Positions 1-64,000 of a stretch of DNA of 64,000 bases are shown here, one piece after another. How positions within the stretch are numbered: position 1 is the stretch's first letter; each line of letters opens with the position of its first letter. Position numbers and translations under genes: made by a program. Under the pieces are notes generated by a model. It was not told the origin of the DNA, did not search any database, and worked only from the letters and a program-made list of their open reading frames with translations. The DNA is from Nonlabens xiamenensis (GTDB lineage Bacteria > Bacteroidota > Bacteroidia > Flavobacteriales > Flavobacteriaceae): positions 124,001-188,000 of the forward strand of contig NZ_RMVE01000003.1 in the NCBI RefSeq assembly GCF_003865345.1. Direction: 5' to 3'.

Positions 1-2
1 AT

Positions 3-155
3 CGTTTACCATTCACATTTGACTTTGACCGTGGAGATGGCGAAATGATGGTCAATGTAAAGTATGTGAAGAATGGATGGGAAACATTTGGAGATGGTTC
101 AGAATATGAATATACCAAAGGTAAACCCAAACTAAAAAAACAATGGTGGAAATAA
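3..155 (+). CDS. C-terminal fragment of an unidentified protein, cut by the left window edge
   Basis: An open frame enters from the left edge and ends at TAA 153-155. It gives 50 residues rich in charged and aromatic amino acids, with FDFDRGDGEM near the beginning and KKQWWK at the end. No start codon or family signature is visible, so function is unknown. Coding is inferred only from the uninterrupted frame and plausible composition; the start must lie outside the window. Confidence 0.5.
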   Translation, partial: RLPFTFDFDRGDGEMMVNVKYVKNGWETFGDGSEYEYTKGKPKLKKQWWK

Positions 156-360
156 AAAAACTACAGGTCACACTGCATATAGCAAATAGGGCGTTCAGTG
201 CTATGTACCAACACCGCCAAATCGTTGCTTTGGCTTTTAAAATGAATAAAATAAAAAAAAATACGACGTTTTGGCTCAGTGTAATTCCGATAGCTATCGG
301 GATGAAAGATTATCGCTTTCCACTGCCCTACTTGCCATATACTAACCTTTGCCGCCAATT

Positions 361-1206
361 ATGAAAAAACCGAATTCAAAAACTTTAAAAACCCTTCTTG
401 CGATTTGGATTTTGACAATTTTAGGATGTAACAAACTAACCGAAAACAGAGAGCAAAAAACAATGACTAACCCATATGAATTGAAAACATATGCTGACCC
501 TGAAAAGAAAATTATTGAAGATGTCGAACAATTCGGATTTCACATTGCTTTCATTCCCGAAGATGAATACTTACCAGGATTTGCTTACACAATTGGACTA
601 AAGAAAACCTATAATCATCCAGAAATAATATTATTTGGACTTAACAAGCAATTACTCGGTGGAATTTTAAGCGAAATTGGAGAAGAGATAAAAAACGGAA
701 AGAAATACAATACAAATACGGAATATGAAAATATAATCTCAAATTTTCCTGTAAGGTTCCTTGAAATAAAAAAAGAGCATTATCAAGATTATCTTGGATA
801 CGCTGGCTGGTTTTATGATAACAAATTTGACTTTTCTGCTTATCAATTGGTTTGGACTGACAAAGAAAATAATTATCCTTGGGATGATGAATTTAACGAA
901 AACTGGAAATTTAAGCAACCCATTTTGGATAGAAATACGGACTTCAAATTTTATGAGGAACGGAATTTAGGAGTTTTTACCACTCAAGAAACATTGGATG
1001 GAAAACCAATTTTGTGGGTTTATCACAATGAAGATGGCGATTGGCAGTTTCACAGCGAAGAAAATCCTAATTTGGATAATGCTAAATTGGTAAGTTTAGA
1101 AAGTTTGGTCAAAATCGACCCCACTCTGAACGAAATATACTATCTGAATTTCGGACAATCAGCTCAAAGAGAAACTGCGGAATCAAAATGGAAAATAATA
1201 GAATAA
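361..1206 (+). CDS. DUF4262-like protein with a lipoprotein signal
   Basis: This is a 281-residue protein. The frame can begin at a TTG at 349, but ATG 361 gives a proper N-terminus: a basic stretch, a hydrophobic core and the lipobox LTILGC, with Cys near residue 23. It should therefore be acylated and membrane-anchored. The body from about residue 40 resembles DUF4262 (FAYTIGL followed by HPEIILFGL), a family of unknown function that I know mainly as cytoplasmic proteins. An alternative start at ATG 463 would give a cytoplasmic form without the signal. The gene lies in an array of unrelated + strand genes, so context gives no function. Family assignment is moderately sure; localisation is inferred from the lipobox. 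Confidence 0.75.
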   Translation: MKKPNSKTLKTLLAIWILTILGCNKLTENREQKTMTNPYELKTYADPEKKIIEDVEQFGFHIAFIPEDEYLPGFAYTIGLKKTYNHPEIILFGLNKQLLGGILSEIGEEIKNGKKYNTNTEYENIISNFPVRFLEIKKEHYQDYLGYAGWFYDNKFDFSAYQLVWTDKENNYPWDDEFNENWKFKQPILDRNTDFKFYEERNLGVFTTQETLDGKPILWVYHNEDGDWQFHSEENPNLDNAKLVSLESLVKIDPTLNEIYYLNFGQSAQRETAESKWKIIE

Positions 1207-1337
1207 AAATAACTGGTGGCAACAGCTTGTATAGCTCCTTGCGACAGAATTCCTAAATCGGCATTCATTGCAATTTGCTATCTTCGCTATACGGCGGAAC
1301 CATAGTCCAACCATTAGAAAATATTAAAAACATAATA

Positions 1338-1853
1338 ATGATAAAAAATTTAATACTGATTGTATCAATTTTTATTTCGAGTCTGTTAGTAGCTCAAAAT
1401 GATGTAAATATTGAGTTTATAAATGAAACCAATGTCATTCTAAATGATTTAAAAATAGATAAAAACACATCTTTCGAGGAGATTAAAGAAATTCTCGGAG
1501 AACCTGAAATTTACAAGGAATATCCAACCGGAAAAATAAATTATCACTATGCTGATAATGGAATTACATTACAAACAGTAGATGGAAAATTACTTTTATT
1601 AGGTTTTAACTACAATTGGGATGGAGATAAAACATTTCCAGAATCTACTTTTACAGGTAAATTAAAAATTGACAGTATTCCGTTTGATAAAAACTCAAAT
1701 CAAAATAAGCTAGATGAAATTAAAAATACAGAATTTTTAGAAGTAATTCCAGGATTCATTATTTCGAAACCTAAAACTGACCAAAAAAATATACTTATAG
1801 CGCTGGGATTTAAAGATGATAAAGTGACGCAAATAGGATTTGAGTTCCATTAA
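1338..1853 (+). CDS. Secreted protein of unknown function
   Basis: This encodes 171 residues. I chose ATG 1338 over the upstream in-frame start at 1275 because it begins directly with a signal peptide (MIKNLILIVSIFISSLLVAQ, cleavage after AQ). The mature part contains SFEEIKEILGEPEIYKEYP, reminiscent of SmpA/BamE-like small repeat domains, followed by a beta-rich region. It should be exported to the periplasm or outer membrane. I do not recognise a specific family. It stands alone, with spacers of about 130 nt on both sides. Confidence 0.7.
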   Translation: MIKNLILIVSIFISSLLVAQNDVNIEFINETNVILNDLKIDKNTSFEEIKEILGEPEIYKEYPTGKINYHYADNGITLQTVDGKLLLLGFNYNWDGDKTFPESTFTGKLKIDSIPFDKNSNQNKLDEIKNTEFLEVIPGFIISKPKTDQKNILIALGFKDDKVTQIGFEFH

Positions 1854-1972
1854 AATAAAAACAATTGCTAACACGTTGTATAAACAATAGCGTAGGCTTT
1901 CCGAAAAGCGGTAACTATAAATCCACTACTGCTCATACACAAAACCATTAACATTCATTTAGAGTAAATAAA

Positions 1973-2638
1973 ATGTCAAAACAAATTTTAATCTAATTAA
2001 TTACCTTATTGGGTTTTACTTCCTACGGACAATCATTTGAAGGGACTATTACCTATAAAATGGAAGTACTTAATCCTAATCCTGAGATGATTCCCGACAG
2101 CACTTGGGAAGAAGGAATAAAAAGTCAATTTGGCGAAAAAGGTTATATGGTTCAAAAGTACTTTTATAAGAGAGGGAATTATATTGCAGAAATAGAAGCA
2201 GGAGAATCGAAGGGATTTCAAGCATACAATTCAGAAGACGGACTTCTATATTCTTGGCAAGACAAATCTGACACGGCAATTACTTTGAATAGTAAAAAGT
2301 ATTTGGACGAATTGATTGAAATAATTGATTCAGAAGAGACAGATACAATTTTAGGGATTCCTTGTAGAAGTGTGATAGTGAAATCAAAAATGGGAAAAAT
2401 GACACTTTTTTATAATTCAGACTATCTTAAAATGGATTCTAAATTTTACGAAGGTCATAAATATGGACATTGGGAACAAATTCTTAAAAAGATAGGGGGG
2501 TTACCATTAAAAATGGAACAGAAAGGGTTAATGACCCACGTTGTTCAAACGGCAATAGAGTTTGAAGAAATATCTATTGATGATAAAAAGTTTGAGATTC
2601 CAACGTTTAAAGAAGTGATTGAAAATCCAATGAATTGA
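1973..2638 (+). pseudogene. DUF4412-like secreted protein with a stop codon in its signal peptide
   Basis: The reading frame starting at ATG 1973 gives MSKQILI, then TAA at 1994-1996, then LITLLGFTSYGQSFEG and a further 205 residues without interruption. Read through the stop, the N-terminus is a normal flavobacterial signal peptide ending in YGQ. The mature part has features of DUF4412-type outer-membrane or periplasmic proteins: ILGIPCRSVIVKSKMGKMT, then YNSDYLKM and HKYGHW. Translation could restart at TTG 2009, but that would remove half of the signal. I read this as a recent nonsense mutation in an otherwise well-preserved gene; a sequencing error is the main alternative. Confidence 0.65.
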
Positions 2639-3039
2639 AAAAACGAAAAGCTAACGAGTATATAAAAAATAGGCGAGATAGTATTATATTCAATGCTTTT
2701 GGCTCGTTTCAATCTTTGTGCTTAACCGAAATTTTGGTGCTTCGAAAACGCCACAAGCCATATGCCAACCATTGCAAGGGAAGCCTTCACAGCAACCTCT
2801 ACTCCTGCGAAGATATCTCTGCATCCAAAATAACATCCAGAATATCTTAGTGGGTGTAACGATTGATAAAAGGACTTTAATTAATGAGTTCGCTATTGAC
2901 AAAAGCAAGCGATTTTCCAGATCGTAACAACAGTATTATAGAAAATGTCGGACAATGCCCTGAGCAGCAGTTGTAGCTTCAAAATTTTCGGCGTAATTTC
3001 AATGCAATGAAATTATAGTATAGGTGTCACCTGCCAATA
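2639..3039 (+). other. Spacer with decayed coding fragment (repeat family R2, copy 1)
   Basis: No intact gene is seen. From about 2810 to 3010 the sequence resembles 5665-5900 with many substitutions. The shared words are ACTCCTGCGAAGAT, AGATCG and TTGTAGCTTCAA. In one frame both copies read LLRR.L...(V)T.D... ending KRFSRS or MRFSRS, which suggests a common decayed protein-coding ancestor. Just after the preceding gene is GCTAACGAGTATATAA, a word type found after several genes in this accessory stretch. Confidence 0.4.
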
Positions 3040-3609
3040 ATGAGAATGGAATTAGAAGATTTGGGATATACTAAAAAATGGGTTGATTATGGATTTCTTA
3101 CGGAAGAAATCCTGGACTATCAATTGTCTGAATTTCAAAAGGGTGAAGATCAAAATTGTGAACATTACCGATATGGAACCTTTAAGAATTGGATCAATCA
3201 GAAAAGCGGATTCACAAATCTTGAAATCAAGCAATTTATCGAATTGGCGCTTGAAGATTCTGATCTAATTATGGCCGGTTCAGCGGTTAAGGATTTATTC
3301 ACTAACCCTAAGATCTCAAATCACCAATACGACTTGATTAAAAAAGAACTATCTAAATTTGGAGATTGGACGATTAAATTGATTCATAGAGAAGGTTTAA
3401 AGAAAAGACTTGAAAGTGAACCGTTGACCAATGAGCTTGTTCACTCGTGTATTCATCACCTACAATCATTTAATGAAAACTTTCTTATTGAATTGATTAT
3501 AGATAAAGCAGATAGAATTGAGATGATTAACCAGTTCACTACAAGTGACTTCGGTAAAAAAATCAGGAACTTGGCAAACGAAAAAATTGAATGTATAAAA
3601 AGACACTAA
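3040..3609 (+). CDS. Hypothetical cytoplasmic protein, helical
   Basis: This is a 189-residue protein without a signal peptide or membrane segment. It is rich in Glu, Lys and Leu and looks largely alpha-helical. The start may be ATG 3040 or ATG 3046 (MELEDLGYTKKWVDYGFL). The first 60 residues contain acidic and aromatic motifs (HYRYGTFKNW); the rest resembles HEAT-like helical repeats, though I cannot assign a family. Long spacers isolate it from its neighbours. No function is proposed. Confidence 0.65.
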   Translation: MRMELEDLGYTKKWVDYGFLTEEILDYQLSEFQKGEDQNCEHYRYGTFKNWINQKSGFTNLEIKQFIELALEDSDLIMAGSAVKDLFTNPKISNHQYDLIKKELSKFGDWTIKLIHREGLKKRLESEPLTNELVHSCIHHLQSFNENFLIELIIDKADRIEMINQFTTSDFGKKIRNLANEKIECIKRH

Positions 3610-3755
3610 CAATTTATAACCGCAACTACGGCGGATTAGATAACATCTTATTCCACTCTGAAATGCTAAAGTCTGTGCCTTACCGAAAATAAATCTCTAT
3701 TAACCTGTGAATGATGGGTATTGATAACGGCTAGCATTCACTTAAAAAAAACAAT

Positions 3756-4490
3756 ATGAATAGAATAGACTTCAGTAAATTAAAAGCAATTTATATTAAT
3801 TGCACGCTCAAAAAGACACCACAAAAAAGTCACACCGAAACTTTAATGGATGTGTCTAAAGCCATAATGGCCAAAGAACATGTCAAAATTGATGAAATAA
3901 GATTGATCGACCATCAAGTAGCAAGTGGTGTATATCCAGATATGACCGAACATGGCTGGGAGGTTGATGAATGGCCAGAATTAACAAAAAGAATTATGGA
4001 TGCTGATATTTTGATTGTAGGAACACCCATTTGGTTGGGCCAGCAATCATCTGAAGCTCAAAAATTAATTGAAAGATTGTACGCATTAAGTGGTTTGACT
4101 AATGAAAAAGGTCAATATAAATTTTATGGCAAAGTTGGAGGCTGCGTGATCACAGGAAATGAAGATGGCGTCAAGCATTGTGCAATGGGAATTTTATATT
4201 CACTACAACATATTGGCTATTCAATACCACCTCAAGCAGATTGTGGATGGCTTGGAAAAGTTGGTCCAGGACCAAGTTATGGAGATAAAGAGTGGAAAGG
4301 GGAAAAATTAGAAAAACCTGTAGGCTTTGATAGTGATTTCACAAATAGAAATACTACATTTATGACTTATAATTTACTTCATTTGGCATTGATGCTTAAA
4401 AACAATGGTGGTTACCCCAAATATGGGAACTCTCGAGAAGAATGGGAAGATGGAGAACGTTGGGAATTTGAAAATCCAGAATATAGATAA
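3756..4490 (+). CDS. Flavodoxin-fold NAD(P)H-dependent oxidoreductase-like protein
   Basis: This is a 244-residue protein with the layout of the NADPH-dependent FMN reductase / flavodoxin family. A first beta strand (KAIYINCTLKK) is followed by the phosphate-binding loop region (TPQKSHTETL). The ADILIVGTPIWLGQQSSEAQKLIERL segment at about residues 88-115 is the typical central flavodoxin motif that contacts FMN. The expected activity is a flavin-dependent reduction of quinones, nitro or azo compounds, but the substrate cannot be read from sequence. The roughly 45-residue C-terminal tail after the fold is rich in Glu, Trp and Asn. No partner gene is adjacent. Confidence 0.82.
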   Translation: MNRIDFSKLKAIYINCTLKKTPQKSHTETLMDVSKAIMAKEHVKIDEIRLIDHQVASGVYPDMTEHGWEVDEWPELTKRIMDADILIVGTPIWLGQQSSEAQKLIERLYALSGLTNEKGQYKFYGKVGGCVITGNEDGVKHCAMGILYSLQHIGYSIPPQADCGWLGKVGPGPSYGDKEWKGEKLEKPVGFDSDFTNRNTTFMTYNLLHLALMLKNNGGYPKYGNSREEWEDGERWEFENPEYR

Positions 4491-4800
4491 TGATGTAAGT
4501 CAAATGTATGGAATACTCTATTGAAATTGTAGCAAAAACTATTGGCGAAGAAATTGGGATGAAAAATTTCCTTGATGAGGAATTTATGTTAGCTTTTTAA
4601 AATTTGGATGATGCGCTGAACAGAGTTGGTAACAGCGTTAGAAACGCAGAAACAAAGGTGCTCACATTGCAAAATATTAATGGCGGTTAAAGTGCGCTAA
4701 AGCGAAAGTGAAATAGATCAATTAAACGACAACATCAAACGGGATAGGTAAGTGCATAAAATCCGCTAGCATTTTTAATGTTGACATTAATAAGTACATC
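4491..4800 (+). other. Spacer without a recognisable gene
   Basis: This 310-nt stretch contains a short open frame from ATG 4508 (MEYSIEIVAKTIGEEIGMK..., about 30 residues, stop about 4600) that may be a remnant of a longer gene. Further on is the degenerate word GCGCTAAAGCGAAAG near 4697. No promoter, terminator or repeat copy is convincing. Confidence 0.35.
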
Positions 4801-5394
4801 ATGAAGAAAAAGACCATATCATATTTACTTATAATATTTATTGTAATCAGCTGTGGCGATAGTAAAACAGACAATGATAAAGAGCAGGCGTTAACTTCTT
4901 ATGAGATCGACAAGAATCAGGAAGATTCTACTTTAGAGGTTGCCGATCATGATTCTATTTACAGAAATTCAGAGGCCGATTTTCAATCACATGTCAATAG
5001 CAAAGTGAATATAGATAGCTTAATTACAAAATATCCTCCCAATCAGTATAGTGAACTGAGAAGTCATATGGAGTGGCTTGTTGAGGAATGGAAAAATGTG
5101 CCAAATCCTATGACTGCAAGGTATGAAGGAAATGACTTTGGAGATTATCATCATGTCTATTTCAAAGCTTCGAATGGAATAAACTATGATTTTGGACAAG
5201 CAAATAATAATTATGGACAATTTGAACTACATGAACTTTCTGGACATTTTATTGACAATCCAGCCTTTTTAGAACAAGAGTTTAAAGTGTTTTGGGATTG
5301 GAAATTGTCTAAGTTTTTATGTTGTGAAGGCGAGTATGGAGAGGCCGAAGCATATTTACCCACCATAACAAATCTAGAATTAATTAAAAAATAA
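4801..5394 (+). CDS. Hypothetical lipoprotein
   Basis: This is a 197-residue protein. The N-terminus MKKKTISYLLIIFIVISCGD is a clear lipoprotein signal with the acylated Cys at residue 18. A low-complexity acidic linker (about residues 20-65) precedes a compact domain of about 120 residues, with EWLVEEWKNVPNPMTARYEG and VYFKASNGINYDFGQ. I do not recognise the domain. The protein should sit on a membrane surface, with the linker acting as a tether. Confidence 0.75.
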   Translation: MKKKTISYLLIIFIVISCGDSKTDNDKEQALTSYEIDKNQEDSTLEVADHDSIYRNSEADFQSHVNSKVNIDSLITKYPPNQYSELRSHMEWLVEEWKNVPNPMTARYEGNDFGDYHHVYFKASNGINYDFGQANNNYGQFELHELSGHFIDNPAFLEQEFKVFWDWKLSKFLCCEGEYGEAEAYLPTITNLELIKK

Positions 5395-5416
5395 ATCCAA
5401 TTGATAGGTGGTTTAT

Positions 5417-5543
5417 CAGAACTGTTACCATCCATTACACTATTGACAATACAATACCCAAGGCTTTACTTTACCAGATGATAAGCTTGAAAGATCTGAG
5501 TAAGCCTATTCCCTATTCCATTGTTAACCAAATCGGCTCTTGA
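5417..5543 (+). repeat. Repeat R1, copy 1
   Basis: The last 67 nt (5477-5543) match 7682-7748 at 64 of 67 positions by eye, starting GATGATAAGCTTGAAAGATC and ending ATCGGCTCTTGA. The left 60 nt are more diverged but share ACCATCCAT and a common order. Both copies follow a gene end on the same strand by about 20 nt or less. The function is unknown. Confidence 0.8.
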
Positions 5544-5664
5544 GCGGATGATGTATAGAAAAACAGTTCCAGCGTCATTTGTGAATCCAGCAGCGAATAA
5601 GACAAGCCGATACACCCAAATCAACTTTAGTACAGTATAAAACTCCAGTTTTCAAACAGCTGCA

Positions 5665-5900
5665 GTATTCTATACTCCTGCGAAGATGTCTCAGCACTGA
5701 AAAGGCCGTCCTGAATTTCGTCGTGGAGGTGACTGATGATAACATGGGATATATTTCACTGCATGAGTTGGCTGTTGCCAAAAGGATGCGATTCTCTAGA
5801 TCGCAGTAACAGCAGTTTAGAAAATTAGGATAAGGCACTGGGCTAAAATTGTAGCTTCAACATTTTGGGCGTATTTTCCATGCAACGAAATCATAAACCA
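5665..5900 (+). repeat. Repeat R2, copy 2
   Basis: This is similar to 2810-3010 (copy 1). Shared words include ACTCCTGCGAAGAT, a GCGATT..AGATCG block, a run around TTTAGAAAAT, and TTGTAGCTTCAA. A weaker third trace (about 7920-7975) matches the CACT.AAAAAG..TTCCTGAAT part. By eye, conservation is about 70 percent over the right half. I infer that these are remains of one duplicated sequence. Confidence 0.55.
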
Positions 5901-5917
5901 AACTATCAGCATTTATT

Positions 5918-6766
5918 ATGACAAAAAACATCGCAATTTTATTAATGCTTGTTCTTTCATTCAGTTATTGTCATTCTCAAATTCCTATTGAAAAATTTCG
6001 AGCAGAAATAGAGCGTTTAGACACGGAAAAGCAAATAACCCAATATTGGAATAATCTATATAAAATTGACCAAGAAATATTAGTGAACACGACTGATTTA
6101 AAAGTAACCGATAGTATTTCTATTTCGAATATGATAAAGACCGCTTTAATTTACGAAATTCACGGAACTAAAGGTTATAACTCAAATGGATATAGCGGAT
6201 TTGTGCCAATTCTTAATCTTTCTCATAATCGAATTGGTAAAAGCCAAATAGCATATTGGCCAATTATTGAAAAATGCAAAGAAATAGGTGGAGCTATCGA
6301 AAGCTTCGGTGGAAAATATCCTGCATATCAACTTGAAAGTGTAGCTCTTACTTTTTACAATTACTCACTATTCAATCAAGAGGACAAATATTCAGCTCTC
6401 ATTAGTAAATTAAGTAAAATTGAAACTGGAAATATTGTTGACGAACTTCTAAAATCGTTCGAGGAACAAAATGAATTACGAAAATTTAGTGAAGTTGAAA
6501 TCCTTAATAGTTGGTATAGACAATCATTTAATGACCGAACGGACAAAGGGGAATTTTCCATTGTAAGGATGTCAGATGATAATTTATATTTAAAAAAATA
6601 CAATAGAATTCAAAAGCTCGAATTAATTAAAACAGATGCCAAGTCAAAAATTTACCGAATAGAAGACGAACCTTTTGGTTGGAATTACCTTTATGGAAAT
6701 GATGGGAGTTTAACTTTAATAGATGACAAGGAAAACGTATTAATTAATTATACACTCGCTAAATAA
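5918..6766 (+). CDS. Secreted hypothetical protein
   Basis: This is a 282-residue protein with a signal peptide (MTKNIAILLMLVLSFSYCHSQ) and likely cleavage after HSQ. The Cys at residue 18 is not in a lipobox. The mature N-terminal part is helical (KFRAEIERLDTEKQITQYWNNLYKID) and the C-terminal part is beta-rich (KLELIKTDAKSKIYRIEDEPFGWN). No family is recognised. The gene is flanked by repeat-bearing spacers and is not part of an operon. Confidence 0.7.
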   Translation: MTKNIAILLMLVLSFSYCHSQIPIEKFRAEIERLDTEKQITQYWNNLYKIDQEILVNTTDLKVTDSISISNMIKTALIYEIHGTKGYNSNGYSGFVPILNLSHNRIGKSQIAYWPIIEKCKEIGGAIESFGGKYPAYQLESVALTFYNYSLFNQEDKYSALISKLSKIETGNIVDELLKSFEEQNELRKFSEVEILNSWYRQSFNDRTDKGEFSIVRMSDDNLYLKKYNRIQKLELIKTDAKSKIYRIEDEPFGWNYLYGNDGSLTLIDDKENVLINYTLAK

Positions 6767-6888
6767 CAAATGCGGTCTGATTAAATAAAAAGTAGGATAT
6801 TGCAATTAAATAAAATACGTTCCGGCGGACCATAATTCGGTTTCAAAATCCCTCACTTGCCATAGCCATGGACGTCGTGCTTCATTAG

Positions 6889-7608
6889 ATGAATGAAATA
6901 ATTCAAAATAATATCAAATTTTCTGATTTGGCTTATGATGTCAAGTTGAGAATTGATTTTCTCGAACAAGTTACAGAAAGTGATTTAGATGCCATCGATT
7001 CAGAATTAAGTACTGGACTTATGAAATTGGGCATAGGATTTGACTCTGCTCACGGTATTAATTTTATTTCAGCAGCTCTTCTCGATTTTGGAGAATCTCC
7101 AAAATTTAGCGATTTAAGGAAGTGTGTCAATGAAGTTTTAACCACTTACGAATCAATAATTAAACAGATTACCTTTAACAAATCAGAATTTACTCAGGCG
7201 AGCTTTGACTTTATAACAGAGAAGAAAATTGAGTTTGAGAAGATATTGAAGGAAACCAAATCAGTTTTTTCTAAAGTAGATTTTAAGCCCATAAGCTCCT
7301 CTCCTGATAGTCCTGAATACAGACATTTCTCCGGCTCAGATACAGAAGAGACGATAACACTGTTCATTTCAGAAATCAACTATGACCAAAAAGATTGGGT
7401 TAGATTCTCTGTTGGCTGCAAAAGGCTCAATGAAAATGAAATTGCCGCCCTATTGGGTCAAATAAATCAAATTCACCCAAACGCTGTGCAAATCAAATGG
7501 AACGGGTTGGAATATAATTATGAGATTGAAAAGTGGGAGCTGCCCAAACATTATAAATTATTTGAATTAATAAAAAACGAAAGCACTACAAAGCCAAAAC
7601 TGAATTGA
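6889..7608 (+). CDS. Hypothetical cytoplasmic protein
   Basis: This is a 239-residue soluble protein without a signal peptide. Residues 1-130 look helical (FLEQVTESDLDAIDSELS). The C-terminal 100 residues are mixed and hydrophilic, ending with a charged tail. I do not recognise the family. The spacer upstream (6767-6888) has words related to other spacers of this accessory region (AACAAATGCGG, CCGGCGGACC), and the spacer downstream begins with repeat R1. Confidence 0.65.
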   Translation: MNEIIQNNIKFSDLAYDVKLRIDFLEQVTESDLDAIDSELSTGLMKLGIGFDSAHGINFISAALLDFGESPKFSDLRKCVNEVLTTYESIIKQITFNKSEFTQASFDFITEKKIEFEKILKETKSVFSKVDFKPISSSPDSPEYRHFSGSDTEETITLFISEINYDQKDWVRFSVGCKRLNENEIAALLGQINQIHPNAVQIKWNGLEYNYEIEKWELPKHYKLFELIKNESTTKPKLN

Positions 7609-8136
7609 AACGCAGTTCAGCCAAACCGTCACCATCCATAACGCTATTATTAAAAAAATTACCCAGAGCTTTTCTTATGCCGATGATAAGCTTGAAAGAT
7701 CTGAGTAAGCCTCTTTCCTATTTCATTGTTAACCAAATCGGCTCTTGAATTAATAAGAAAAAACTAAAACAATTACGGCGCCAACTTCAAATGACCAATT
7801 CATACACGGAAATGGTCGATCGGAGTTAGTCAATAACTTCCTGATAGCACAACGGATCTCTAATTCAACACCATTGCGGTATCTCAAGTTGATTGCAAAT
7901 TCGTCCGCTCTTGTGAAAAGCAAGTAGCACTCAAAAAGACTTCCTGAATAGTATAGCAGACGTTACAGATTGAGACAATTGCGATCATTCATGACGACGA
8001 AATTTTGTGGTTAAAATTTCTATCTTTCAGCAATCGCTTGATAGTTGGTGAAAATCTTTTGCAAGTTTTCTCTGCGAAGATATTATAACCAGAGGCGTTG
8101 GTAGCAATAATTATAACCTTGATCTAACTTTAAAAA
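7609..8136 (+). other. Spacer with repeat R1 copy 2 and decayed sequence
   Basis: There is no intact gene in 528 nt. R1 copy 2 occupies 7621-7748. From about 7905 to 7975 a stretch reads, in one frame, ASSTQKDFLNSIADVTD followed by a stop. This parallels STEKAVLNFVVEVTDD of the R2 copy at 5665-5900, so it is probably a third, more decayed R2 remnant. The word TCTGCGAAGATATTATAACC occurs near 8070. Confidence 0.45.
7621..7748 (+). repeat. Repeat R1, copy 2
   Basis: This is the partner of 5417-5543. The right 67 nt differ at only three positions, while the left 60 nt are more diverged (they share ACCATCCATAACG against ACCATCCATTACA). It starts shortly after the stop codon of the preceding gene, as copy 1 does. 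Confidence 0.8.
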
Positions 8137-8892
8137 ATGAAATTATCTACTCTTTTATTAGTCTTTTTATGTATTGGAAGTATTTCTAATTCATTTTCAC
8201 AATCCTCACTTTTTAGTTATGAAAAGTATATTAGTGCCAGTGGTGATACATTAAATTATAGACAACTTGTATCTGATTATGATCCGAAAACCAAATATCC
8301 CCTGGTCATCTTTTTGCACGGTGCAGGGGAACGCGGCAATGACAACGAAGCTCAATTAAAATGGGGAGTTTTAAATTTCGCTTCAAGCGAAAATATGAAA
8401 ATGCACCCTTCCATTATTATCGCACCTCAATGCCCTAAGAATATGGTTTGGGCCAGCTTTTCTGAGGATAACGTGTCTCTTCAACCTTCACCAACAAGGC
8501 CGATGAAACTTGTAATGGAACTGATTAACGAAGCTATTGCAAAATTACCTGTTGATACTGATCGCATTTACATAACAGGACTCTCAATGGGAGGTTTTGG
8601 GACTTATGATGCCATAACACGGCATCCAGAACTATTTGCTGCAGCAGTACCTGTTTGCGGAGGAGGTGATGTTACAAAGGCACCATCGATTGCACATATT
8701 CCTATCTGGATTTTTCACGGAGCACAAGATGCGACCGTAAATCCCGTTCTGTCGCAAAATATGGTTGAAGCTTTAACTAAAGAAGGAGCTCATCCAGGAT
8801 ACACACAATACCCTACAACTGGACATTTTTCTTGGATAGCTGCTTACAGCGATAACATGATGATGGATTGGTTATACAGCCAACGGAAGTAA
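8137..8892 (+). CDS. Secreted alpha/beta hydrolase (esterase/peptidase-like)
   Basis: This is a 251-residue protein with a signal peptide ending SNSFSQ. It has a complete alpha/beta-hydrolase core. LVIFLHGAGERGND forms the oxyanion region (about residue 57), GLSMGGFG carries the nucleophile Ser (about residue 150), GAQDATV carries the acid Asp (about 198), and TTGHFSW carries the base His (about 228). It is closest to the secreted phospholipase/carboxylesterase and feruloyl-esterase-like group common in Bacteroidota. The natural substrate is unknown, perhaps ester-linked polysaccharide substituents. The stop overlaps a truncated CPBP frame. Confidence 0.88.
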   Translation: MKLSTLLLVFLCIGSISNSFSQSSLFSYEKYISASGDTLNYRQLVSDYDPKTKYPLVIFLHGAGERGNDNEAQLKWGVLNFASSENMKMHPSIIIAPQCPKNMVWASFSEDNVSLQPSPTRPMKLVMELINEAIAKLPVDTDRIYITGLSMGGFGTYDAITRHPELFAAAVPVCGGGDVTKAPSIAHIPIWIFHGAQDATVNPVLSQNMVEALTKEGAHPGYTQYPTTGHFSWIAAYSDNMMMDWLYSQRK

Positions 8893-9341
8893 TTTTTGAT
8901 CCATATCATCATTCTAAAAAAGCGCAGCCATCAAAGTACCCTGTAAACAGCCTTATCAGGGCATTTAAACGTGCCATTGCTATTTTAATTATCCTGATAA
9001 TCATGTGGGTCTTCGCTGCATTTGGAGAGGAGTTTTTATTTAGGGGATTCTCCTTGAAAGGATTGGCGAACTTATTCGGAAGCTCTAATAAAGCTTGGTT
9101 GTTAGCAGCGCTAATTTCCTCTGTGTATTTTGGGGTTTCGCATTCTTATCAAGGATTGGTGGGAGTCATCTCTGTACTTCTATGGTCATTTTTAATATCT
9201 CTGATATTCTGTAAAAACAAGAAAAATTTACTTTTATTGGTCCTCATTCATGGATTTAGTGATACCATTGGTCTCAGTTTAATTTATTTCAATAAAGATC
9301 ATCTTATTTCTGAATGGATAATACAAATGCTTTTAACGTAA
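8868..9341 (+). pseudogene. 5'-truncated CPBP (CAAX-type) membrane metalloprotease
   Basis: The frame holds the catalytic half of a CPBP intramembrane protease. FAAFGEEFLFRGF is the EExxxR motif, and later segments FGVSHSYQG and LIHGFSDTIG carry the conserved His residues. Members normally have several transmembrane helices before the EExxxR helix; here only one precedes it. The frame has no ATG at its beginning (TTG 8868 lies inside the hydrolase gene), and the first in-frame ATG (9003) is inside the catalytic helix. I infer that the 5' part was lost when this fragment was joined to the hydrolase end. A read-through or coupled product is possible but unlikely to be active. Confidence 0.7.
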
Positions 9342-9812
9342 ATTAAAACTGTAGCGACCAATGACCTAAGCTAAAATGCAAGTCATTTCATATTTTTTTC
9401 TTGTATAGTTTTAACATTAAGACAGTCCCGAATTTGCTAGGACGAAAGCTTGTTTTATCATTTCATTGCAGACGGCGATCAACGCTATTTTTACTTTTCC
9501 CTTTGGCCAAAAGTCAATCATACAAAGCCTTGTATTGTATGAAAAACAGGGAAGTCTTCAACACAACGAATTATTTGCACTTATTCCTGACAAACCTTCG
9601 AAAATGGCAGATGTTTGAATAGAAGATAGAATTATAGCGTACTTCAAGAAAGAGAAAATGATGGATCTGGCTAACAAATAAACAAAGTAGTGCCGATAGA
9701 GCCAAATGATGATCAATGGGAACCAAGACAATTGAAACCAATAAAAATCTGTATACCAATGATACATCATATTCATATCTTTATACTATCAACCAAACAA
9801 CATGGGTAGAGG
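9342..9812 (+). other. Spacer with decayed coding remnants
   Basis: There is no intact gene in 471 nt. It contains the frameshifted remnant at 9441-9618. Further right, around 9690-9770, another short open stretch reads PIEPNDDQWEPRQLKPIKIC, which may belong to the same dead gene. No promoter or terminator was seen. Confidence 0.4.
9441..9618 (+). pseudogene. Frameshifted remnant of an unknown gene
   Basis: From 9441 the frame reads DESLFYHFIADGDQRYFYFS and on to TKPCIV, then TGA at 9540-9542. A shift by one base at about 9538 opens YEKQGSLQHNELFALIPDKP and ends at TGA 9616-9618. Both halves have natural protein composition, so one inserted or deleted base is the simplest explanation. The family is not recognised and no start codon is visible. 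Confidence 0.45.
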
Positions 9813-10088
9813 ATGAATTTTAAGAGTTTAAACAAGAAGAAAATCTGGGAAAACTACTGTTCAAAGCATGCTGATTTTATTTCAGAATTGAATGTTAACG
9901 AATGGGTTTTTCATACAGAAAATAATTTCCGCGAATTTGCGACTTATGGATTTATAAGTAGTACTAAAGACACTACCTTTTCTTTTCAAAATTTAAATAG
10001 TCAGCAGTACGAAAAACTATTTGATTTCATCAACAATTACTTTGATATGGACATGCTGTATTTTACGCATTTCAATGACAATATTTGA
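9813..10088 (+). CDS. Small hypothetical protein
   Basis: This 91-residue protein starts MNFKSLNKKKIWENYCSKHADFI and is rich in Phe, Asn and Tyr, without a signal peptide or membrane helix. It could be an intact small protein or the N-terminal part of a longer gene whose 3' end is lost. No family is recognised. It lies between a decayed region and a PH-domain membrane protein. Confidence 0.5.
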   Translation: MNFKSLNKKKIWENYCSKHADFISELNVNEWVFHTENNFREFATYGFISSTKDTTFSFQNLNSQQYEKLFDFINNYFDMDMLYFTHFNDNI

Positions 10089-10274
10089 TAACAAAATCAA
10101 TTGGGTGATTTAATTCTACAATCCTTAAAATGACCATTGCTGGTAACGAACTTACCTCCTATTCCATTTCTCAATTCCCTGCCTTTTTTTATTTTTATAG
10201 GACTATCAGCTAAACACTTAAATAGCCGTCCGCAAAAAAACCTAAGCTTAAATAAATTTAAGGAGACCAAAAAA

Positions 10275-10706
10275 ATGAAATTTAACAGTAGAAAAGACAT
10301 ATTATTTAGTACAATTATTTTTGGAATGAACGCCTTTCTGATAGGTGTTACTATACTCGGAATACTTTACGGTGAATTGGGGGGAAATAATTACTGGATC
10401 TTAATACTCCTGTTAGCAGTTATAGGATTTCTGTTTTGGATATATTTTGGAACGAACTATGAATTGAACAAAAACAATGGACTGATCTACAGAAGTGGCC
10501 CCTTTCATGGAACAATAAGTATTGACCGAATAACTGAAATTGTAAAGGGAAAAACACTCTGGGTAGGATTTAGACCAGCGACTGCTAGAAAAGGCCTGAT
10601 TGTGAAGTATGATAAATTCGATGAGATTTATATCAGTCCCAAAACAAATGATTCTTTTATTAGAAAAATATTAGAACTGAACGGAGAGATAAAGATTTCG
10701 GAATGA
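10275..10706 (+). CDS. Membrane-anchored bacterial PH-domain protein
   Basis: This is a 143-residue protein. I chose ATG 10275 because it follows a purine-rich AAGGAGA at 10260-10266 and starts directly before two transmembrane helices (about residues 9-30 and 37-55). Upstream extension to 10137 would add an unlikely hydrophobic leader. The cytoplasmic domain (LIYRSGPFHGTISIDRITEIV, then GLIVKYDKFDEIYISPK) fits the short bacterial PH-like family bPH_6 / DUF1200. The role of this family is unknown; some PH-like domains bind lipids or peptides. Confidence 0.78.
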   Translation: MKFNSRKDILFSTIIFGMNAFLIGVTILGILYGELGGNNYWILILLLAVIGFLFWIYFGTNYELNKNNGLIYRSGPFHGTISIDRITEIVKGKTLWVGFRPATARKGLIVKYDKFDEIYISPKTNDSFIRKILELNGEIKISE

Positions 10707-11335
10707 AACTCTGAACTCTAAAATACAACTGACGTAAATACAAAAACTACCTCTATTATGATTCTGTATACTGTCCTTGTTCAATATTTAGTAGCTTTCT
10801 CAATCTCGTTTTACAGCACGCAAGCTTTAACCTTGTAAATACTGCAATTGGCGGCTCAAGAATAAATTACACAATGATGGGTTTGTTTATCTGTGTAGTA
10901 ATTCTTGAAGTCCATGGAAATTGTCAAGCAGAGATCTGCCTATTTGGTGTTCTCAAATGACTAGACTTCGTAAAGCCTTCAGAGAGTAAAGCCTTAAAGA
11001 ATATCATTCAGATATAAGATTAAGAGGAACCAACCTAGCTTAAATACATTGAACTACCCTCCCACTCAACCAATAATTGGTCATTAAAATCTAAAGAGCC
11101 GGTCATTTTAGTAATAAACATCATATTTTTAATGCGCGTTACAGCAAATAATAAGTGGAATTTGTACGCATTAAATAGGAATACAGAACGTCATTATCTT
11201 GAAACGATTTTTGAATAAGCATTATATATATGCTTAAATACCCAATGACTTGAGATAAAGTTGGAGATTTCTTGGCATGATTTGGACGAAAAACATAATT
11301 AAGGTACATATTGTTGGGTCAGATTCCGAAAACAT
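10707..11335 (+). other. Long spacer upstream of the four-gene operon
   Basis: These 629 nt hold no recognised gene. A short open frame at about 10758 (MILYTVLVQYLVAFSIS..., 26 residues) looks accidental. The promoter of the operon must lie here. A weak candidate is TTG at 11282-11284 followed 24 nt later by TATTGTTG at 11309-11316, one mismatch from TAnnTTTG and with a spacing longer than usual. No repeat copy or integration site was found. Confidence 0.4.
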
Positions 11336-13165
11336 ATGAATAGAATGAAAAGCACCAAACAAAGATGGTTAAGAGATTTTATACGATTTCTTCCACTTAA
11401 AAGTCAATTTGTCCTTTCTGGAAACACCAAAGATCTTCAACTCCTTCTTAATGAGTCAGATAGTTTTGGGTGGCATACCTTGGAAGAAGTAATTGACGCA
11501 GAATTGAAGAATTACGGTTATCGACATGTTGTTTACTATAATCCTTTACAGGGTTTTAGCGTTCCTTTTTATCAGGGTACGCCCGAAGAAAAGGAAGAGC
11601 TTTACAAGCGGTTGGGCATCCCTTTAACGAAAGAAACGGTCTATAATAATCTGCCTAATTTTGATAAAGTTCTTAAAAATATTGTGGAATGTCGGGACTT
11701 TCCTGTTGCACTGGTCATTGACTTTGCTTCTCAATTTTTGATGAATCCAGAAAGCCTATTGAAGGTGGAACACGATACTTTTGGTCAGGCCCATGTATTA
11801 TCACAAAAAACAACCACCCAACCCTTTGGCTCTCCAAGTAAAGCCTTTTACAACACGGTTATATGGGTAGTGGATAAGGAAGGTGACCTACCAGACTGGA
11901 TGATCATCAACAACCCCAAGATCAGGCATATTCCTATTGGAAGACCTGATCATTATTCCAGAAGGAGATTGGTTACTCCCATGATCCATGGAATGCTCAA
12001 CGATCAGGATAAGACAACACAAGTGATACAGGATTTTGTAGACGAAACAGAAGGTTTATTACTACTGGATTTAGTGGCCATCTTAGAATTGGCGCGATCT
12101 GAATCTATACCCATCGTAGATATCGCAGATGCCGTAAGACGATATAAACTTGGAGTAACTGAAGACCCTTGGATGAACATCGATCGTTTGAAAATTGAGC
12201 ATGCGGAAGAATTTATCAAATCCAGGGTCAAAGGTCAGGATCATTCTATCCAGCATTTGATTGATATTGTAAAACGTGCCATAACTGGTGTGGGCTCTTC
12301 CAAGCGCAACAACCGTCCAAGAGGAGTCGTGTTCTTGGCAGGCCCGACAGGAGTTGGAAAGACCGAACTTGCCAAAACAGTAACTAGTTTGCTGTTTGGT
12401 GACGAAAGCTCCTATATCCGATTTGACATGTCAGAATTCAGTGCTGAACATGCATCACAACGCTTGATCGGTGCACCACCAGGCTACGTGGGTTATGACG
12501 TGGGTGGAGAATTGACCAACGCTGTTCGAGAGAAACCGTTTAGCGTCGTGTTGTTTGATGAAATTGAAAAGGCACATCCTCGCATTTTGGATAAATTTCT
12601 GCAAATTTTAGATGATGGTGTACTCACTAGTGGACGCGGAGACAAAGTCTATTTTTCTGAAACCCTGATCGTGTTTACTTCTAACCTGGGAATCTATAAA
12701 GAGACCTTGACTGGAGAACGTGTTCCTAATGTCAACTACAATGATACATTTGATGTAGTGGAAGCAAAAGTGAAGGAAGAAATTGATCGCTATTTTAAAT
12801 TTGACTTGAATCGACCAGAGTTACTGAACCGTATTGGAGAAAACGTCATTGTATTCGACTACATAAGAAAAGACGTGGGAGAACTCATATTTGATATGAT
12901 GATTGACGATCACATCAGGGCCATAGAAGAACAATTAGAAATTAGGTTGAAGCTGGATTCAAACGTCAGGAATCAGCTAAAGGAATTGGCCGTAGCTGAT
13001 TTGTCCAATGGTGGACGTGGTGTTAGAAATATGATTGAATATCATTTTATCACGCCGATTTCAAGAGCATTATTCTCGTTGAATCCTTCCAAGGGAGAGG
13101 TAGTAAACGCTACTGAAGTTTTTAACAAAAACAGATCTACCCATATCAAATTGCAAAGAAGCTAG
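11336..13165 (+). CDS. ClpB-like AAA+ ATPase with a degenerate N-terminal ATPase-like domain
   Basis: This 609-residue protein is the first gene of the operon. Residues about 310-600 are a full class-II Clp module: Walker A GPTGVGKT (336-343), pore loop GAPPGYVGYDVGG, Walker B VVLFDEIEKAHP (D408, E409), sensor-1 FTSNLG, arginine finger LNRIGE and a sensor-2-type GGRGVRNMIE. Residues about 20-230 look like a decayed AAA core: a strand FVLSGNTKDL with no P-loop, LVIDFASQF instead of a Walker B acid pair, and VIWVVDKEGDLPDW where sensor 1 would be. There is no coiled-coil M-domain and no obvious ClpP-binding tripeptide. This suggests a remodelling motor rather than a protease partner. The radical-SAM gene begins 5 nt after its stop. 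Confidence 0.9.
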   Translation: MNRMKSTKQRWLRDFIRFLPLKSQFVLSGNTKDLQLLLNESDSFGWHTLEEVIDAELKNYGYRHVVYYNPLQGFSVPFYQGTPEEKEELYKRLGIPLTKETVYNNLPNFDKVLKNIVECRDFPVALVIDFASQFLMNPESLLKVEHDTFGQAHVLSQKTTTQPFGSPSKAFYNTVIWVVDKEGDLPDWMIINNPKIRHIPIGRPDHYSRRRLVTPMIHGMLNDQDKTTQVIQDFVDETEGLLLLDLVAILELARSESIPIVDIADAVRRYKLGVTEDPWMNIDRLKIEHAEEFIKSRVKGQDHSIQHLIDIVKRAITGVGSSKRNNRPRGVVFLAGPTGVGKTELAKTVTSLLFGDESSYIRFDMSEFSAEHASQRLIGAPPGYVGYDVGGELTNAVREKPFSVVLFDEIEKAHPRILDKFLQILDDGVLTSGRGDKVYFSETLIVFTSNLGIYKETLTGERVPNVNYNDTFDVVEAKVKEEIDRYFKFDLNRPELLNRIGENVIVFDYIRKDVGELIFDMMIDDHIRAIEEQLEIRLKLDSNVRNQLKELAVADLSNGGRGVRNMIEYHFITPISRALFSLNPSKGEVVNATEVFNKNRSTHIKLQRS

Positions 13166-13169
13166 CAAT

Positions 13170-13805
13170 ATGAAGATTGAAATATCACGACTGCACTTCC
13201 CGGTAACCACCCTGGGACCAGGAAAACGCATCGGCATCTGGTTTCAGGGATGTTCAATTCATTGTACCGGATGTATTTCGGTAGACACATGGCAATTTGG
13301 AATTAATTCTGTCTCGTTGGATGAAGTAAAACTATTATTGAGCGAATGGTTGCCCAAAAGTGATGGTATCACAATTACAGGAGGAGAACCTTTTGATCAG
13401 GAAGCCGCATTTTTTGAATTATTGGAATTTTTAAGACCCTATCAACAATCTGTTTTGGTATATAGCGGCTACTCATTTCAAGAGTTACAAAAGAAAGTAG
13501 AGATGGATAATGGATGGATAGATGTATTAATCTCAGAACCCTATGACCATACACAACCACAAACCAAAGCTTTAATGGGAAGTGACAACCAACAAATGCA
13601 CATGCTCACGCCTTTAGGTGAGATGGATTTTAATAGTTTTCAAAGTCATGGATTAGAAAAAAAATTAGATGTGCATTTTGAAGAAGACAGGGTTTGGATG
13701 ACAGGTATTCCTAGTAATGGGATGACTGAAATTGTCAAATCTGCTCAAGATGACCGTGTATTCTTAAGACACACTCAAGGTGCAATAAAAAAGAAGGAAT
13801 CATGA
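13170..13805 (+). CDS. Small radical-SAM / 4Fe-4S single-cluster protein, activase-like
   Basis: This is a 211-residue protein. GCSIHCTGC carries the canonical CxxxCxxC motif (C28, C32, C35) that binds the radical-SAM 4Fe-4S cluster. ITITGGEPF is the GGE motif that holds S-adenosylmethionine. Size and the first 80 residues match the anaerobic ribonucleotide reductase activase / pyruvate formate-lyase activase group (Fer4_12). No glycyl-radical enzyme lies nearby, so the target is unlikely to be one of those; an operon partner or a nucleic acid is more probable. The gene begins 4 nt after the AAA+ gene and its stop overlaps the next start as ATGA (13802-13805), implying translational coupling. 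Confidence 0.88.
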   Translation: MKIEISRLHFPVTTLGPGKRIGIWFQGCSIHCTGCISVDTWQFGINSVSLDEVKLLLSEWLPKSDGITITGGEPFDQEAAFFELLEFLRPYQQSVLVYSGYSFQELQKKVEMDNGWIDVLISEPYDHTQPQTKALMGSDNQQMHMLTPLGEMDFNSFQSHGLEKKLDVHFEEDRVWMTGIPSNGMTEIVKSAQDDRVFLRHTQGAIKKKES

Positions 13806-16800
13806 AATTTGTACGAGTATGTCCATCATGTGGAAGTCAACGTCCCGTCCACGAAATGTACTGTCAATCCCAAATGGAAGACCAAGCTTGTGGTTGGTTG
13901 CTCATGAATGTCAGACAAACGCCTGTTGGCGGAAACGTTGAGATAAATATTGAAAACCAAAGGGATCAGCGCTACTGTGAAAACGGTCACGAAGTTGGTT
14001 CGGATGATTTTATGTGCATGGAATGCGGCGCCGATATTAGAGACGGTTCGTCAGTTGAGGTCCAAGAAGTGATACCTCAAAAGATTGACACTTATACGGT
14101 TCTGGAGAATATTCAAAATTCTAATGCAACAAAAGAATGTTTTTTGGTCCAAAATGATCAGGAGCAAGTCTATTTTCTGACACTCTATCACAAGGATTTC
14201 GAACCTGATACAGCAATTTACCAGGTACTTCAAAAATCAGATACGGACCATGTGGCAGAATTGATTCACACCGGTCAGTGGGAAGATCGTTTTTATGAAG
14301 TCACCGAGCGCATCACAGGAGGATCAATTGCAGAATCAAACTACCTGGAGGAAGAAAGAATAGAGAAATTAGTCGATGAAATTGGAAGGGCTTTACGAGA
14401 TCTTTCTGAAGCTGGAATACGACATAGGGACTTGAGCCCAGATAACATATTAATTCGTGAAAAGGAAAGCTTCGATTTGGTCCTGATTGATTTTAGTTCG
14501 GCTCGATTGTCTGATTATGATCTGGATACTGATACGCCCTTAGAACTCACTCGGTATACAGCTCCAGAGGCGATTATCGGCGCGGTGAGTCCGTCTTCAG
14601 ATTGGTGGAGTTTGGGAATGATCGTTTTGGAGCAGGTGACCAAAGGAAGCTTTTTCCAAGATGTGAACAACAAAGCATTTATGATCCACTTGGTGACCAG
14701 AGGAGTACAATTGCCAACGGAGATCGACGAGCGATTTTTGCTTTTACTGCAGGGATTATTATGTAGAGATCCCTTGAAACGATGGAATTGGAATCAGGTC
14801 GAAAAATGGTTGAATAATGAACCCCTCGATCCACCTGACGAATTTAATTCTTCTGACCAACAGAAATATGGTAAATCCATCAAATTAGGTGATGAAATCC
14901 ATACCAACCCGAGCTTCTATGCTTTATCAGCGGCCGAAGAAACCCATTGGAAGGATGGCCTGGAAGCTTTTACATCAGGAAGCTTATCCAGTTGGTTGGA
15001 GGAAATCATCCCAGATGAAAAGCTCAAATCTAGGATAAGACATCTTAGAAATATGGAGGATGTTGACCTCGAGTGGCGGTTCTCATTGGCTTTAATGCTT
15101 TTAAATGAATCTCTCCCACTAACATGGCGAGGCCAAATTATCATACCCGCTTGGTTGTTGAGCAATACTGAAACAGCCACACAACTTATAGAGGGTAAGA
15201 TACCGGCCTATCTAGAAGAAATCGACCGTGAAAAATGGTTGGTCCATCTAAAATATAGAAAACAAAACATTACCAAAAAGGCAGCGAGTCTGGAAATCCA
15301 ACTCAATGCAAATAGATTCAAGCTCAACTCCCTGAGTACGTCACGGGTTCGATTGAATGCCGAAATAGAATTGTTGCGCCAACTCTATCCTGATGCCAAC
15401 AATATTAGTTTATCAGATTTGATGGCTGATCTCAGGCCTAGCGAAGAAGATTTAATTCTTATCCTCAGCGCCAAACGTAATCAGCTAATTTCTCTGGAGA
15501 AGTTGGTTAATGATACAGTTAATTTGGCAAGAAGAAATGATATAAATGTCAACCCCAATTTTTACAAGGAGTTTCTCATCAAATCCAGATTGAAAATTTA
15601 TGATCTACTTACTCGACATCTGGAAGGCTTTTCAAAAAGCCAAAACCATGCCTTGAATCGCTGGGCTGATCAATTCAGAATTGAAAAACGTTTGTCGCTC
15701 ATCCAGTCGGTTTTGTGCCTTTCACTACCTAAGGAAGAATGGATCACACCGCCCAAACACGAATACGCCACTAGACTTTTACGATTCTATGAGAAAAAAA
15801 TAGTTCATGCCTCTTCTCGTGGACCACTGGTAAGACTCATCCTTTCCACCAACTCTGCACGTTTAGATATTACTGAATTAGGAACCGCATTGAAACCAGC
15901 CGAGAAGTTCTTACAACCTATAATTTGTAGAACTTCTAAGACTGAAACCGTAGATCCTATAGCGTTTAGTGAGCATCCCCTATTAGAACGTCGTACAAGA
16001 AGAATGTTGCTGAAAGCGGCCAATTTTAAACGGGACACTGGATTAGATTCCTTGTATTTGGGATTTCCATTTTTAATAAGCCCAGGAAATTCAAATAAAC
16101 GCCCCAGGATACTACCTATTCTATTGTGGCCAGTCGATCTTGAATTGAAAAATCGCCGCCAACCAAGGTTGGACATTGGATTTGACAAATACAACAATGA
16201 GGTGCGCATCAACCCAGCCTTGTCCAGTGTTTTTGACGATGAATCATTGAATAGAATCAAAAAAATCTGTTCAGAGATTCTAGCCACACAAAGTTTGACC
16301 ATTCAAGAAATAATGGATGCCTTAGGGTCTTTTATCACACCTAAAAATACCAGCCTTACAAGCCATCCCACCGTCTCATATCAACTGAGTGAACCAGGCT
16401 TGGAGTTGTATTGTTCAGCAGTTTTTTTTAATGCCAATTTTACAGGGCAAGCCATTAGTGAGGATTTACGAAGACTACAAAGTTTGGCTCATTCTGACAC
16501 AGCAATGGAAGCCTTATTGAAGATCCGAGAGCCTGAAATCTCCACGTTTCAAGACAAAATAAAAGAAGTAGATCGGTACACCGTTGTGGCGGTCGATCCT
16601 TCCCAAGAAAAAGCCGTATTACAAAGTCGTTTAAATCCGGGTATTGTCATTGAAGGTCCCCCGGGAACAGGTAAAAGTCAGACGATTGTGAATATTATTG
16701 CCGATTGTATTGGTCGTCAGGAAAAAGTATTGGTGGTCTCACAAAAAAGAGCCGCAATTCAGGTGATCTTGAAACGTTTGGAAGCCACTGGATTGGATCA

Positions 16801-19800
16801 GCGCGCAATCGCTATCACGGATATCAATAAGGATCGGCAAACAACCATACAAAGTGTCCGTGAGCAGGTACCCGGATTTATGGAGAAAATCCAGTACCAA
16901 AATGTGCTCAGAGGGATAGATATTGAAAGAACAAGTCTTGCCAAACAGATCGACCGGATTGAATCAAGCTTAAATGTATTAGCTGAAGAAATTCATGTGG
17001 TGGATGACCTTTCAGGTAGCACTTACAGAAATATTCTTTCAGAATTGATAGGCCTACAAACTTTTGCCTATATCGATGTGCCCGAAGCTCGAAGGTTTCT
17101 TGAAGTTAAAGATATTGACGAACTCAATACACTCATCCAACAATCAAAAAGTTTAATTCAGCTTTGGTTACCATCGCATTACGAAACCAGTACTTTACAT
17201 AATCTCAAGCTTGCACAGATTGATCAATCCACTAAAGAAGCAATTGGCAATGATTTAAAACATTTCTTTGAAGCGGAAGAAAAACGCATCGACTGCCTTA
17301 AAAAAACCTCAAATGCATTTGACGGCACCCAAGCTCAATATTATGGTAGCTGGTTGGAAGAAAATGCCCGTCCAATTAAAAATACTTCAGAAAATGTCAT
17401 CATCAACGTGCAAAGCTGGTTTGACCTGTTGTACGACGATTACAATACATCTTCGATTGCCCAGGATATCTCTGAAAAGCTTGAGGCGATCTACCGCCGT
17501 GTTGGAGAATTGATCGCGGATTTTCAATTCGACTATTTTTCAGAAAGCTTACATACGATCGACGATAAAACTTTGCAAAAGTTAGCAAACAGCTGTGATT
17601 ATTGCTTGAGCACTTCCTTTTTGAAATACCTGAATCCTTTTGGTTTCCTTCATATGCTTCGTGTCAAAAGGTTCTTGCAGCCACTACAAATCAAAGCTAT
17701 ACCTGAAACTTTAAAAGAGTTTAAAATTGCTCTTGAACAAGAACGTTCATTTCGGAAATACAGGTTTCAGTTCTTTAGACAATTGGAAAGACTCAAAATA
17801 ACTAAAAAAGATATTAATGATCCTAAGTATTTACGCTTAAAAATAGGAAGCACTAATAGCGAATTGCAGGAAGCCATTCAAATGGTAAACCGCATCAAGG
17901 CATGTCCATTAAAAGATGAAGCCAAAAATCTGTTGAAGACAGGATCAATACTACAATATCAAGAGTTTGTTGCTAGGTTGCATGATGCGCATGATCGCTA
18001 CAAATCCAGGCTATTCTCTCAAGAAGTACTTCGACCCTTAACGAAATGGCTGCAGCCTAATGTCGCAGAGGACTTTTCTGAGAATATCAGAAGGAATGAA
18101 TCTGATGTTGATATCTTAGAACAAATGCTTCATGATATGGAGCATTACATCCAATTTCAAACCTTCAGAATGCGTCTGGGAACACAAGGTGAATACGATT
18201 CACTTTTAAGATTTTTCAGTCACCTCAGAAAGTACGAGCATAAAATAAATGAATTCCCTTCACAAGAATGGAGTAGCCTTATCCAAAATACCATCCGCAG
18301 AGAAGGGTTGCTAGGATGGAAACACCGCATAGAGCAAGCCTCGCCTACCTTATTAATGAGCGAGCAGGAGATACAACTGAACGTGGAAACATTGGAGGAT
18401 CTGCTGGAAAAAATCCGCACCTTGAACCGACGTTTTCTAGACCGGAGTATAGAAGTGGATAAGTTGGGATCACAAACCGAATGGAATCGCATTACTCGAC
18501 TACGTGGAAAGAATTATAAAAAACTACGGGAATTTATAAGCCTAGGAATTGATATAGGATTGATTGACATGCGTCCTGTCTGGTTAATGAGCCCAGAAGT
18601 TGTGTCACAAGCTATTCCATTGCAGTCAGGACTTTTTGATGTGGTTATCTTTGATGAAGCCTCACAAATGCTCATCGATCATTCCATCCCTGCCCTGTAC
18701 CGCGCTAAACGAGTGATAGTAAGTGGGGATGAAAAACAAATGCCTCCGACAGGATTTTTCTCTCAAAAAATGGATGATGAAAATGAGGAAACCCAGGAAT
18801 TGCGTTTAAGTGAGGATCATTCTGAAGAGGAGCTCGCAAATTACCAAGACGCCTGGAATCGTCGAGAGGTTAAGGATTGTCCTGATCTACTCAGCCTGGC
18901 AAAATCGACATTACCTGTTACAACGCTTGAAATTCATTATCGTTCTCAATTTCAATCCCTCATTAAATTCTCTAACCATGCCTTTTATGGAGGAAAATTG
19001 CATGTACCCGCCTATCACCCTAAGCAGGAGATCATTAACAAAAAACCATTGGAAGTTTTACGAATCGATGGTGTCTATGATGAGCAAACCAATGAAAAGG
19101 AAGCGGATGCCTTGATCAACTATATCGCTCAACACTGGCAGCAACCGGAGTCAGAACGATTCAGCGCTGGAATCGTTACTTTCAACAAAAAGCAGGCAGA
19201 ACTTATTGAGGATAAAATTCACGAACGCGAAATGCAAGATGAGGCCTTTAGATCTGTTTTGAATCAGGAAAGAAATAGGCAGCAGGAAGGTGAAGACATG
19301 GGATTCTTTGTTAAAAATGTCGAAAATGTTCAGGGGGATGAACGTGATATGATATTGTTCAGTACAACTTTTGGCCTCAATCAACACGGCGTCTTTCGAA
19401 GGAATTTTGGGGCCTTGGGTCACCGTGGAGGTGAACGACGTTTAAATGTCGCTATTACACGAGCACGTTTCAAAGTAGTGATTGCTACGTCTATGCCGAT
19501 CAAAGATATATCAGATATTTTATCTACTGGTCGACCACCATCCAAACCCAGGGATTTCATTCAGGCCTATTTAAATTATTCAGAAATTCATTCTAATGGG
19601 CAAGTGGATGTGGCCACAGCCACAGTGTCAAAACTATCTGCACAAAACTCTACTACAGATGCGCTGTCAAAAAATGATGGATTTAAAAATACCGTAAAAT
19701 TCTATATTGAAAGTCTAGGTTACCAGGTGGTAGAGAACAATGATTACAACGTATTTTATTTAGATTTGGCCATTGAAAAGAACGGAAGATTTGTTTTGGG

Positions 19801-19993
19801 TATCGAGTGCGATACACCGAGAAATATGTTATTGAAAGCTGCGAGATATCGCGAAATATGGCGTATCCAGGTCCTAAAAAAGACTATTCCACTGATCCAT
19901 AGGACCACCTCCTATCGCTGGTTGAAAGAGCCCGAAAAGGAACAAAACCGATTGAAAGAAGCTATAGAACTTGCCTTAATGAACAACCCATGA
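13802..19993 (+). CDS. Giant zinc ribbon / degenerate kinase / DUF4011-like / SF1 helicase / nuclease fusion
   Basis: This 2063-residue protein has these parts in order. Two zinc ribbons (C7, C10, C21, C30; then C59, C72, C75). A protein-kinase-like domain at about 95-345 with HRDLSPDN (208-215), DFS (230-232), APE (254-256) and DWWSLG. A helical linker. A DUF4011-like segment at about 715-765 (HPLLERRTRRMLL, LYLGFPFLI). An SF1 DNA2/NAM7-type helicase with GPPGTGKS (952-959), FDEAS (D1618) and GDEKQMPP, plus C-terminal motifs ETHYRS-like EIHYRSQF and NVAITRAR. A C-terminal nuclease of the MTES_1575/Vsr type at about 1960-2045 (D1988, E2002, D2004 in LGIECD). Known relatives with DUF4011, helicase and nuclease occur in phage-defence loci; a nucleic-acid-degrading role here is inferred. 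Confidence 0.88.
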   Translation: MKFVRVCPSCGSQRPVHEMYCQSQMEDQACGWLLMNVRQTPVGGNVEINIENQRDQRYCENGHEVGSDDFMCMECGADIRDGSSVEVQEVIPQKIDTYTVLENIQNSNATKECFLVQNDQEQVYFLTLYHKDFEPDTAIYQVLQKSDTDHVAELIHTGQWEDRFYEVTERITGGSIAESNYLEEERIEKLVDEIGRALRDLSEAGIRHRDLSPDNILIREKESFDLVLIDFSSARLSDYDLDTDTPLELTRYTAPEAIIGAVSPSSDWWSLGMIVLEQVTKGSFFQDVNNKAFMIHLVTRGVQLPTEIDERFLLLLQGLLCRDPLKRWNWNQVEKWLNNEPLDPPDEFNSSDQQKYGKSIKLGDEIHTNPSFYALSAAEETHWKDGLEAFTSGSLSSWLEEIIPDEKLKSRIRHLRNMEDVDLEWRFSLALMLLNESLPLTWRGQIIIPAWLLSNTETATQLIEGKIPAYLEEIDREKWLVHLKYRKQNITKKAASLEIQLNANRFKLNSLSTSRVRLNAEIELLRQLYPDANNISLSDLMADLRPSEEDLILILSAKRNQLISLEKLVNDTVNLARRNDINVNPNFYKEFLIKSRLKIYDLLTRHLEGFSKSQNHALNRWADQFRIEKRLSLIQSVLCLSLPKEEWITPPKHEYATRLLRFYEKKIVHASSRGPLVRLILSTNSARLDITELGTALKPAEKFLQPIICRTSKTETVDPIAFSEHPLLERRTRRMLLKAANFKRDTGLDSLYLGFPFLISPGNSNKRPRILPILLWPVDLELKNRRQPRLDIGFDKYNNEVRINPALSSVFDDESLNRIKKICSEILATQSLTIQEIMDALGSFITPKNTSLTSHPTVSYQLSEPGLELYCSAVFFNANFTGQAISEDLRRLQSLAHSDTAMEALLKIREPEISTFQDKIKEVDRYTVVAVDPSQEKAVLQSRLNPGIVIEGPPGTGKSQTIVNIIADCIGRQEKVLVVSQKRAAIQVILKRLEATGLDQRAIAITDINKDRQTTIQSVREQVPGFMEKIQYQNVLRGIDIERTSLAKQIDRIESSLNVLAEEIHVVDDLSGSTYRNILSELIGLQTFAYIDVPEARRFLEVKDIDELNTLIQQSKSLIQLWLPSHYETSTLHNLKLAQIDQSTKEAIGNDLKHFFEAEEKRIDCLKKTSNAFDGTQAQYYGSWLEENARPIKNTSENVIINVQSWFDLLYDDYNTSSIAQDISEKLEAIYRRVGELIADFQFDYFSESLHTIDDKTLQKLANSCDYCLSTSFLKYLNPFGFLHMLRVKRFLQPLQIKAIPETLKEFKIALEQERSFRKYRFQFFRQLERLKITKKDINDPKYLRLKIGSTNSELQEAIQMVNRIKACPLKDEAKNLLKTGSILQYQEFVARLHDAHDRYKSRLFSQEVLRPLTKWLQPNVAEDFSENIRRNESDVDILEQMLHDMEHYIQFQTFRMRLGTQGEYDSLLRFFSHLRKYEHKINEFPSQEWSSLIQNTIRREGLLGWKHRIEQASPTLLMSEQEIQLNVETLEDLLEKIRTLNRRFLDRSIEVDKLGSQTEWNRITRLRGKNYKKLREFISLGIDIGLIDMRPVWLMSPEVVSQAIPLQSGLFDVVIFDEASQMLIDHSIPALYRAKRVIVSGDEKQMPPTGFFSQKMDDENEETQELRLSEDHSEEELANYQDAWNRREVKDCPDLLSLAKSTLPVTTLEIHYRSQFQSLIKFSNHAFYGGKLHVPAYHPKQEIINKKPLEVLRIDGVYDEQTNEKEADALINYIAQHWQQPESERFSAGIVTFNKKQAELIEDKIHEREMQDEAFRSVLNQERNRQQEGEDMGFFVKNVENVQGDERDMILFSTTFGLNQHGVFRRNFGALGHRGGERRLNVAITRARFKVVIATSMPIKDISDILSTGRPPSKPRDFIQAYLNYSEIHSNGQVDVATATVSKLSAQNSTTDALSKNDGFKNTVKFYIESLGYQVVENNDYNVFYLDLAIEKNGRFVLGIECDTPRNMLLKAARYREIWRIQVLKKTIPLIHRTTSYRWLKEPEKEQNRLKEAIELALMNNP

Positions 19994-21330
19994 GCGGACC
20001 TAAAGTAGTACGTGTAGTCACCCCAAAAGAACGGGAAATAATCAAAAATAGATGGCTGACACAGTTGGGTCGGACCATCCAACAATTCAAAAGTTATGCC
20101 CAAAAAAATGGGGTGCTGGATCAAGAACTTAGCCAGGGACTGGAAGAAACTTTAGCACATTATCAGGCAATTCCCGCAGAGGACTACCAGAGAATCGAGC
20201 GCGAGGTCCCAAATCAAATTAATTTTTTAAAAGCAGAGAAAGCCAAGTTGGTCAAAAAGGTAAATAAAGAAAAGACCAATATATGGAATGAATACCGCCA
20301 ACTCAAAAGCACTGAGGTAGAACTAAAGAAAATGTTGTTGGAAAGAAATATTTCTTTTGAATCTATTGACCAACCCAGCGTGATTACCAAGAAAAATCTG
20401 GCCCAATATAGCAGACAGATTGACGCGATGTACGATAAACTGAAGGAAGCTTTGAACCACAAAAGCAGCTTAACCGCTGAGCAGCAGGAAATTCAAAAGA
20501 GACTGTCGGCAGGAGATAGCTTGTTGTCCGTAAAAGAATGGCCTAAAGAATTGCCAATGGCTTCCAGCCGCGAGCAGAAGTTAGAGCAAACATTACGGGA
20601 ATTGTTCCTTGAAGATATTGCCCAAGATAAAATTCAAGAATTTATTGATCGGGTGGAACAACTGCACCAAAATGACCAAGGCTACGATTTGCAATTAGAT
20701 TCCATCATCTTGGAGGCAGCGACTTTCCAAAAGGAACAAGTGGAACTGAGAATCGCCGAACAAGCATTGTCTGAAGCCTTAGACCAATTAAAACAAATAA
20801 ACGAGAAACTGACCATCATCTCTAAATGGGAGTCTTTACTCCAACAGGAAGACATCAAACAAATTAAAAATGCTACGACAAAGGCCAATCAACTTTATAA
20901 AAATACGACGGAGTTAATCATCGTAGAGGCACGTCGGACAGCGATTAAAATGGCGTTGACCAAAGCTGGTTATGAAGTCAATGACAGTATGGAAACTGCC
21001 TGGGTAGAAAACGGAAGGTTGGTCGTAAAAAAAGCCACCAACTCACTGTATGGAATAGAATTTATGAACCCAAAAAACTTATCCAAAATTCAAGCTCGTG
21101 TCGTGGCAGATGAAGACCGGACGCAAGAAAGAAGCCAGAGCCAAGACTTGCACCAAGAAGAAATCTGGTGTGATGAGTTTTCTGAAATCAAAGAGATCCT
21201 GGAAAGGGAAAACCTGTCCATTCACATCGAAAAAGCCATGGCAGTAGGCGCTATTCCCATTAAAGAAGTAAAGCTGGAAGGTAGTTTTAAGAAGAGTAGC
21301 TCAACGGTTAAGAAAAAGAAAACGCTGTAA
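19990..21330 (+). CDS. Coiled-coil protein with conserved MSGPKVV N-terminus
   Basis: This 446-residue protein is the last gene of the operon. It starts in an ATGA overlap with the helicase gene. The first 12 residues (MSGPKVVRVVTP) match a conserved start I recall from uncharacterised coiled-coil proteins. About residues 60-180 and 235-320 are long amphipathic helices rich in Glu, Lys, Gln and Leu (for example KAEKAKLVKKVNKEKTNIW). The C-terminal 100 residues contain a compact segment (AWVENGRLVVKKATNSLYGIEF) and a basic tail ending KKKKTL. No enzyme motif is visible. Coupled translation suggests a structural or adaptor subunit for the helicase-nuclease. A hairpin terminator follows at once. 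Confidence 0.82.
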   Translation: MSGPKVVRVVTPKEREIIKNRWLTQLGRTIQQFKSYAQKNGVLDQELSQGLEETLAHYQAIPAEDYQRIEREVPNQINFLKAEKAKLVKKVNKEKTNIWNEYRQLKSTEVELKKMLLERNISFESIDQPSVITKKNLAQYSRQIDAMYDKLKEALNHKSSLTAEQQEIQKRLSAGDSLLSVKEWPKELPMASSREQKLEQTLRELFLEDIAQDKIQEFIDRVEQLHQNDQGYDLQLDSIILEAATFQKEQVELRIAEQALSEALDQLKQINEKLTIISKWESLLQQEDIKQIKNATTKANQLYKNTTELIIVEARRTAIKMALTKAGYEVNDSMETAWVENGRLVVKKATNSLYGIEFMNPKNLSKIQARVVADEDRTQERSQSQDLHQEEIWCDEFSEIKEILERENLSIHIEKAMAVGAIPIKEVKLEGSFKKSSSTVKKKKTL

Positions 21331-21351
21331 AAGAATACATTGTGTTCTTTT
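21329..21351 (+). terminator. Terminator of the four-gene operon
   Basis: An AT-rich hairpin, AAAAGAATACA paired with TGTGTTCTTTT, starts inside the stop codon and is followed by CTTTTATT. It has about ten pairs (one G-T) and a very short loop. Its position directly at the gene end supports termination. Confidence 0.65.
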
Positions 21352-21706
21352 CTTTTATTGAACCATTGTTAGAAATCTGAAATATAATCAAGCTATGAAC
21401 ATGCAACTTGAATGAAGTTTAGCCTTCTTAGTTGTTTGTTATCGTGGTACGCTTTCGCGAAAGCGAAATTGACAACATTATTTTTACCGTATTGAAATCG
21501 AAAGCTAAAAATAATCTGACATCAACTATGTGGACACTACCGCTCTTTGTCCAGTCTTTAAGTTCTCTCCTGCTGCGTTAAGGATACACCTATTCAAAAC
21601 TGACTTATGAATGGATCTGTGCCAACGAATTGGAACTGATTTCTATGACCAGTAATGATTTGACCAGATCAACCTTTATATTTATAATTCTAAATCACAA
21701 AGTTTC
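21331..21706 (+). other. Spacer between operon and hydrolase, with the first chromosomal palindrome
   Basis: These 376 nt hold no gene. The operon terminator lies at the left end and the leftmost GCTTTCGCGAAAGC palindrome of the window at 21451-21464. The remainder is AT-rich and featureless. This is a plausible place for the boundary between acquired and resident DNA, but no direct repeats or integrase support it. Confidence 0.45.
21450..21465. repeat. Palindrome CGCTTTCGCGAAAGCG
   Basis: An exact 16-bp palindrome in a spacer. It is the leftmost of nine copies in this window. Confidence 0.95.
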
Positions 21707-22522
21707 ATGCAGACTTTAAAAAAATGGTTCGTACGGTTGTTAAAATTTATTGTAGCCGCATACGTGGTAATCTGCGCCCTACTATACTTTTTCCAAGAAA
21801 AACTGATTTTCTTACCACAACATTTGGATAAGGATTATTCCTTCGAATTTTCTGGTAAGTATGAAGAAATGATTTTTGACACCAGTGATGGTAAAGAGTT
21901 GCATGGCGTTCTGTTTTCTGTGAAAGAGCCTTTAGGTCTCATTTTCATTTTACATGGAAATGCGGGTTCCATTGCCGGTTGGGGCAAGAGTGCCGAAGTT
22001 TATACTACGGCAAATTACGATGTATTTGTGCTGGATTACCGCGGCTATGGAAAAAGTGAAGGCAAAATCACCGGAACCGAACAATTATTCAATGACAACC
22101 AACTCGTGTACGATGAGCTCAAAAATAAATATGGTGAAGAACATATCATAGTATTGGGGTATTCGTTGGGCACCGGACTTGCAGCTCAACTCGCTTCTAA
22201 CAACGATCCAGGATTATTAGTTTTACAAGCTCCTTACTACAACATGACGGCAATGATGAAAGAAAGATTTCCTTTTGTCCCCACCTTCCTTTTAAAGTAC
22301 AAATTGGCTACCAATGAATATTTAAAAGAATGCGATATACCTGTTGTCATTTTTCATGGAAAGGAAGACCAGGTGATTGACCATAGCATGTCCCAAGCCT
22401 TAAAAAATGAATTTAAGGACAAAGTTGAGCTAATATTACTTGAAGGGCAAGGCCATAATGGAATGACCGATAATTTCACCTATTTAATCGAATTGGGCAA
22501 AATTTTGCAATCATATAGATGA
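21707..22522 (+). CDS. Membrane-anchored alpha/beta hydrolase of the ABHD13/BEM46 type
   Basis: This is a 271-residue protein. An N-terminal transmembrane helix (about residues 10-30) is followed by the typical family phrase LIFLPQHLD. The hydrolase core follows: ILHGNAGSIAGW (oxyanion), DYRGYGKSEG, the nucleophile elbow GYSLGTG (Ser at about 153), acid Asp in HGKEDQVID (about 224), and base His in EGQGHNGM (about 250). Substrates of this family are not known; several act as serine hydrolases or lipases at membranes. The gene is single, between the spacer palindrome and the threonine operon leader. Confidence 0.87.
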   Translation: MQTLKKWFVRLLKFIVAAYVVICALLYFFQEKLIFLPQHLDKDYSFEFSGKYEEMIFDTSDGKELHGVLFSVKEPLGLIFILHGNAGSIAGWGKSAEVYTTANYDVFVLDYRGYGKSEGKITGTEQLFNDNQLVYDELKNKYGEEHIIVLGYSLGTGLAAQLASNNDPGLLVLQAPYYNMTAMMKERFPFVPTFLLKYKLATNEYLKECDIPVVIFHGKEDQVIDHSMSQALKNEFKDKVELILLEGQGHNGMTDNFTYLIELGKILQSYR

Positions 22523-22625
22523 GTCGACACCCTCATTTGATAGAAAAATTTCAATAATTCTTCCATTAAAATGCCCTGTATCAAATAAATCTTAGAGCTA
22601 TTTTTATTTTTCTGCAAAAATCCAA

Positions 22626-22655
22626 TTGATTTGGTGTAAAAAAAGTTTGCATTTG
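22626..22655 (+). promoter_or_regulatory. Candidate promoter of thrABC
   Basis: TTG at 22626-22628 is followed after 19 nt by TGCATTTG (22648-22655), one mismatch from the Bacteroidota box TAnnTTTG. The spacing equals that of the clear cold-shock promoter in this window. Confidence 0.4.
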
Positions 22656-22827
22656 TGGTTGAGAAGTTTACTTTTGAGTATGGTTTGTTATCAACAGCAA
22701 TATTCAATCCCTTTAAATGAAGCTGGCGTGTTCTGCGCTTTTGCATTTATTGATGGCGTGATAACAAATTTTTTTAACGGTATTATTAGCCGTACCCGTA
22801 AGGGTTACTAGCATTCTACCTCCGCCA

Positions 22828-22841
22828 GTGGTATATACCAC
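22828..22841. promoter_or_regulatory. Perfect palindrome before thrA, possible operator
   Basis: GTGGTATATACCAC is a perfect 14-bp palindrome ending 36 nt upstream of the thrA ATG, inside the transcribed leader. It could bind a dimeric repressor or form a small RNA hairpin. Confidence 0.35.
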
Positions 22842-22877
22842 ATCCCTTCATCACTAACTAACCTAAACTGAAACTTC

Positions 22878-25322
22878 ATGAAAGTTCTCAAATTCGGTGG
22901 TACTTCTGTAGGAAGCGCCACTAACATCCGTCAAGTCATTGACATAGTCTCCCAAGCAAGCTCCAAAGAAAAAGTAATTGTTGTGATGTCTGCTGTGGGC
23001 GGAGTAACCGATCAATTATTATATACCGGACAGCTTGCACAGGCAGCAGACCCTTCATATCGCATGCCTCTTGAGAAAATTCGGCAATTGCACTTTGAAC
23101 TATGGAAAGAATTGGTTCCTGATGCTTCAGATCAATTGACCAATGAACTTCATCAAAGGCTAGATGCATTACAGGGACTGTTGGATGGTATTTATCTGAT
23201 CAATGAATTATCTCCCAAAACCATGGACAAGCTTTTAGGTTTTGGCGAGTTGCTTTCTTCATATATCATCTCCCAGGCCTGTATTCAAACCGGTCTACAA
23301 ACAACACTGAAAAACAGTCAGGAACTTATTGTAACGGATGACCAATTTACCAAAGCACAGGTAGATATCGCCAGTACCTATTTGAACATCAACCGTTACT
23401 TTTCAGCTGAAAATTCACCGGTACATGTGTTACCTGGATTCGTGGCACGTTCCTCAACCGGTGTCTCCACAACACTAGGCCGCGGAGGATCAGATTATAC
23501 CGCTGCGATGCTGGCTGCTGCTTTGAAAGTCAACAGTTTAGAGATATGGACGGACGTAAGTGGTATGTATACGGCCAATCCAAAATTAGTCAAGCAGGCC
23601 TATCCAATACCTTCAGTCAATTATCAGGAGGCCATGGAGTTATCCCATTTTGGCGCGAAAGTCTTATACGCTCCTACCATTCAACCCGTCTTGGCCGCCA
23701 ATATCCCGCTGTGGATTAAAAATACCATGAACCCAACAGCTGAAGGAACCCAGATCACACAAGCTCCTTCTTCTACCCAAGATAAAGCCACGGGAATCAG
23801 TAACATCGACAACATTGCCTTATTAACACTAGAAGGAAGTGGTATGGTAGGCATACCTGGATTTTCTAAACGTTTATTCGAGGAATTGGCCAATGCGCGC
23901 ATCAATGTAGTGTTGATTACCCAGGCGTCTTCAGAACACTCCATCTGTCTCGCTATTGATGAGGAGGAGGTCCAACGTGCTGAACGCTTAATCAATCAAG
24001 CATTCACCTATGAAATTACCCAAGAGAAACTGCGCCCGGTAACGGTAGAAAAGGACCTGGCGATCATTGCCCTGGTCGGACGTAACATGAAGCAGCTGCA
24101 AGGCATCAGTGGGAAAATGTTTGGCGCATTAGGACGTAACAATATTAATATCAGAGCCATCGCCCAAGGCGCTTCTGAGATGAATATCAGCGCAGTGATC
24201 CAGTCCAAAGACGTCAAGAAAGCACTCAACACTTTACATGAGCGTTTCTTTGAAGGCAACCACAAGCAAATTAATCTCTTTATTGCGGGTGTTGGTAACG
24301 TAGGCGAAAAATTACTGGAACAAATCCGCCAGCAACGCAGCTTCCTCAAAAAGAACCATAAGCTCAATTTGCGGGTGGTCGGGATCTCCAATTCGCGAAC
24401 TATGTTTTTTGATCAGGAGAGTATACCTCTGGAGAATTGGAAGGAGCTATTGTCCACTGGTGAAAAAGCCCAATTGGAAGAATTTAGGAAAAAGGCTGTG
24501 GCATTGAACCTGCGCAACAGCGTTTTTGTAGATGTAACTGCCAGTGAGTTGGTAGCTCAGGAATACGAGCATTACCTCAAACAAAGCATCAGTGTTGTGG
24601 CCTGTAATAAAATTGCCTGTAGTTCAGATATAGAGCATTATAAAAAGCTCAAACAATATGCATTGACTTATAATGCAGCCTTTTTTTATGAAACTAATGT
24701 AGGAGCAGGTTTACCTGTGATCGATACGTTGCGAAATCTCGTAGCTTCTGGTGATCAAATTCAGTCTATTAAAGCAGTGCTGTCTGGGAGTTTAAACTTT
24801 GTCTTCAATAATTTTGATGATCAGAGCAATTTTCACGATGTCGTTAAAGAAGCTCAAGTACAAGGTTTTACTGAACCTGATCCAAGAATCGATTTAAGCG
24901 GAGTAGATGTGGCCAGAAAGATTTTAATTCTGGCTCGAGAAGCTGGGATGGAACTCAGCCTTAAAGATATTGAAAATCAGGCTTTCCTGTTGCCCGCCCA
25001 TCTCGAGGCAGATCAGGTAGCCGACTTTTACAAGTTACTGATACAGGATGAAGCCCATTTCCAATCGTTGTACGCTTCCGCGAAAGCGAAACAATGCCAA
25101 CTCAAATATGTGGCATCCTTGGAAGGTTCAACAGCAAGCGTGGGATTACAGGAAATACCAGCTGGACATCCATTTTACAATTTAAAAGGGAGCGACAATA
25201 TCGTCATGTTCTATACCAAACGCTACCCAGAACAGCCCATGATTATCAAAGGGGCTGGGGCTGGTGCTGATGTAACGGCTTCTGGACTTTTTGCAGATAT
25301 CATTAGAATCGGAAATAGCTGA
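22878..25322 (+). CDS. thrA: Bifunctional aspartokinase / homoserine dehydrogenase
   Basis: This 814-residue fusion makes two enzymes of the threonine and methionine branch of aspartate metabolism: aspartate to aspartyl phosphate, and aspartate semialdehyde to homoserine. The kinase domain is residues 1 to about 290, with KFGGTSVGS at 3-11 and GRGGSDYTAA near 207. Two ACT-type regulatory segments lie around 310-455 (NARINVVLITQASSEHS; GRNNINIRAIAQGASEMN). The dehydrogenase begins near residue 465 with the Rossmann motif AGVGNVGEKLLEQI. The length equals that of enterobacterial ThrA. It is the first gene of thrABC, 2 nt before thrB. Threonine feedback is likely from the ACT region. Confidence 0.97.
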   Translation: MKVLKFGGTSVGSATNIRQVIDIVSQASSKEKVIVVMSAVGGVTDQLLYTGQLAQAADPSYRMPLEKIRQLHFELWKELVPDASDQLTNELHQRLDALQGLLDGIYLINELSPKTMDKLLGFGELLSSYIISQACIQTGLQTTLKNSQELIVTDDQFTKAQVDIASTYLNINRYFSAENSPVHVLPGFVARSSTGVSTTLGRGGSDYTAAMLAAALKVNSLEIWTDVSGMYTANPKLVKQAYPIPSVNYQEAMELSHFGAKVLYAPTIQPVLAANIPLWIKNTMNPTAEGTQITQAPSSTQDKATGISNIDNIALLTLEGSGMVGIPGFSKRLFEELANARINVVLITQASSEHSICLAIDEEEVQRAERLINQAFTYEITQEKLRPVTVEKDLAIIALVGRNMKQLQGISGKMFGALGRNNINIRAIAQGASEMNISAVIQSKDVKKALNTLHERFFEGNHKQINLFIAGVGNVGEKLLEQIRQQRSFLKKNHKLNLRVVGISNSRTMFFDQESIPLENWKELLSTGEKAQLEEFRKKAVALNLRNSVFVDVTASELVAQEYEHYLKQSISVVACNKIACSSDIEHYKKLKQYALTYNAAFFYETNVGAGLPVIDTLRNLVASGDQIQSIKAVLSGSLNFVFNNFDDQSNFHDVVKEAQVQGFTEPDPRIDLSGVDVARKILILAREAGMELSLKDIENQAFLLPAHLEADQVADFYKLLIQDEAHFQSLYASAKAKQCQLKYVASLEGSTASVGLQEIPAGHPFYNLKGSDNIVMFYTKRYPEQPMIIKGAGAGADVTASGLFADIIRIGNS
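25073..25088. repeat. Palindrome variant CGCTTCCGCGAAAGCG
   Basis: One mismatch (TTC to TCC) from the 16-bp palindrome, inside thrA, encoding the end of YASAKAK. Confidence 0.85.
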
Positions 25323-25324
25323 TT

Positions 25325-26263
25325 ATGAAAAGACAAGAAATTCACGTCTTAGCGCCGGCTACTGTAGCCAATGTTTGTTGTGGTTTTGACATGCTGGGCT
25401 TTTGCCTCAATGGTATAGGCGATATCATGCACCTGAAACGTGTGGATCAACCAGGTATAAGAATTACGTCAATCAATGGCTTTGATTTACCACTTGAGGT
25501 GAGAAAGAATGTTGCCGGAATGGCGGCACTGGCCATGTACGATGCTCTTCAACCTCAAGGTGGCTTTGAAATCAGCCTGGATAAAAAAATAAAACCAGGA
25601 AGCGGGATCGGCAGTAGTGCAGCTAGCGCTGCTGGTGCGGTGTATGGAATCAACAAACTTTTAGGAGAGCCTTGTTCTAAAGAGGAGCTTACTGGTTTTG
25701 CGATTAAAGGGGAAGCAGTGGCCAGTCAATGCGAGCACGCAGACAACCTCGCTCCTGCCCTATTTGGTGGAATGACTTTGGTAAAATCTATTTCGCCTGT
25801 CCAAGTGTTGAAAATTCCAATTCCTGAAGAATTAGTGGCTTGTGTACTTCACCCACACATCACGATAAACACCGCCGAAGCCCGTGCTCTGCTTCCTGCA
25901 CAGGTTTCCCTGGAAAATACAATCACCCAATCTGGTCATTTGGCCAGCCTGATTCACGGTATGCATACCAACAATTATGATTTGATCAGTGATTCCCTGA
26001 CCGATGTGATCGTAGAACCGCACAGATCCAAATTGATACCGAACTTTTCCGAGATCAAAAGCCAAGCATTAAAAGCTGGTGCATTGGGTTGCGGTATCTC
26101 AGGCTCGGGCCCAAGTATATTTGCGCTTTGTCGAGGTATGGAAATCGCTCAACTAGTTTCAAAATCTATGGCGGCCGCGCTGGTCAACGCTTCCTTTACT
26201 TTTGACCTCTATACTGCACCCATTAATTTACAAGGTTGTCAACCCATAAACCAAACCAAATGA
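25325..26263 (+). CDS. thrB: Homoserine kinase
   Basis: This is a 312-residue GHMP-family kinase that phosphorylates homoserine at its hydroxyl, feeding threonine synthase. The N-terminal VLAPATVANVCCGFDMLGF is the family start and KPGSGIGSSAASAAGAV (about residues 90-107) is the ATP-binding glycine/serine loop. GCGISGSGPSIFAL near residue 258 is the third GHMP motif. It follows thrA by 2 nt and overlaps thrC by 4 nt, so the three genes are co-translated. Nothing unusual was seen. Confidence 0.96.
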   Translation: MKRQEIHVLAPATVANVCCGFDMLGFCLNGIGDIMHLKRVDQPGIRITSINGFDLPLEVRKNVAGMAALAMYDALQPQGGFEISLDKKIKPGSGIGSSAASAAGAVYGINKLLGEPCSKEELTGFAIKGEAVASQCEHADNLAPALFGGMTLVKSISPVQVLKIPIPEELVACVLHPHITINTAEARALLPAQVSLENTITQSGHLASLIHGMHTNNYDLISDSLTDVIVEPHRSKLIPNFSEIKSQALKAGALGCGISGSGPSIFALCRGMEIAQLVSKSMAAALVNASFTFDLYTAPINLQGCQPINQTK

Positions 26264-27552
26264 AGTATTATTCCCTGAACCGCAAAGCACCTGTAACCGA
26301 TTTTAAGTCGGCTGTTATACAAGGTATCGCACCTGACCGAGGGCTCTATTTCCCTAGCCAGATTGAACCGCTGTCCAACAACTTTTGGAACAACATAGGT
26401 GATCTGTCTAGAGAAGAAGCTGCTTTCCATTGTATTCAACCTTTCATCGGGAATCAAATTCCGGAAGATAAGTTAATGGAGATCATCAAAGAAACCGTTG
26501 ATTTTGAATTTCCAGTAATACCAATCAATGAAAAGGTATCGAGTCTCGAACTTTTTCACGGACCTACGCTGGCATTTAAGGACGTGGGTGCGCGATTTAT
26601 GGCCAGAAGCTTGGGCTATTTTAATCAAGATAGCGATGTAAATACAACCATACTGGTAGCTACCTCTGGTGATACTGGAGGTGCAGTAGCCAATGGATTT
26701 TTGGGAGTTTTGGGCGTTGATGTGGTCATACTCTATCCCAAAGGCAAGGTAAGTCCGGTACAGGAAAGTCAATTGACCACTTTGGGACAAAACATCACGG
26801 CTTTGGAAGTGGATGGAGTTTTTGATGATTGCCAAGACATGGTAAAATCAGCATTTTTAGACCCTGATGTCATCCAAAAACGAAGACTTACCAGCGCTAA
26901 TTCCATCAACGTTGCCCGGTGGTTACCTCAGATGTTTTATTATGTTTTTGCATATCAGCAACTCAAGGATCAGTATGCATCCCTCTCATTTAGTGTTCCT
27001 AGTGGTAATTTTGGAAATATTTGTGCAGGAATGATGGCTCACAGACTGGGTATGCCGGTAACTCATTTTATTGCTGCCAACAATAGCAATGATGTGGTTG
27101 CCCGCTATTTACAACATGGTGAGTATATCGATAGGCCTACCATCGCTACCATTAGCAATGCTATGGATGTTTCCAAACCCAGTAACTTCGTACGTATTCA
27201 AGAATTATACGATCGGGATTTGGCATCGCTCAAGCATAAATTATATGCTTATGCTTTTAGCGACCAGGATACCAAGAAAGCAATAAAAGATCTCGAAAAT
27301 CAATATCAATATATCGCAGATCCCCATGGTGCAGTGGGCTACCTTGCAGCGATAGAGCACCTACAGAGTCATCCCGATCAACATTGTGTTTTCCTGGAGA
27401 CCGCACATCCATGCAAATTCTCTGATGTGATGGAGGAAGTCTTAGGACGACCCGTTCCGATTCCTGTCAAGGTTGCATATTTAATGCAAAGGAAACAAGA
27501 GAAAATTGAAATAAGCAGTTACAAGGAGTTAAAAGATTTTTTACTGGCATAA
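26260..27552 (+). CDS. thrC: Threonine synthase
   Basis: This is a 430-residue PLP enzyme converting phosphohomoserine to threonine. I chose ATG 26260, overlapping the thrB stop as ATGA, over the TTG at 26236; the family normally begins MKYYSLN. FHGPTLAFKDVGARF (about residues 103-117) carries the PLP-binding Lys. SGDTGGAVANGFLG (about 137) and SGNFGNICAG (about 247) bind the cofactor phosphate and ring. It closes the thrABC operon and is followed by a strong hairpin terminator. Confidence 0.96.
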   Translation: MKYYSLNRKAPVTDFKSAVIQGIAPDRGLYFPSQIEPLSNNFWNNIGDLSREEAAFHCIQPFIGNQIPEDKLMEIIKETVDFEFPVIPINEKVSSLELFHGPTLAFKDVGARFMARSLGYFNQDSDVNTTILVATSGDTGGAVANGFLGVLGVDVVILYPKGKVSPVQESQLTTLGQNITALEVDGVFDDCQDMVKSAFLDPDVIQKRRLTSANSINVARWLPQMFYYVFAYQQLKDQYASLSFSVPSGNFGNICAGMMAHRLGMPVTHFIAANNSNDVVARYLQHGEYIDRPTIATISNAMDVSKPSNFVRIQELYDRDLASLKHKLYAYAFSDQDTKKAIKDLENQYQYIADPHGAVGYLAAIEHLQSHPDQHCVFLETAHPCKFSDVMEEVLGRPVPIPVKVAYLMQRKQEKIEISSYKELKDFLLA

Positions 27553-27578
27553 AAAAGAGAGGATTTCTCCTCTCTTTT
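27553..27578 (+). terminator. Terminator of thrABC
   Basis: A perfect 11-bp hairpin, AAAAGAGAGGA with loop TTTC and TCCTCTCTTTT, begins right after the thrC stop codon. Confidence 0.92.
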
Positions 27579-27791
27579 CCAGCGATCTCCACCGCTTAAC
27601 TTTAATAAACAATTCGTTGTAAAACCATTTGCTTATTTACTTAAACCGAGACAAAAGTAATATGCACACCTCATTGAGACTAAAAATAAATAACTTTTAA
27701 CCGTGTATTTTTTACGATTAACAGTAAATATCTGTAACTAAAACGATTATCAGCGAAAAATAAGTGCCGTTCATCGATGATTCAAAGATTA

Positions 27792-28865
27792 TTAATTCCT
27801 GCTTATGGTAAAACGGCTAATGTTATGATGCCCGGCCAGGTAACCGTTGGATTGATCTATCATTTTTACCGTATAAAATCCTTCGTCTGAAAGTTGACTC
27901 CAATTGGCGCCTTGATCACCGCTCCACCATATGCCATTAGTTCCAACAGCCATTAATTCTTTTCCTTTGGTACCAGGAACAAAAATGATATCACTGCAAT
28001 AACCAGGATCATTTCCATTAGCCATTAATTTCCAATTTCGGCCGCCGTCATAAGTAATGGCTTTGTTATAGGTATTCATCTTTTTGTCTTCCCAGTTGCC
28101 ACCGATCATCACACCCAACTCTTGATCGTAGAAATCAATGGCAAATATTCCTGCCATTTCAGAACCAGCTATCATCGGTGTAGCATATTCTTCCCAAGTG
28201 GAACCTCGGTCCTTGCTGTGCAGAATACGTGCTGCGGCACCGCCTGTTGCCAACCATACGTGGTCTCCTTGAACAGCAATATTAGAATTGCTGGCGGCAA
28301 ATGCAGCTTCGCCAGGAATGAATTCTGGCATATACGTACACTTGCATTTAGCCCAACTCAATCCTCCATCAAATGTCTTAATCACGGACAGACAATCTTC
28401 AGTAGGATCTCCAAAGGCAATGCCTTCCTGATCATCCCAAAAACGCATACTATCATAAAAAACCCTTTCTTCATATTCTGTATAAACCAATTCTACTTCA
28501 TCATTGGCATGCGCAATCTTATATATTAAGGCAGGGTTGCCCGCCGTAAGGATATAAGTGAATTGGTCTGTTACAGCAATTGACCTGAACTCCAATTCCT
28601 TATGATCCTCCAGTTGTATTTTCGATTTTTCAAGGGTGCCGGTTTTAGCATCAATCTTACCGTACGTGCCTGTATTTCCAGCAAACCAATAATTGTCGCC
28701 CCCATAGTCCAAGGCTCTAACGCTGATCGAATCATTCATGACAGAACTCAATGATATGCTGGGAATCGCATTTAATGTAGTAGGCGTAGCTGGCAAAGAT
28801 TCTCGCTTCTCCTGATTACAGGACGCCAGAATTAGTAAGCTTAAGAGCAAGTAAAATTTATTCAT
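27792..28865 (-). CDS. BNR/YCF48-like repeat lipoprotein
   Basis: This is a 357-residue protein with a lipoprotein signal (LLLSLLILASCNQ, Cys at about 16). The mature part has repeated beta-propeller-like units with the Asp-box style phrases TFDGGLSWAK, SKDRGSTWEEY, TYDGGRNWKLM and SGDQGANWSQL. These are typical of sialidase-like BNR and photosystem assembly Ycf48-like propellers. No catalytic residues are evident. Flavobacterial genomes often label such proteins oxidoreductases without proof. It is a surface or periplasmic propeller of unknown partner, transcribed divergently from the rRNA methyltransferase. Confidence 0.82.
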   Translation of the reverse strand: MNKFYLLLSLLILASCNQEKRESLPATPTTLNAIPSISLSSVMNDSISVRALDYGGDNYWFAGNTGTYGKIDAKTGTLEKSKIQLEDHKELEFRSIAVTDQFTYILTAGNPALIYKIAHANDEVELVYTEYEERVFYDSMRFWDDQEGIAFGDPTEDCLSVIKTFDGGLSWAKCKCTYMPEFIPGEAAFAASNSNIAVQGDHVWLATGGAAARILHSKDRGSTWEEYATPMIAGSEMAGIFAIDFYDQELGVMIGGNWEDKKMNTYNKAITYDGGRNWKLMANGNDPGYCSDIIFVPGTKGKELMAVGTNGIWWSGDQGANWSQLSDEGFYTVKMIDQSNGYLAGHHNISRFTISRN

Positions 28866-29015
28866 GACGTAAAAATACTGTTTTGAGGCAATACTTGTGG
28901 GTTCAGAAAATCTAGGAAAGAGTAGAACAACAGATATGCAGCAACTGGGTATGAATTTGGGCAGATTATATCTTAAAAAGCTAGTGTACAGGTATCAAAA
29001 ACTTGAGATAAGCCT

Positions 29016-29023
29016 TACTTTTG
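29016..29023 (+). promoter_or_regulatory. Candidate -7 box for the rRNA methyltransferase
   Basis: TACTTTTG fits TAnnTTTG exactly and lies 4 nt before the ATG at 29028, so the mRNA would be nearly leaderless. No TTG lies at the expected distance upstream. Confidence 0.35.
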
Positions 29024-29027
29024 CAAA

Positions 29028-30242
29028 ATGAGATTTCACCATAACTTAGTTCAGGCGACGGTAGACGCCTTGCACAATATCTTCAATGATGGCAAGTATG
29101 CCGATCAAGCCATACAAAAAATCCTAAAACGAGATAGCCGTTGGGGCTCCAGGGATCGTGGTTTCATTGCTGAGACTACATACGACATCGTCCGCTACAA
29201 AAGGTTATATGCTGCAATTGCTGGTGTGAGCGAACCATTTAATAAGCAAGATTTATGGCGATTGACCAGCGTTTGGATCGTTCTCAATGGCTACGATTTG
29301 CCTGCCTGGGAAGAGTATTACAATACTCCGGTAAGACGTATCAAGGGTAAATTGGACGAATACCAAAAGGACCGGAAACTCAGGGAATCTATACCTGACT
29401 GGTTAGATGAAATGGGGATCAAAGAATTAGGTAATCTCTGGGAGCAGGAAATTGCCGCCTTGAACAAGCAGGCTCCAGTAGTGTTGAGGGTCAACCGACT
29501 CAAAACCGACCTAGATACTTTAAAGGAAAAGATGGTCGCTGAAGAAATCGCAACCACCAAACACGAACGCTTTCCTGATGCGCTAATTCTGAATGATCGT
29601 GCCAATGTATTCCGCACGCAGCCTTTCAATGACGGCTTGTTTGAAGTTCAGGATGCTGGTTCGCAACTGATTGCCGACTTCCTCAAACCAGAACCAGGGA
29701 CTCGAGTCATGGACGCTTGTGCTGGTGCAGGTGGAAAAACTTTACACCTGGCCGCCATGATGGAGAACAAAGGCCAGATCATTGCTACCGATATTTATAA
29801 AAATAAACTGCACGAGCTTAAACGTAGAGCGCGCAGGGCTGGTGCCCACAATATTGAAACCAGATTGTTAGATTCTACCAAGGTGATCAAAAAGCTGGAT
29901 GGCAAGATGGATGCTTTATTGATCGATGCTCCATGTAGTGGATTAGGTGTTCTAAGGAGAAATCCGGATGCCAAATGGAAACTACAACCTGAATTTGTTG
30001 AAGAGATCAAAAAAACCCAGCAAGAGATTCTACAATCCTACAGCCGGGTATTAAAACCAGGTGGTGCCATGGTCTACGCAACTTGCTCGATATTCCAATC
30101 TGAGAATGAACACCAGGTAGAGACATTCCTAAATTCTGAATCCGGGAAGGATTTTGAGTTGGAAGACTCACAAACCCTCTATGCACACCGAGATGGTTTT
30201 GACGGTTTTTATATGGCAAGGCTCAAGAAAAAGAATGTCTAA
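29028..30242 (+). CDS. RsmB/NOP2-family RNA (cytosine-5) methyltransferase
   Basis: This is a 404-residue protein. Residues 1-150 form the NusB-like and PUA-like N-terminal part. The Rossmann methyltransferase starts near 225 with DACAGAGGKTLHLAAMM (SAM binding). LIDAPCSGLGVLRRNP (about 297-312) holds the first catalytic Cys and YATCSIF (about 350-356) the second Cys that forms the covalent bond with cytosine. Its substrate is probably 16S rRNA, as for RsmB or RsmF. A secreted nuclease gene begins 20 nt after its stop. The exact target position cannot be read from sequence. Confidence 0.93.
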   Translation: MRFHHNLVQATVDALHNIFNDGKYADQAIQKILKRDSRWGSRDRGFIAETTYDIVRYKRLYAAIAGVSEPFNKQDLWRLTSVWIVLNGYDLPAWEEYYNTPVRRIKGKLDEYQKDRKLRESIPDWLDEMGIKELGNLWEQEIAALNKQAPVVLRVNRLKTDLDTLKEKMVAEEIATTKHERFPDALILNDRANVFRTQPFNDGLFEVQDAGSQLIADFLKPEPGTRVMDACAGAGGKTLHLAAMMENKGQIIATDIYKNKLHELKRRARRAGAHNIETRLLDSTKVIKKLDGKMDALLIDAPCSGLGVLRRNPDAKWKLQPEFVEEIKKTQQEILQSYSRVLKPGGAMVYATCSIFQSENEHQVETFLNSESGKDFELEDSQTLYAHRDGFDGFYMARLKKKNV

Positions 30243-30261
30243 TTGCGGACACCTATATATT

Positions 30262-32289
30262 ATGAAAAAGTTATTTTACACTTTGCTCGTTTTTAGTTTA
30301 TTGGCAAATGCCCAGGCGCCTAGTGGCTATTACAACAGCGCCAACGGCTTGACTGGATATGCCTTAAAAACTGAGCTTAAAAACATCATATCCAATGGGT
30401 ATAACGCCCAATCTTATAGTTCGCTGATCGGTCTCTACGATACTTCCGATAATGATGCTTACTACGACAATGGTACCCAAACAAATACCATTCTGGATAT
30501 TTATTCTGAAATCCCGAATGGAAATGAGCCCTATCTCTATTTTATCGGAAGTAATTCGAATTGTGGTAATTTTAATAGTGAAGGTGATTGCTATAACAGG
30601 GAGCACATCTTTCCACAAGGATTTTTTAGCCAGAATGAACCTATGCGCAGTGATGCCCATCACGTAATTCCAACCGACGGATTTGTTAATGGTGGAAGAG
30701 GTAGTCTTCCCTTTGGAAGAGTAAATCCCAATGGCGCAAGTATTACTACCTACTCCAATGGTACCAGAAGAGGTCCGTCAATCACACCTGGATTTTCAGG
30801 AACTGTTTTTGAACCCATTGATGAATTTAAAGGCGATGTGGCACGAATGCTATTGTATTTTGCTACCAGATATGAAGACAACATTAATGATACTGGCTGG
30901 GACAATCCCTCTGCCAGTGTCAACAATCCGCGAGATGGATCAGCCGACCGTTTCTATGAGCAATGGTATATAGATCTTCTGTTGGATTGGCACGCGGCAG
31001 ATCCGGTTAGCCAGCGGGAAATAGATAGAAATGATGACATTTATGTGCACCAAAACAACAGGAACCCCTACATTGACAATCCTCAATATGTCACCATGAT
31101 CTGGACCGCCAGCAATACTGCTTCTGGTGAACTCTTTGCTACGCTTACGGGCACCTATATGGATACGAATGCCAACAATATGGCGGATGCTGGCGATGAG
31201 ATCATTTATGAATACGCTATCAATAATATAGGCAGCACCACTCTTTATAATGTGACCAGCAATGCGCTCAATGGTACATTTAATAATGGTATGACGCCTA
31301 TTCCATCGATTGCACCAGGGACTAATCTAAGTAATCCATATGGAACATTAACTTATACATTGACCGCAAGTGATGTTCCTCCTAACAATCCCAGCTGTAT
31401 GATCACTAATCAATTGACGATCATGGCCAATTTCAATGCCGCTGGAACTAACGGAACCTTAAATACATTGAGCGATGATCCTAATGATTTTGCCAACGTG
31501 GATTCAAACAACGATAACCTCCCTGACGACATCACTGAAGTGGAAATTTGTCAGAACAACAACCCCAGTTTTACCACCTTGTTCATCAGTGAGTACGTTG
31601 AGGGTAGTAGTAACAATAAAGCGATCGAATTGAGTAACTGGACGGGCGCAACGGTAAATCTTGCTGGATACAGTCTGATGAGACAACCTAATGGAAGCGG
31701 AGCTTGGGATGGTGAAGTACAGTTAATAGGTAGCGTGGCAGACCAGGACGCTTTTGTCGTGGCTAGAGGCGCTGCGGGTCCAGCTATCTTGGCAGAGACC
31801 GATCAAACCGTTGGTTCAGGTCTGGCTTTAGACTTTAACGGAAACGATCCCGTAGGGTTATTTCTGAATGGGAATCTCATTGATATAGTAGGAGATTTTG
31901 ATGGCGGTAGCACTGATTTTGCGGCCAATGAAACTTTGGTTCGTAAACCTAATGTTCAGGCGCCAAAGGTACCATGGGATAAGTCTGCCGATTGGGAAGT
32001 ATTCTCCCAGGATGATATCACAGACTTGGGGCAACATGATGCAGTAACTTTAAGTCAGTCGGTTATAGAGTTAACCGAAATATCCATTTTCCCAAACCCT
32101 TCCAACGGATACATCAATATCGAGGATCCAGAACGGCATATCCAATCCATCGAGCTGTTTGACCTTGCTGGAAGACGTATCCAAGACTGGCAAGCCAACC
32201 AGCAGATATATATCGCCGATAGTGGCATCTACCTACTTGTACTGAACACCGATGCAGGAAGTATCAGCAAAAAGCTGGTCGTTAGATAA
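30262..32289 (+). CDS. Secreted endonuclease I with lamin-tail-like domain and T9SS sorting tail
   Basis: This is a 675-residue protein. ATG 30262 starts a clean signal peptide (cleavage after NAQA). An upstream extension to 30154 overlaps the methyltransferase and is unlikely. Residues about 25-290 are an EndA/endonuclease I domain: NREHIFPQGFF and SDAHHVIPTDGFVN form the His-metal site. About 300-430 resemble the DUF11-type repeat found in cell-surface proteins. About 455-590 resemble a lamin-tail (LTD) domain (LFISEYVEGSSNNKAIELSN). The last 80 residues (SIFPNPSNGYINI, then KKLVVR) are a type IX secretion signal. It should be exported, perhaps to feed on DNA or clear extracellular DNA. Confidence 0.92.
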   Translation: MKKLFYTLLVFSLLANAQAPSGYYNSANGLTGYALKTELKNIISNGYNAQSYSSLIGLYDTSDNDAYYDNGTQTNTILDIYSEIPNGNEPYLYFIGSNSNCGNFNSEGDCYNREHIFPQGFFSQNEPMRSDAHHVIPTDGFVNGGRGSLPFGRVNPNGASITTYSNGTRRGPSITPGFSGTVFEPIDEFKGDVARMLLYFATRYEDNINDTGWDNPSASVNNPRDGSADRFYEQWYIDLLLDWHAADPVSQREIDRNDDIYVHQNNRNPYIDNPQYVTMIWTASNTASGELFATLTGTYMDTNANNMADAGDEIIYEYAINNIGSTTLYNVTSNALNGTFNNGMTPIPSIAPGTNLSNPYGTLTYTLTASDVPPNNPSCMITNQLTIMANFNAAGTNGTLNTLSDDPNDFANVDSNNDNLPDDITEVEICQNNNPSFTTLFISEYVEGSSNNKAIELSNWTGATVNLAGYSLMRQPNGSGAWDGEVQLIGSVADQDAFVVARGAAGPAILAETDQTVGSGLALDFNGNDPVGLFLNGNLIDIVGDFDGGSTDFAANETLVRKPNVQAPKVPWDKSADWEVFSQDDITDLGQHDAVTLSQSVIELTEISIFPNPSNGYINIEDPERHIQSIELFDLAGRRIQDWQANQQIYIADSGIYLLVLNTDAGSISKKLVVR

Positions 32290-32293
32290 ACTG

Positions 32294-32331
32294 AAAAAGG
32301 AGGTCGGTTAATAAAATCCACCTCCTTTTTT
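32294..32331. terminator. Shared terminator between convergent genes
   Basis: AAAAAGGAGGT and ACCTCCTTTTT form an 11-bp stem with a 16-nt loop between the + strand nuclease and the - strand dehydrogenase. A-runs and T-runs on both sides allow use in both directions. Confidence 0.85.
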
Positions 32332-32335
32332 GATG

Positions 32336-33343
32336 TTATAAAGACATGTTGATGACCGCCCGAAACCTGGTTTTATTCTCCATCATTTTAGAAAAAGCTT
32401 CTTGAGCATTATCTAGGGAAAACTCCTCGATCATAGGAATAGCCCCAGTTCGTGCGCTGAATTTTAGGGTATCCTCACTGTCAGGCGCTACACCACTAGG
32501 CCAACCTTTAAGGCTTTTTCTGGCTTGAAGTAATTGTAGAGGTGAAACTTTAATTTCATCTCCAGCAGCTGCGATTAACAACATAGTTCCGTCGATGGCC
32601 AGTCCATCTACCACACTTGAAATCGCATCGGCATGCGGAGCGGTGGCCACAATCAAATCAGCACCACCCAATTTTTGAAGCGCTTCTACCGGATCTACAT
32701 CATCTGTAGCGATAAAATGATCTGCACCTAATTCCATGGCCAGTTCTTTTTTATCCTCTGTAGTACTTAAAGCGACAGTCGTCATTCCCATTTTGTGGGC
32801 ATATTGGATGGCGAGGTGTCCCAAACCACCAATACCTTGAACTGCGACAGTATCTCCAGCTCGTAAACCAGCGTTACGCATCCCATTAAATACAGTTATC
32901 CCAGCACAAAGCAAGGGTGCTGCTTCGGTACTTTTTAAGTTGTCAGGAACACGGGCTACTGCTTCATAAGGAGCGGTCATATATTCTGCATAACCACCAT
33001 CATAGGAGATTCCCGATATTTTGGCATTTTCACAATTGATGAATTTGCCTCGACGGCATGGGTCGCAATCAAAACAATGACCACCATGCCAGCCTACTCC
33101 TACTCTATCTCCACTTTTAAATAAGGAAACATTGCTACCGGTTTCTTCTATAATACCTATGACTTCGTGACCAGGGGTACGTGGGAATTCGTTGCCCATA
33201 GCTCCTTGACGGACAAAATCATCACTGTGACAGATTCCGCATGCCTCCACTTTAATCAATACCTCATTAGCGGCTGGTTGAGGTTTGGGCATGTCGACCA
33301 CCTGTAGGTCTCCACCTTGCTCCATAAATCTTGCTGCTTTCAT
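32336..33343 (-). CDS. Zinc-dependent alcohol dehydrogenase (MDR family)
   Basis: This is a 335-residue protein. ACGICHSD (about 35-42) and GHEVIG (about 62-67) provide catalytic zinc ligands, and GHCFDCDPCRRGKFINC holds the four Cys of the structural zinc. GIGGLGHLAIQYA (about 172) is the NAD(P)-binding Rossmann loop. This is the AdhA/AdhP-like medium-chain dehydrogenase pattern, converting alcohols to aldehydes or the reverse; the substrate is unknown. A second enzyme of the same superfamily is at 46677-47735 but is not closely related. The gene converges on the nuclease gene and shares its terminator. Confidence 0.92.
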   Translation of the reverse strand: MKAARFMEQGGDLQVVDMPKPQPAANEVLIKVEACGICHSDDFVRQGAMGNEFPRTPGHEVIGIIEETGSNVSLFKSGDRVGVGWHGGHCFDCDPCRRGKFINCENAKISGISYDGGYAEYMTAPYEAVARVPDNLKSTEAAPLLCAGITVFNGMRNAGLRAGDTVAVQGIGGLGHLAIQYAHKMGMTTVALSTTEDKKELAMELGADHFIATDDVDPVEALQKLGGADLIVATAPHADAISSVVDGLAIDGTMLLIAAAGDEIKVSPLQLLQARKSLKGWPSGVAPDSEDTLKFSARTGAIPMIEEFSLDNAQEAFSKMMENKTRFRAVINMSL

Positions 33344-33526
33344 ATTTTTTCAGTTTTGATAAAAGATATGCAATGACTAAGGTGTGCACTGTTAGTTTTT
33401 GGTTAAGATTTCTCCATGAAATACATGTTTTTGCTCATTACCCAAGCAGATATTCGATAATATGCAAGGGTGTTTAAACATATTCCGGATTTTCGTATAT
33501 ATTCGCCCACCAAGATCAACCAACTA

Positions 33527-34801
33527 GTGAAATTTCAGATTATAATTGCCCTCAGTATCCTTCTAGGTTCCTTACTGACAAATGCTCAAGAATTCTCTTT
33601 TAAGCCCGCCGATTCTGATGCTCTGGAGGATCGTGTAGAATTGTTAAACCATACATTTAAAGACAATATAACAGGACCAAACGCTCGACAGGTAAAAAAA
33701 TACTATGCCGACTTTGAAGAATCCTTTGCCTCAAAAATTCAAAAAGGTCATTTTTGGTTTGACAGTGAGGTTCAGCAGAAACTAGATCGTATACTATCTA
33801 AAGTTTATGAGGTTATACCTGAATTAAATTCAGATGACCACTTATGGTTGATTGAACATTCATTAGTCCCCAATGCAGCTTGTTACGGTAATGGGATATT
33901 TACGGTTAATGCAGGTTTGTTTTTGACCATGGAACACGATGAAGAAATAGCTTTTGTGGTTTGTCATGAACTGGCGCATTACCTCGAGCAACATTCTATC
34001 AAGCGATTTCAAAATATGGCCGCCTTACTAAAAAGTAAGGAAATGAAAGATAAAATATCTTCCGCCAAAAGAAAACGATTCGGTTCAACAAGAGCAGGTT
34101 TGGAACTAATGGATGAGATTTCCATTGACATTCTTTCACATTCTGTAGAGGCCGAATATGAGGCGGATATGGTCGGATTAGATTTGTATAAGAAGTTGGG
34201 CTATCCCTTGGAGTTTGCTGCAACAGCTTTAGACAAACTTAGAAATTATGGAGAGGCCACAAGATCAGATCAAATCGATCTCAAAAGGGTGTTTCAAACA
34301 GAAGCCTATCCATTCAAAAGCTTTTGGACTAAAAAAAACCTGACGCTTTTCAGTGCCAATGCTGACGTTGATGATTTTGCTATGAAATCAGATAGCCTTC
34401 AAACCCATCCAGATATAGAAAACAGAGTAAAAAAAATGATGAGTTTTACCCAAAATGACTCGGTCCGTAATTCAACGATGAAAACCAAAAACCCTTTGCT
34501 CATCACTTTGTTGGACATGAACTTGGAGGCAGGAAATATTGATTATGGTCTGTTTCAAACTATACAACATTATCAAAATCAACAGCTCACTGAACAAGAG
34601 TTCCGTCATCAAATACTCAAACTGCTGGTAAAAACAGCTGAATTGAAAAAAAACCACAGCTTTGGTAAGAAAGTAAGTACCTATCTTTCTTCTTCCGAGC
34701 AAAAGGCAATCAACGAAATACGTAATTTTTTACATAATCTATCCGCAAGAAACCTTGACAAGTTAATTACAGCTTATCAAGGCCAATACAATTTAAATTA
34801 A
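33527..34801 (+). CDS. M48-family metalloprotease, secreted
   Basis: This is a 424-residue protein. I prefer GTG 33527, which starts a signal peptide (VKFQIIIALSILLGSLLTNAQ), over an upstream GTG at 33470. HELAH (about 147-151) is the zinc motif and EAEYEADMVGLDLYKKLGY (about 207-225) gives the downstream Glu ligand, typical of the M48 (HtpX/BepA-like) peptidases. The C-terminal 150 residues are helical without TPR motifs I can recognise. It may act in outer-membrane or periplasmic quality control. The next gene begins 13 nt downstream, suggesting an operon. Confidence 0.87.
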   Translation: MKFQIIIALSILLGSLLTNAQEFSFKPADSDALEDRVELLNHTFKDNITGPNARQVKKYYADFEESFASKIQKGHFWFDSEVQQKLDRILSKVYEVIPELNSDDHLWLIEHSLVPNAACYGNGIFTVNAGLFLTMEHDEEIAFVVCHELAHYLEQHSIKRFQNMAALLKSKEMKDKISSAKRKRFGSTRAGLELMDEISIDILSHSVEAEYEADMVGLDLYKKLGYPLEFAATALDKLRNYGEATRSDQIDLKRVFQTEAYPFKSFWTKKNLTLFSANADVDDFAMKSDSLQTHPDIENRVKKMMSFTQNDSVRNSTMKTKNPLLITLLDMNLEAGNIDYGLFQTIQHYQNQQLTEQEFRHQILKLLVKTAELKKNHSFGKKVSTYLSSSEQKAINEIRNFLHNLSARNLDKLITAYQGQYNLN

Positions 34802-34814
34802 ATTCTATATAACC

Positions 34815-36335
34815 ATGTCATTTAAAATCAACCTATGTACCATTTTACTGTTTTCATGCGCCTGGCTCATGAACGCGCAGTCCAAGAAACTTGAAGGTCT
34901 TACCTCGTTTAAGCTTCAAAATTCAGGAACCATGATGGACAAAAATAACAACGTTGATGGGTATTACTTTTTTTATGAAGTAGATAAACTCAAAAAAGGA
35001 AAACGTGAATACGCCCTCAAGTTTCTCGACAATAATCTAAACGAGGTAGCCACCAAATCTATCGTTGACGGCAAAAGAACTTTTGTAATTGATGTTCAGT
35101 TCAATAACCAGGCTTTACTGGTGACAATGATAGATTCAAAGGAAGATATGTTTAAATTGATTTCATTTGATAGGCAAGGGAACCAATTAGACACCAAAAC
35201 CATCGAATATGACAAATATAAAATAGTGGAATTTATGCAGAACCAGGAGGCGATGGGTTTACATAAAATGGTCACTGCTGCTGATAACAAAGGTTTTATA
35301 TTCTCAGAGCTGGTAAAGAATAAAAAATATGGATATCGCATTCAGTACCTTCCCACCGATGGAGGAAAAGATTGGGTCTTTGCCTCAGATCCAGAAGATA
35401 AATACCATTATAACATTAAAGTGTTGGAGGTAAACGATGATATGATCATCGCCCAGGAATCTTCCAGAAAATCTCTTTTCAATAGTAAAGGGAACAACAG
35501 TATAATTGCCATTGACATCAATACTGGAAAGGAATTATGGAGAAAAACTTACGAAAAGGAAACTGAACCTCGTTACGTTAAAAATGCATTCTTGACAGAT
35601 GAGAATCAAACCGTTGTTTTGGGGGAGTATTTTTTAGAAGGTGAGAACTGGTATAGCGCTAAGGGTACTGGTCTATTTACCCAAACCATTGAAGCCGATG
35701 GATCTGTTTCCAGAGAATCCAAACTATCCTGGGACGAAGGTATTAAACCTCATATGCCAAAAAACGCCCAGTTTGAAAAAGAAAAGGAGAACATATTCTT
35801 CCATGACTTTGTGAGAATGCAAGATGGTACTTTTTACGCTATTGGCGAAAAGTTCAAAAAGAACTTCAATGCCTTAGGGCTTTTGTCACGTGGTGCCAAA
35901 ACCAAGCTTGTCATTACAGATGCGATGATTTTTAAATTCAGTCCTACTTTTGAACTACAACATGTAGAAGTACTTGAAAAAGGTAAGTCAACCGTAGCAA
36001 GCTTATCTGATTTTGGAAGTCCTCAGATCAATGCCCTTGCTTTAAATGCTTATGGTGCGTTTGATTTTAACTATACGCAATTCAATTTGGATAGAGATCA
36101 ATTTGTCGTTTCATTTACTGACTATGAAAGACTAAAAGGAGAAAAAAATAAGTACGCGTTTACCGCAATCTCTGTAGAGGATGGCGAATTCTTTAAAGAT
36201 AAGATTTACCTTGAAAACAGTGACCGTAAGGTCAGTTATCGCGTACTTCCAGCAAAAACTGGAAATGTTACCATCATCGAATACAATAATAAGGAAGAGT
36301 CCACAAGTATCAGGTTAGAAAAACTGAACATCTAG
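34815..36335 (+). CDS. Secreted beta-propeller-like hypothetical protein
   Basis: This is a 506-residue protein with a signal peptide (cleavage after LMNAQ). The mature protein is beta-rich, with repeated units such as FKLISFDRQGNQLDTKTI and SIIAIDINTGKELWRKTY that suggest a propeller. I think it belongs to an uncharacterised Bacteroidota family, possibly DUF6770, but cannot confirm. It follows the M48 protease by 13 nt and has its own terminator, so the pair is probably one transcript. Confidence 0.75.
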   Translation: MSFKINLCTILLFSCAWLMNAQSKKLEGLTSFKLQNSGTMMDKNNNVDGYYFFYEVDKLKKGKREYALKFLDNNLNEVATKSIVDGKRTFVIDVQFNNQALLVTMIDSKEDMFKLISFDRQGNQLDTKTIEYDKYKIVEFMQNQEAMGLHKMVTAADNKGFIFSELVKNKKYGYRIQYLPTDGGKDWVFASDPEDKYHYNIKVLEVNDDMIIAQESSRKSLFNSKGNNSIIAIDINTGKELWRKTYEKETEPRYVKNAFLTDENQTVVLGEYFLEGENWYSAKGTGLFTQTIEADGSVSRESKLSWDEGIKPHMPKNAQFEKEKENIFFHDFVRMQDGTFYAIGEKFKKNFNALGLLSRGAKTKLVITDAMIFKFSPTFELQHVEVLEKGKSTVASLSDFGSPQINALALNAYGAFDFNYTQFNLDRDQFVVSFTDYERLKGEKNKYAFTAISVEDGEFFKDKIYLENSDRKVSYRVLPAKTGNVTIIEYNNKEESTSIRLEKLNI

Positions 36336-36353
36336 AATCTGGTCTCAAAATAT

Positions 36354-36384
36354 AAAAGGTCGCTTTAACCAGCGGCCTTTTTTT
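36354..36384 (+). terminator. Terminator after the M48 / propeller pair
   Basis: AAAAGGTCGCT and AGCGGCCTTTT pair over 11 positions (one G-T), with loop TTAACC and a following T-run. Confidence 0.88.
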
Positions 36385-36418
36385 ATGCCTTTAAGATTGT
36401 AAACAAGTCCGTTGATAA

Positions 36419-36440
36419 TTCCGCTTTCGCGAAAGCGGAA
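36419..36440. repeat. Palindrome extended to 22 bp
   Basis: The GCTTTCGCGAAAGC core at 36423-36436 is extended to a perfect palindrome starting TTCCGC and ending GCGGAA. It lies between a terminator and the purL promoter box. Confidence 0.95.
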
Positions 36441-36466
36441 CCACCACAAATATGCTGGTAAAAATG

Positions 36467-36474
36467 TAACTTTG
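36467..36474 (+). promoter_or_regulatory. Candidate -7 box of purL
   Basis: TAACTTTG matches TAnnTTTG exactly, 25 nt before the chosen purL ATG. No TTG is visible at the usual distance upstream; the extended palindrome lies further upstream. Confidence 0.5.
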
Positions 36475-36498
36475 TGCTGGCCCATAAAAGCGCTTGAA

Positions 36499-39400
36499 AT
36501 GATCCATTTTTACGGAAATCCTACCCAATCTCTTTATCTAGTTCAAACCCAGCAACCTCTAAGTCCAGAGGACGAAAAAAAATTGCAATGGCTCTTTGGT
36601 AATGCACCAAAACTAGAGACTGATGCCCTACCCGGTTACTTTACCGGACCAAGAGCGTCCACCATTACTCCATGGTCCACCAATGCCGTGGAAATTACAC
36701 AAAACATGGAAATCAACGGAATCCAGCGTATTGAGGAATTTCACGCTTGTACGGCCGACTCGCACTACGACAAAATGTTGTTGCAAAAGTTTGATGGTTT
36801 GGACCAAAGTCAATTTGACATCAACCTAGATGCAGAAGGTGTGCTGGATATAGAGGATATTGCCGCTTACAATATGCAGGAAGGACTAGCTTTGAGCGAT
36901 GATGAGATCGACTACCTGATGGCACTTTCAGAGAAATTGGGCCGCCCCTTAACCGACAGCGAAGTATTTGGATTCTCTCAAGTCAATTCAGAGCATTGCC
37001 GACACAAAATATTTAATGGAACATTTGTGATCGATGGACAGGAAATGCCGAATTCGCTCTTCCAAATGATCAAAAAAACTTCCAAAGAGCATCCCAACGA
37101 AATCGTGAGTGCCTATTCAGATAACGTAGCTTTTATCCAGGGACCACAAGCCGAACAGTTTGCTCCTGCTTCACCGGATAAGCCAGATGTTTACCAAACT
37201 AGCCTATTTGATTCTGTTATCTCCCTCAAGGCTGAAACCCATAATTTCCCTACGACGGTTGAGCCTTTTAATGGCGCTGCAACCGGTTCAGGCGGAGAAA
37301 TCAGGGATAGATTGGCGGGTGGTCAGGGATCTCTTCCACTCGCGGGAACCGCTGTTTATATGACCAGTTATTCACGGTTAAAGGAGAACAGACCCTGGGA
37401 GGACGGTTTTGAAGCTCGGAACTGGTTGTACCAAACACCGATGGATATTTTGATCAAAGCCTCTAATGGAGCCAGTGACTTTGGAAATAAGTTTGGCCAG
37501 CCCTTGATTGCTGGATCTGTCTTGACATTTGAACACCAAGAAGCCGATCAGTATTTAGGTTTCGATAAAGTTATCATGCAAGCTGGTGGTGTAGGCTATG
37601 GTAAAAAATCACAAGCGATCAAAAAAACACCTGATGCAGGTGATGATATCATCGTTATGGGTGGAGACAATTATCGCATTGGGATGGGTGGAGCTGCCGT
37701 TTCTAGTGCAGATACAGGTTCCATGGACAGTGGTATCGAGCTCAATGCCGTACAGCGTTCTAACCCAGAAATGCAAAAACGTGCTGCCAATGCCATTAGA
37801 GGCTTGGTAGAAAGTGAGCATAACCCAATTAAATCCATCCATGACCACGGTGCTGGTGGTCACTTGAACTGTTTGTCAGAATTGGTTGAGGAAACCGGCG
37901 GAACCATTGATGTGGATGCCCTACCAGTAGGTGACCCTACCCTATCCAGAAAAGAATTGATCGGTAATGAATCCCAAGAACGCATGGGATTGGTGATGGA
38001 ACCCAAAGACACTCCTATACTTGAAAAGATTGCTGCCAGAGAACGTGCGCCGATGTATAAAGTGGGACAGGTGACTGGTGATAACAAGTTTACTTTTAGC
38101 GAAAAAGATGGTCGGAGCCCGATGGATCTTGCACTAGAGGATATGTTTGGTTCCAGCCCAAAAACAATCATGAACGATACCAGTCTCAATCGCCAATATC
38201 AAAACATCAGTTACGACCAGGAAAAGATAGGTCAGTATATCGTTGATGTTTTAAAATTAGAGGCCGTTGCTTGTAAGGATTGGCTTACTAACAAAGTGGA
38301 TCGCTGTGTAACAGGTCGTGTTGCCAAACAGCAAACTTGCGGCCCCCTACAACTACCACTTAATAATGTGGGTGTTATGGCGATGGACTACCAAGGGAAA
38401 AACGGTATCGCTACAAGTTTGGGTCACGCACCCGTAGCCGCACTGATTGATCCAGCCGCAGGTTCAAGAAATGCTATTGCCGAGGCGCTGACCAATTTGG
38501 TTTTCGCGCCATTAGAAAAGGGATTGAAAGGAGTGAGTTTGAGTGCCAACTGGATGTGGCCCTGTAATAACCCAGGAGAAGATGCAAGACTATATAAGGC
38601 CGTGGAGGCGGTAAGTAACTTTGCCATCGACCTGGGAATCAACGTGCCCACAGGAAAGGATAGCCTTTCCATGAAACAAAAATATCCAGATAAGGATGTC
38701 TTAGCTCCTGGTACTGTTATTATCAGTACAGTGGGTGCCTGCGATAACATCAACAACATCGTCGAACCTGTACTCCACCCAGACCCAAAAGCTCCTATCT
38801 ATTATATCAACTTTAGTGGAGATGCCCATCACCTGGGCGGATCCAGCTTTGCCCAAATACAGAACCGGATTGGAGTTCAATGTCCGGACGTTGTAAATGT
38901 TGACGCTTTCGCGAAAGCGTGGACTTGCCTACAAGACCTGATCAAATCAGGTAAGGTACTAGCCGGTCATGATATAGCTAGTGGTGGTTTGGTCACTAGT
39001 TTATTGGAAATGTGTTTCCCTTCTACTCATGTAGGGATGGATTTGAATCTGGCCGATTTAGGGTCTGATTTGGTTAAAATTCTATTTGCTGAAAATGCTG
39101 GTGTGATTTTACAGACAACGGAGGATATCGAAAAAGAATTATCAGATTGTGGCGTGCCATTTTATAAAATTGGACATGCCAATGATCGTGCAGTGGTAGA
39201 TATCAATGGTCTGGAACTGGATGTGGCTACCTTGAGGGATGAATGGATGGAAACTTCGCATTTGCTAGATCGTGAACAGTCCTTAAATGGAACGGCAGAT
39301 CAGCGCTTTGCTAATTATAAGGAACAACCGCTCAACTACCAGTTCCCTAACTTTTTTACAGGTAATTTGCCTTCCTTACCAGAAAAACGCATCAAGGCGG

Positions 39401-40143
39401 CGGTCATACGTGAGAAAGGAAGTAACTCTGAACGCGAAATGGCCAGAGCAATGTATCTGGCAGGTTTTGAAGTACGTGATGTACATATGACTGATTTGAT
39501 TACTGGTAGAGAAAACCTGGAAGACGTGCAGTTTATCGCTGCTGTCGGCGGATTTTCCAACTCGGATGTTTTAGGTAGTGCCAAGGGTTGGGCGGGAGCA
39601 TTTCTTTATAATGATAAAGCCAATAAAGCATTAAAGAACTTCTTTGCCAGACCAGATACGATGAGTTTAGGGGTTTGTAACGGCTGTCAACTTTTTGTAG
39701 AATTAGGACTGATCTATCCTAATCACGATGAAAAGCCAAAAATGCTTCACAATGACTCCGGAAAATTTGAGTGTCACTTTACCAGTGTACAAATTGCTGA
39801 GAATAATTCGATCATGCTCCAATCCATGGCTGGAACGACCTTGGGTATTTGGGCTGCTCATGGGGAAGGAAAGTTCCAATTACCTAAAACAAGGGATGCT
39901 TATGAAATTCCGGCTACCTATGCCTATGAAGACTATCCAGCCAACCCCAATGGATCTGATTTTAATGCAGCCATGCTTAACTCTGAAGATGGAAGACACC
40001 TAGTAATGATGCCGCATTTGGAACGTTCGACCTTTCCATGGAACTGGGCCTATTATCCCTCAGAACGTAAGAATGATAGAGTAACTCCATGGCTAGAAGC
40101 TTTTGTAAATGCCAGAAAGTGGTTGGCAGATCAGACCAAGTGA
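36499..40143 (+). CDS. purL: Phosphoribosylformylglycinamidine synthase, single-chain
   Basis: This is a 1214-residue protein. I chose ATG 36499 (MIHFYGNPTQ) over the start at 36412, which would run through the palindrome and the promoter box. It catalyses the fourth purine step, using ATP and glutamine to make FGAM. The N-terminal domain and linker are followed by two FGAM-synthase halves (GFSQVNSEHCRHKIFNG near 155; ETHNFPTTVEPFNGAATGSGGE near 250). The C-terminal class-I glutaminase has Cys1060 in GVCNGCQLF and the HGEGKF motif near 1120. The length matches the large PurL of Bacteroidota and Proteobacteria. It stands alone between two terminators. Confidence 0.97.
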   Translation: MIHFYGNPTQSLYLVQTQQPLSPEDEKKLQWLFGNAPKLETDALPGYFTGPRASTITPWSTNAVEITQNMEINGIQRIEEFHACTADSHYDKMLLQKFDGLDQSQFDINLDAEGVLDIEDIAAYNMQEGLALSDDEIDYLMALSEKLGRPLTDSEVFGFSQVNSEHCRHKIFNGTFVIDGQEMPNSLFQMIKKTSKEHPNEIVSAYSDNVAFIQGPQAEQFAPASPDKPDVYQTSLFDSVISLKAETHNFPTTVEPFNGAATGSGGEIRDRLAGGQGSLPLAGTAVYMTSYSRLKENRPWEDGFEARNWLYQTPMDILIKASNGASDFGNKFGQPLIAGSVLTFEHQEADQYLGFDKVIMQAGGVGYGKKSQAIKKTPDAGDDIIVMGGDNYRIGMGGAAVSSADTGSMDSGIELNAVQRSNPEMQKRAANAIRGLVESEHNPIKSIHDHGAGGHLNCLSELVEETGGTIDVDALPVGDPTLSRKELIGNESQERMGLVMEPKDTPILEKIAARERAPMYKVGQVTGDNKFTFSEKDGRSPMDLALEDMFGSSPKTIMNDTSLNRQYQNISYDQEKIGQYIVDVLKLEAVACKDWLTNKVDRCVTGRVAKQQTCGPLQLPLNNVGVMAMDYQGKNGIATSLGHAPVAALIDPAAGSRNAIAEALTNLVFAPLEKGLKGVSLSANWMWPCNNPGEDARLYKAVEAVSNFAIDLGINVPTGKDSLSMKQKYPDKDVLAPGTVIISTVGACDNINNIVEPVLHPDPKAPIYYINFSGDAHHLGGSSFAQIQNRIGVQCPDVVNVDAFAKAWTCLQDLIKSGKVLAGHDIASGGLVTSLLEMCFPSTHVGMDLNLADLGSDLVKILFAENAGVILQTTEDIEKELSDCGVPFYKIGHANDRAVVDINGLELDVATLRDEWMETSHLLDREQSLNGTADQRFANYKEQPLNYQFPNFFTGNLPSLPEKRIKAAVIREKGSNSEREMARAMYLAGFEVRDVHMTDLITGRENLEDVQFIAAVGGFSNSDVLGSAKGWAGAFLYNDKANKALKNFFARPDTMSLGVCNGCQLFVELGLIYPNHDEKPKMLHNDSGKFECHFTSVQIAENNSIMLQSMAGTTLGIWAAHGEGKFQLPKTRDAYEIPATYAYEDYPANPNGSDFNAAMLNSEDGRHLVMMPHLERSTFPWNWAYYPSERKNDRVTPWLEAFVNARKWLADQTK
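38904..38919. repeat. Palindrome CGCTTTCGCGAAAGCG in purL
   Basis: An exact copy inside purL, encoding part of DAFAKAW. Flanking A and T extend the palindrome to 18 bp. Confidence 0.95.
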
Positions 40144-40181
40144 TCTCTACTTGATCTTTGATGATTGATCGTCCACAAACT

Positions 40182-40212
40182 AAAAGCTCCATCTGTGAAG
40201 ATGGAGCTTTTT
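40182..40212. terminator. Terminator between convergent purL and lipoprotein gene
   Basis: A perfect stem, AAAAGCTCCATCT and AGATGGAGCTTTT with loop GTGA, usable in both directions. Confidence 0.92.
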
Positions 40213-40238
40213 GTTATAATGGATTTGTATAATGACGA

Positions 40239-40823
40239 CTATCTGTCTTCATTGGGATCACTTGGCTCCTTACCGCCAGAAGTACAAGCTAACGTATCCA
40301 GTTCCATATAGGTAGCCCAGCTACGACCAGGGAAAGGAACTCCTGCACCCCAAGCCGTTTCATTCTGACCTGAAGTACTGCTCACTACCGCATGGGTAGC
40401 GACACAAGTTTCTACTGGAAGTGTAGAACTATCTACCGTGTAAGTCACCACTTGAGTACCTGCACTGTGGATAGCGCTGTATTCAAAATGACCGATTTTT
40501 GGGTTTCCTGAACCAGTGGTTGGAATGTCATCGGTACAATTTCCAATAGACATGTGGGTTTCATCAATATTCCAACCAGGAATAGTGTTGTAAACGACAG
40601 AAAGGGTGAATCCATCAATATACACATCAACAGTTCCTACCACTATATTTTGACCTGCAATCAGGTCTGTACTTTGACATAGGGTAGCTGTTGGTGAAGT
40701 TGATTTGGCCAAAAAAGCACCAGCTTCAATCTGTACATCCAACTCTTGTACAGCGGTGTCAGTTTCTTCTACCGAACAAGCGGCAAGAAACAGAAAACAA
40801 AGGGAAAGAGTAAATAATCTCAT
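40239..40823 (-). CDS. Hypothetical lipoprotein
   Basis: This is a 194-residue protein with a lipoprotein signal (CFLFLAACSVEE, Cys at about 16). The mature part is rich in Thr, Ser and Gly and contains VDVYIDGFTLSVVYNTIPGW and NPKIGHFEYSAIHSAGTQVV, which look like a secreted beta-sandwich. Several Cys residues may form disulfides. It ends with the hydrophilic tail SGGKEPSDPNEDR. The family is not recognised; surface or outer-membrane anchoring is inferred. Confidence 0.75.
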   Translation of the reverse strand: MRLFTLSLCFLFLAACSVEETDTAVQELDVQIEAGAFLAKSTSPTATLCQSTDLIAGQNIVVGTVDVYIDGFTLSVVYNTIPGWNIDETHMSIGNCTDDIPTTGSGNPKIGHFEYSAIHSAGTQVVTYTVDSSTLPVETCVATHAVVSSTSGQNETAWGAGVPFPGRSWATYMELDTLACTSGGKEPSDPNEDR

Positions 40824-41007
40824 AATTGTAAATAGGGTTTGTTAATTATGAGACAAACATAAACATACATCCAAAAGCAAAAGATAAAATTTATATTTCA
40901 TCGATGAAATACTTTAATTTTAACATTCTTACAGGATTTATGTCGATTATCTGTCGGTAAATACGTTTTATCGATTATTTAATTCATTAATTTACCGTAT
41001 GTTAATA

Positions 41008-41871
41008 TTACAGTGTTTTAAGTTCGCGCCTGTACTTTCCCGCAGTTGAACCAGTCAGCCTAGAAAAAACATTATTGAAATGAGAGAAGTTGTTGAAACC
41101 GCAATCATAGCAAATCTGTTCAATAGGATGATCAGTCTCTGCCAGTAATTTAGTGGCATGTACTACCCGATACTCATTCACCATTTGTGTAAATGTTTTA
41201 CCCGTTCTCTTTTTAAAATATCTACAAAAAGCCGGAGTGGTCATACTGGCCAAGTCAGCTATCTCGTCCACGCTAATGGGTTGTTGAAAATTCTGATGTA
41301 CGTAGGAATAGACCCTCTCCAACCTGGAAGACTCCTGAAGATTTGCTTCAAAACTAAAGTGTTGTGCATTTAATAGTTCATATTCATCGGTCACGGATAG
41401 TCCATGTAAAATGCGTATCAATAAATGCAGTCGATCAAAACCCTGCAGATGGTTCAATTCATGTATACTTGCACCCCATTTATTTTCAACGCTTTTAGAA
41501 AATAACAGTCCGTTTTTTGCCCTTTCAAATAAAGCTTGAATTGGGTTGTACTCAATAACTTCCTTCCATCCTGCGCCCAAAAAATCTGGAAGAAACTGAA
41601 CCAATAATTCAGAACCATGATTGGGCCGGTCAGTATATCCGATATGTGGTAGCATGGATCCAATCAGGATCAATTGACTATCTGTATAATAGGACATATG
41701 ATTTCCAATATGCCTTTTTCCTTTACCCTTGTCCACATATACCATTTCAATTTCTGGATGATAATGCCAAAAAGGTTTTTGTTCAGCTCTTTCTATGGTA
41801 CTCTTTTGAACAAATACAGAACTACCTAGTCCCGGCTGAATCTTTTTTAAGATTGGTTTCTGAATAGTCAT
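41008..41871 (-). CDS. AraC-family transcriptional regulator
   Basis: This is a 287-residue protein. The N-terminal half is a cupin-like sensor (FWHYHPEIEMVYVDKGKGKRHIGNHM, about residues 35-60). The C-terminal 100 residues hold two helix-turn-helix motifs (DEIADLASMTTPAFCRYFKKRTGKTF and PIEQICYDCGFNNFSHFNNVF), which give confident assignment. The inducer is unknown; related cupin-AraC proteins often sense sugars. It is divergent from the secreted protein gene at 42050, and the 178-nt gap has two palindromes that may be its operators. Confidence 0.9.
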   Translation of the reverse strand: MTIQKPILKKIQPGLGSSVFVQKSTIERAEQKPFWHYHPEIEMVYVDKGKGKRHIGNHMSYYTDSQLILIGSMLPHIGYTDRPNHGSELLVQFLPDFLGAGWKEVIEYNPIQALFERAKNGLLFSKSVENKWGASIHELNHLQGFDRLHLLIRILHGLSVTDEYELLNAQHFSFEANLQESSRLERVYSYVHQNFQQPISVDEIADLASMTTPAFCRYFKKRTGKTFTQMVNEYRVVHATKLLAETDHPIEQICYDCGFNNFSHFNNVFSRLTGSTAGKYRRELKTL

Positions 41872-41930
41872 GGCGTCAATTTAATCAGTAAAAGTATAGG
41901 CAAAATTCTTAAAAATGTTCTAAAATAACA

Positions 41931-41944
41931 CTATAACGTTATAG
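41931..41944. promoter_or_regulatory. Perfect palindrome in the AraC/secreted-protein gap
   Basis: CTATAACGTTATAG is a perfect 14-bp palindrome 60 nt before the AraC-family start codon. It is a possible site for a dimeric regulator. Confidence 0.35.
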
Positions 41945-41971
41945 ATAGTATATCATATGTCAATATACTAT
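41945..41971. promoter_or_regulatory. Inverted repeat in the AraC/secreted-protein gap
   Basis: ATAGTATAT and ATATACTAT are perfect 9-nt inverted arms spaced by 9 nt, directly next to the palindrome at 41931-41944 and about 20 nt before the promoter TTG of the next gene. Confidence 0.35.
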
Positions 41972-41989
41972 ATTTTATGGTCAAATTGG

Positions 41990-42023
41990 TTGTTTTTTAT
42001 GCGAGCATAGCAAATTAACTTTG
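41990..42023 (+). promoter_or_regulatory. Promoter of the secreted 192-residue protein
   Basis: TTG at 41990-41992 and TAACTTTG at 42016-42023, spaced by 23 nt. The -7 box fits TAnnTTTG exactly and lies 26 nt upstream of the ATG. Confidence 0.5.
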
Positions 42024-42049
42024 TACCGTCAATCACTCCTAAAAAGAAA

Positions 42050-42628
42050 ATGATGAAAGCACTTAAAAAAATTCTGTTCGTATTGGTATTATTCAACGCT
42101 GTTATGGTATTTGCAGGTGAGCTCGCACCGAGCCGACCAGGTAAAAATATTACTACCATCAGCTTTGACAACGTTAGAAAAGGTCATTTGCTAAGCGTCA
42201 AAGATGCAAGCGAATTGGTTTTATATAAAGAAAATATTGTCCGCGACGGTAGTTATACCCAGTACTTCGATTTGACCACATTAGAAGACGGGATCTATAG
42301 CTTTGAATTAAATAAAGATGTTGAGATTGTTACTAAAAAATTCAACGTAAAGAATGGTGCGGTTAAGTTTATCAAGGATTCTGAAAATGTATTTTTTAAA
42401 CCTACCGTAAGTCTGCGTAAGAACAGAATCTATATTTCTCAATTATCTACTGACAACCAGGACCTGGAAGTTCAAGTATATTATGAAGGTGTTTTGATAC
42501 AAGAGGATGTTCTTAACGGAGAACAGTACTTAAAGCGTATCTATCAGTTGGCCGCAGATAAGCCAGGTACTTACATTGTACTCACAAAGTCTGCTGGCCA
42601 TGAATTTATCCAAGAGTTTCAGCTGTAA
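42050..42628 (+). CDS. Secreted hypothetical protein
   Basis: This is a 192-residue protein with a signal peptide (about residues 1-23, MMKALKKILFVLVLFNAVMVFA). The start could also be the second Met codon (42053). The mature part is beta-rich with DLTTLEDGIYSFELNKDVEIVTKKFNVKNG, the pattern of a small immunoglobulin-like or T9SS-tail-like fold. No sorting signal or enzyme motif is clear. It has a good promoter and its own terminator. Divergence from an AraC regulator and the palindromes between them suggest regulated expression. Confidence 0.75.
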   Translation: MMKALKKILFVLVLFNAVMVFAGELAPSRPGKNITTISFDNVRKGHLLSVKDASELVLYKENIVRDGSYTQYFDLTTLEDGIYSFELNKDVEIVTKKFNVKNGAVKFIKDSENVFFKPTVSLRKNRIYISQLSTDNQDLEVQVYYEGVLIQEDVLNGEQYLKRIYQLAADKPGTYIVLTKSAGHEFIQEFQL

Positions 42629-42650
42629 GGGGCTTAACTATAACGTGAAG

Positions 42651-42681
42651 AATGGACTGCCTTGAAGGTGGTCCATTTTTT
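42651..42681 (+). terminator. Terminator after the secreted protein gene
   Basis: AATGGACTGCC and GGTGGTCCATT pair over 11 positions (two G-T), with loop TTGAA and a following T-run. Confidence 0.85.
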
Positions 42682-42762
42682 ATGCGTATTGTTTTGGTTT
42701 CAGTATTTTTACCATAAAACTGACTTATCCATCCACAATTCACCAAGATAATTCAAATTGCT

Positions 42763-44019
42763 TTGCTGGTATTAGCTGGTGAAGCCAACTTTATCTTACC
42801 TTTTGTTCTTCCCAGGATATTTCGCCCTACCGTATTGGAATTGTTTGAATTGAACAACACTGAATTAGGAACCTGTTTTTCGATTTACGGCGTAGTCGCA
42901 TTGTTTTCCTACTTGTTTGGAGGTCAACTGGCCGACCGGTTTTCTCCTAGATATTTAATGTCCATATCCTTGCTATTGACAGGATTGGGTGGATTTTACA
43001 TGGCCACCTTCCCTTCTGGATTTTATTTAGGTTTGTTATACGGTTACTGGGGCTTTACCACTATTTTTCTCTTTTGGGCGGCGATGATTAAAGCTACCCG
43101 TATTTGGGGTGGAACATCGCGTCAAGGACTGGCTTTTGGATTGCTCGATGGTGGTCGTGGCGCGACATCATGGCTCTTTGGTTTTTTGGCCATTTCTCTT
43201 TTTGGCTTATTCCTGCTAAAAGACATCAATCTTTCCGCTTTCAGCGAGCAAAAAGAGGCCTTTTCTAAAGTTTTACAATTGGTCGCTGCCATAATTATCA
43301 GCGTGGGTGTTTTGGTGTTTTTCTTTATGAAGGATATTTCAGCAAACTTGCCATCCACCTCTTCTCGCCTGCCTTGGCAAGACATAGTCAGAGATTACTT
43401 CACAGTCTTGCGCATGCCTGCGGTTTATTTATTAATGGTAATTATCGTTTGCGCCTATACTGGCTATAAGATTACCGACATTTATTCTCAATATGCCAAT
43501 GAAATAATGCAATACGACCAGATACGTTCAGCCGAGATAGGCCGCGACCTATTGGGTATACGCATATTTATATCCGTAATAATAGGGCTATTGGCTGACC
43601 AGACCCGAAGTTCGCTCATGATGATCATTGGTTTTCTCCTAACCTTGTTGGGAGCCTTCTTGATGGCCAGTGGCTGGATTGGACCTTCCACCAGTCTGCT
43701 TTTCTGGACTTCAATCATCATCACTGCAACTGGCGTATACGCTTTTAGAACTCTTTATTTTTCAGCCATTCAAGAAGGCCACATTCCGTTGGCGGTAACA
43801 GGAACTGCTGTGGGTCTGATCTCGCTGGTGGGATATACCCCTGATATATTCATGGGGCCTGCTATCGGATTGCTACTGGATGGTACTCCTGGCCCGGTAG
43901 GTTTTCAGCATGTATTTTTGATGCTGGCAGTTTTTGCTGTTATTGGGTTGATCGCAACAATTTTATTTCACCGGCTGCATAAGACACCGTCGACTTCAAG
44001 AGTTCAAGCAACAATATAA
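42763..44019 (+). CDS. Major facilitator superfamily transporter
   Basis: This is at least 418 residues with about 12 hydrophobic segments. GGQLADRFSPRYLMSISLLLTG is the conserved loop after helix 2 (family motif GxLaDrxGrr). The substrate cannot be told. Start problem: the frame opens after a TGA at 42721 and its first usual start is TTG 42763, inside the first helix. The upstream in-frame residues LIHPQFTKIIQIA look like the natural beginning of helix 1 but have no ATG, GTG or TTG. Either a rare start is used or the true start was lost. Confidence 0.85.
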   Translation: MLVLAGEANFILPFVLPRIFRPTVLELFELNNTELGTCFSIYGVVALFSYLFGGQLADRFSPRYLMSISLLLTGLGGFYMATFPSGFYLGLLYGYWGFTTIFLFWAAMIKATRIWGGTSRQGLAFGLLDGGRGATSWLFGFLAISLFGLFLLKDINLSAFSEQKEAFSKVLQLVAAIIISVGVLVFFFMKDISANLPSTSSRLPWQDIVRDYFTVLRMPAVYLLMVIIVCAYTGYKITDIYSQYANEIMQYDQIRSAEIGRDLLGIRIFISVIIGLLADQTRSSLMMIIGFLLTLLGAFLMASGWIGPSTSLLFWTSIIITATGVYAFRTLYFSAIQEGHIPLAVTGTAVGLISLVGYTPDIFMGPAIGLLLDGTPGPVGFQHVFLMLAVFAVIGLIATILFHRLHKTPSTSRVQATI

Positions 44020-44073
44020 TTCAGATTAGCTTAGATCGTATAACAGTTTGCGGCTTTCAACATTGGCGATGGA

Positions 44074-44988
44074 TCAGGCCTTTGATTTTGCTGGAGGGAG
44101 TTTTCGTTTTTTTCTGTTGTTGATAAAGTAAACACCTGTAAGCAAAACAGCTGCAGCGATCAATGATTGCAGACTGATGCGCTCTTCTAAAAAGTACCAG
44201 CCTAAGAATAAAGCAATAACTGGATTGACATATGAACTGGTAGCGACTTTTTCTGGAGATATCTTTTTTAGCAAGTAGTTGAAAGAGGTAAAAGCGGCAA
44301 TACTTCCGAATAAAACCAGACAACCCATCGCAATGAATGTATTTGGCGTCCAATCAAGAATATTTACCCATTCCTCTCCAATTAAAGGACTAACTATACA
44401 AAGAATCAAGCCTGCTGATATCATTTGGTATCCAGTGGATACAAAAAAGTTGCTAGGTACATCGGCCTGGGCAACAAAAAGACTTCCAGAACTCCAACTG
44501 AGGATACAAGTTAAGATCATGATTATCCCTATCCATCCATTACCTTCAGCAGAAATAGATTGCTGACTGACCAATAGGTACATTCCGAACAAACCGAGTA
44601 GAACACCAATGATGGATTTGGGTTGAAGTGCTTTCTTTTGCACAGCGCGCATGAGCAAGAGAATAAATAAGGGTTGTAAAGCCGCCAATAAAGCAGCAAA
44701 GCCGGTATCTACATATCGTAAGGCCCAAACAAAAACACCGTTTCCATAAGATAGGAACAAAAAACCAGCCAGCACCGAATTAAACAGTTGGCGTCTGGTT
44801 ATTCCTAAAGAATGCCCTAATAATCTTGCAATGATGAAAATGATAGTGCCAGCCGTTGTGAACCGGATACCTGCCAGCATAAGCGGTGGTAATTGTGTTA
44901 CTGCCATTTTATTCCAAAGGAAGGTGGAACCCCAAAAAACATAGATACAAAAGAAGGCCAGTATAAAGAGAATGGTTTGTTTTCTCAT
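44074..44988 (-). CDS. EamA/DMT-family transporter
   Basis: This is a 304-residue protein with ten hydrophobic segments, arranged as two EamA repeats of five. FWGSTFLWNKMAVTQLPPLMLAGIRF near the N-terminus and the second-half phrase FGSIAAFTSFNYLLKKISPEKVATSSYVNPVIALFLGW are typical. Such proteins export amino acids or other metabolites; the substrate here is unknown. The C-terminus ends in a basic tail (NNRKKRKLPPAKSKA). It is convergent with the MFS gene. Confidence 0.92.
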   Translation of the reverse strand: MRKQTILFILAFFCIYVFWGSTFLWNKMAVTQLPPLMLAGIRFTTAGTIIFIIARLLGHSLGITRRQLFNSVLAGFLFLSYGNGVFVWALRYVDTGFAALLAALQPLFILLLMRAVQKKALQPKSIIGVLLGLFGMYLLVSQQSISAEGNGWIGIIMILTCILSWSSGSLFVAQADVPSNFFVSTGYQMISAGLILCIVSPLIGEEWVNILDWTPNTFIAMGCLVLFGSIAAFTSFNYLLKKISPEKVATSSYVNPVIALFLGWYFLEERISLQSLIAAAVLLTGVYFINNRKKRKLPPAKSKA

Positions 44989-45046
44989 GTCCGCAAATTA
45001 CAATTTATACTGTTGACGAGGCCCTCTTATTTAGTAAAAGGCACGT

Positions 45047-45080
45047 AAAAAAACCGTTGGTTGCCCAACGGTTTTTTTTT
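45047..45080 (-). terminator. Terminator of the aldehyde dehydrogenase gene
   Basis: A perfect 14-bp stem, AAAAAAACCGTTGG and CCAACGGTTTTTTT with loop TTGC, lies just downstream of the - strand stop codon. Confidence 0.92.
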
Positions 45081-45106
45081 TACTTATCTAAATTAAAGAA
45101 ATAGAT

Positions 45107-46486
45107 TTACTCCAAAATGTTGATGGCCTTGGCATTAACAAATTCCTTGATACCAAACCCACCATGCTCACGACCATAGCCGCTATCTTTTACTCCGCCA
45201 AAGGGCATATCTACCTGCGCTAAACCAAACGAATTGATAAATACCATACCTGTATCAAAATGATCTCGAGCTAATTCGACCGCTTTTTCTTGGTCTTTGG
45301 TAAAAATTCCTCCTCCTAATCCAAAACGGCTGTCATTGGCAATACGCATAGCATCCTCTTGATCCTTAGCTTTGATTAAAGAAGCCACTGGACCAAATAA
45401 TTCCTCATCATAGGCAGGTTGCCCAGGCTTTACGTTCCCCAATACCGTAGATGGGTAATAATAGCCATCACCATCTGGCAGAGCCCCACCACAAAGTACC
45501 TCTGCTCCGTTGTTGACACTTTCCTTCACTTGGTCATGAAGCTTTTCCCTTAGGTCCTTACGTGCCATAGGTCCTAATTGCGAACTCTCGTCTGTGGGGT
45601 CACCATGTTTGATTTTACTCATTCTTTCCACAAAGCCTTTTTTGAAGGTATCGTAGACCTGGCCTACAACTATAAAACGCTTAGCAGCAACACATGTCTC
45701 TCCATTGTTATAAATTCTACCGTTGGTACAGGTTTTTACAGCCATTTCAACATCCGCGTCTTCTAAAACTATATACGCATCATTACTACCCAGTTCCATC
45801 ACGGTTTTTTTTATGGCCTTGCCTGCCTTCTCAGCGATTCCACTACCTGCTCCTGCGCTCCCAGTAAAAGTTACTCCCCTTACTAAGTCATGAGCTATAA
45901 TCTCGTCACTGGTGTCGTGATCAATCACTAATACGGTAAAGAGGTGTTTGGGAAGCCCAGCCTCTTCAAAAATTTCTTGAAGTTTAAGGGCACATCCAGT
46001 TACGTTTTCAGCATGTTTTAACAAAACACCATTTCCCGCCATCAAATTAACAATGGCATATCGAATAACTTGATAAGCTGGAAAATTCCAAGGTTGGATA
46101 CCGTAGATGACGCCAAGAGGTGAATAAGTGACAATACCTTTTCCTCCATCTGCAAGTTCCTTGGTTTCGTCCTGTAATTCTTCTGGTCCAGTTTGGGCGG
46201 TATAGTCACAGATCCCAATACATAAATCCATTTCTTGGTGACCTTGTTTGATCAATTTCCCCATTTCTTGGGTCATTAATTTGGCGAAAGATTCTTTGTG
46301 TTCTTCCAGCTTCTTGCCGATATTTTTTATAATCGACGCCCTGTGGTCAAATGACTGTCTCTTCCAATTTAGAAATGCATTGTGAGAATTGGTTACAGCC
46401 TCAATAGCTTTGTCCCTAGACATCAAATTGTAACTTTGTATTTCTTTTCCCGTGGCTGGGTTGATAGTGGTAATTGAATGACTCAT
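45107..46486 (-). CDS. NAD(P)-dependent aldehyde / succinate-semialdehyde dehydrogenase
   Basis: This is a 459-residue protein. YGIQPWNFPAYQVIR, VTFTGSAGAGSGIAEKAGK (cofactor loop), MELGSNDAYIV (the general-base Glu) and NNGETCVAAKRF (the nucleophile Cys) are all intact. The short N-terminus and the sequence around PWNFPAYQVIRYA are closest to GabD/Sad-like succinate-semialdehyde dehydrogenases of Bacteroidota. The real substrate is not certain. An alcohol dehydrogenase gene on the same strand lies 190 nt upstream, so the two may act on one alcohol-aldehyde-acid route. Confidence 0.92.
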   Translation of the reverse strand: MSHSITTINPATGKEIQSYNLMSRDKAIEAVTNSHNAFLNWKRQSFDHRASIIKNIGKKLEEHKESFAKLMTQEMGKLIKQGHQEMDLCIGICDYTAQTGPEELQDETKELADGGKGIVTYSPLGVIYGIQPWNFPAYQVIRYAIVNLMAGNGVLLKHAENVTGCALKLQEIFEEAGLPKHLFTVLVIDHDTSDEIIAHDLVRGVTFTGSAGAGSGIAEKAGKAIKKTVMELGSNDAYIVLEDADVEMAVKTCTNGRIYNNGETCVAAKRFIVVGQVYDTFKKGFVERMSKIKHGDPTDESSQLGPMARKDLREKLHDQVKESVNNGAEVLCGGALPDGDGYYYPSTVLGNVKPGQPAYDEELFGPVASLIKAKDQEDAMRIANDSRFGLGGGIFTKDQEKAVELARDHFDTGMVFINSFGLAQVDMPFGGVKDSGYGREHGGFGIKEFVNAKAINILE

Positions 46487-46676
46487 AGTTTTTATTTTAA
46501 ATGTAAACTATTAAAAGCCCAGGCTTAGTTAACGGTCTACCAACAAACACGGAGTAAGCGTTAATTTTGGGACAATTAATCGTCACTGCCTCCATCTCAT
46601 CTCTCTCGCTCTACCTATGGTATATTAAAAAAGTTTGGGAATGACCCCAACCTTTGTAAGCAACAGCCTGTTGGCC

Positions 46677-47735
46677 CTAATTTTTCAGCGACTGCATATC
46701 GATCACAAATCTATATTTCACATCACTGTCTTGCACCCGTTGGAACGCTGTATTTATTTCGTCCATTCGAATCATTTCCACATCACAGGTAATATTTTTT
46801 TCACCACAGAAATCCAGCATCTCTTGAGTTTCTTTTATACCTCCGATTAAAGATCCAGACACACGCTTTCTACCCATGATCACATTCCCTCCGTGCATTG
46901 GCTCTAGAGGTTCAATAGCACCAACCATACACATCGTGGCATCTCTTTTAAGTAAATTTAAATAAGGGTTGATATCGTGTTTGACGGGTACGGTGTTGAG
47001 AATAAAGTCAAAACTGCCTTTATGTTTATTGAGTTGATCTTCCTCTTTGGATAAGATTACTCCGTCCGCGCCCAGTGCTTTGGCATCCTCTGCTTTATCT
47101 GGAGAGGTGGTAATCATATAGGTTTCTGCGCCCATAGCAGCAGCAAATTTAATCCCCATATGGCCTAAACCACCCAGACCGACAACGCCTACTTTATCTC
47201 CTTTTTTGATATTCCAATGGTTAAGTGGCGAATAAGTAGTAATACCTGCACACAGCAATGGAGCTACCGCTTTGGTATCAATATTTTCAGGAATTTTTAA
47301 TACAAAATCCTCTTGAACGGTAATGCTGGTGGAATATCCACCAAAGGTATGATCACTCTCAGCACCACCAATTCGGTCTTTACCATTATAAGTTCCTGTC
47401 ATGCCGTTCTCACAAAACTGCTCAAGATCCTCTTCGCATGCACTGCATTCCTGACAGGAATCCACCATGCAACCAACGCCGACTAAGTCACCTTCATCGT
47501 ACTTAGAGACGTCTGCTCCTACTTGAACTACTTTCCCGATGATCTCATGACCTGGTACAATGGGATATTTGGCATTTCCCCAATCATTATTCTTGGCGTG
47601 AATATCACTGTGACATACGCCACAATATAGAATCTCTATTTTGACATCATTGGGATTCATATCCCTTCTTTTGATCGTCATTTCCTTTAGATCAGCATCT
47701 TTATCCTGCGCTCCGTAAGCCTTAATTTCTTGCAT
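46677..47735 (-). CDS. Zinc-dependent alcohol dehydrogenase, YahK/CAD-like
   Basis: This is a 352-residue protein. CGVCHSDIHAKNNDWG and GHEIIGKV give the catalytic zinc site, and CQECSACEEDLEQFC carries the structural zinc Cys residues. GLGGLGHMGIKFAAAMGAETYMIT is the NADP-binding Rossmann region. The pattern is that of cinnamyl-alcohol-type aldehyde reductases (YahK), which usually reduce aldehydes with NADPH. An aldehyde-detoxifying role together with the neighbouring aldehyde dehydrogenase is an inference. Confidence 0.92.
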   Translation of the reverse strand: MQEIKAYGAQDKDADLKEMTIKRRDMNPNDVKIEILYCGVCHSDIHAKNNDWGNAKYPIVPGHEIIGKVVQVGADVSKYDEGDLVGVGCMVDSCQECSACEEDLEQFCENGMTGTYNGKDRIGGAESDHTFGGYSTSITVQEDFVLKIPENIDTKAVAPLLCAGITTYSPLNHWNIKKGDKVGVVGLGGLGHMGIKFAAAMGAETYMITTSPDKAEDAKALGADGVILSKEEDQLNKHKGSFDFILNTVPVKHDINPYLNLLKRDATMCMVGAIEPLEPMHGGNVIMGRKRVSGSLIGGIKETQEMLDFCGEKNITCDVEMIRMDEINTAFQRVQDSDVKYRFVIDMQSLKN

Positions 47736-47893
47736 ATTCTTTTTATTTAAAAATAAGGTATCAGTCCTGCTTTAGGGGTTAATAGTGCGTTAAAGCTAGT
47801 GGTATAAATTTGATCGCTAGAAAACACGGTAGAGCCAAGCATCTCTGAAAATCCTATCAAACTGTACCTGAATTCAAAACCTAAAAAGCAGTT

Positions 47894-47901
47894 TATCTTT
47901 G
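47894..47901 (+). promoter_or_regulatory. Candidate -7 box of trmL
   Basis: TATCTTTG fits TAnnTTTG exactly, 12 nt before the chosen ATG 47914. No TTG at the expected -33 distance. Confidence 0.4.
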
Positions 47902-47913
47902 CAGAAAAAATTT

Positions 47914-48369
47914 ATGCCGCTTCACATCGTACTAGTAGAACCGGAAATACATACCAATACGGGTAACATCGGCCGATTGAGCTTGGCAACAGGTGCAGCA
48001 TTGCATCTGGTGAAGCCATTGGGGTTTGAAATTACGGACAAACGCCTGAAGAGAGCTGGGCTGGATTATTGGCAGCATATAGAACTATATATTTACGAAA
48101 GCTTTGATGAATTTCTACAGCGAAACAAGCATAGAACACTGGCCTTGTTGAGTAGTCACGGTAATCAAGATTATACGACTATTCCCTTTAAGGATGACAT
48201 GATGTTGTTATTTGGAAAAGAATCAGCTGGGTTGTCTAAAGCTATTGTTGATCAATTTCCCCAACAGGTATATAAAATCCCCCTTCACAGTCCCCATATC
48301 CGTAGTATCAACTTGGCCAACGCGGTTGCTGTTACTGTTTATGAGGGATTACGGCAGTTACGAGCATAA
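47914..48369 (+). CDS. trmL: tRNA (cytidine/uridine-34 2'-O)-methyltransferase
   Basis: This is a 151-residue SPOUT (trefoil-knot) methyltransferase. ATG 47914 (MPLHIVLVEPEIHTNTGNIGR) is preferred over a TTG at 47899. EPEIHTNTGNIGRLS is the conserved N-terminal motif, LLFGKESAGLSK forms the SAM-binding knot and RSINLANAVAVTVYE the C-terminal knot motif. The family methylates the ribose of the wobble base of leucine tRNAs. It converges on the OmpA-type gene with a shared terminator. Confidence 0.95.
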   Translation: MPLHIVLVEPEIHTNTGNIGRLSLATGAALHLVKPLGFEITDKRLKRAGLDYWQHIELYIYESFDEFLQRNKHRTLALLSSHGNQDYTTIPFKDDMMLLFGKESAGLSKAIVDQFPQQVYKIPLHSPHIRSINLANAVAVTVYEGLRQLRA

Positions 48370-48400
48370 AAAAAACCTGCCTTCAAAAAAGCAGGTTTTA
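48370..48400. terminator. Shared terminator of trmL and the OmpA-type gene
   Basis: AAAACCTGC and GCAGGTTTT make a 9-bp stem with a 10-nt loop, between convergent genes. Confidence 0.82.
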
Positions 48401-48418
48401 ATTAGTATTGATGGCAAA

Positions 48419-49105
48419 TTATTGCTTGGCCTCCATTTCAGCCTCACGACGCATTTCTTCTCCAGCGACGATACCGATCTCTACCCTTCTATTTTGGGCA
48501 CGACCTTCTGGGGTATCATTCGTAGCTACTGGATTACTTTCACCACTATAAGTCATGGCGATACGACTCATAGGAATACCATGTGTTCCTAAGTAATCTC
48601 TTACACTAGCAGCACGCTTTCGCGAAAGCTCCATATTGTAATCTGCACTACCCTGGCTGTCAGTATGACCAGACACCAAAACTTCGGTTCCTGGATATTC
48701 ATTCATGACATTTAATAATTTATCCAAAGTGGCTTTCGAAGATTCATTCAATGAAGATTGATTTGTCGCAAACTTTACTCCGCTACCCTCGTCAAAAGTC
48801 ACCACAATACCCTCTCCTACACGTTCAACTTCTGCACCTGGCAAAGTAGCTTCAATTTCCTGCGCTTGCTTGTCCATTTTACGACCGATGATATTTCCTG
48901 CTACACCACCGACAACTGCACCGATCACGGCACCTTCAGTTTGATTATCTCCATCTCCCACGTTGTTTCCAATGATCATCCCCAATACAGCACCACCAGC
49001 CGCTCCAATAGCGGTTCCACGTTGCTGTTTGTTTGTATTCTGAAGGGATTGACAACTTGTTGCCAGTAATATAGATAAGGCAAATATTGCTATTCTAGTT
49101 TTCAT
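48419..49105 (-). CDS. OmpA-family lipoprotein with glycine-zipper region
   Basis: This is a 228-residue protein. The signal ends LLATSC (lipidated Cys at about 18). Residues about 30-75 are glycine-zipper repeats (IGAAGGAVLGMIIGNNVGDG; GAVVGGVAGNIIGRKMD) that can insert in or line a membrane. Residues about 105-215 are an OmpA C-terminal domain with VSGHTDSQGSADYN and LSRKRAASVRDYL, which binds peptidoglycan. It probably ties the outer membrane to the wall. A copy of the 14-bp palindrome encodes part of ELSRKRA. It is in one transcript with a lipocalin-like gene. Confidence 0.92.
   Translation of the reverse strand: MKTRIAIFALSILLATSCQSLQNTNKQQRGTAIGAAGGAVLGMIIGNNVGDGDNQTEGAVIGAVVGGVAGNIIGRKMDKQAQEIEATLPGAEVERVGEGIVVTFDEGSGVKFATNQSSLNESSKATLDKLLNVMNEYPGTEVLVSGHTDSQGSADYNMELSRKRAASVRDYLGTHGIPMSRIAMTYSGESNPVATNDTPEGRAQNRRVEIGIVAGEEMRREAEMEAKQ
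48616..48629. repeat. Palindrome GCTTTCGCGAAAGC in the OmpA-type gene
   Basis: An exact 14-bp copy, encoding part of ELSRKRA on the - strand. Confidence 0.95.
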
Positions 49106-49137
49106 AAGTTTTGATTTAATATTATATAGTTTTTGGT

Positions 49138-49617
49138 TTACTCAGAGACCTTAATAAAATTCATATTGACATTGATTGACTTTCCGTATATGCTGGCTGG
49201 AATGGTCCATGTCATAGCATATTCAGAAAGGTTCGACACCTGAACACTATAACCAGCATTAGTTTCAGATTTGTAATCATCACCGGTAACTTTGATCAGT
49301 AGGTTTCCTTCAACAAAGTCCTCATTACCAGGAACAGTCCAGATGAATTTACGTTCTCCGGTATTGCAATTGATGTCATTAATTGTATAGGTACCACGAT
49401 TATTATTGGCCACAAAATACCAGTCGCTGCCTTCAAAACAGTCGGCAGACACATCCTGTAATAAAATGGTTTCTGCATCTTCTACACCATCATAAGTGAC
49501 ACTTTGGATGGTCCAGTTCCCCCTAACGGTTCGTTCTTTTTGCTTAACTGCATTGGTAGTACTTCCACAACTTATGAGAAATAAGCTTAGCACAATTCCA
49601 AATATTGATTTTTTCAT
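49138..49617 (-). CDS. Lipocalin-like lipoprotein
   Basis: This is a 159-residue protein. I chose ATG 49617 (MKKSIFGIVLSLFLISCGST), which starts a lipoprotein signal with the Cys at about 17; a longer frame from 49635 is less likely. The mature part opens with RGNWTIQSVTYDGVEDAE, the typical lipocalin-like start (GxW motif). A beta-rich sequence follows, with CFEGSDWYFVANNNRGTY. Ligand unknown. It lies 32 nt upstream of the OmpA-type lipoprotein, on the same strand, so they probably form an operon of envelope proteins. Confidence 0.82.
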   Translation of the reverse strand: MKKSIFGIVLSLFLISCGSTTNAVKQKERTVRGNWTIQSVTYDGVEDAETILLQDVSADCFEGSDWYFVANNNRGTYTINDINCNTGERKFIWTVPGNEDFVEGNLLIKVTGDDYKSETNAGYSVQVSNLSEYAMTWTIPASIYGKSINVNMNFIKVSE

Positions 49618-49942
49618 GATTAATATAATTTTCAATCAAAATTAAATAGGTGTAGGAAAGAAAAATGAGATATTAACCAAGTTTAACTAAAATAGGTTAA
49701 GATATTGTAAATTAAAGAGAGTTCAAATACGCATTTGAAAACCTGGCGGTGAGACTGACCAACCTTGTAAGAGTGAATATATTTTTATACCTCCAGATGT
49801 GACGAATTATCGGTAAGAAATTGTAGCTTAAAAGAATGAAGCAACCATCAACCTACCTGCCAATGAAGAAATGTAGAAGATTTAGGGCAAAAAAAAGACC
49901 CATCAAATTTTGATGGGTCTTGAAAATGATATAATGGTGACC
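49618..49942. other. Spacer upstream of the lipocalin-like gene
   Basis: These 325 nt hold no gene. The cold-shock terminator lies at the right end (49891-49921). The rest is AT-rich upstream region of the - strand lipocalin-like gene, with no convincing promoter box. Confidence 0.4.
49891..49921 (-). terminator. Terminator of the cold-shock gene
   Basis: A perfect palindromic stem, AAGACCCATCAAA and TTTGATGGGTCTT, is followed by a T-run on the - strand, just downstream of the cold-shock stop codon. Confidence 0.92.
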
Positions 49943-50137
49943 TTAGTCGATCACTCTTACATTAACGGCATTAAGCCCTTTTCTTCCTTCTTTAAGTTCA
50001 AATTCTACTTTGTCGCCTTCACGGATCTCGTCGATAAGACCTGTTGCGTGAGCAAAATGCTCAGTTCCGGTTTCTTCTTCAGTGATGAACCCAAAACCTT
50101 TGGCGTCGTTGTAAAATTTTACGGTACCTGTACTCAT
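49943..50137 (-). CDS. Cold-shock protein, CspA family
   Basis: This is a 64-residue single cold-shock domain. GTVKFYNDAKGFGFITEEE contains RNP1 (KGFGFI) and the nucleic-acid-binding aromatic residues; HFAHATGL is a slightly changed RNP2 (usual VFVHFS). It binds single-stranded RNA or DNA and relieves RNA structure at low temperature. It has a textbook promoter and a strong terminator, so it is a highly expressed single gene. Confidence 0.95.
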   Translation of the reverse strand: MSTGTVKFYNDAKGFGFITEEETGTEHFAHATGLIDEIREGDKVEFELKEGRKGLNAVNVRVID

Positions 50138-50164
50138 GATAAAAATTTATAATTAATTAAGGTA

Positions 50165-50194
50165 CAAAGATAGTTTTTAATAGATCAGCATCAA
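50165..50194 (-). promoter_or_regulatory. Promoter of the cold-shock gene
   Basis: On the - strand, TTG (50194-50192) is followed after 19 nt by TATCTTTG (50172-50165), exactly the Bacteroidota consensus TTG-N19-TAnnTTTG, about 28 nt upstream of the start codon. It is the clearest promoter in the window. Confidence 0.75.
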
Positions 50195-50383
50195 CATTTT
50201 AACTCAATTATTTGAAAATATATTTCAAATCGTTAAATTCCTTTATAAATCTTAGCCATTTTACGCCATCTAATGATACCCTTTAAAATTTAACGCTTCG
50301 TTTGAAAATAGCTAGACATCCATTGGAGCAAATATCTCTCTGTTATCGTTATTCCCATTTTTTGCGTTTATCTGAATTGCTTT

Positions 50384-50422
50384 TAAAAAAATAAGTCCAA
50401 TCCGCACTGGCGAACTGGACTT
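50384..50422 (-). terminator. Terminator of the Hsp20 gene
   Basis: AAGTCCA and TGGACTT form the outer stem, with a long inner loop that may also pair, followed on the - strand by a run of T. Confidence 0.7.
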
Positions 50423-50442
50423 ATCGTATTGGTGATTTCGTC

Positions 50443-50871
50443 TTATTTAAGAGATATCATCCTTTTAGGTTGAGGTAAGGCTTCTTCTTTTTTAGGAAGA
50501 CTAATACTCAAGATTCCATTTTCATAAGAAGCGTCAATCTTGTCCTGATTAATGCTCTCAGGCAGGTTAAAGCTTCTTTTAAAAGATTGCTTGTGGAATT
50601 CCTTACGAGTAAATTGCTCGGTTGTATCCTCATTAGTAGTCTCTACTTCAGAAGAAATGGTCAAAAGATCTTGATCAACCTCAATTTGAACATCTTCCTT
50701 TTTAAAGCCTGGAATACTCATTTCCAACACAAAAGATTCATCCTTTTCAGAAATATTGACGGCTGGAACAAAACTTTTTGCAGTGACAGTTCCACCCAAA
50801 AAGTCATTGTTAAACATCTCATCAATCAAAGTTGGCAACCAATTGTTTGTTGTTCTATGTGCAAGTTTCAT
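50443..50871 (-). CDS. Small heat-shock protein (Hsp20/alpha-crystallin)
   Basis: This is a 142-residue protein. ATG 50871 (MKLAHRTTNNWLPTLIDEMF) fits the family start; the longer frame from 50922 is not needed. The alpha-crystallin domain covers about residues 35-130 (FVPAVNISEKDESFVLEMSI and GFKKEDVQIEVDQDLLTIS), with the conserved NGILSISLPKK near the C-terminus that makes inter-dimer contacts. It acts as an ATP-independent holdase chaperone. It is single and followed by a terminator. Confidence 0.95.
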   Translation of the reverse strand: MKLAHRTTNNWLPTLIDEMFNNDFLGGTVTAKSFVPAVNISEKDESFVLEMSIPGFKKEDVQIEVDQDLLTISSEVETTNEDTTEQFTRKEFHKQSFKRSFNLPESINQDKIDASYENGILSISLPKKEEALPQPKRMISLK

Positions 50872-50979
50872 GATATTAATTTTAAAAGTTATTTGACTTG
50901 TACCAGACAAATAAAATACCATTCACAAAACAAGACATAATGTCGTTAAATCAAGCTTGAACGCATGACAAGATGACAA

Positions 50980-51390
50980 TTAGTTTTGATTAGATACATG
51001 AATCTGCATCAGTTCAGAGGGAGGAATATCTCCGTGGGGATATTTGGACATCGTTTTTAACAAAGCATCAATAGTAGTCTTTCGGAAACCAAATTGAAGA
51101 CCGACTTCATGTAACAACTGCAATTCCTGATCATCCACATGACCATCAATATGCATCATCAACATCATGCGGTGAAAATGAACAATACGCTTTGTGTAAT
51201 CTTGAGGTACTACAGTTTTTAAATTTTCTGGATTCTTCAGCATATGCTGAACTTCCTGACCACCTATTTCCATGCGTTTTGCCACACTCGTAATGAAGGC
51301 AATTTCCTCCTTTTGAAGTTGCCCATCCGCTAGTGCCATCTGTATAAGCGCACCTAAAATCTGCTTTCTTTCTTCCGTAGTATAGGTCAT
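50980..51390 (-). CDS. TerB-like protein
   Basis: This is a 136-residue all-helical protein. It has two acidic motifs of the TerB/tellurite-resistance fold: MALADGQLQKEE (about residues 18-29) and HIDGHVDDQEL (about 79-89), whose Asp and Glu residues may bind a metal ion. The family is widespread in stress-response and phage-defence contexts, but no ter genes lie nearby, so function is unknown. Start ATG 51390. Confidence 0.82.
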   Translation of the reverse strand: MTYTTEERKQILGALIQMALADGQLQKEEIAFITSVAKRMEIGGQEVQHMLKNPENLKTVVPQDYTKRIVHFHRMMLMMHIDGHVDDQELQLLHEVGLQFGFRKTTIDALLKTMSKYPHGDIPPSELMQIHVSNQN

Positions 51391-51466
51391 AAGATATATA
51401 GTAAGGACCGTGAAAATAAGAATAACTTAGGATTTACTTACTCTGCTGGATCGTACTTTTAAGCCT

Positions 51467-52771
51467 ATGAAGGCACTTTACCTAAGAATTAAATCATTTT
51501 TCAATACCCTAACCAGCAGCATCGCGTTCTACCCTACCTTTTACGCCATTACAGCCATTTTGTTTGCTTTGGTCATGAAATGGGCAGAAGGACAAAATAT
51601 TTCTGGTTTCCTACAAGAAAATGTCCCCACCTTGGTCATCGATGATATCGAGACGGCAAGAAATATCCTCACCACCTTAATTGCCAGCGGGGTTTCAATG
51701 TTGGTATTTTCCTTCTCTATGGTAATGCTGTTGCTGAGTCAGGCGGCGGCCAATTACTCTCCTCGTGTCTTACCTAGCTTGATCTCTAATCGCAGGCATC
51801 AATATATTCTAGGAACTTTCCTCGCTACTATTCTTTATAACATTATCACCATCATCAGTATAGAGCCTGATGGGAAAGATTATCAATTACCAGGTTTTTC
51901 GGTACTTCTAGGTATCTTGAGTTCGATCACTGCTATCGCAGCTTTTGTGTACTTTATTCATAGCATTTCCACTAGCATTCAGATCAACAGCATACTGAAA
52001 AATATTTATCACATGTCTCGCAATCGCCTGGAGCAGCTGATTACTTCTGACAAAACAGACAATGATTTTCCAGCCACTTCTGATTGGTTTCTTTACGAGA
52101 CAAGAAAAAGCGGAACGATCCAAAATATCAGTATCCCAGGATTGCTAAAAATGGCTGATCAATTGGACAACCGATTCGAAATCCTCATCACCAAAGGTGA
52201 ATACATCCTTGAAAAATCTGAGATGTTTAAATCAGAGAAAGAACTCAACGAAAATGAACTAAAAGAGGTATATAAAAATTTTAATTATTCCGAATCTGAA
52301 TTAGTCCGTGACAATTATGTGCTCGGATTCAAGCAAATTACTGAAATTGGCGTTAAGGCCATGTCCCCTGGAATAAATGATCCAGGCACTGCTATCGATA
52401 CCATTGACTACCTCACCGACTTAATCGCCTTACGCATGCTCAAGCAAGACTATGATGTAGTGGTCAATAAAGACGATCAGCCTACTTTAAGTTTGGCCGT
52501 GGTGAATTTTGATCATTTGCTCTATAATTTTTTGGCCGCATACCGCAATTACTGCAAACACGACTTGAATGTGATGCACAGGTTGCTGTCTATGTTATTA
52601 AAGTGTTTAAACAAGCAGAGCTGCGACGCAAGTTATTATAAGGTCCTGCATCGGGAAGCCTCTTTAATGATCAAGGATGCCGAAGACTCCGTGGGGAATA
52701 GTTTTGATCTTGAAGTTCTTCATTCTATTTATGACTCCATTGAACTCACCTACCAATCGCTTCAAAAATAG
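51467..52771 (+). CDS. DUF2254 membrane protein
   Basis: This is a 434-residue protein with four transmembrane segments in the first 180 residues (about 20-40, 68-90, 110-135 and 145-170). NYSPRVLPSLISNRRHQYILGTFLATILYN is a DUF2254 signature. The C-terminal half is soluble and helical, with GVKAMSPGINDPGTAIDTIDYL, another conserved segment of this family. Biochemical function is not known. It is divergent from the TerB-like gene. Confidence 0.9.
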   Translation: MKALYLRIKSFFNTLTSSIAFYPTFYAITAILFALVMKWAEGQNISGFLQENVPTLVIDDIETARNILTTLIASGVSMLVFSFSMVMLLLSQAAANYSPRVLPSLISNRRHQYILGTFLATILYNIITIISIEPDGKDYQLPGFSVLLGILSSITAIAAFVYFIHSISTSIQINSILKNIYHMSRNRLEQLITSDKTDNDFPATSDWFLYETRKSGTIQNISIPGLLKMADQLDNRFEILITKGEYILEKSEMFKSEKELNENELKEVYKNFNYSESELVRDNYVLGFKQITEIGVKAMSPGINDPGTAIDTIDYLTDLIALRMLKQDYDVVVNKDDQPTLSLAVVNFDHLLYNFLAAYRNYCKHDLNVMHRLLSMLLKCLNKQSCDASYYKVLHREASLMIKDAEDSVGNSFDLEVLHSIYDSIELTYQSLQK

Positions 52772-52872
52772 AATCTTGTTCATTCATGCGTTAAAACATT
52801 AAAAAGAAGATGATAAAGGCTGTTAAATCAACCCATTACTAATGATCAATCGCTTATCTTTAAAAGAAAACC

Positions 52873-53145
52873 ATGAAAAAAGATAAGAAATACCAATCCG
52901 ATGTAACCGAACAGGATAAAGAAATTTTAGGAGATCGTTCTGGAAATCTGAGAAATGACGGTGGGGATGATCGTTTATTGAAGCATAGAGAGGAAGAAAC
53001 AGACTTTGCCGCCGAAGGTTTGGACATAGCTTCTAGAGCCAACAGTGCTACAAAAAACCCGAATCCAATTAAAGATGAAGAAAATAAACACTACAGTGTT
53101 TCTGGAGAACGCCATCAAAACCTAGAAGAACGCGAACGACCGTAA
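52873..53145 (+). CDS. Small hydrophilic hypothetical protein
   Basis: This is a 90-residue, highly charged protein (Asp, Glu, Lys, Arg and Asn over half of it), with RSGNLRNDGGDDR and DFAAEGLDIASR. No signal peptide or domain. It looks intrinsically disordered, as do small stress-induced proteins, but that is a guess. It has a terminator directly after it, and a start 100 nt after the DUF2254 gene. Confidence 0.65.
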   Translation: MKKDKKYQSDVTEQDKEILGDRSGNLRNDGGDDRLLKHREEETDFAAEGLDIASRANSATKNPNPIKDEENKHYSVSGERHQNLEERERP

Positions 53146-53161
53146 ATAAAGGTTATTTAAT

Positions 53162-53196
53162 AAAAAAAGTGGAGCTATCATGCTCCACTTTTTTTT
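53162..53196. terminator. Shared terminator after the small hydrophilic gene
   Basis: A perfect 14-bp stem, AAAAAAAGTGGAGC and GCTCCACTTTTTTT with loop TATCAT, between convergent genes. Confidence 0.92.
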
Positions 53197-53215
53197 ATAG
53201 ATCTGTAAAATAACA

Positions 53216-53647
53216 CTAGACGCGCTGCCAGGTTTGCGTGCGATACAAAAACAGCACATATCCTCTGACCATCAATAAGTCTGGATTGTCTTCATTGAGC
53301 CATATTTTACAATCGTATTTCTTTCCATTCTCAGGGTCAATGATCTCGCCATTTTTATAGGAACTACCTTTTTTCTCCAAACGGCGGATAATCTCTAAGC
53401 CTAATATGGGTTGATCCTTTAAGTCACCAGGACATTCTCTACAAGTTGCATTTGCTGGAGCGTCAGGATCAAGGATTTTAACCACCTTCCCATAGTATCG
53501 ATTTCCTTTCTTATAAATCTCAACGTGGGATTTTACCACGCCAGTTTCATCATCAACCGTCTTCCATGTTCCAGTTATATCTTGTTGTTGCGCTTTCGCG
53601 AAAGCAAAAACCAAGGCCAACAAAATAAAAATATATGTTTTTTTCAT
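53216..53647 (-). CDS. DUF2147 secreted protein
   Basis: This is a 143-residue protein. Start MKKTY (53647) with a signal peptide ending AFAKAQQ. The mature part GTWKTVDDETGVVKSHVEIYKK, GKVVKILDPDAPANATCRECPGD and YDCKIWLNEDNPDLLMVRGYV are typical of DUF2147, an all-beta lipocalin-like family. One palindrome copy lies inside the signal-peptide coding region and gives the residues AFAKA. Function unknown; periplasmic. Confidence 0.9.
   Translation of the reverse strand: MKKTYIFILLALVFAFAKAQQQDITGTWKTVDDETGVVKSHVEIYKKGNRYYGKVVKILDPDAPANATCRECPGDLKDQPILGLEIIRRLEKKGSSYKNGEIIDPENGKKYDCKIWLNEDNPDLLMVRGYVLFLYRTQTWQRV
53592..53605. repeat. Palindrome GCTTTCGCGAAAGC in the DUF2147 gene
   Basis: An exact copy encoding AFAKA at the end of a signal peptide. 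Confidence 0.95.
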
Positions 53648-53664
53648 CACCCTAATATTATATA

Positions 53665-53795
53665 GAAGCCGTCCAAAAAGAAACTTTTTAATGTCGAACT
53701 GAACCTGTCGATATTTTTAACTTCTTGTAATTCAAGACGTATTCGACAAACTCAGCTGGAGAGCATTAATGTTAGTGAACTTTCTAGACGGCTTC
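53665..53795. repeat. MITE-like element with inverted ends
   Basis: The 131-nt segment has terminal inverted repeats: GAAGCCGTC at 53665-53673 and GACGGCTTC at 53787-53795. The inner side continues imperfectly to about 16 bp. Internally it holds CGAACTGAACCTGTCGA and TTCGACAAACTCAGC, words of a type I recall from dispersed repeats in flavobacteria. It contains no gene and fits a short non-autonomous element. Just outside, CTTCGTA and TACGAAG form another small hairpin (53792-53813) at the end of the next - strand gene. Confidence 0.6.
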
Positions 53796-53816
53796 GTATT
53801 TTTTTTTACGAAGGGC

Positions 53817-54383
53817 TTATTGACCCAACATACCTTCTTTCAAGTCATCATCAGCCGGATCGTTGCCTAACCAGATACCAAAAAGTCCTTTTTTGAAGTC
53901 CATTCCAGCAATGGTTCCTAATTGTTTTCCATTCTTGGAAATCATTGTTCCTTTCCCTGGAGCGTAGGCGATCTCAAAATGATCTCCTTCCACAATAGCT
54001 TCACTAAATAATCCAACAAATGTATTGATCTCTGATTTAATGGCTGCTCTTTCAGAATCGGTACAGCTGTCTTCAAAGCCATCTTCTACGGCCTCTTTCA
54101 TTCTTTTTTGGGTAACCTTGCTATCAGTGATATCCAAGGTGATGGCCATGGCCTCATCAGCTTTGACCAACATATTACCATCACTGTATTTTTTTGTAGT
54201 GTACAATGCTCCCACATAAAGATCAAACCAAAGTTTTTCCCTCATACCAGCACCATTCAAACTTAATTCCTGTCCTGCGACAGTCAAGTTCTTTTCTACG
54301 GTTACACCATTGATTGTTTTTTGAGCCGAGCTAAAGGAAAAAGTCCCGATTATCGCTACGACAAGTAAAAGTATTTTTTTCAT
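53817..54383 (-). CDS. Chalcone-isomerase-like secreted protein
   Basis: This is a 188-residue protein with a signal peptide (cleavage after FSSAQ). GAGMREKLWFDLYVGALYTTKK is the signature of the chalcone-isomerase-like fold found in bacterial periplasmic proteins. FEIAYAPGKGTMISKNGKQLGTI and FKKGLFGIWLGNDPAD complete it. Bacterial members probably bind fatty acids and are not isomerases. It follows yihY by 28 nt, at the end of a probable three-gene operon with nadC. Confidence 0.9.
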   Translation of the reverse strand: MKKILLLVVAIIGTFSFSSAQKTINGVTVEKNLTVAGQELSLNGAGMREKLWFDLYVGALYTTKKYSDGNMLVKADEAMAITLDITDSKVTQKRMKEAVEDGFEDSCTDSERAAIKSEINTFVGLFSEAIVEGDHFEIAYAPGKGTMISKNGKQLGTIAGMDFKKGLFGIWLGNDPADDDLKEGMLGQ

Positions 54384-54411
54384 CTTTTCATTGAATTATG
54401 GATTAAAGATA

Positions 54412-55344
54412 CTATACTGATTTCAAATTCCGTGCCTTTAATGCTCTTAAGGATGCATTTAATTCAAAACCCAATAATAATAAATTGGCATTCAGCCATA
54501 TGTATACCATTAATATCAATAGTGCGCCGATCGATCCATAGATCTCATTGAAACTCGAAAAATTATCAATATAGATCCCATACAGATATGAAAATAGAAT
54601 AATTAATAAAGTAGTAAATGCTGCGCCAACAGAAAAAAACTTGGTTTGACGGCCATCGCGTGTACCCGTATAATACAGGGTACATATGAATAAATAGAGC
54701 ATGAAGATCAACAGTACATAACGAATCAGGCTGAGCCAAACGGTCATGGAATCTTCTGTCATAAAATCTCTGGCACGTAATTCGGCTATCCAGAATTCTA
54801 CAACGCCGGTCACCACTACACCAATAAAGAGAAAGAGCACCAAAATAACTGAGACTCCCAGCGCCACTACATACTGTCTAAAAAAGCCCCTGTTGATCTC
54901 TGCATGATAACTGCGTTCAAAGCCATTGAAAATGGCATTAATACCGTTAGACATTAGGAATAAGGAAGTCAAGAAGGCCAGCGTCAATAAACCCGTGTTT
55001 TCCTGAAGTGCAATTTCTTTAAATATGTTGTCAAATGCACCAGCCGCCTGTGCCGGAAGGAGTTCGTTGACAAAGAGCAACACCTCTTCCTGAAAGTTCT
55101 CAATTTGAATGAATGGAATGAGGTTGAGTATAAAAAGAATAAATGGGAAGAGCGCCATAAAGAAACTATAAGAAATAGCACTGGCACGCGCCGAAAATGC
55201 CCCCTGAAGAATACCCATGGAATAAGTTTCCCATAGATCCCAGGCCGTCATCCCTTCAAATCCTGGGAGCTTGTACCTATTGGTGATGGCCACAAACCAT
55301 GACAAGACGGGTATGCGATCCAGTATTTGTTTGAGCTTACCCAT
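54412..55344 (-). CDS. YihY/BrkB-family inner-membrane protein
   Basis: This is a 310-residue protein with six hydrophobic segments. GAFSARASAISYSFFMALFPFILFILNLIP near residues 50-80 and NGINAIFNGFERSYH near 133 are hallmarks of the YihY/virulence factor BrkB family, once misnamed ribonuclease BN. Function is uncertain; a lipid-transport role has been suggested for relatives. Its start overlaps the end of nadC by 8 nt, so the two are co-transcribed. Confidence 0.93.
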   Translation of the reverse strand: MGKLKQILDRIPVLSWFVAITNRYKLPGFEGMTAWDLWETYSMGILQGAFSARASAISYSFFMALFPFILFILNLIPFIQIENFQEEVLLFVNELLPAQAAGAFDNIFKEIALQENTGLLTLAFLTSLFLMSNGINAIFNGFERSYHAEINRGFFRQYVVALGVSVILVLFLFIGVVVTGVVEFWIAELRARDFMTEDSMTVWLSLIRYVLLIFMLYLFICTLYYTGTRDGRQTKFFSVGAAFTTLLIILFSYLYGIYIDNFSSFNEIYGSIGALLILMVYIWLNANLLLLGFELNASLRALKARNLKSV

Positions 55345-56203
55345 GAACTGCCTTCAGGCTCAGGTCCATATTATAGACACTGTGGGTCAGTGATCCACTG
55401 GATATAAAATCAACCCCACATTCTGCATATTGCCGGGCAGTGTCCAGGGTAATACCTCCACTACTTTCTGTCAGACATTGATCTCCGATCAGTGCTACTG
55501 CTTTTTTAGTTTGCTCATAATCAAAGTTGTCAATCAGGATACGATAAACTCCATCGTGTTCTAATATTTGTTCAATTTCCTTTAAATCTCTCGCCTCTAC
55601 AATGATTTTCAGGTCTCGTTGGGTTTCTTGTAGGTAGGCTTTTGTTTTTTCAATAGCAGCTCCTACTCCACCGGCAAAATCTATATGATTATCCTTGAGC
55701 ATGATCACATCGTACAAACCAAATCTATGATTAACTCCGCCCCCAATATCAACTGCCCATTTTTCCAAAATCCTTATTCCGGGTGTTGTTTTTCTAGTAT
55801 CCAGTATGCGGGTCTTGGTTCCCTCCAGTATATCTACAAAGGCCTTGGTTTTGGTAGCAATGGCACTCATTCGTTGCATAGCGTTGAGCACCAGCCGTTC
55901 TGCCTTGAGAATTGATCGAGAAGGACCGTTCACATAAAATGCCTCGTCACCATACTGGACTTGATCCCCATCATTTTTAATCACCTGGATCTCTAATTGG
56001 GGATCCACTTGATGAAATACCGCTTTCGCGAAAGCGACTCCCGCCAGCACACCATTGTCCTTGACCAACAAACGCGCTTTTCCTTGTGCGGCTGCGGGAA
56101 TACAGGAAAGGCTACTATGGTCGCCGTCACCTACATCTTCTCTTAAGGCGTTGTCGATGATACGATTGATTTCAAGTTGCGCTTCTGGTGAGTTATAATC
56201 CAT
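55337..56203 (-). CDS. nadC: Nicotinate-nucleotide pyrophosphorylase (carboxylating)
   Basis: This is a 288-residue protein. I chose ATG 56203 (MDYNSPEAQLEINRIIDNAL) over the frame start at 56239. DVGDGDHSSL, LNAMQRMSAIATKTKAF, DTRKTTPGIRILEKWAV and GGGVNHRFGLYDVIMLKDNHI are classic NadC motifs; they bind quinolinate and phosphoribosyl pyrophosphate. It makes nicotinate mononucleotide in NAD synthesis. First gene of the nadC, yihY, chalcone isomerase-like group. Confidence 0.97.
   Translation of the reverse strand: MDYNSPEAQLEINRIIDNALREDVGDGDHSSLSCIPAAAQGKARLLVKDNGVLAGVAFAKAVFHQVDPQLEIQVIKNDGDQVQYGDEAFYVNGPSRSILKAERLVLNAMQRMSAIATKTKAFVDILEGTKTRILDTRKTTPGIRILEKWAVDIGGGVNHRFGLYDVIMLKDNHIDFAGGVGAAIEKTKAYLQETQRDLKIIVEARDLKEIEQILEHDGVYRILIDNFDYEQTKKAVALIGDQCLTESSGGITLDTARQYAECGVDFISSGSLTHSVYNMDLSLKAVHG
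56021..56036. repeat. Palindrome CGCTTTCGCGAAAGCG in nadC
   Basis: An exact 16-bp copy encoding VAFAKAV. Confidence 0.95.
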
Positions 56204-56249
56204 TAGGTAATATTTACCTTCAAAAATAAGCAAACACAAAGAATGATTT

Positions 56250-56257
56250 TACATTTG
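56250..56257 (+). promoter_or_regulatory. Candidate -7 box of rlmH
   Basis: TACATTTG fits TAnnTTTG exactly, 4 nt before the ATG, so the transcript would be almost leaderless. No clear TTG upstream. Confidence 0.35.
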
Positions 56258-56261
56258 CAAC

Positions 56262-56735
56262 ATGAACATAAGTCTTCTCGTTGTAGGAAAAACCGACGAT
56301 TCACGTATCCAGGAATTGATTAACATCTACGTTGATCGTTTAGGACATTACATCAATTTTGATCTAGAAATCATTCCTGACCTCAAAAAAACTAAACACT
56401 TGAGTGAGGAGCAGCAGAAGGAAAAAGAGGGCCAACTCATCCTGGATCGATTGGAAAAGAGTGATTTTGTAACGCTGCTAGATGAAAAAGGCAAGCAATA
56501 CACCAGCATGCAATTTGCCGACTTAATTAATAAACGTAGTGTTTCTGGCCTTAAACGTCTGGTGTTTGTCATTGGTGGTCCTTATGGCTTCTCGCCTTCT
56601 GTCTATGCAGCAGCCCAATCAAAACTTTCTTTGAGCCAGATGACTTTTTCACACCAAATGGTGCGCTTATTTGCGGTCGAGCAAATCTATCGCGCCTTTA
56701 GCATTTTGCGCAACGAACCTTACCATCACCAGTAG
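56262..56735 (+). CDS. rlmH: 23S rRNA (pseudouridine-1915 N3)-methyltransferase
   Basis: This is a 157-residue SPOUT methyltransferase. FVIGGPYGFSPSVYAAAQ forms the SAM-binding glycine loop and LSLSQMTFSHQMVRLFAVEQIYRAFSILRNEPYHH the conserved C-terminal knot. The length matches the family. It modifies helix 69 of 23S rRNA in complete ribosomes. It is divergent from nadC and separated from mutS2 by 79 nt. Confidence 0.97.
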   Translation: MNISLLVVGKTDDSRIQELINIYVDRLGHYINFDLEIIPDLKKTKHLSEEQQKEKEGQLILDRLEKSDFVTLLDEKGKQYTSMQFADLINKRSVSGLKRLVFVIGGPYGFSPSVYAAAQSKLSLSQMTFSHQMVRLFAVEQIYRAFSILRNEPYHHQ

Positions 56736-56814
56736 TGGATAACTGCTGAGACGCTAATTTCTTCCAAAAACCAGTACCGGCCCGAGATTTCAATGTTATT
56801 TTTGTGATCATTCT

Positions 56815-58992
56815 ATGAAGAAAATTTCCCAAAAAACCATCCAGGACCTGGAGTTTCATGTTGTGCGTGATCAAGCAGCTGCTTATTGCGTCACGGAAGA
56901 TGGAAAGGCAGCTATGACAGAATTGGTTCCCTATCGCGGGAGGGAAAACATTCTGAAGGAACTGGAATCTACGCATGAATACCTTTGGTCTTTTGGTAGC
57001 GAACATCAAATTCCCAATCATGGATTTGATGCGATCGACCGCGAGCTACAACTATTGGATATTGACAACAGCACACTGGAAAAAGAAGGCATTCGTCGGT
57101 TGGCCCACCTACCTCGTACTGTCAACAAACACATAGTTTTTTTCAAGAAACTACAAGAGCAGTTTCCCAGGCTACAAGAGCGCTTGGAAGATATACCGAT
57201 GGACAAGAGCATTCCAGACCGTGTGGATCAGGTGCTGGATCGTTTTGGCGAGATCAAGGACGATGCTTCTCCCATTTTGAAACATTTACGTGCCGAAATG
57301 AATAACGTGCGTGGCCAACTCAACGGGAGTTTTGGTCAGGCCTTGAGCCATTATGGCCAATTGGGATACCTGGACGACATTCGTGAGAGTGTTGTTGAAA
57401 ATAGACGTGTTCTTGCCGTTAAAGCCATGTACAGACGCAAAGTCAAGGGGAAAATCATGGGGAGTTCCAAAACAGGGAGCATTTCCTATATAGAACCTGA
57501 ACGGGTATTAACGCTTTCGCGAAAGCTTTCAGAACTAGAGCTGGAAGAACGGGAAGAAATACTACGTATTCTCAAAGAATTGACGGATTTTATTAGACCC
57601 TATATTGCACCATTAGAGGAATACAGGGCGTATCTCACCCATACAGATCTGATTTCTGCCAAGGCCAAATACGCCAGGAAAATCAAAGCTTTACTTCCCA
57701 TGATGGTCGAGCATCAGGAACTAGACCTGGTAGATGCCTATCATCCGCTCTTGTGGATATCTAACAATGAACGTGGAGAAAAAACCCATCCCCAAAGTAT
57801 CAGACTGGCTCCTGACAATAGAATCATTGTCATTTCAGGACCCAATGCCGGCGGGAAATCCATTACCCTGAAAACCATAGGTCTATTGCAACTTATGATA
57901 CAGGCGGGAATGTTGATTCCCGTGCATGAAAAAAGCCGGGTTTGCCTTTTTGAACAGGTACTTACGGACATCGGAGATAATCAAAGTATCGATAATCATC
58001 TGAGTACATACAGCTACCGACTAAAGAATATGCGCGGATTCTTGCGTAGTGCCAATGAAAAGACGCTGTTTTTAATTGATGAATTCGGTACTGGCTCGGA
58101 TCCAGAACTGGGAGGGGCTTTGGCAGAAAGCATGTTGGAAGAACTCAATGAGCGACAGTCTTATGGTATCATCACTACGCATTATACCAATCTAAAAATG
58201 CTGGCCAACGAACTACCAGAGATGACCAATGCAAATATGCTTTTTGACGCCAGGTCGCTAGAACCTGTGTATCAATTACAATTGGGTGAAGCAGGTAGCT
58301 CTTTTACTTTTGAAGTAGCACAAAAAAACGGTATTCCTTATTCCTTGATCAATAAGGCCAAAAAGAAAGTCGAGCGAGGCAAGATCAGATTTGATAAATC
58401 CATTGCGGCACTTCAAAAGGAAAGATCAAATCTAAGGAAGAATAATGAAAAACTCAGGGATAAAGAGGTTCGGGCAACCCAAAAAGCCAATAAATTAGAG
58501 GACACGCAAGAACGGGTGCAACAGAAACTCGAAGACTTTCAGGAGCTGTATGATTCCTATCAGAAATATATCCAGCTAGGGAAAAAATTTGACCAGTTGG
58601 CCTCAGATTTTGACAAAAACAAAAAAAAGAAGCTCCTATTGGACGAACTGATGAAGTTGGTCATCACAGAAAATGTCAAGAGAAGACCTCCTAAGAAAAA
58701 GGTGGACAAGGTCGTAGAAAAGCGTCAGAAAGGTAAGGCAAAGCAAGTCGAGAACGAAGTGATCCAAAAAGTAGAAAGAATACGTTCGGAAAAAAAGAAA
58801 AATAAAGCAGCACCAGCCGTCAAGACTCCCGAAAAACCCAAAGACATTTTAAAGGTCAATGATCGAGTGAGACTTACGGATTCCAAGTCGGTTGGAACTA
58901 TTGACCAAATTGAAAAAGGAAAGGCGACTGTGAATTATGGTTTCTTTACTACTTTGGTAGACGTGGACAGGTTGGAAAAGGTAGGGAAATAA
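56815..58992 (+). CDS. mutS2: MutS2-type ATPase without a Smr domain
   Basis: This is a 725-residue protein. The MutS core (helical lever about 230-300) is followed by the ATPase with Walker A GPNAGGKSITLKT (about 342) and the Walker B region LFLIDEFGTGSDPELGGALAE (about 418-438). A long coiled coil covers about 520-610 (KERSNLRKNNEKLRDKEVRA). A basic region and a small beta domain (NDRVRLTDSKSVGTIDQIEKG) form the C-terminus. MutS2 usually ends in a Smr nuclease domain; none is visible here. Likely roles are ribosome rescue or recombination control. A palindrome copy lies at 57513-57526. The next gene starts on the base after its stop codon. Confidence 0.93.
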   Translation: MKKISQKTIQDLEFHVVRDQAAAYCVTEDGKAAMTELVPYRGRENILKELESTHEYLWSFGSEHQIPNHGFDAIDRELQLLDIDNSTLEKEGIRRLAHLPRTVNKHIVFFKKLQEQFPRLQERLEDIPMDKSIPDRVDQVLDRFGEIKDDASPILKHLRAEMNNVRGQLNGSFGQALSHYGQLGYLDDIRESVVENRRVLAVKAMYRRKVKGKIMGSSKTGSISYIEPERVLTLSRKLSELELEEREEILRILKELTDFIRPYIAPLEEYRAYLTHTDLISAKAKYARKIKALLPMMVEHQELDLVDAYHPLLWISNNERGEKTHPQSIRLAPDNRIIVISGPNAGGKSITLKTIGLLQLMIQAGMLIPVHEKSRVCLFEQVLTDIGDNQSIDNHLSTYSYRLKNMRGFLRSANEKTLFLIDEFGTGSDPELGGALAESMLEELNERQSYGIITTHYTNLKMLANELPEMTNANMLFDARSLEPVYQLQLGEAGSSFTFEVAQKNGIPYSLINKAKKKVERGKIRFDKSIAALQKERSNLRKNNEKLRDKEVRATQKANKLEDTQERVQQKLEDFQELYDSYQKYIQLGKKFDQLASDFDKNKKKKLLLDELMKLVITENVKRRPPKKKVDKVVEKRQKGKAKQVENEVIQKVERIRSEKKKNKAAPAVKTPEKPKDILKVNDRVRLTDSKSVGTIDQIEKGKATVNYGFFTTLVDVDRLEKVGK
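57513..57526. repeat. Palindrome GCTTTCGCGAAAGC in mutS2
   Basis: An exact copy encoding part of TLSRKLS. Confidence 0.95.
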
Positions 58993-59397
58993 ATGAAAGA
59001 GTCAGATATCATACTATTTGATGGCGTGTGCAACCTTTGTAATTCTGCTGTTTTGTTTATCATTAAACGAGATAAAAAGGATCGATATAGATTTGCCGCA
59101 CTTCAAAATGACATCGGTGGTAAACTGCTGGCTCATCACCGAATCGATCCCGATAAAACAGATTCAATCGTTTTGATTCGCGATGGTAAAGCCTATACAA
59201 AAGCAGGTGCCGCGCTGCGTATTGCTCGATATCTTTCTGGAGGCTGGCCCTTATTATCTGCTCTTTTGATATTACCAAAGTTTTTGACCAACACGGTTTA
59301 CGACTATATAGCGCATCATCGATACCAATGGTTTGGTAAAAAGGAACAATGTATGATTCCTACTCCAGAACTGAAAGCCAAATTTCTGGATGCTTAG
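58993..59397 (+). CDS. DCC-family (DUF393) thioredoxin-like protein
   Basis: This is a 134-residue protein. ILFDGVCNLCNSAVLFIIKRD carries the family DxxCxxC motif (Cys at about 13 and 16), which resembles a thioredoxin active site. IVLIRDGKAYTKAGAALRIARYL and YDYIAHHRYQWFGKKEQC are also typical. A disulfide exchange role is assumed but unproven. It begins directly after the mutS2 stop, so the genes are translated together; the functional link is not clear. Confidence 0.92.
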   Translation: MKESDIILFDGVCNLCNSAVLFIIKRDKKDRYRFAALQNDIGGKLLAHHRIDPDKTDSIVLIRDGKAYTKAGAALRIARYLSGGWPLLSALLILPKFLTNTVYDYIAHHRYQWFGKKEQCMIPTPELKAKFLDA

Positions 59398-59580
59398 CCT
59401 TAATGATTAATCGCGCTTATGAGGTTTCAAGTTTTCTTGTAGCTGGATGAGTTGACATAGAAGTTGATCTGATTCAACAAGCATTATAACGTATCTGCCA
59501 CGTATATGTCGGTGACTGTCACCTCAAAATGCTGATCTTGGCCAAAATTTACAGTTTCGTATTATCTTTAATGCAAATTA

Positions 59581-60255
59581 TTGTCTGTGCATCGTTTCGG
59601 TTCTGCTTTCGTCGTGTTTGTGCTCTATGCCTGCGCCTGTATTTTCTTGATTGGATTCTTGTTCTTGGATGATTTGGAGGTTACTCCGGAAAAAACCGAC
59701 TTGGATCTTAATTACAGTAGTGGTATTTCTACCACTGTTGATCGGCAGGCGGACTCCAGTAAAACAAGTTTTTCCAATCGTAATGGCATTGTCGCAACTC
59801 CGGCTGATACTCTTCCAGAAAGTGATTCGGCCGACAACAACTTTGAAAAAACGGTCATCAGTCCTATGTCTACCTCAAAAGTAGACTCGTTGCCCATACC
59901 ATTTAATGTGTACCGCAATTCTGGTGACACAGGTCTCTTAAATTGCCAAGCCTATGCAAGGGTTTATTTTAACAGAGCAAGAGTAAAAATACCCTATTAT
60001 TGTTCGGACTATGGCCTTCAGATTAAGGCGCTTTTGGAAAAAGAACAAAATTCAACTTTGATGATTACCGGGTATACCACAAAGGATGAATTGGAAGGCA
60101 TAGGGTTACAACGTGCCACCTACATTCAAAAATTATTAAAAAATGTTGGGATACCGTTGGAACGTATGCGCACGAATAGCTCTTATAAACCGATAGAATT
60201 TGTCAACGGTACAGCTAAAGGTGGAATTCGAATGAGTATACAAACAACCAATTAA
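59581..60255 (+). CDS. Membrane-anchored protein with OmpA-like C-terminal fold
   Basis: This is a 224-residue protein. The start is uncertain between TTG 59581 and GTG 59587; there is no in-frame ATG after the upstream stop at 59569. A transmembrane helix lies at about residues 8-29, followed by a Ser/Thr/Asp-rich linker (30-115). The last 100 residues (VYFNRARVKIPYYCSDYGLQIKALL, then MITGYTTKDELEGIGLQRATYIQKLL) look like a diverged OmpA domain. The key peptidoglycan-binding residues are not obvious. It is 9 nt upstream of the HhH membrane protein, so probably in one operon. Confidence 0.7.
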   Translation: MSVHRFGSAFVVFVLYACACIFLIGFLFLDDLEVTPEKTDLDLNYSSGISTTVDRQADSSKTSFSNRNGIVATPADTLPESDSADNNFEKTVISPMSTSKVDSLPIPFNVYRNSGDTGLLNCQAYARVYFNRARVKIPYYCSDYGLQIKALLEKEQNSTLMITGYTTKDELEGIGLQRATYIQKLLKNVGIPLERMRTNSSYKPIEFVNGTAKGGIRMSIQTTN

Positions 60256-60264
60256 TTTGATGGC

Positions 60265-60804
60265 ATGGAAATTTTAAACCAACATACTGCATTAATCATC
60301 ATTTTATTTTTCATGTTGTTTGGGGCATTCATGATCGGCTATTTTTTTGGTAGGCCTAGGCGTATAGTCGACCGCAGAAAGGTAGAAAAAGCCTCAGAAA
60401 AGATGGAAGAAGTATCAACAAGGGAAGCACCGGCTGATGAGGTAGACGAATTAGTCATACAACCAGGAAATATCAGAGCCACAAAAACACGAGAGCGGGC
60501 TGGGAAATTGAGCAATGCTTCTCAGCGAAAAATTGCTGATCAAGGCATAGACTTCACTCATATGGGTAATGGCTCCCCTGATGAGGCTGATGATCTCAAG
60601 CAAATAGTAGGCATAGGAAGGGTGGTTGAAGCTAAATTAAATTCGATTGGAATATACAATTACTCGCAGTTGGCCCGTATGTCTGACAGCGATATGCAAA
60701 CAATTTCCAAAGTCATCGAGTTTTTTCCAGGACGCATACAACGGGATGATTGGAAGGGTCAAGCCCACGGACTCATGCAGAAATCAGATTTTCACAATCA
60801 TTGA
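60265..60804 (+). CDS. Membrane protein with helix-hairpin-helix domain
   Basis: This is a 179-residue protein. One N-terminal transmembrane helix (about 8-28) is followed by a charged linker. The C-terminal 70 residues, DLKQIVGIGRVVEAKLNSIGIYNYSQLARMSD and EFFPGRIQRDDWKGQA, are a helix-hairpin-helix domain of the type seen beside 50S ribosomal L21-like and predicted FEN1-like proteins. DNA or RNA binding at the membrane is inferred. It pairs with the OmpA-like gene 9 nt upstream. Its end overlaps a small - strand gene by 7 nt. Confidence 0.8.
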   Translation: MEILNQHTALIIILFFMLFGAFMIGYFFGRPRRIVDRRKVEKASEKMEEVSTREAPADEVDELVIQPGNIRATKTRERAGKLSNASQRKIADQGIDFTHMGNGSPDEADDLKQIVGIGRVVEAKLNSIGIYNYSQLARMSDSDMQTISKVIEFFPGRIQRDDWKGQAHGLMQKSDFHNH

Positions 60805-60971
60805 TTGGATTTTTTATTGCGCCAGTAAAAATAGATACCAGAAAGTTCAGTAGCGACGCCTATCAGAATCAAACCACTGGCTCCCATAATCGCCATCAGG
60901 TATAGTACTACTCCGATTATCGCAATTATACTACCTAAAACTACCATGACAATTGCGCCTTGTTTATTCAT
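60798..60971 (-). CDS. Small two-helix membrane protein
   Basis: A 57-residue open frame from ATG 60971 to TGA 60798-60800 reads MNKQGAIVMVVLGSIIAIIG and continues with VVLYLMAIMGASGLILIGVATELSGIYFYW, ending RNKKSNQ. Two hydrophobic segments with a basic C-terminal tail make a plausible small membrane protein. It lies just downstream of the - strand surface antigen gene (stop at about 60996, 24 nt away), so it may share its transcript. It is short and unassigned, so confidence is moderate. Confidence 0.55.
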   Translation of the reverse strand: MNKQGAIVMVVLGSIIAIIGVVLYLMAIMGASGLILIGVATELSGIYFYWRNKKSNQ

Positions 60972-60995
60972 ATATCATCGATTTGTAACCCAGCT

Positions 60996-63900
60996 TTAGA
61001 AACTGAACCCCACCTGAAAACTAAATCGAGGTCCATCTGCGCCAGTGAAAAGATTAAAAGTCGCGCCAATAGCGTCTGTACTATTTACCCAAAATCCGCC
61101 GCCCACATCATTATGCCATCTGCTGCTATCTTCTCCATCCAACCAAACTCTTCCTACATCACCGCCTGCAAAAATACCCATCTGTAATGGAATCAAACCA
61201 GTTTTAAATTCCTTGAAACTAAAACGAACATCAGCGCTGGTAGCAAAAGAAGATTCCCCAGAGAATCGTTGACGGCGATAACCTCTTAGTCCAGTGTCCT
61301 GTCCAATTTGCGCACTTTGATAAAATTGAAAATCATCTCCAAAATTTACGGTAGCTTGAGCCAGCGTGCGTAATACCAGATTACGTTTCCTATTCAACGC
61401 ATTGTGAAACCCTAGCTTAGGTTTGAGGTAGGCAAAGAAGTCATCTGTCTGATCTGTATTGATGTTAAATCCGCCAAAGAATTCAAAAATCATTCCTCGG
61501 GTAGGATTGAGCTTGTTGTCATAGCTTTGGTAGAAATAGCCTCCATTGATATCCACGAACCATTTGCGATCGTAGAAATCTGGATTGGTGGATTCATCAC
61601 CAAATAATTCGGTGATAAACCTGTCGCTGTCGTCCTCGACCTCAAACCCTTGGATTTCAATACCACCTCTGATATTAGATCCATATTCACCAACATAGCT
61701 AACGCCTAAACCTCCAGAATATTCACTGATACGCACCCTGTTAAAATCAAAATCGATCTCGTCATCGTTGTTCACGGTTTCATTTCCGAAACCAAAAAAG
61801 TTTTCTGCAAAAGTAGGTGCCGCAAATCTGGCTTTGGCCGTCAGATTCATATGATTGAAAATTCCAGCAAAAGTACCCTCGTAGTTGATATCAAAACCTT
61901 GAGTAGCAAAATAATAACCAGCAGTGAGTTTGTGTACACGGGTGTTGGGATTTCTATTGAACCCATTGACCGTATAAATATTTTGTACACCTATTTTAAA
62001 TCCATCATCTGGATTAAATCCAAAAGCAGGAGTCAGAATATTAGAATTGATTATACTCTTTTTGGGGTTGTAAAGATTACGGTCATAATCATCAGACAAT
62101 CTTATTCTTGCACCTTTGACGTTTTTAAAGGTATTGTCTTTTGTTTTATGATCATAAATAGAAATACCTTTTCCATTTTCTAAATCGTAAATGTCGTTAT
62201 TCTGACCACCGATGATACGAATCTTGATACGATTTCTACCGTCACCCATGGCTTGAATAATATCATCATCATCAAGGGCATAAATCCAAATTTCGTCGGT
62301 TTCCTCGGCCAAAAAAGTACGCTGGGAAACGATTTCGGCCTTCTCTCCCCCTTTATTCCTGTATATAGTCACCTTGGTTTTCCCGTCAGCTATGCGGTCA
62401 ATGATGACAAAATCATCCTTGTCCGTTCCAGTCATGATGCCCAATTGCGCCAAATAATCGTAGTAGCGATCAGCGATATCTACCAATTTGTCCCTACGAG
62501 CCTTCATACTAGTGATAATGGTTTGGGTAGTTGGGTGCGGGTAGATTTCTTCAGGCAGCTCTCTGAACGCCTCTTCAATCACTTCATCCGTTAGGTTTTC
62601 CTGAATGTGCCGGGCTTGACTGAGCCAAATTTCTCGATCAGCTCCCTGTGCGATACTCCGGTCTAAATAAGCTGCAGCAGTATTGAACCATTTAACATTG
62701 TCCAGGTCTTTATCATAGGTAGCAAATTGGTTAGTCAAGCCTACCATGACTCTCAGAGTGGCAAATATGGCTCCATCAAAATTAGAATAGGCCTGATCTC
62801 TATCCCTGGGGATTGCTTTGAAGGTACTGTTACCTTCCTCGTCTTTAAATTGGGCCCAGCGCCATTGATCCTGGTGGCGGTCCCAGTCACCGATCAGCAT
62901 ATCAAACATACGGGCACGAACGTAAAATGGCTGATCCACCTTGAATCGTTCATCCTCGCGCAATTTGGCAAATAAATCAGATGTTGACTCAATGTCTCCC
63001 GGTTTTCCAAAGCTGGCTAAATCATCATGATTTTCTTCTGGACGTTCTACCAACATGTAGAGTTCGTCACCATAATTCCTATTGTATTGTCCCAGCGCTT
63101 TTTGTTTGGGCAGGTAGTATATTTCTGGGTTGGTATGATAGACCCCAACAGCGTTACTTAATGTAGGTAATGTTGTGAAAGCATAAGGATGAGCAGCGGT
63201 ATAAAAATCAAAAAGCAAATCTTCGGCGGTAGTGTCCTCAAAACCTTCTGCCACATCATTTTCCTTAAACACCGTAGTTTGTAGGAATTGAACCGCACTT
63301 TTTTTCAAGGCCCTGAAATTATATTCCCTGCCTTGTTTATCGGTTACCCTCAATGATCTTGTTTGGTGACCACCACCAGCACGTTCCACAGTGAGACCTC
63401 CTTTCAATGTATCCAGTAAAGCTACTTTGGCGTTGATCTTGGTCCCGTATAAATCTCGGTATTTGGTTCCCCAAACGGATTCAAACACATCTCCCTTCTC
63501 TACTCTTTCTTGGTCGTATACACTCGCTTTCGCGAAAGCGGGATACTCTTCTGGCAAGCTTTCCATATCAAAGGACTCGGGCGTTTCAATCGCTTTGTGG
63601 GTAAATAAAAGTTTTTCTTTTCCTCCCTCAAAACCGTAGTACCGTACCCAACTACTTCCATCTTCCATAACGTCTAAACGTACAAACCCATTTCCTCCGT
63701 AGGAAAACAGACCGTCGTAACTTAAGGAGGCATAGCCTTTTTTAGAACCACTTCCGGAAACGATCTGACGAATTCCGTCATTCTCAATGTACTGTAAAGT
63801 ATGTTCATGACCGCTGGCGAAAATAAGTCTGCTGGCCGTAGAAGCCCGAGCCAGTGCCGTGATGCGATTCACCATCTCCTGATAACGCTTATTTTGCTTA

Positions 63901-64000
63901 TCCTGTGCACTTACTCCGCCACTGGTTCTGATCTGGGACACTAGCGAACCGAGAATAGGAACAGGAATACCTTCTTGTGAAGGATACAGATGCTTAACGG
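60996..64000 (-). CDS. Metallophosphatase with C-terminal outer-membrane surface antigen domain (5' end beyond window)
   Basis: The open frame runs to the right window edge, adding residues such as PSQEGIPVPILGSLVSQIRTSGG before the first possible internal start at 63941. At least 1000 residues are present. The upstream part has FASGHEHTLQYI, the C-terminal motif of calcineurin-like phosphoesterases. The region of about 150-600 in the visible part contains YLPKQKALGQYNRNYGDELY and PFYVRARMFDMLIGDWDRHQDQW. The last 350 residues form a BamA/Omp85-like barrel ending in GFSF. Probably an outer-membrane enzyme with an extracytoplasmic phosphatase. A palindrome copy encodes PAFAKAS. Confidence 0.85.
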   Translation of the reverse strand, partial: VKHLYPSQEGIPVPILGSLVSQIRTSGGVSAQDKQNKRYQEMVNRITALARASTASRLIFASGHEHTLQYIENDGIRQIVSGSGSKKGYASLSYDGLFSYGGNGFVRLDVMEDGSSWVRYYGFEGGKEKLLFTHKAIETPESFDMESLPEEYPAFAKASVYDQERVEKGDVFESVWGTKYRDLYGTKINAKVALLDTLKGGLTVERAGGGHQTRSLRVTDKQGREYNFRALKKSAVQFLQTTVFKENDVAEGFEDTTAEDLLFDFYTAAHPYAFTTLPTLSNAVGVYHTNPEIYYLPKQKALGQYNRNYGDELYMLVERPEENHDDLASFGKPGDIESTSDLFAKLREDERFKVDQPFYVRARMFDMLIGDWDRHQDQWRWAQFKDEEGNSTFKAIPRDRDQAYSNFDGAIFATLRVMVGLTNQFATYDKDLDNVKWFNTAAAYLDRSIAQGADREIWLSQARHIQENLTDEVIEEAFRELPEEIYPHPTTQTIITSMKARRDKLVDIADRYYDYLAQLGIMTGTDKDDFVIIDRIADGKTKVTIYRNKGGEKAEIVSQRTFLAEETDEIWIYALDDDDIIQAMGDGRNRIKIRIIGGQNNDIYDLENGKGISIYDHKTKDNTFKNVKGARIRLSDDYDRNLYNPKKSIINSNILTPAFGFNPDDGFKIGVQNIYTVNGFNRNPNTRVHKLTAGYYFATQGFDINYEGTFAGIFNHMNLTAKARFAAPTFAENFFGFGNETVNNDDEIDFDFNRVRISEYSGGLGVSYVGEYGSNIRGGIEIQGFEVEDDSDRFITELFGDESTNPDFYDRKWFVDINGGYFYQSYDNKLNPTRGMIFEFFGGFNINTDQTDDFFAYLKPKLGFHNALNRKRNLVLRTLAQATVNFGDDFQFYQSAQIGQDTGLRGYRRQRFSGESSFATSADVRFSFKEFKTGLIPLQMGIFAGGDVGRVWLDGEDSSRWHNDVGGGFWVNSTDAIGATFNLFTGADGPRFSFQVGFSF
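63525..63540. repeat. Palindrome CGCTTTCGCGAAAGCG in the surface antigen gene
   Basis: An exact 16-bp copy encoding PAFAKAS on the - strand. Confidence 0.95.

Follow-up and report, generated by a model that had tools for sequence, protein, structure and literature searches.

What do four genes do together when one encodes an AAA+ motor, one a radical SAM protein, one a giant helicase-nuclease and one a coiled-coil protein? The four (g1 to g4) lie in a window of 64,000 nucleotides of Nonlabens xiamenensis DNA, the whole stretch that we analysed, as adjacent ORFs on the + strand, which also carries every feature placed below apart from the strandless upstream spacer. From its ORF, domain matches and a structure model, g1 (11336..13165) encodes a two-ring HSP100-type AAA+ protein of 609 aa; from its ORF and domain matches, g2 (13170..13805) encodes an NrdG/PFL-activase-like radical SAM protein of 211 aa. 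The product of g3 (13802..19993) is a giant of 2063 aa in which a zinc ribbon, a pseudokinase, DUF4011, an SF1 helicase and a nuclease follow one another, and that of g4 (19990..21330) is a putative coiled-coil adaptor of 446 aa with no known family above a cut-off.

Layout and inheritance of the operon

The original prediction described four + strand genes with junctions of +4, -4 and -4 nt, a long upstream spacer and one terminator. The ORF coordinates confirm the genes and their junctions, and the spacer 5' of g1 (10707..11335), the presumed promoter region, is indeed long, with 629 nt separating g1 from the closest ORF called; promoter scans of this spacer stayed at chance level and gave no convincing promoter. 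The terminator stands in part: an A/U-rich hairpin overlapping the g4 stop and followed by a U-rich tract (21329..21351; -7.3 kcal/mol, z -2.76, equalled by 3 of 200 shuffles) is likely the terminator, but a generic terminator scan did not include it in its list. The DNA upstream is AT-rich (33-34% GC), g1 to g4 have 38-41% GC and the whole window 39.7%. We find no clean empty site beside thrA in three relatives from the genus, where the matches comprise thrA only (with thrB in one) together with ORFs antisense to thrA.

Conservation was measured in the best 79 of 426 relatives of g3 in the genome_contigs collection. The same set, order and strand of g1 to g4 is found in 76 of these 79, the other three being interrupted by contig ends, and the hosts of the set span three phyla (Flavobacteriaceae, alpha-, beta- and gammaproteobacteria and one chlamydial MAG). 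The pairwise distances of the four proteins correlate with r of 0.90-0.96 (72 rows), from which it follows that g1 to g4 are one inherited unit, and this joint inheritance supports the original grouping of the four families as one machine. The overlap of g3 and g4 is 4 nt in 56 of 71 cases. In the flanks, no further family reaches more than 13 of the 79 loci; judged by eye, the recurrent flank families look like antisense ORFs and generic genes.

The spread of the four-gene operon is patchy. A strong match to g1 (>350 bits) occurs in 4 of 398 sampled Pseudomonadota, centre genome G450 included, and g3 sequence adjoins all four; g4 turned up once among 395 Bacteroidota genomes (single-sequence search) and once among 18 from the Pseudomonas otitidis group. 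Relatives of the operon sit on plasmids, and some copies are cut by IS elements or truncated. Searching IMG/VR returned three loci, none with g1 or g2; the contig L110, from a viral collection, has part of g3 and g4 without g1 and g2, and the locus L151 has the motor and the radical SAM protein with no giant helicase among its ORFs. A single 176-base piece matched in 2 of 5426 E. coli genomes; the one examined is a gene for a 912-aa Clp ATPase without the operon. The DUF4011 proteins from the same genus are of a different type, with 33-36% identity over the helicase-nuclease part.

Motifs and folds of the four proteins

The domain match of g1 is AAA_2/ClpB-like, and its two AAA+ domains have fared differently. 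The first AAA+-like domain (about residues 1-280; 11336..12175) is degenerate, with the Walker A pattern in 0 of 72 rows; the second (12203..13162) keeps Walker A (GPTGVGKTE), Walker B (FDEIEK) and the G, Y, G and Y of the pore loop GYVGY, all invariant in 39 rows. A structure model (pLDDT 76, pTM 0.47) matches ClpC/ClpA/ClpB over about 640 columns (8xon_O, E 2e-25, TM about 0.4), so that by this model g1 forms two rings in the manner of ClpC/ClpB, the first of them dead and the second a catalytic D2 bearing an aromatic pore loop. It shares the double AAA+ ring fold with the HSP100 unfoldases ClpC, ClpA and ClpB but differs from them in that first ring and in lacking the ClpP-docking [LIVM]G[FLY] loop: none of the 72 rows shows this pattern in the stretch from sensor 1 to the following helix. 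We therefore rejected ClpP-dependent proteolysis; a motor of this kind would remodel its substrate and not degrade it.

In g2, whose domain match is Fer4_12 radical SAM, the CX3CX2C iron-sulphur motif (13251..13274) is invariant in 78 of 78 rows and the GGEP motif is intact. Its best matches are NrdG and the pyruvate formate-lyase (PFL) activating enzyme, with an NrdG score of 74.6 against an NCBIfam cut-off of 126.1; QueE comes up secondarily (PDB 2e-5, PHROG 5e-6). Judged from these motifs and matches, g2 is of the NrdG/PFL-activase type, below the NCBIfam cut-offs. It resembles these activases in CX3CX2C, GGEP and overall activase-like sequence, and differs in a conserved GSDNQ, in a C-terminal extension and in the company it keeps: among 24 host genomes searched, Gly_radical is present in one and NRDD in five, that one among them, whereas 19, the window genome included, have neither of these glycyl-radical families. 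With neither family in those 19 hosts, the target of g2 may be a partner in the operon. A glycyl-radical motif within g1 to g4 themselves was rejected, since R[VIL][ASCT]G[YFWH] is too rare for an invariant site (20 occurrences in 72 x 4 proteins: 19 in g3, one in g1, none in g2 or g4).

The giant g3 matches Pkinase, DUF4011, AAA_11/AAA_12 and the MTES_1575 nuclease. Its N-terminal zinc ribbons (13802..14029) have cysteines at positions 7, 10, 21, 59, 72 and 75 that are kept in 79 of 79 rows having a letter there. Behind them, within approximate limits of 14069..14836, lies a domain that the original prediction called a kinase. An active sensing kinase is not supported: the fold matches, but the beta3 Lys is absent, the DFG Asp is kept in 14 of 79 rows and the catalytic Asn in 23 of 79, and with most catalytic residues lost this 'kinase' is, on sequence grounds, a degenerate pseudokinase. 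Further on come the DUF4011 match (15980..16225), the helicase motif I region with intact Walker A (16553..17056), the motif II-VI region with an intact DEAS box (18557..19501) and a MTES_1575/Vsr-like nuclease (19682..19966) whose D1988 and E2002 are invariant in 80 of 80 rows. Across the operon, then, the helicase, nuclease and radical-SAM motifs are invariant or nearly so, while the kinase motifs of g3 have decayed.

No family was assigned to g4 above a curated cut-off (one Pfam match lies below it, E 0.078); a PDB fold search gave nothing at E 0.001 or better, and the best E in a profile search against PDB sequences was 0.34. Its conserved N-terminus, MSGPKVVRVVT (19990..20022), could have been a modification tag, which we set aside: residues 2-10 are a predicted beta strand and six enterobacterial homologues begin MSSS, so that a structural role for MSGPK is as likely. 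In the C-terminal alpha/beta domain (20932..21270), G327, Y328 and C394 are invariant in 72 of 72 rows, and Cys394 and Gly327-Tyr328 are putative target sites of g2, as candidates only. Conservation of Cys394 could also have other causes, such as fold or metal.

Likeness to known defence systems

In searches of PADLOC profile models and NCBIfam models, all matches were partial or below cut-off. The strongest for g3 are to antiphage DUF4011 proteins: ProA (NF058533; E 1e-148, score 497 against an NCBIfam cut-off of 1500), the PADLOC candidate PDC-S37 (E 7e-141) and Hhe (NF042953; E 3e-84, score 283 against 2000). The likeness lies in the DUF4011-helicase-nuclease part, where the catalytic residues are intact; g3 differs in scoring far under the NCBIfam cut-offs for ProA and Hhe, and the best ProA and PDC-S37 stretch begins at residue 728, leaving the zinc-ribbon/pseudokinase head outside. 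Mokosh is modelled in PADLOC as MkoA and MkoC; the SF1 helicase of g3 is also similar to MkoA (PDLC03920; E 1.5e-52, partial, in three stretches), and the kinase-like stretch of g3 matches an MkoA model too. Mokosh has an active Ser/Thr kinase, whereas the kinase-like domain of g3 is degenerate; nor is Mokosh known to include an AAA+ unfoldase, a radical-SAM protein or a counterpart of g4.

The original prediction named as decisive support the same four families in distant phyla near defence genes. The phyla are there, and nearness holds partially. The Pseudomonas otitidis operon is some 8 kb away from pheT-ihfA-tRNA-Pro, which according to PMC10250203 is the site of the core defence hotspot cDHS1 in P. 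aeruginosa. The same paper describes the cDHS1 flank genes (DUF4011, radical SAM) as boundary markers and reports them in every P. aeruginosa isolate; taking that description with the P. otitidis synteny, these flank genes appear to be this operon, a step that we infer for P. aeruginosa. Presence in every isolate, as reported there, is unusual for an accessory defence system. A survey of operon flanks without control was weakly rich in defence genes: among the first 25 of 157 families listed, GajA models match 3 of 103 ORFs, and a Pfam scan of ten window neighbours of the operon recognised no defence gene. A search of open-access literature, mostly without subscription papers and preprints, found no description of this four-gene set.

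The proposed machine, its rivals and its variants

We give about an even chance to the reading that the four proteins form one machine, a licensed helicase-nuclease that attacks foreign nucleic acid, whose putative role would most likely be antiphage or antiplasmid. The effector would be g3, which joins a UPF1-like helicase with a Vsr-like nuclease and whose zinc-ribbon and pseudokinase head would bind and regulate without phosphorylation, and g4, translated with g3, would be its adaptor. The live second ring of g1 would exert a pull on the g3-g4 complex or remodel it, and g2 would abstract a hydrogen, as activases do, from a protein within that complex; together, g1 and g2 would mature or license the helicase-nuclease, which in its presumed defence role would then attack foreign nucleic acid in response to some signal. 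We count for this machine the conserved gene set and order, the correlated distances, the pattern of kept and lost motifs, the 19 hosts with neither glycyl-radical family, the likeness of g3 to ProA, Hhe, PDC-S37 and MkoA, the patchy spread, the carriage on plasmids and the cDHS1 place in P. otitidis. Counted against it are the cDHS1 flank genes reported in every P. aeruginosa isolate (PMC10250203), the weak flank survey without control, the non-significant profile comparison of g4 with the coiled-coil proteins of other variants, the five of 24 hosts with NrdD, and L110 and L151, lacking g1/g2 and the giant helicase, respectively. Were this reading true, an unfoldase together with a radical-SAM enzyme would turn on a machine that destroys nucleic acid; the link from radical chemistry to immunity in bacteria would run by way of a protein target and not a small molecule, and the genes that appear to flank cDHS1 would gain a testable function.

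SF1 helicase-nucleases also serve repair, and the same proteins could instead be a resident DNA-damage or stress system that handles host DNA when it is damaged or stalled and is not specially directed at invaders. The operon's GC content, which resembles the rest of the window, would suit a resident, as would flank genes reported in every P. aeruginosa isolate (PMC10250203), but the patchy spread of g4 (Bacteroidota, P. otitidis group) and of strong g1 matches (Pseudomonadota, centre genome included), the plasmid, IS-cut and truncated copies, and nearest models that are antiphage proteins all argue against it, and we hold it to be unlikely, if a serious possibility.

If g2 were instead part of a small-molecule or RNA-modifying pathway, making for example a viperin-like nucleotide analogue, its product would be used by the helicase-nuclease or by another factor. 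That would fit the 19 hosts without either glycyl-radical family tested, the secondary QueE match and a weak PADLOC viperin match of the type B radical-SAM protein at locus L117 (E 7e-6); against this stand the best matches of g2, NrdG and the PFL-activating enzyme, whose known substrates are proteins, and its strict pairing with a motor of the protein-threading type, which argues for a protein substrate, and we think this pathway improbable. An abortive self-killing or interbacterial device, in which g1 would take away an inhibitor and g3 would cleave the nucleic acid of its own host, seems to us very improbable: it is mainly a sub-case of defence, and no fifth conserved gene that could confer immunity was recognised in the flanks. 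Its support comes from an unfused clostridial variant, whose kinase looks intact and is accompanied by an FHA protein and a PP2C phosphatase, and from another variant whose motor is paired with a PIN protein, parts that are common in conflict systems.

These variants show that the motor/radical-SAM pair recurs at loci with other outputs; at L117 the type B helicase resembles that of Mokosh (7.6e-102). A constant core may exist in which an NrdG-like radical enzyme goes with a ClpC-like motor whose first ring is dead, most often next to a coiled-coil protein. It would be a putative new immune class: in hosts that mostly have neither glycyl-radical family tested, the g2-type enzyme would target a partner from its own operon and so create a licence, of radical or thiyl type, for exchangeable outputs; we offer this tentatively, as possible and short of an even chance. 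The outputs in such a reading are the helicase-nuclease giant, helicase with PIN protein, a kinase/FHA/phosphatase relay and GTPase-like proteins. In passages of PMC7159879, AAA+- and GTPase-centred conflict systems likewise vary their effectors around an NTPase core that stays constant, with a radical-SAM protein in one subset of FtsH type, but the cores described there are MoxR-vWA, FtsH or GTPase; in the main text ClpB occurs in a reference only, DUF4011 is absent and ClpN repeats are mentioned.

When profiles were compared, g4 showed no significant match to the coiled-coil proteins that variants B, C and D carry. Plain BLAST, run without composition correction and giving values that coiled coils can inflate, relates g4 to variant B at 5e-5 (L115) and 0.008 (L116) and to variant C at 0.045, variant B to D at 5e-14 and variant C to D at 2e-8.

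The four genes as one unit

The window operon (11336-21330) consists of four + strand genes with junctions of +4, -4 and -4, encoding a ClpB-like AAA+ motor (g1, 609 aa), an NrdG-like radical SAM protein (g2, 211 aa), a giant Pkinase-DUF4011-SF1 helicase-MTES_1575 nuclease (g3, 2063 aa) and a coiled-coil protein for which Pfam and NCBIfam give nothing over cut-off (g4, 446 aa). Downstream of g4 comes a hairpin rich in A and U, with a tail of mostly U. The upstream DNA (1-11335) is AT-rich (33-34% GC) and the operon itself is not. Eight upstream ORFs were scanned with Pfam; none is a recognised defence gene, and the five with a match are DUF4262, an FMN reductase, a hydrolase, an Rce1-like protein and a bacterial PH domain.

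We scanned genome_contigs with a five-sequence g3 alignment and kept the best 80 relatives (79 loci) of 426 found. The original prediction named joint occurrence of the four families elsewhere as part of its support, and they do occur together: among these best 79 loci, 77 have g1 and g2, 78 have g4 and 76 have all four genes, with identical order and strand in each of the 76. The three loci without some operon genes (L050, L101, L081) lack them because the contig ends there; other copies are incomplete, with g4 as two ORFs in L062 and contig ends cutting g4 in L069 and L074 and g1 in L041. Where the g4 start could be scored (71 loci), it overlaps the end of g3 by 4 nt in 56, and pairwise protein distances for g1-g4 give r of 0.90-0.96 (72 rows).

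A g1-anchored survey of Pseudomonadota agrees with the g3-anchored one. The g1 N-terminal profile matches nine of 398 sampled genomes, four of them strongly (>350 bits, including the centre genome), and g3 sequence adjoins g1 in all four (ORF recovery is incomplete at L149 and L150). Among 395 Bacteroidota, a strong g1 match (432 bits) occurs only in the window's own genome, the only one in which a single-sequence search finds g4. Another 102 match the g1 first domain at 70 bits or less (e.g. L154-L158), mostly in AAA-size open frames of ~570-790 aa; five of these places were fetched and their ORF starts inspected. The operon is a real, conserved four-gene machine, and we are nearly certain that it is one unit.

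Coverage of g3 reaches 80% or more in eight plasmid records. The six inspected, from Rhizobium and Caballeronia, have matches to all four genes, and two of these six carry g3 as two ORFs. Microvirga and Roseomonas hold operon remnants, that of Microvirga adjoining an ISKra4 transposase. A tree built from the C-terminal 560 residues of g3 clusters the Bacteroidota rows and pairs a chlamydial MAG with one from Legionellaceae. This pairing suggests transfer, but a binning fault could explain it. A viral-collection contig (L110, 9956-15141) carries g4 and the C-terminal part of g3 without g1 and g2, and is probably a broken copy.

What the individual proteins retain

The g1 model (mean pLDDT 76, pTM 0.47, second domain low in parts) has two AAA+ domains, and its similarity to ClpC/ClpA/ClpB chains spans ~640 columns (E 2e-25 and TM ~0.4 for the best). 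g1 differs from those proteins in that neither a first-domain Walker A pattern nor a ClpP loop is found in any of 72 rows.

The g2 motifs CX3CX2C and GGEP are present in 78/78 sequences and GSDNQ in all except one; the nearest PDB relative is PFL-activating enzyme. We searched for the two glycyl-radical families that are classical clients of such enzymes, Gly_radical (PF01228) and NRDD (PF13597), in 24 host genomes. One is the genome of the window itself, 100% complete; the other 23 were reached via the loci, and their completeness is unstated. Gly_radical occurs in one host and NRDD in five, that one included, so that both are absent from 19 of the 24, the window genome among them. In 14 control genomes Gly_radical is found in three and NRDD in six, with E. 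coli positive for both. By these profile searches the classical client seems to be missing from most hosts searched; since an activase-type g2 stays intact in such hosts, it probably acts elsewhere, on a target different from the two classical families, and the operon partners are the simplest candidates.

In 80 rows of g3 little or no variation is seen in the zinc-ribbon cysteines, in the Walker A and DEAS box of the helicase, or in Asp1988 and Glu2002 of the nuclease. The kinase portion has fared differently: the site aligned with the catalytic beta3 Lys is Thr in 72 rows and Lys in none, and the DFG Asp is kept in 14/79 and the catalytic-loop Asn in 23/79 (HRD Asp, 74/79). Because the Lys is absent and the DFG Asp and Asn are mostly lost, we read this domain as a pseudokinase. 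The reading is slightly less certain for the window and related flavobacteria, whose twelve rows have the HRD, Asn and DFG Asp and lack the Lys. The predicted kinase-helicase-nuclease fusion stands for helicase and nuclease motifs but not for most catalytic residues of the kinase. Nine of 22 same-genus genomes carry a different DUF4011 helicase-nuclease (L003-L011), in one frame of 1811-1844 aa in eight.

The g4 model (pLDDT 85) consists largely of helices; a strand stands at the N-terminus and an alpha/beta domain at the C-terminus, and no PDB entry is similar at E 0.001. PHROGs gives no match at 0.001 and PADLOC a single weak one (0.0024). G327, Y328 and C394 are invariant (72/72). The N-terminus reads [MVL]SGPK in 71 of 77 scored; the six others, all enterobacterial (L100, L104, L105, L107, L108, L109), start MSSS.

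A proposed role in defence

PADLOC models name no system for these four parts, the best matches being partial (g3 to PDC-S37, Hhe and MkoA; g1 to AAA-domain models), g3 scores well under the NCBIfam cut-offs for the antiphage proteins ProA and Hhe, and we found no description of the set in the open-access literature searched. In P. otitidis the gene order is g4, g3, g2, g1, with tRNA-Pro, pheT and ihfA (the latter two identified from sequence starts) within ~8 kb of g4; the P. aeruginosa counterparts are presumably PA2725-PA2728. The P. otitidis arrangement fits the right flank of the P. aeruginosa core defence hotspot cDHS1, described as a small hypothetical gene, a large DUF4011 gene and a radical-SAM gene (PMC10250203).

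The nearest models, the patchy and plasmid-borne spread, the broken copies and this hotspot together make defence the somewhat favoured role. Counted against it are that the same source calls the cDHS1 flank core in P. aeruginosa (PMC10250203) and that, among 18 P. otitidis-group genomes searched, g4 is found only in P. otitidis itself. Also on this side is a weak flank survey, run with no control, in which GajA models and phage integrase each matched 3 of 103 ORFs among the first 25 families of each list. That the radical SAM protein and motor license the effector is a tentative proposal, and the combined statement of one unit, licensing and defence serves as a working explanation that could equally well hold or fail.

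The motor and radical-SAM pair beside other outputs

The pairing of a motor bearing the special first domain with a radical-SAM gene recurs in other locus types. On an Aristaeella (Clostridia) plasmid (L027, 5668-19144) it accompanies a separate DUF4011 helicase-nuclease, an FHA protein with a zinc ribbon, a PP2C-type phosphatase, a kinase that looks intact by eye and a coiled-coil protein whose sequence begins MSGPK. Geminocystis, a cyanobacterium, has a plasmid locus (L114, 2634-13998) in which the motor and radical SAM accompany a coiled-coil protein that begins MSGSPK and several further proteins, namely a weakly GTPase-like one (DO-GTPase2 match under cut-off) and its kin. A proteobacterial locus (L151, 3488-12199) joins the motor and radical SAM to a kinase of 879 aa and a protein of 422 aa, with no giant helicase among the listed ORFs. 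Comparison of the coiled-coil proteins of different locus types did not establish homology.

Five-gene loci on Acinetobacter, Photobacterium and Polaromonas plasmids (L115, 4743-14462; L116, 4716-14423; L117, 5867-15778) encode one PIN and one coiled-coil protein alongside a ClpC-like motor, radical SAM and a large 'AAA domain' protein; the large protein is an SF1, MkoA-like helicase in Polaromonas L117, the one scanned. These loci are a second output type of the same motor/radical-SAM core. Window-type and plasmid-type motors align with an hhalign E of 6e-98 spanning both domains, which, as judged from profile alignment, places their homology beyond doubt.
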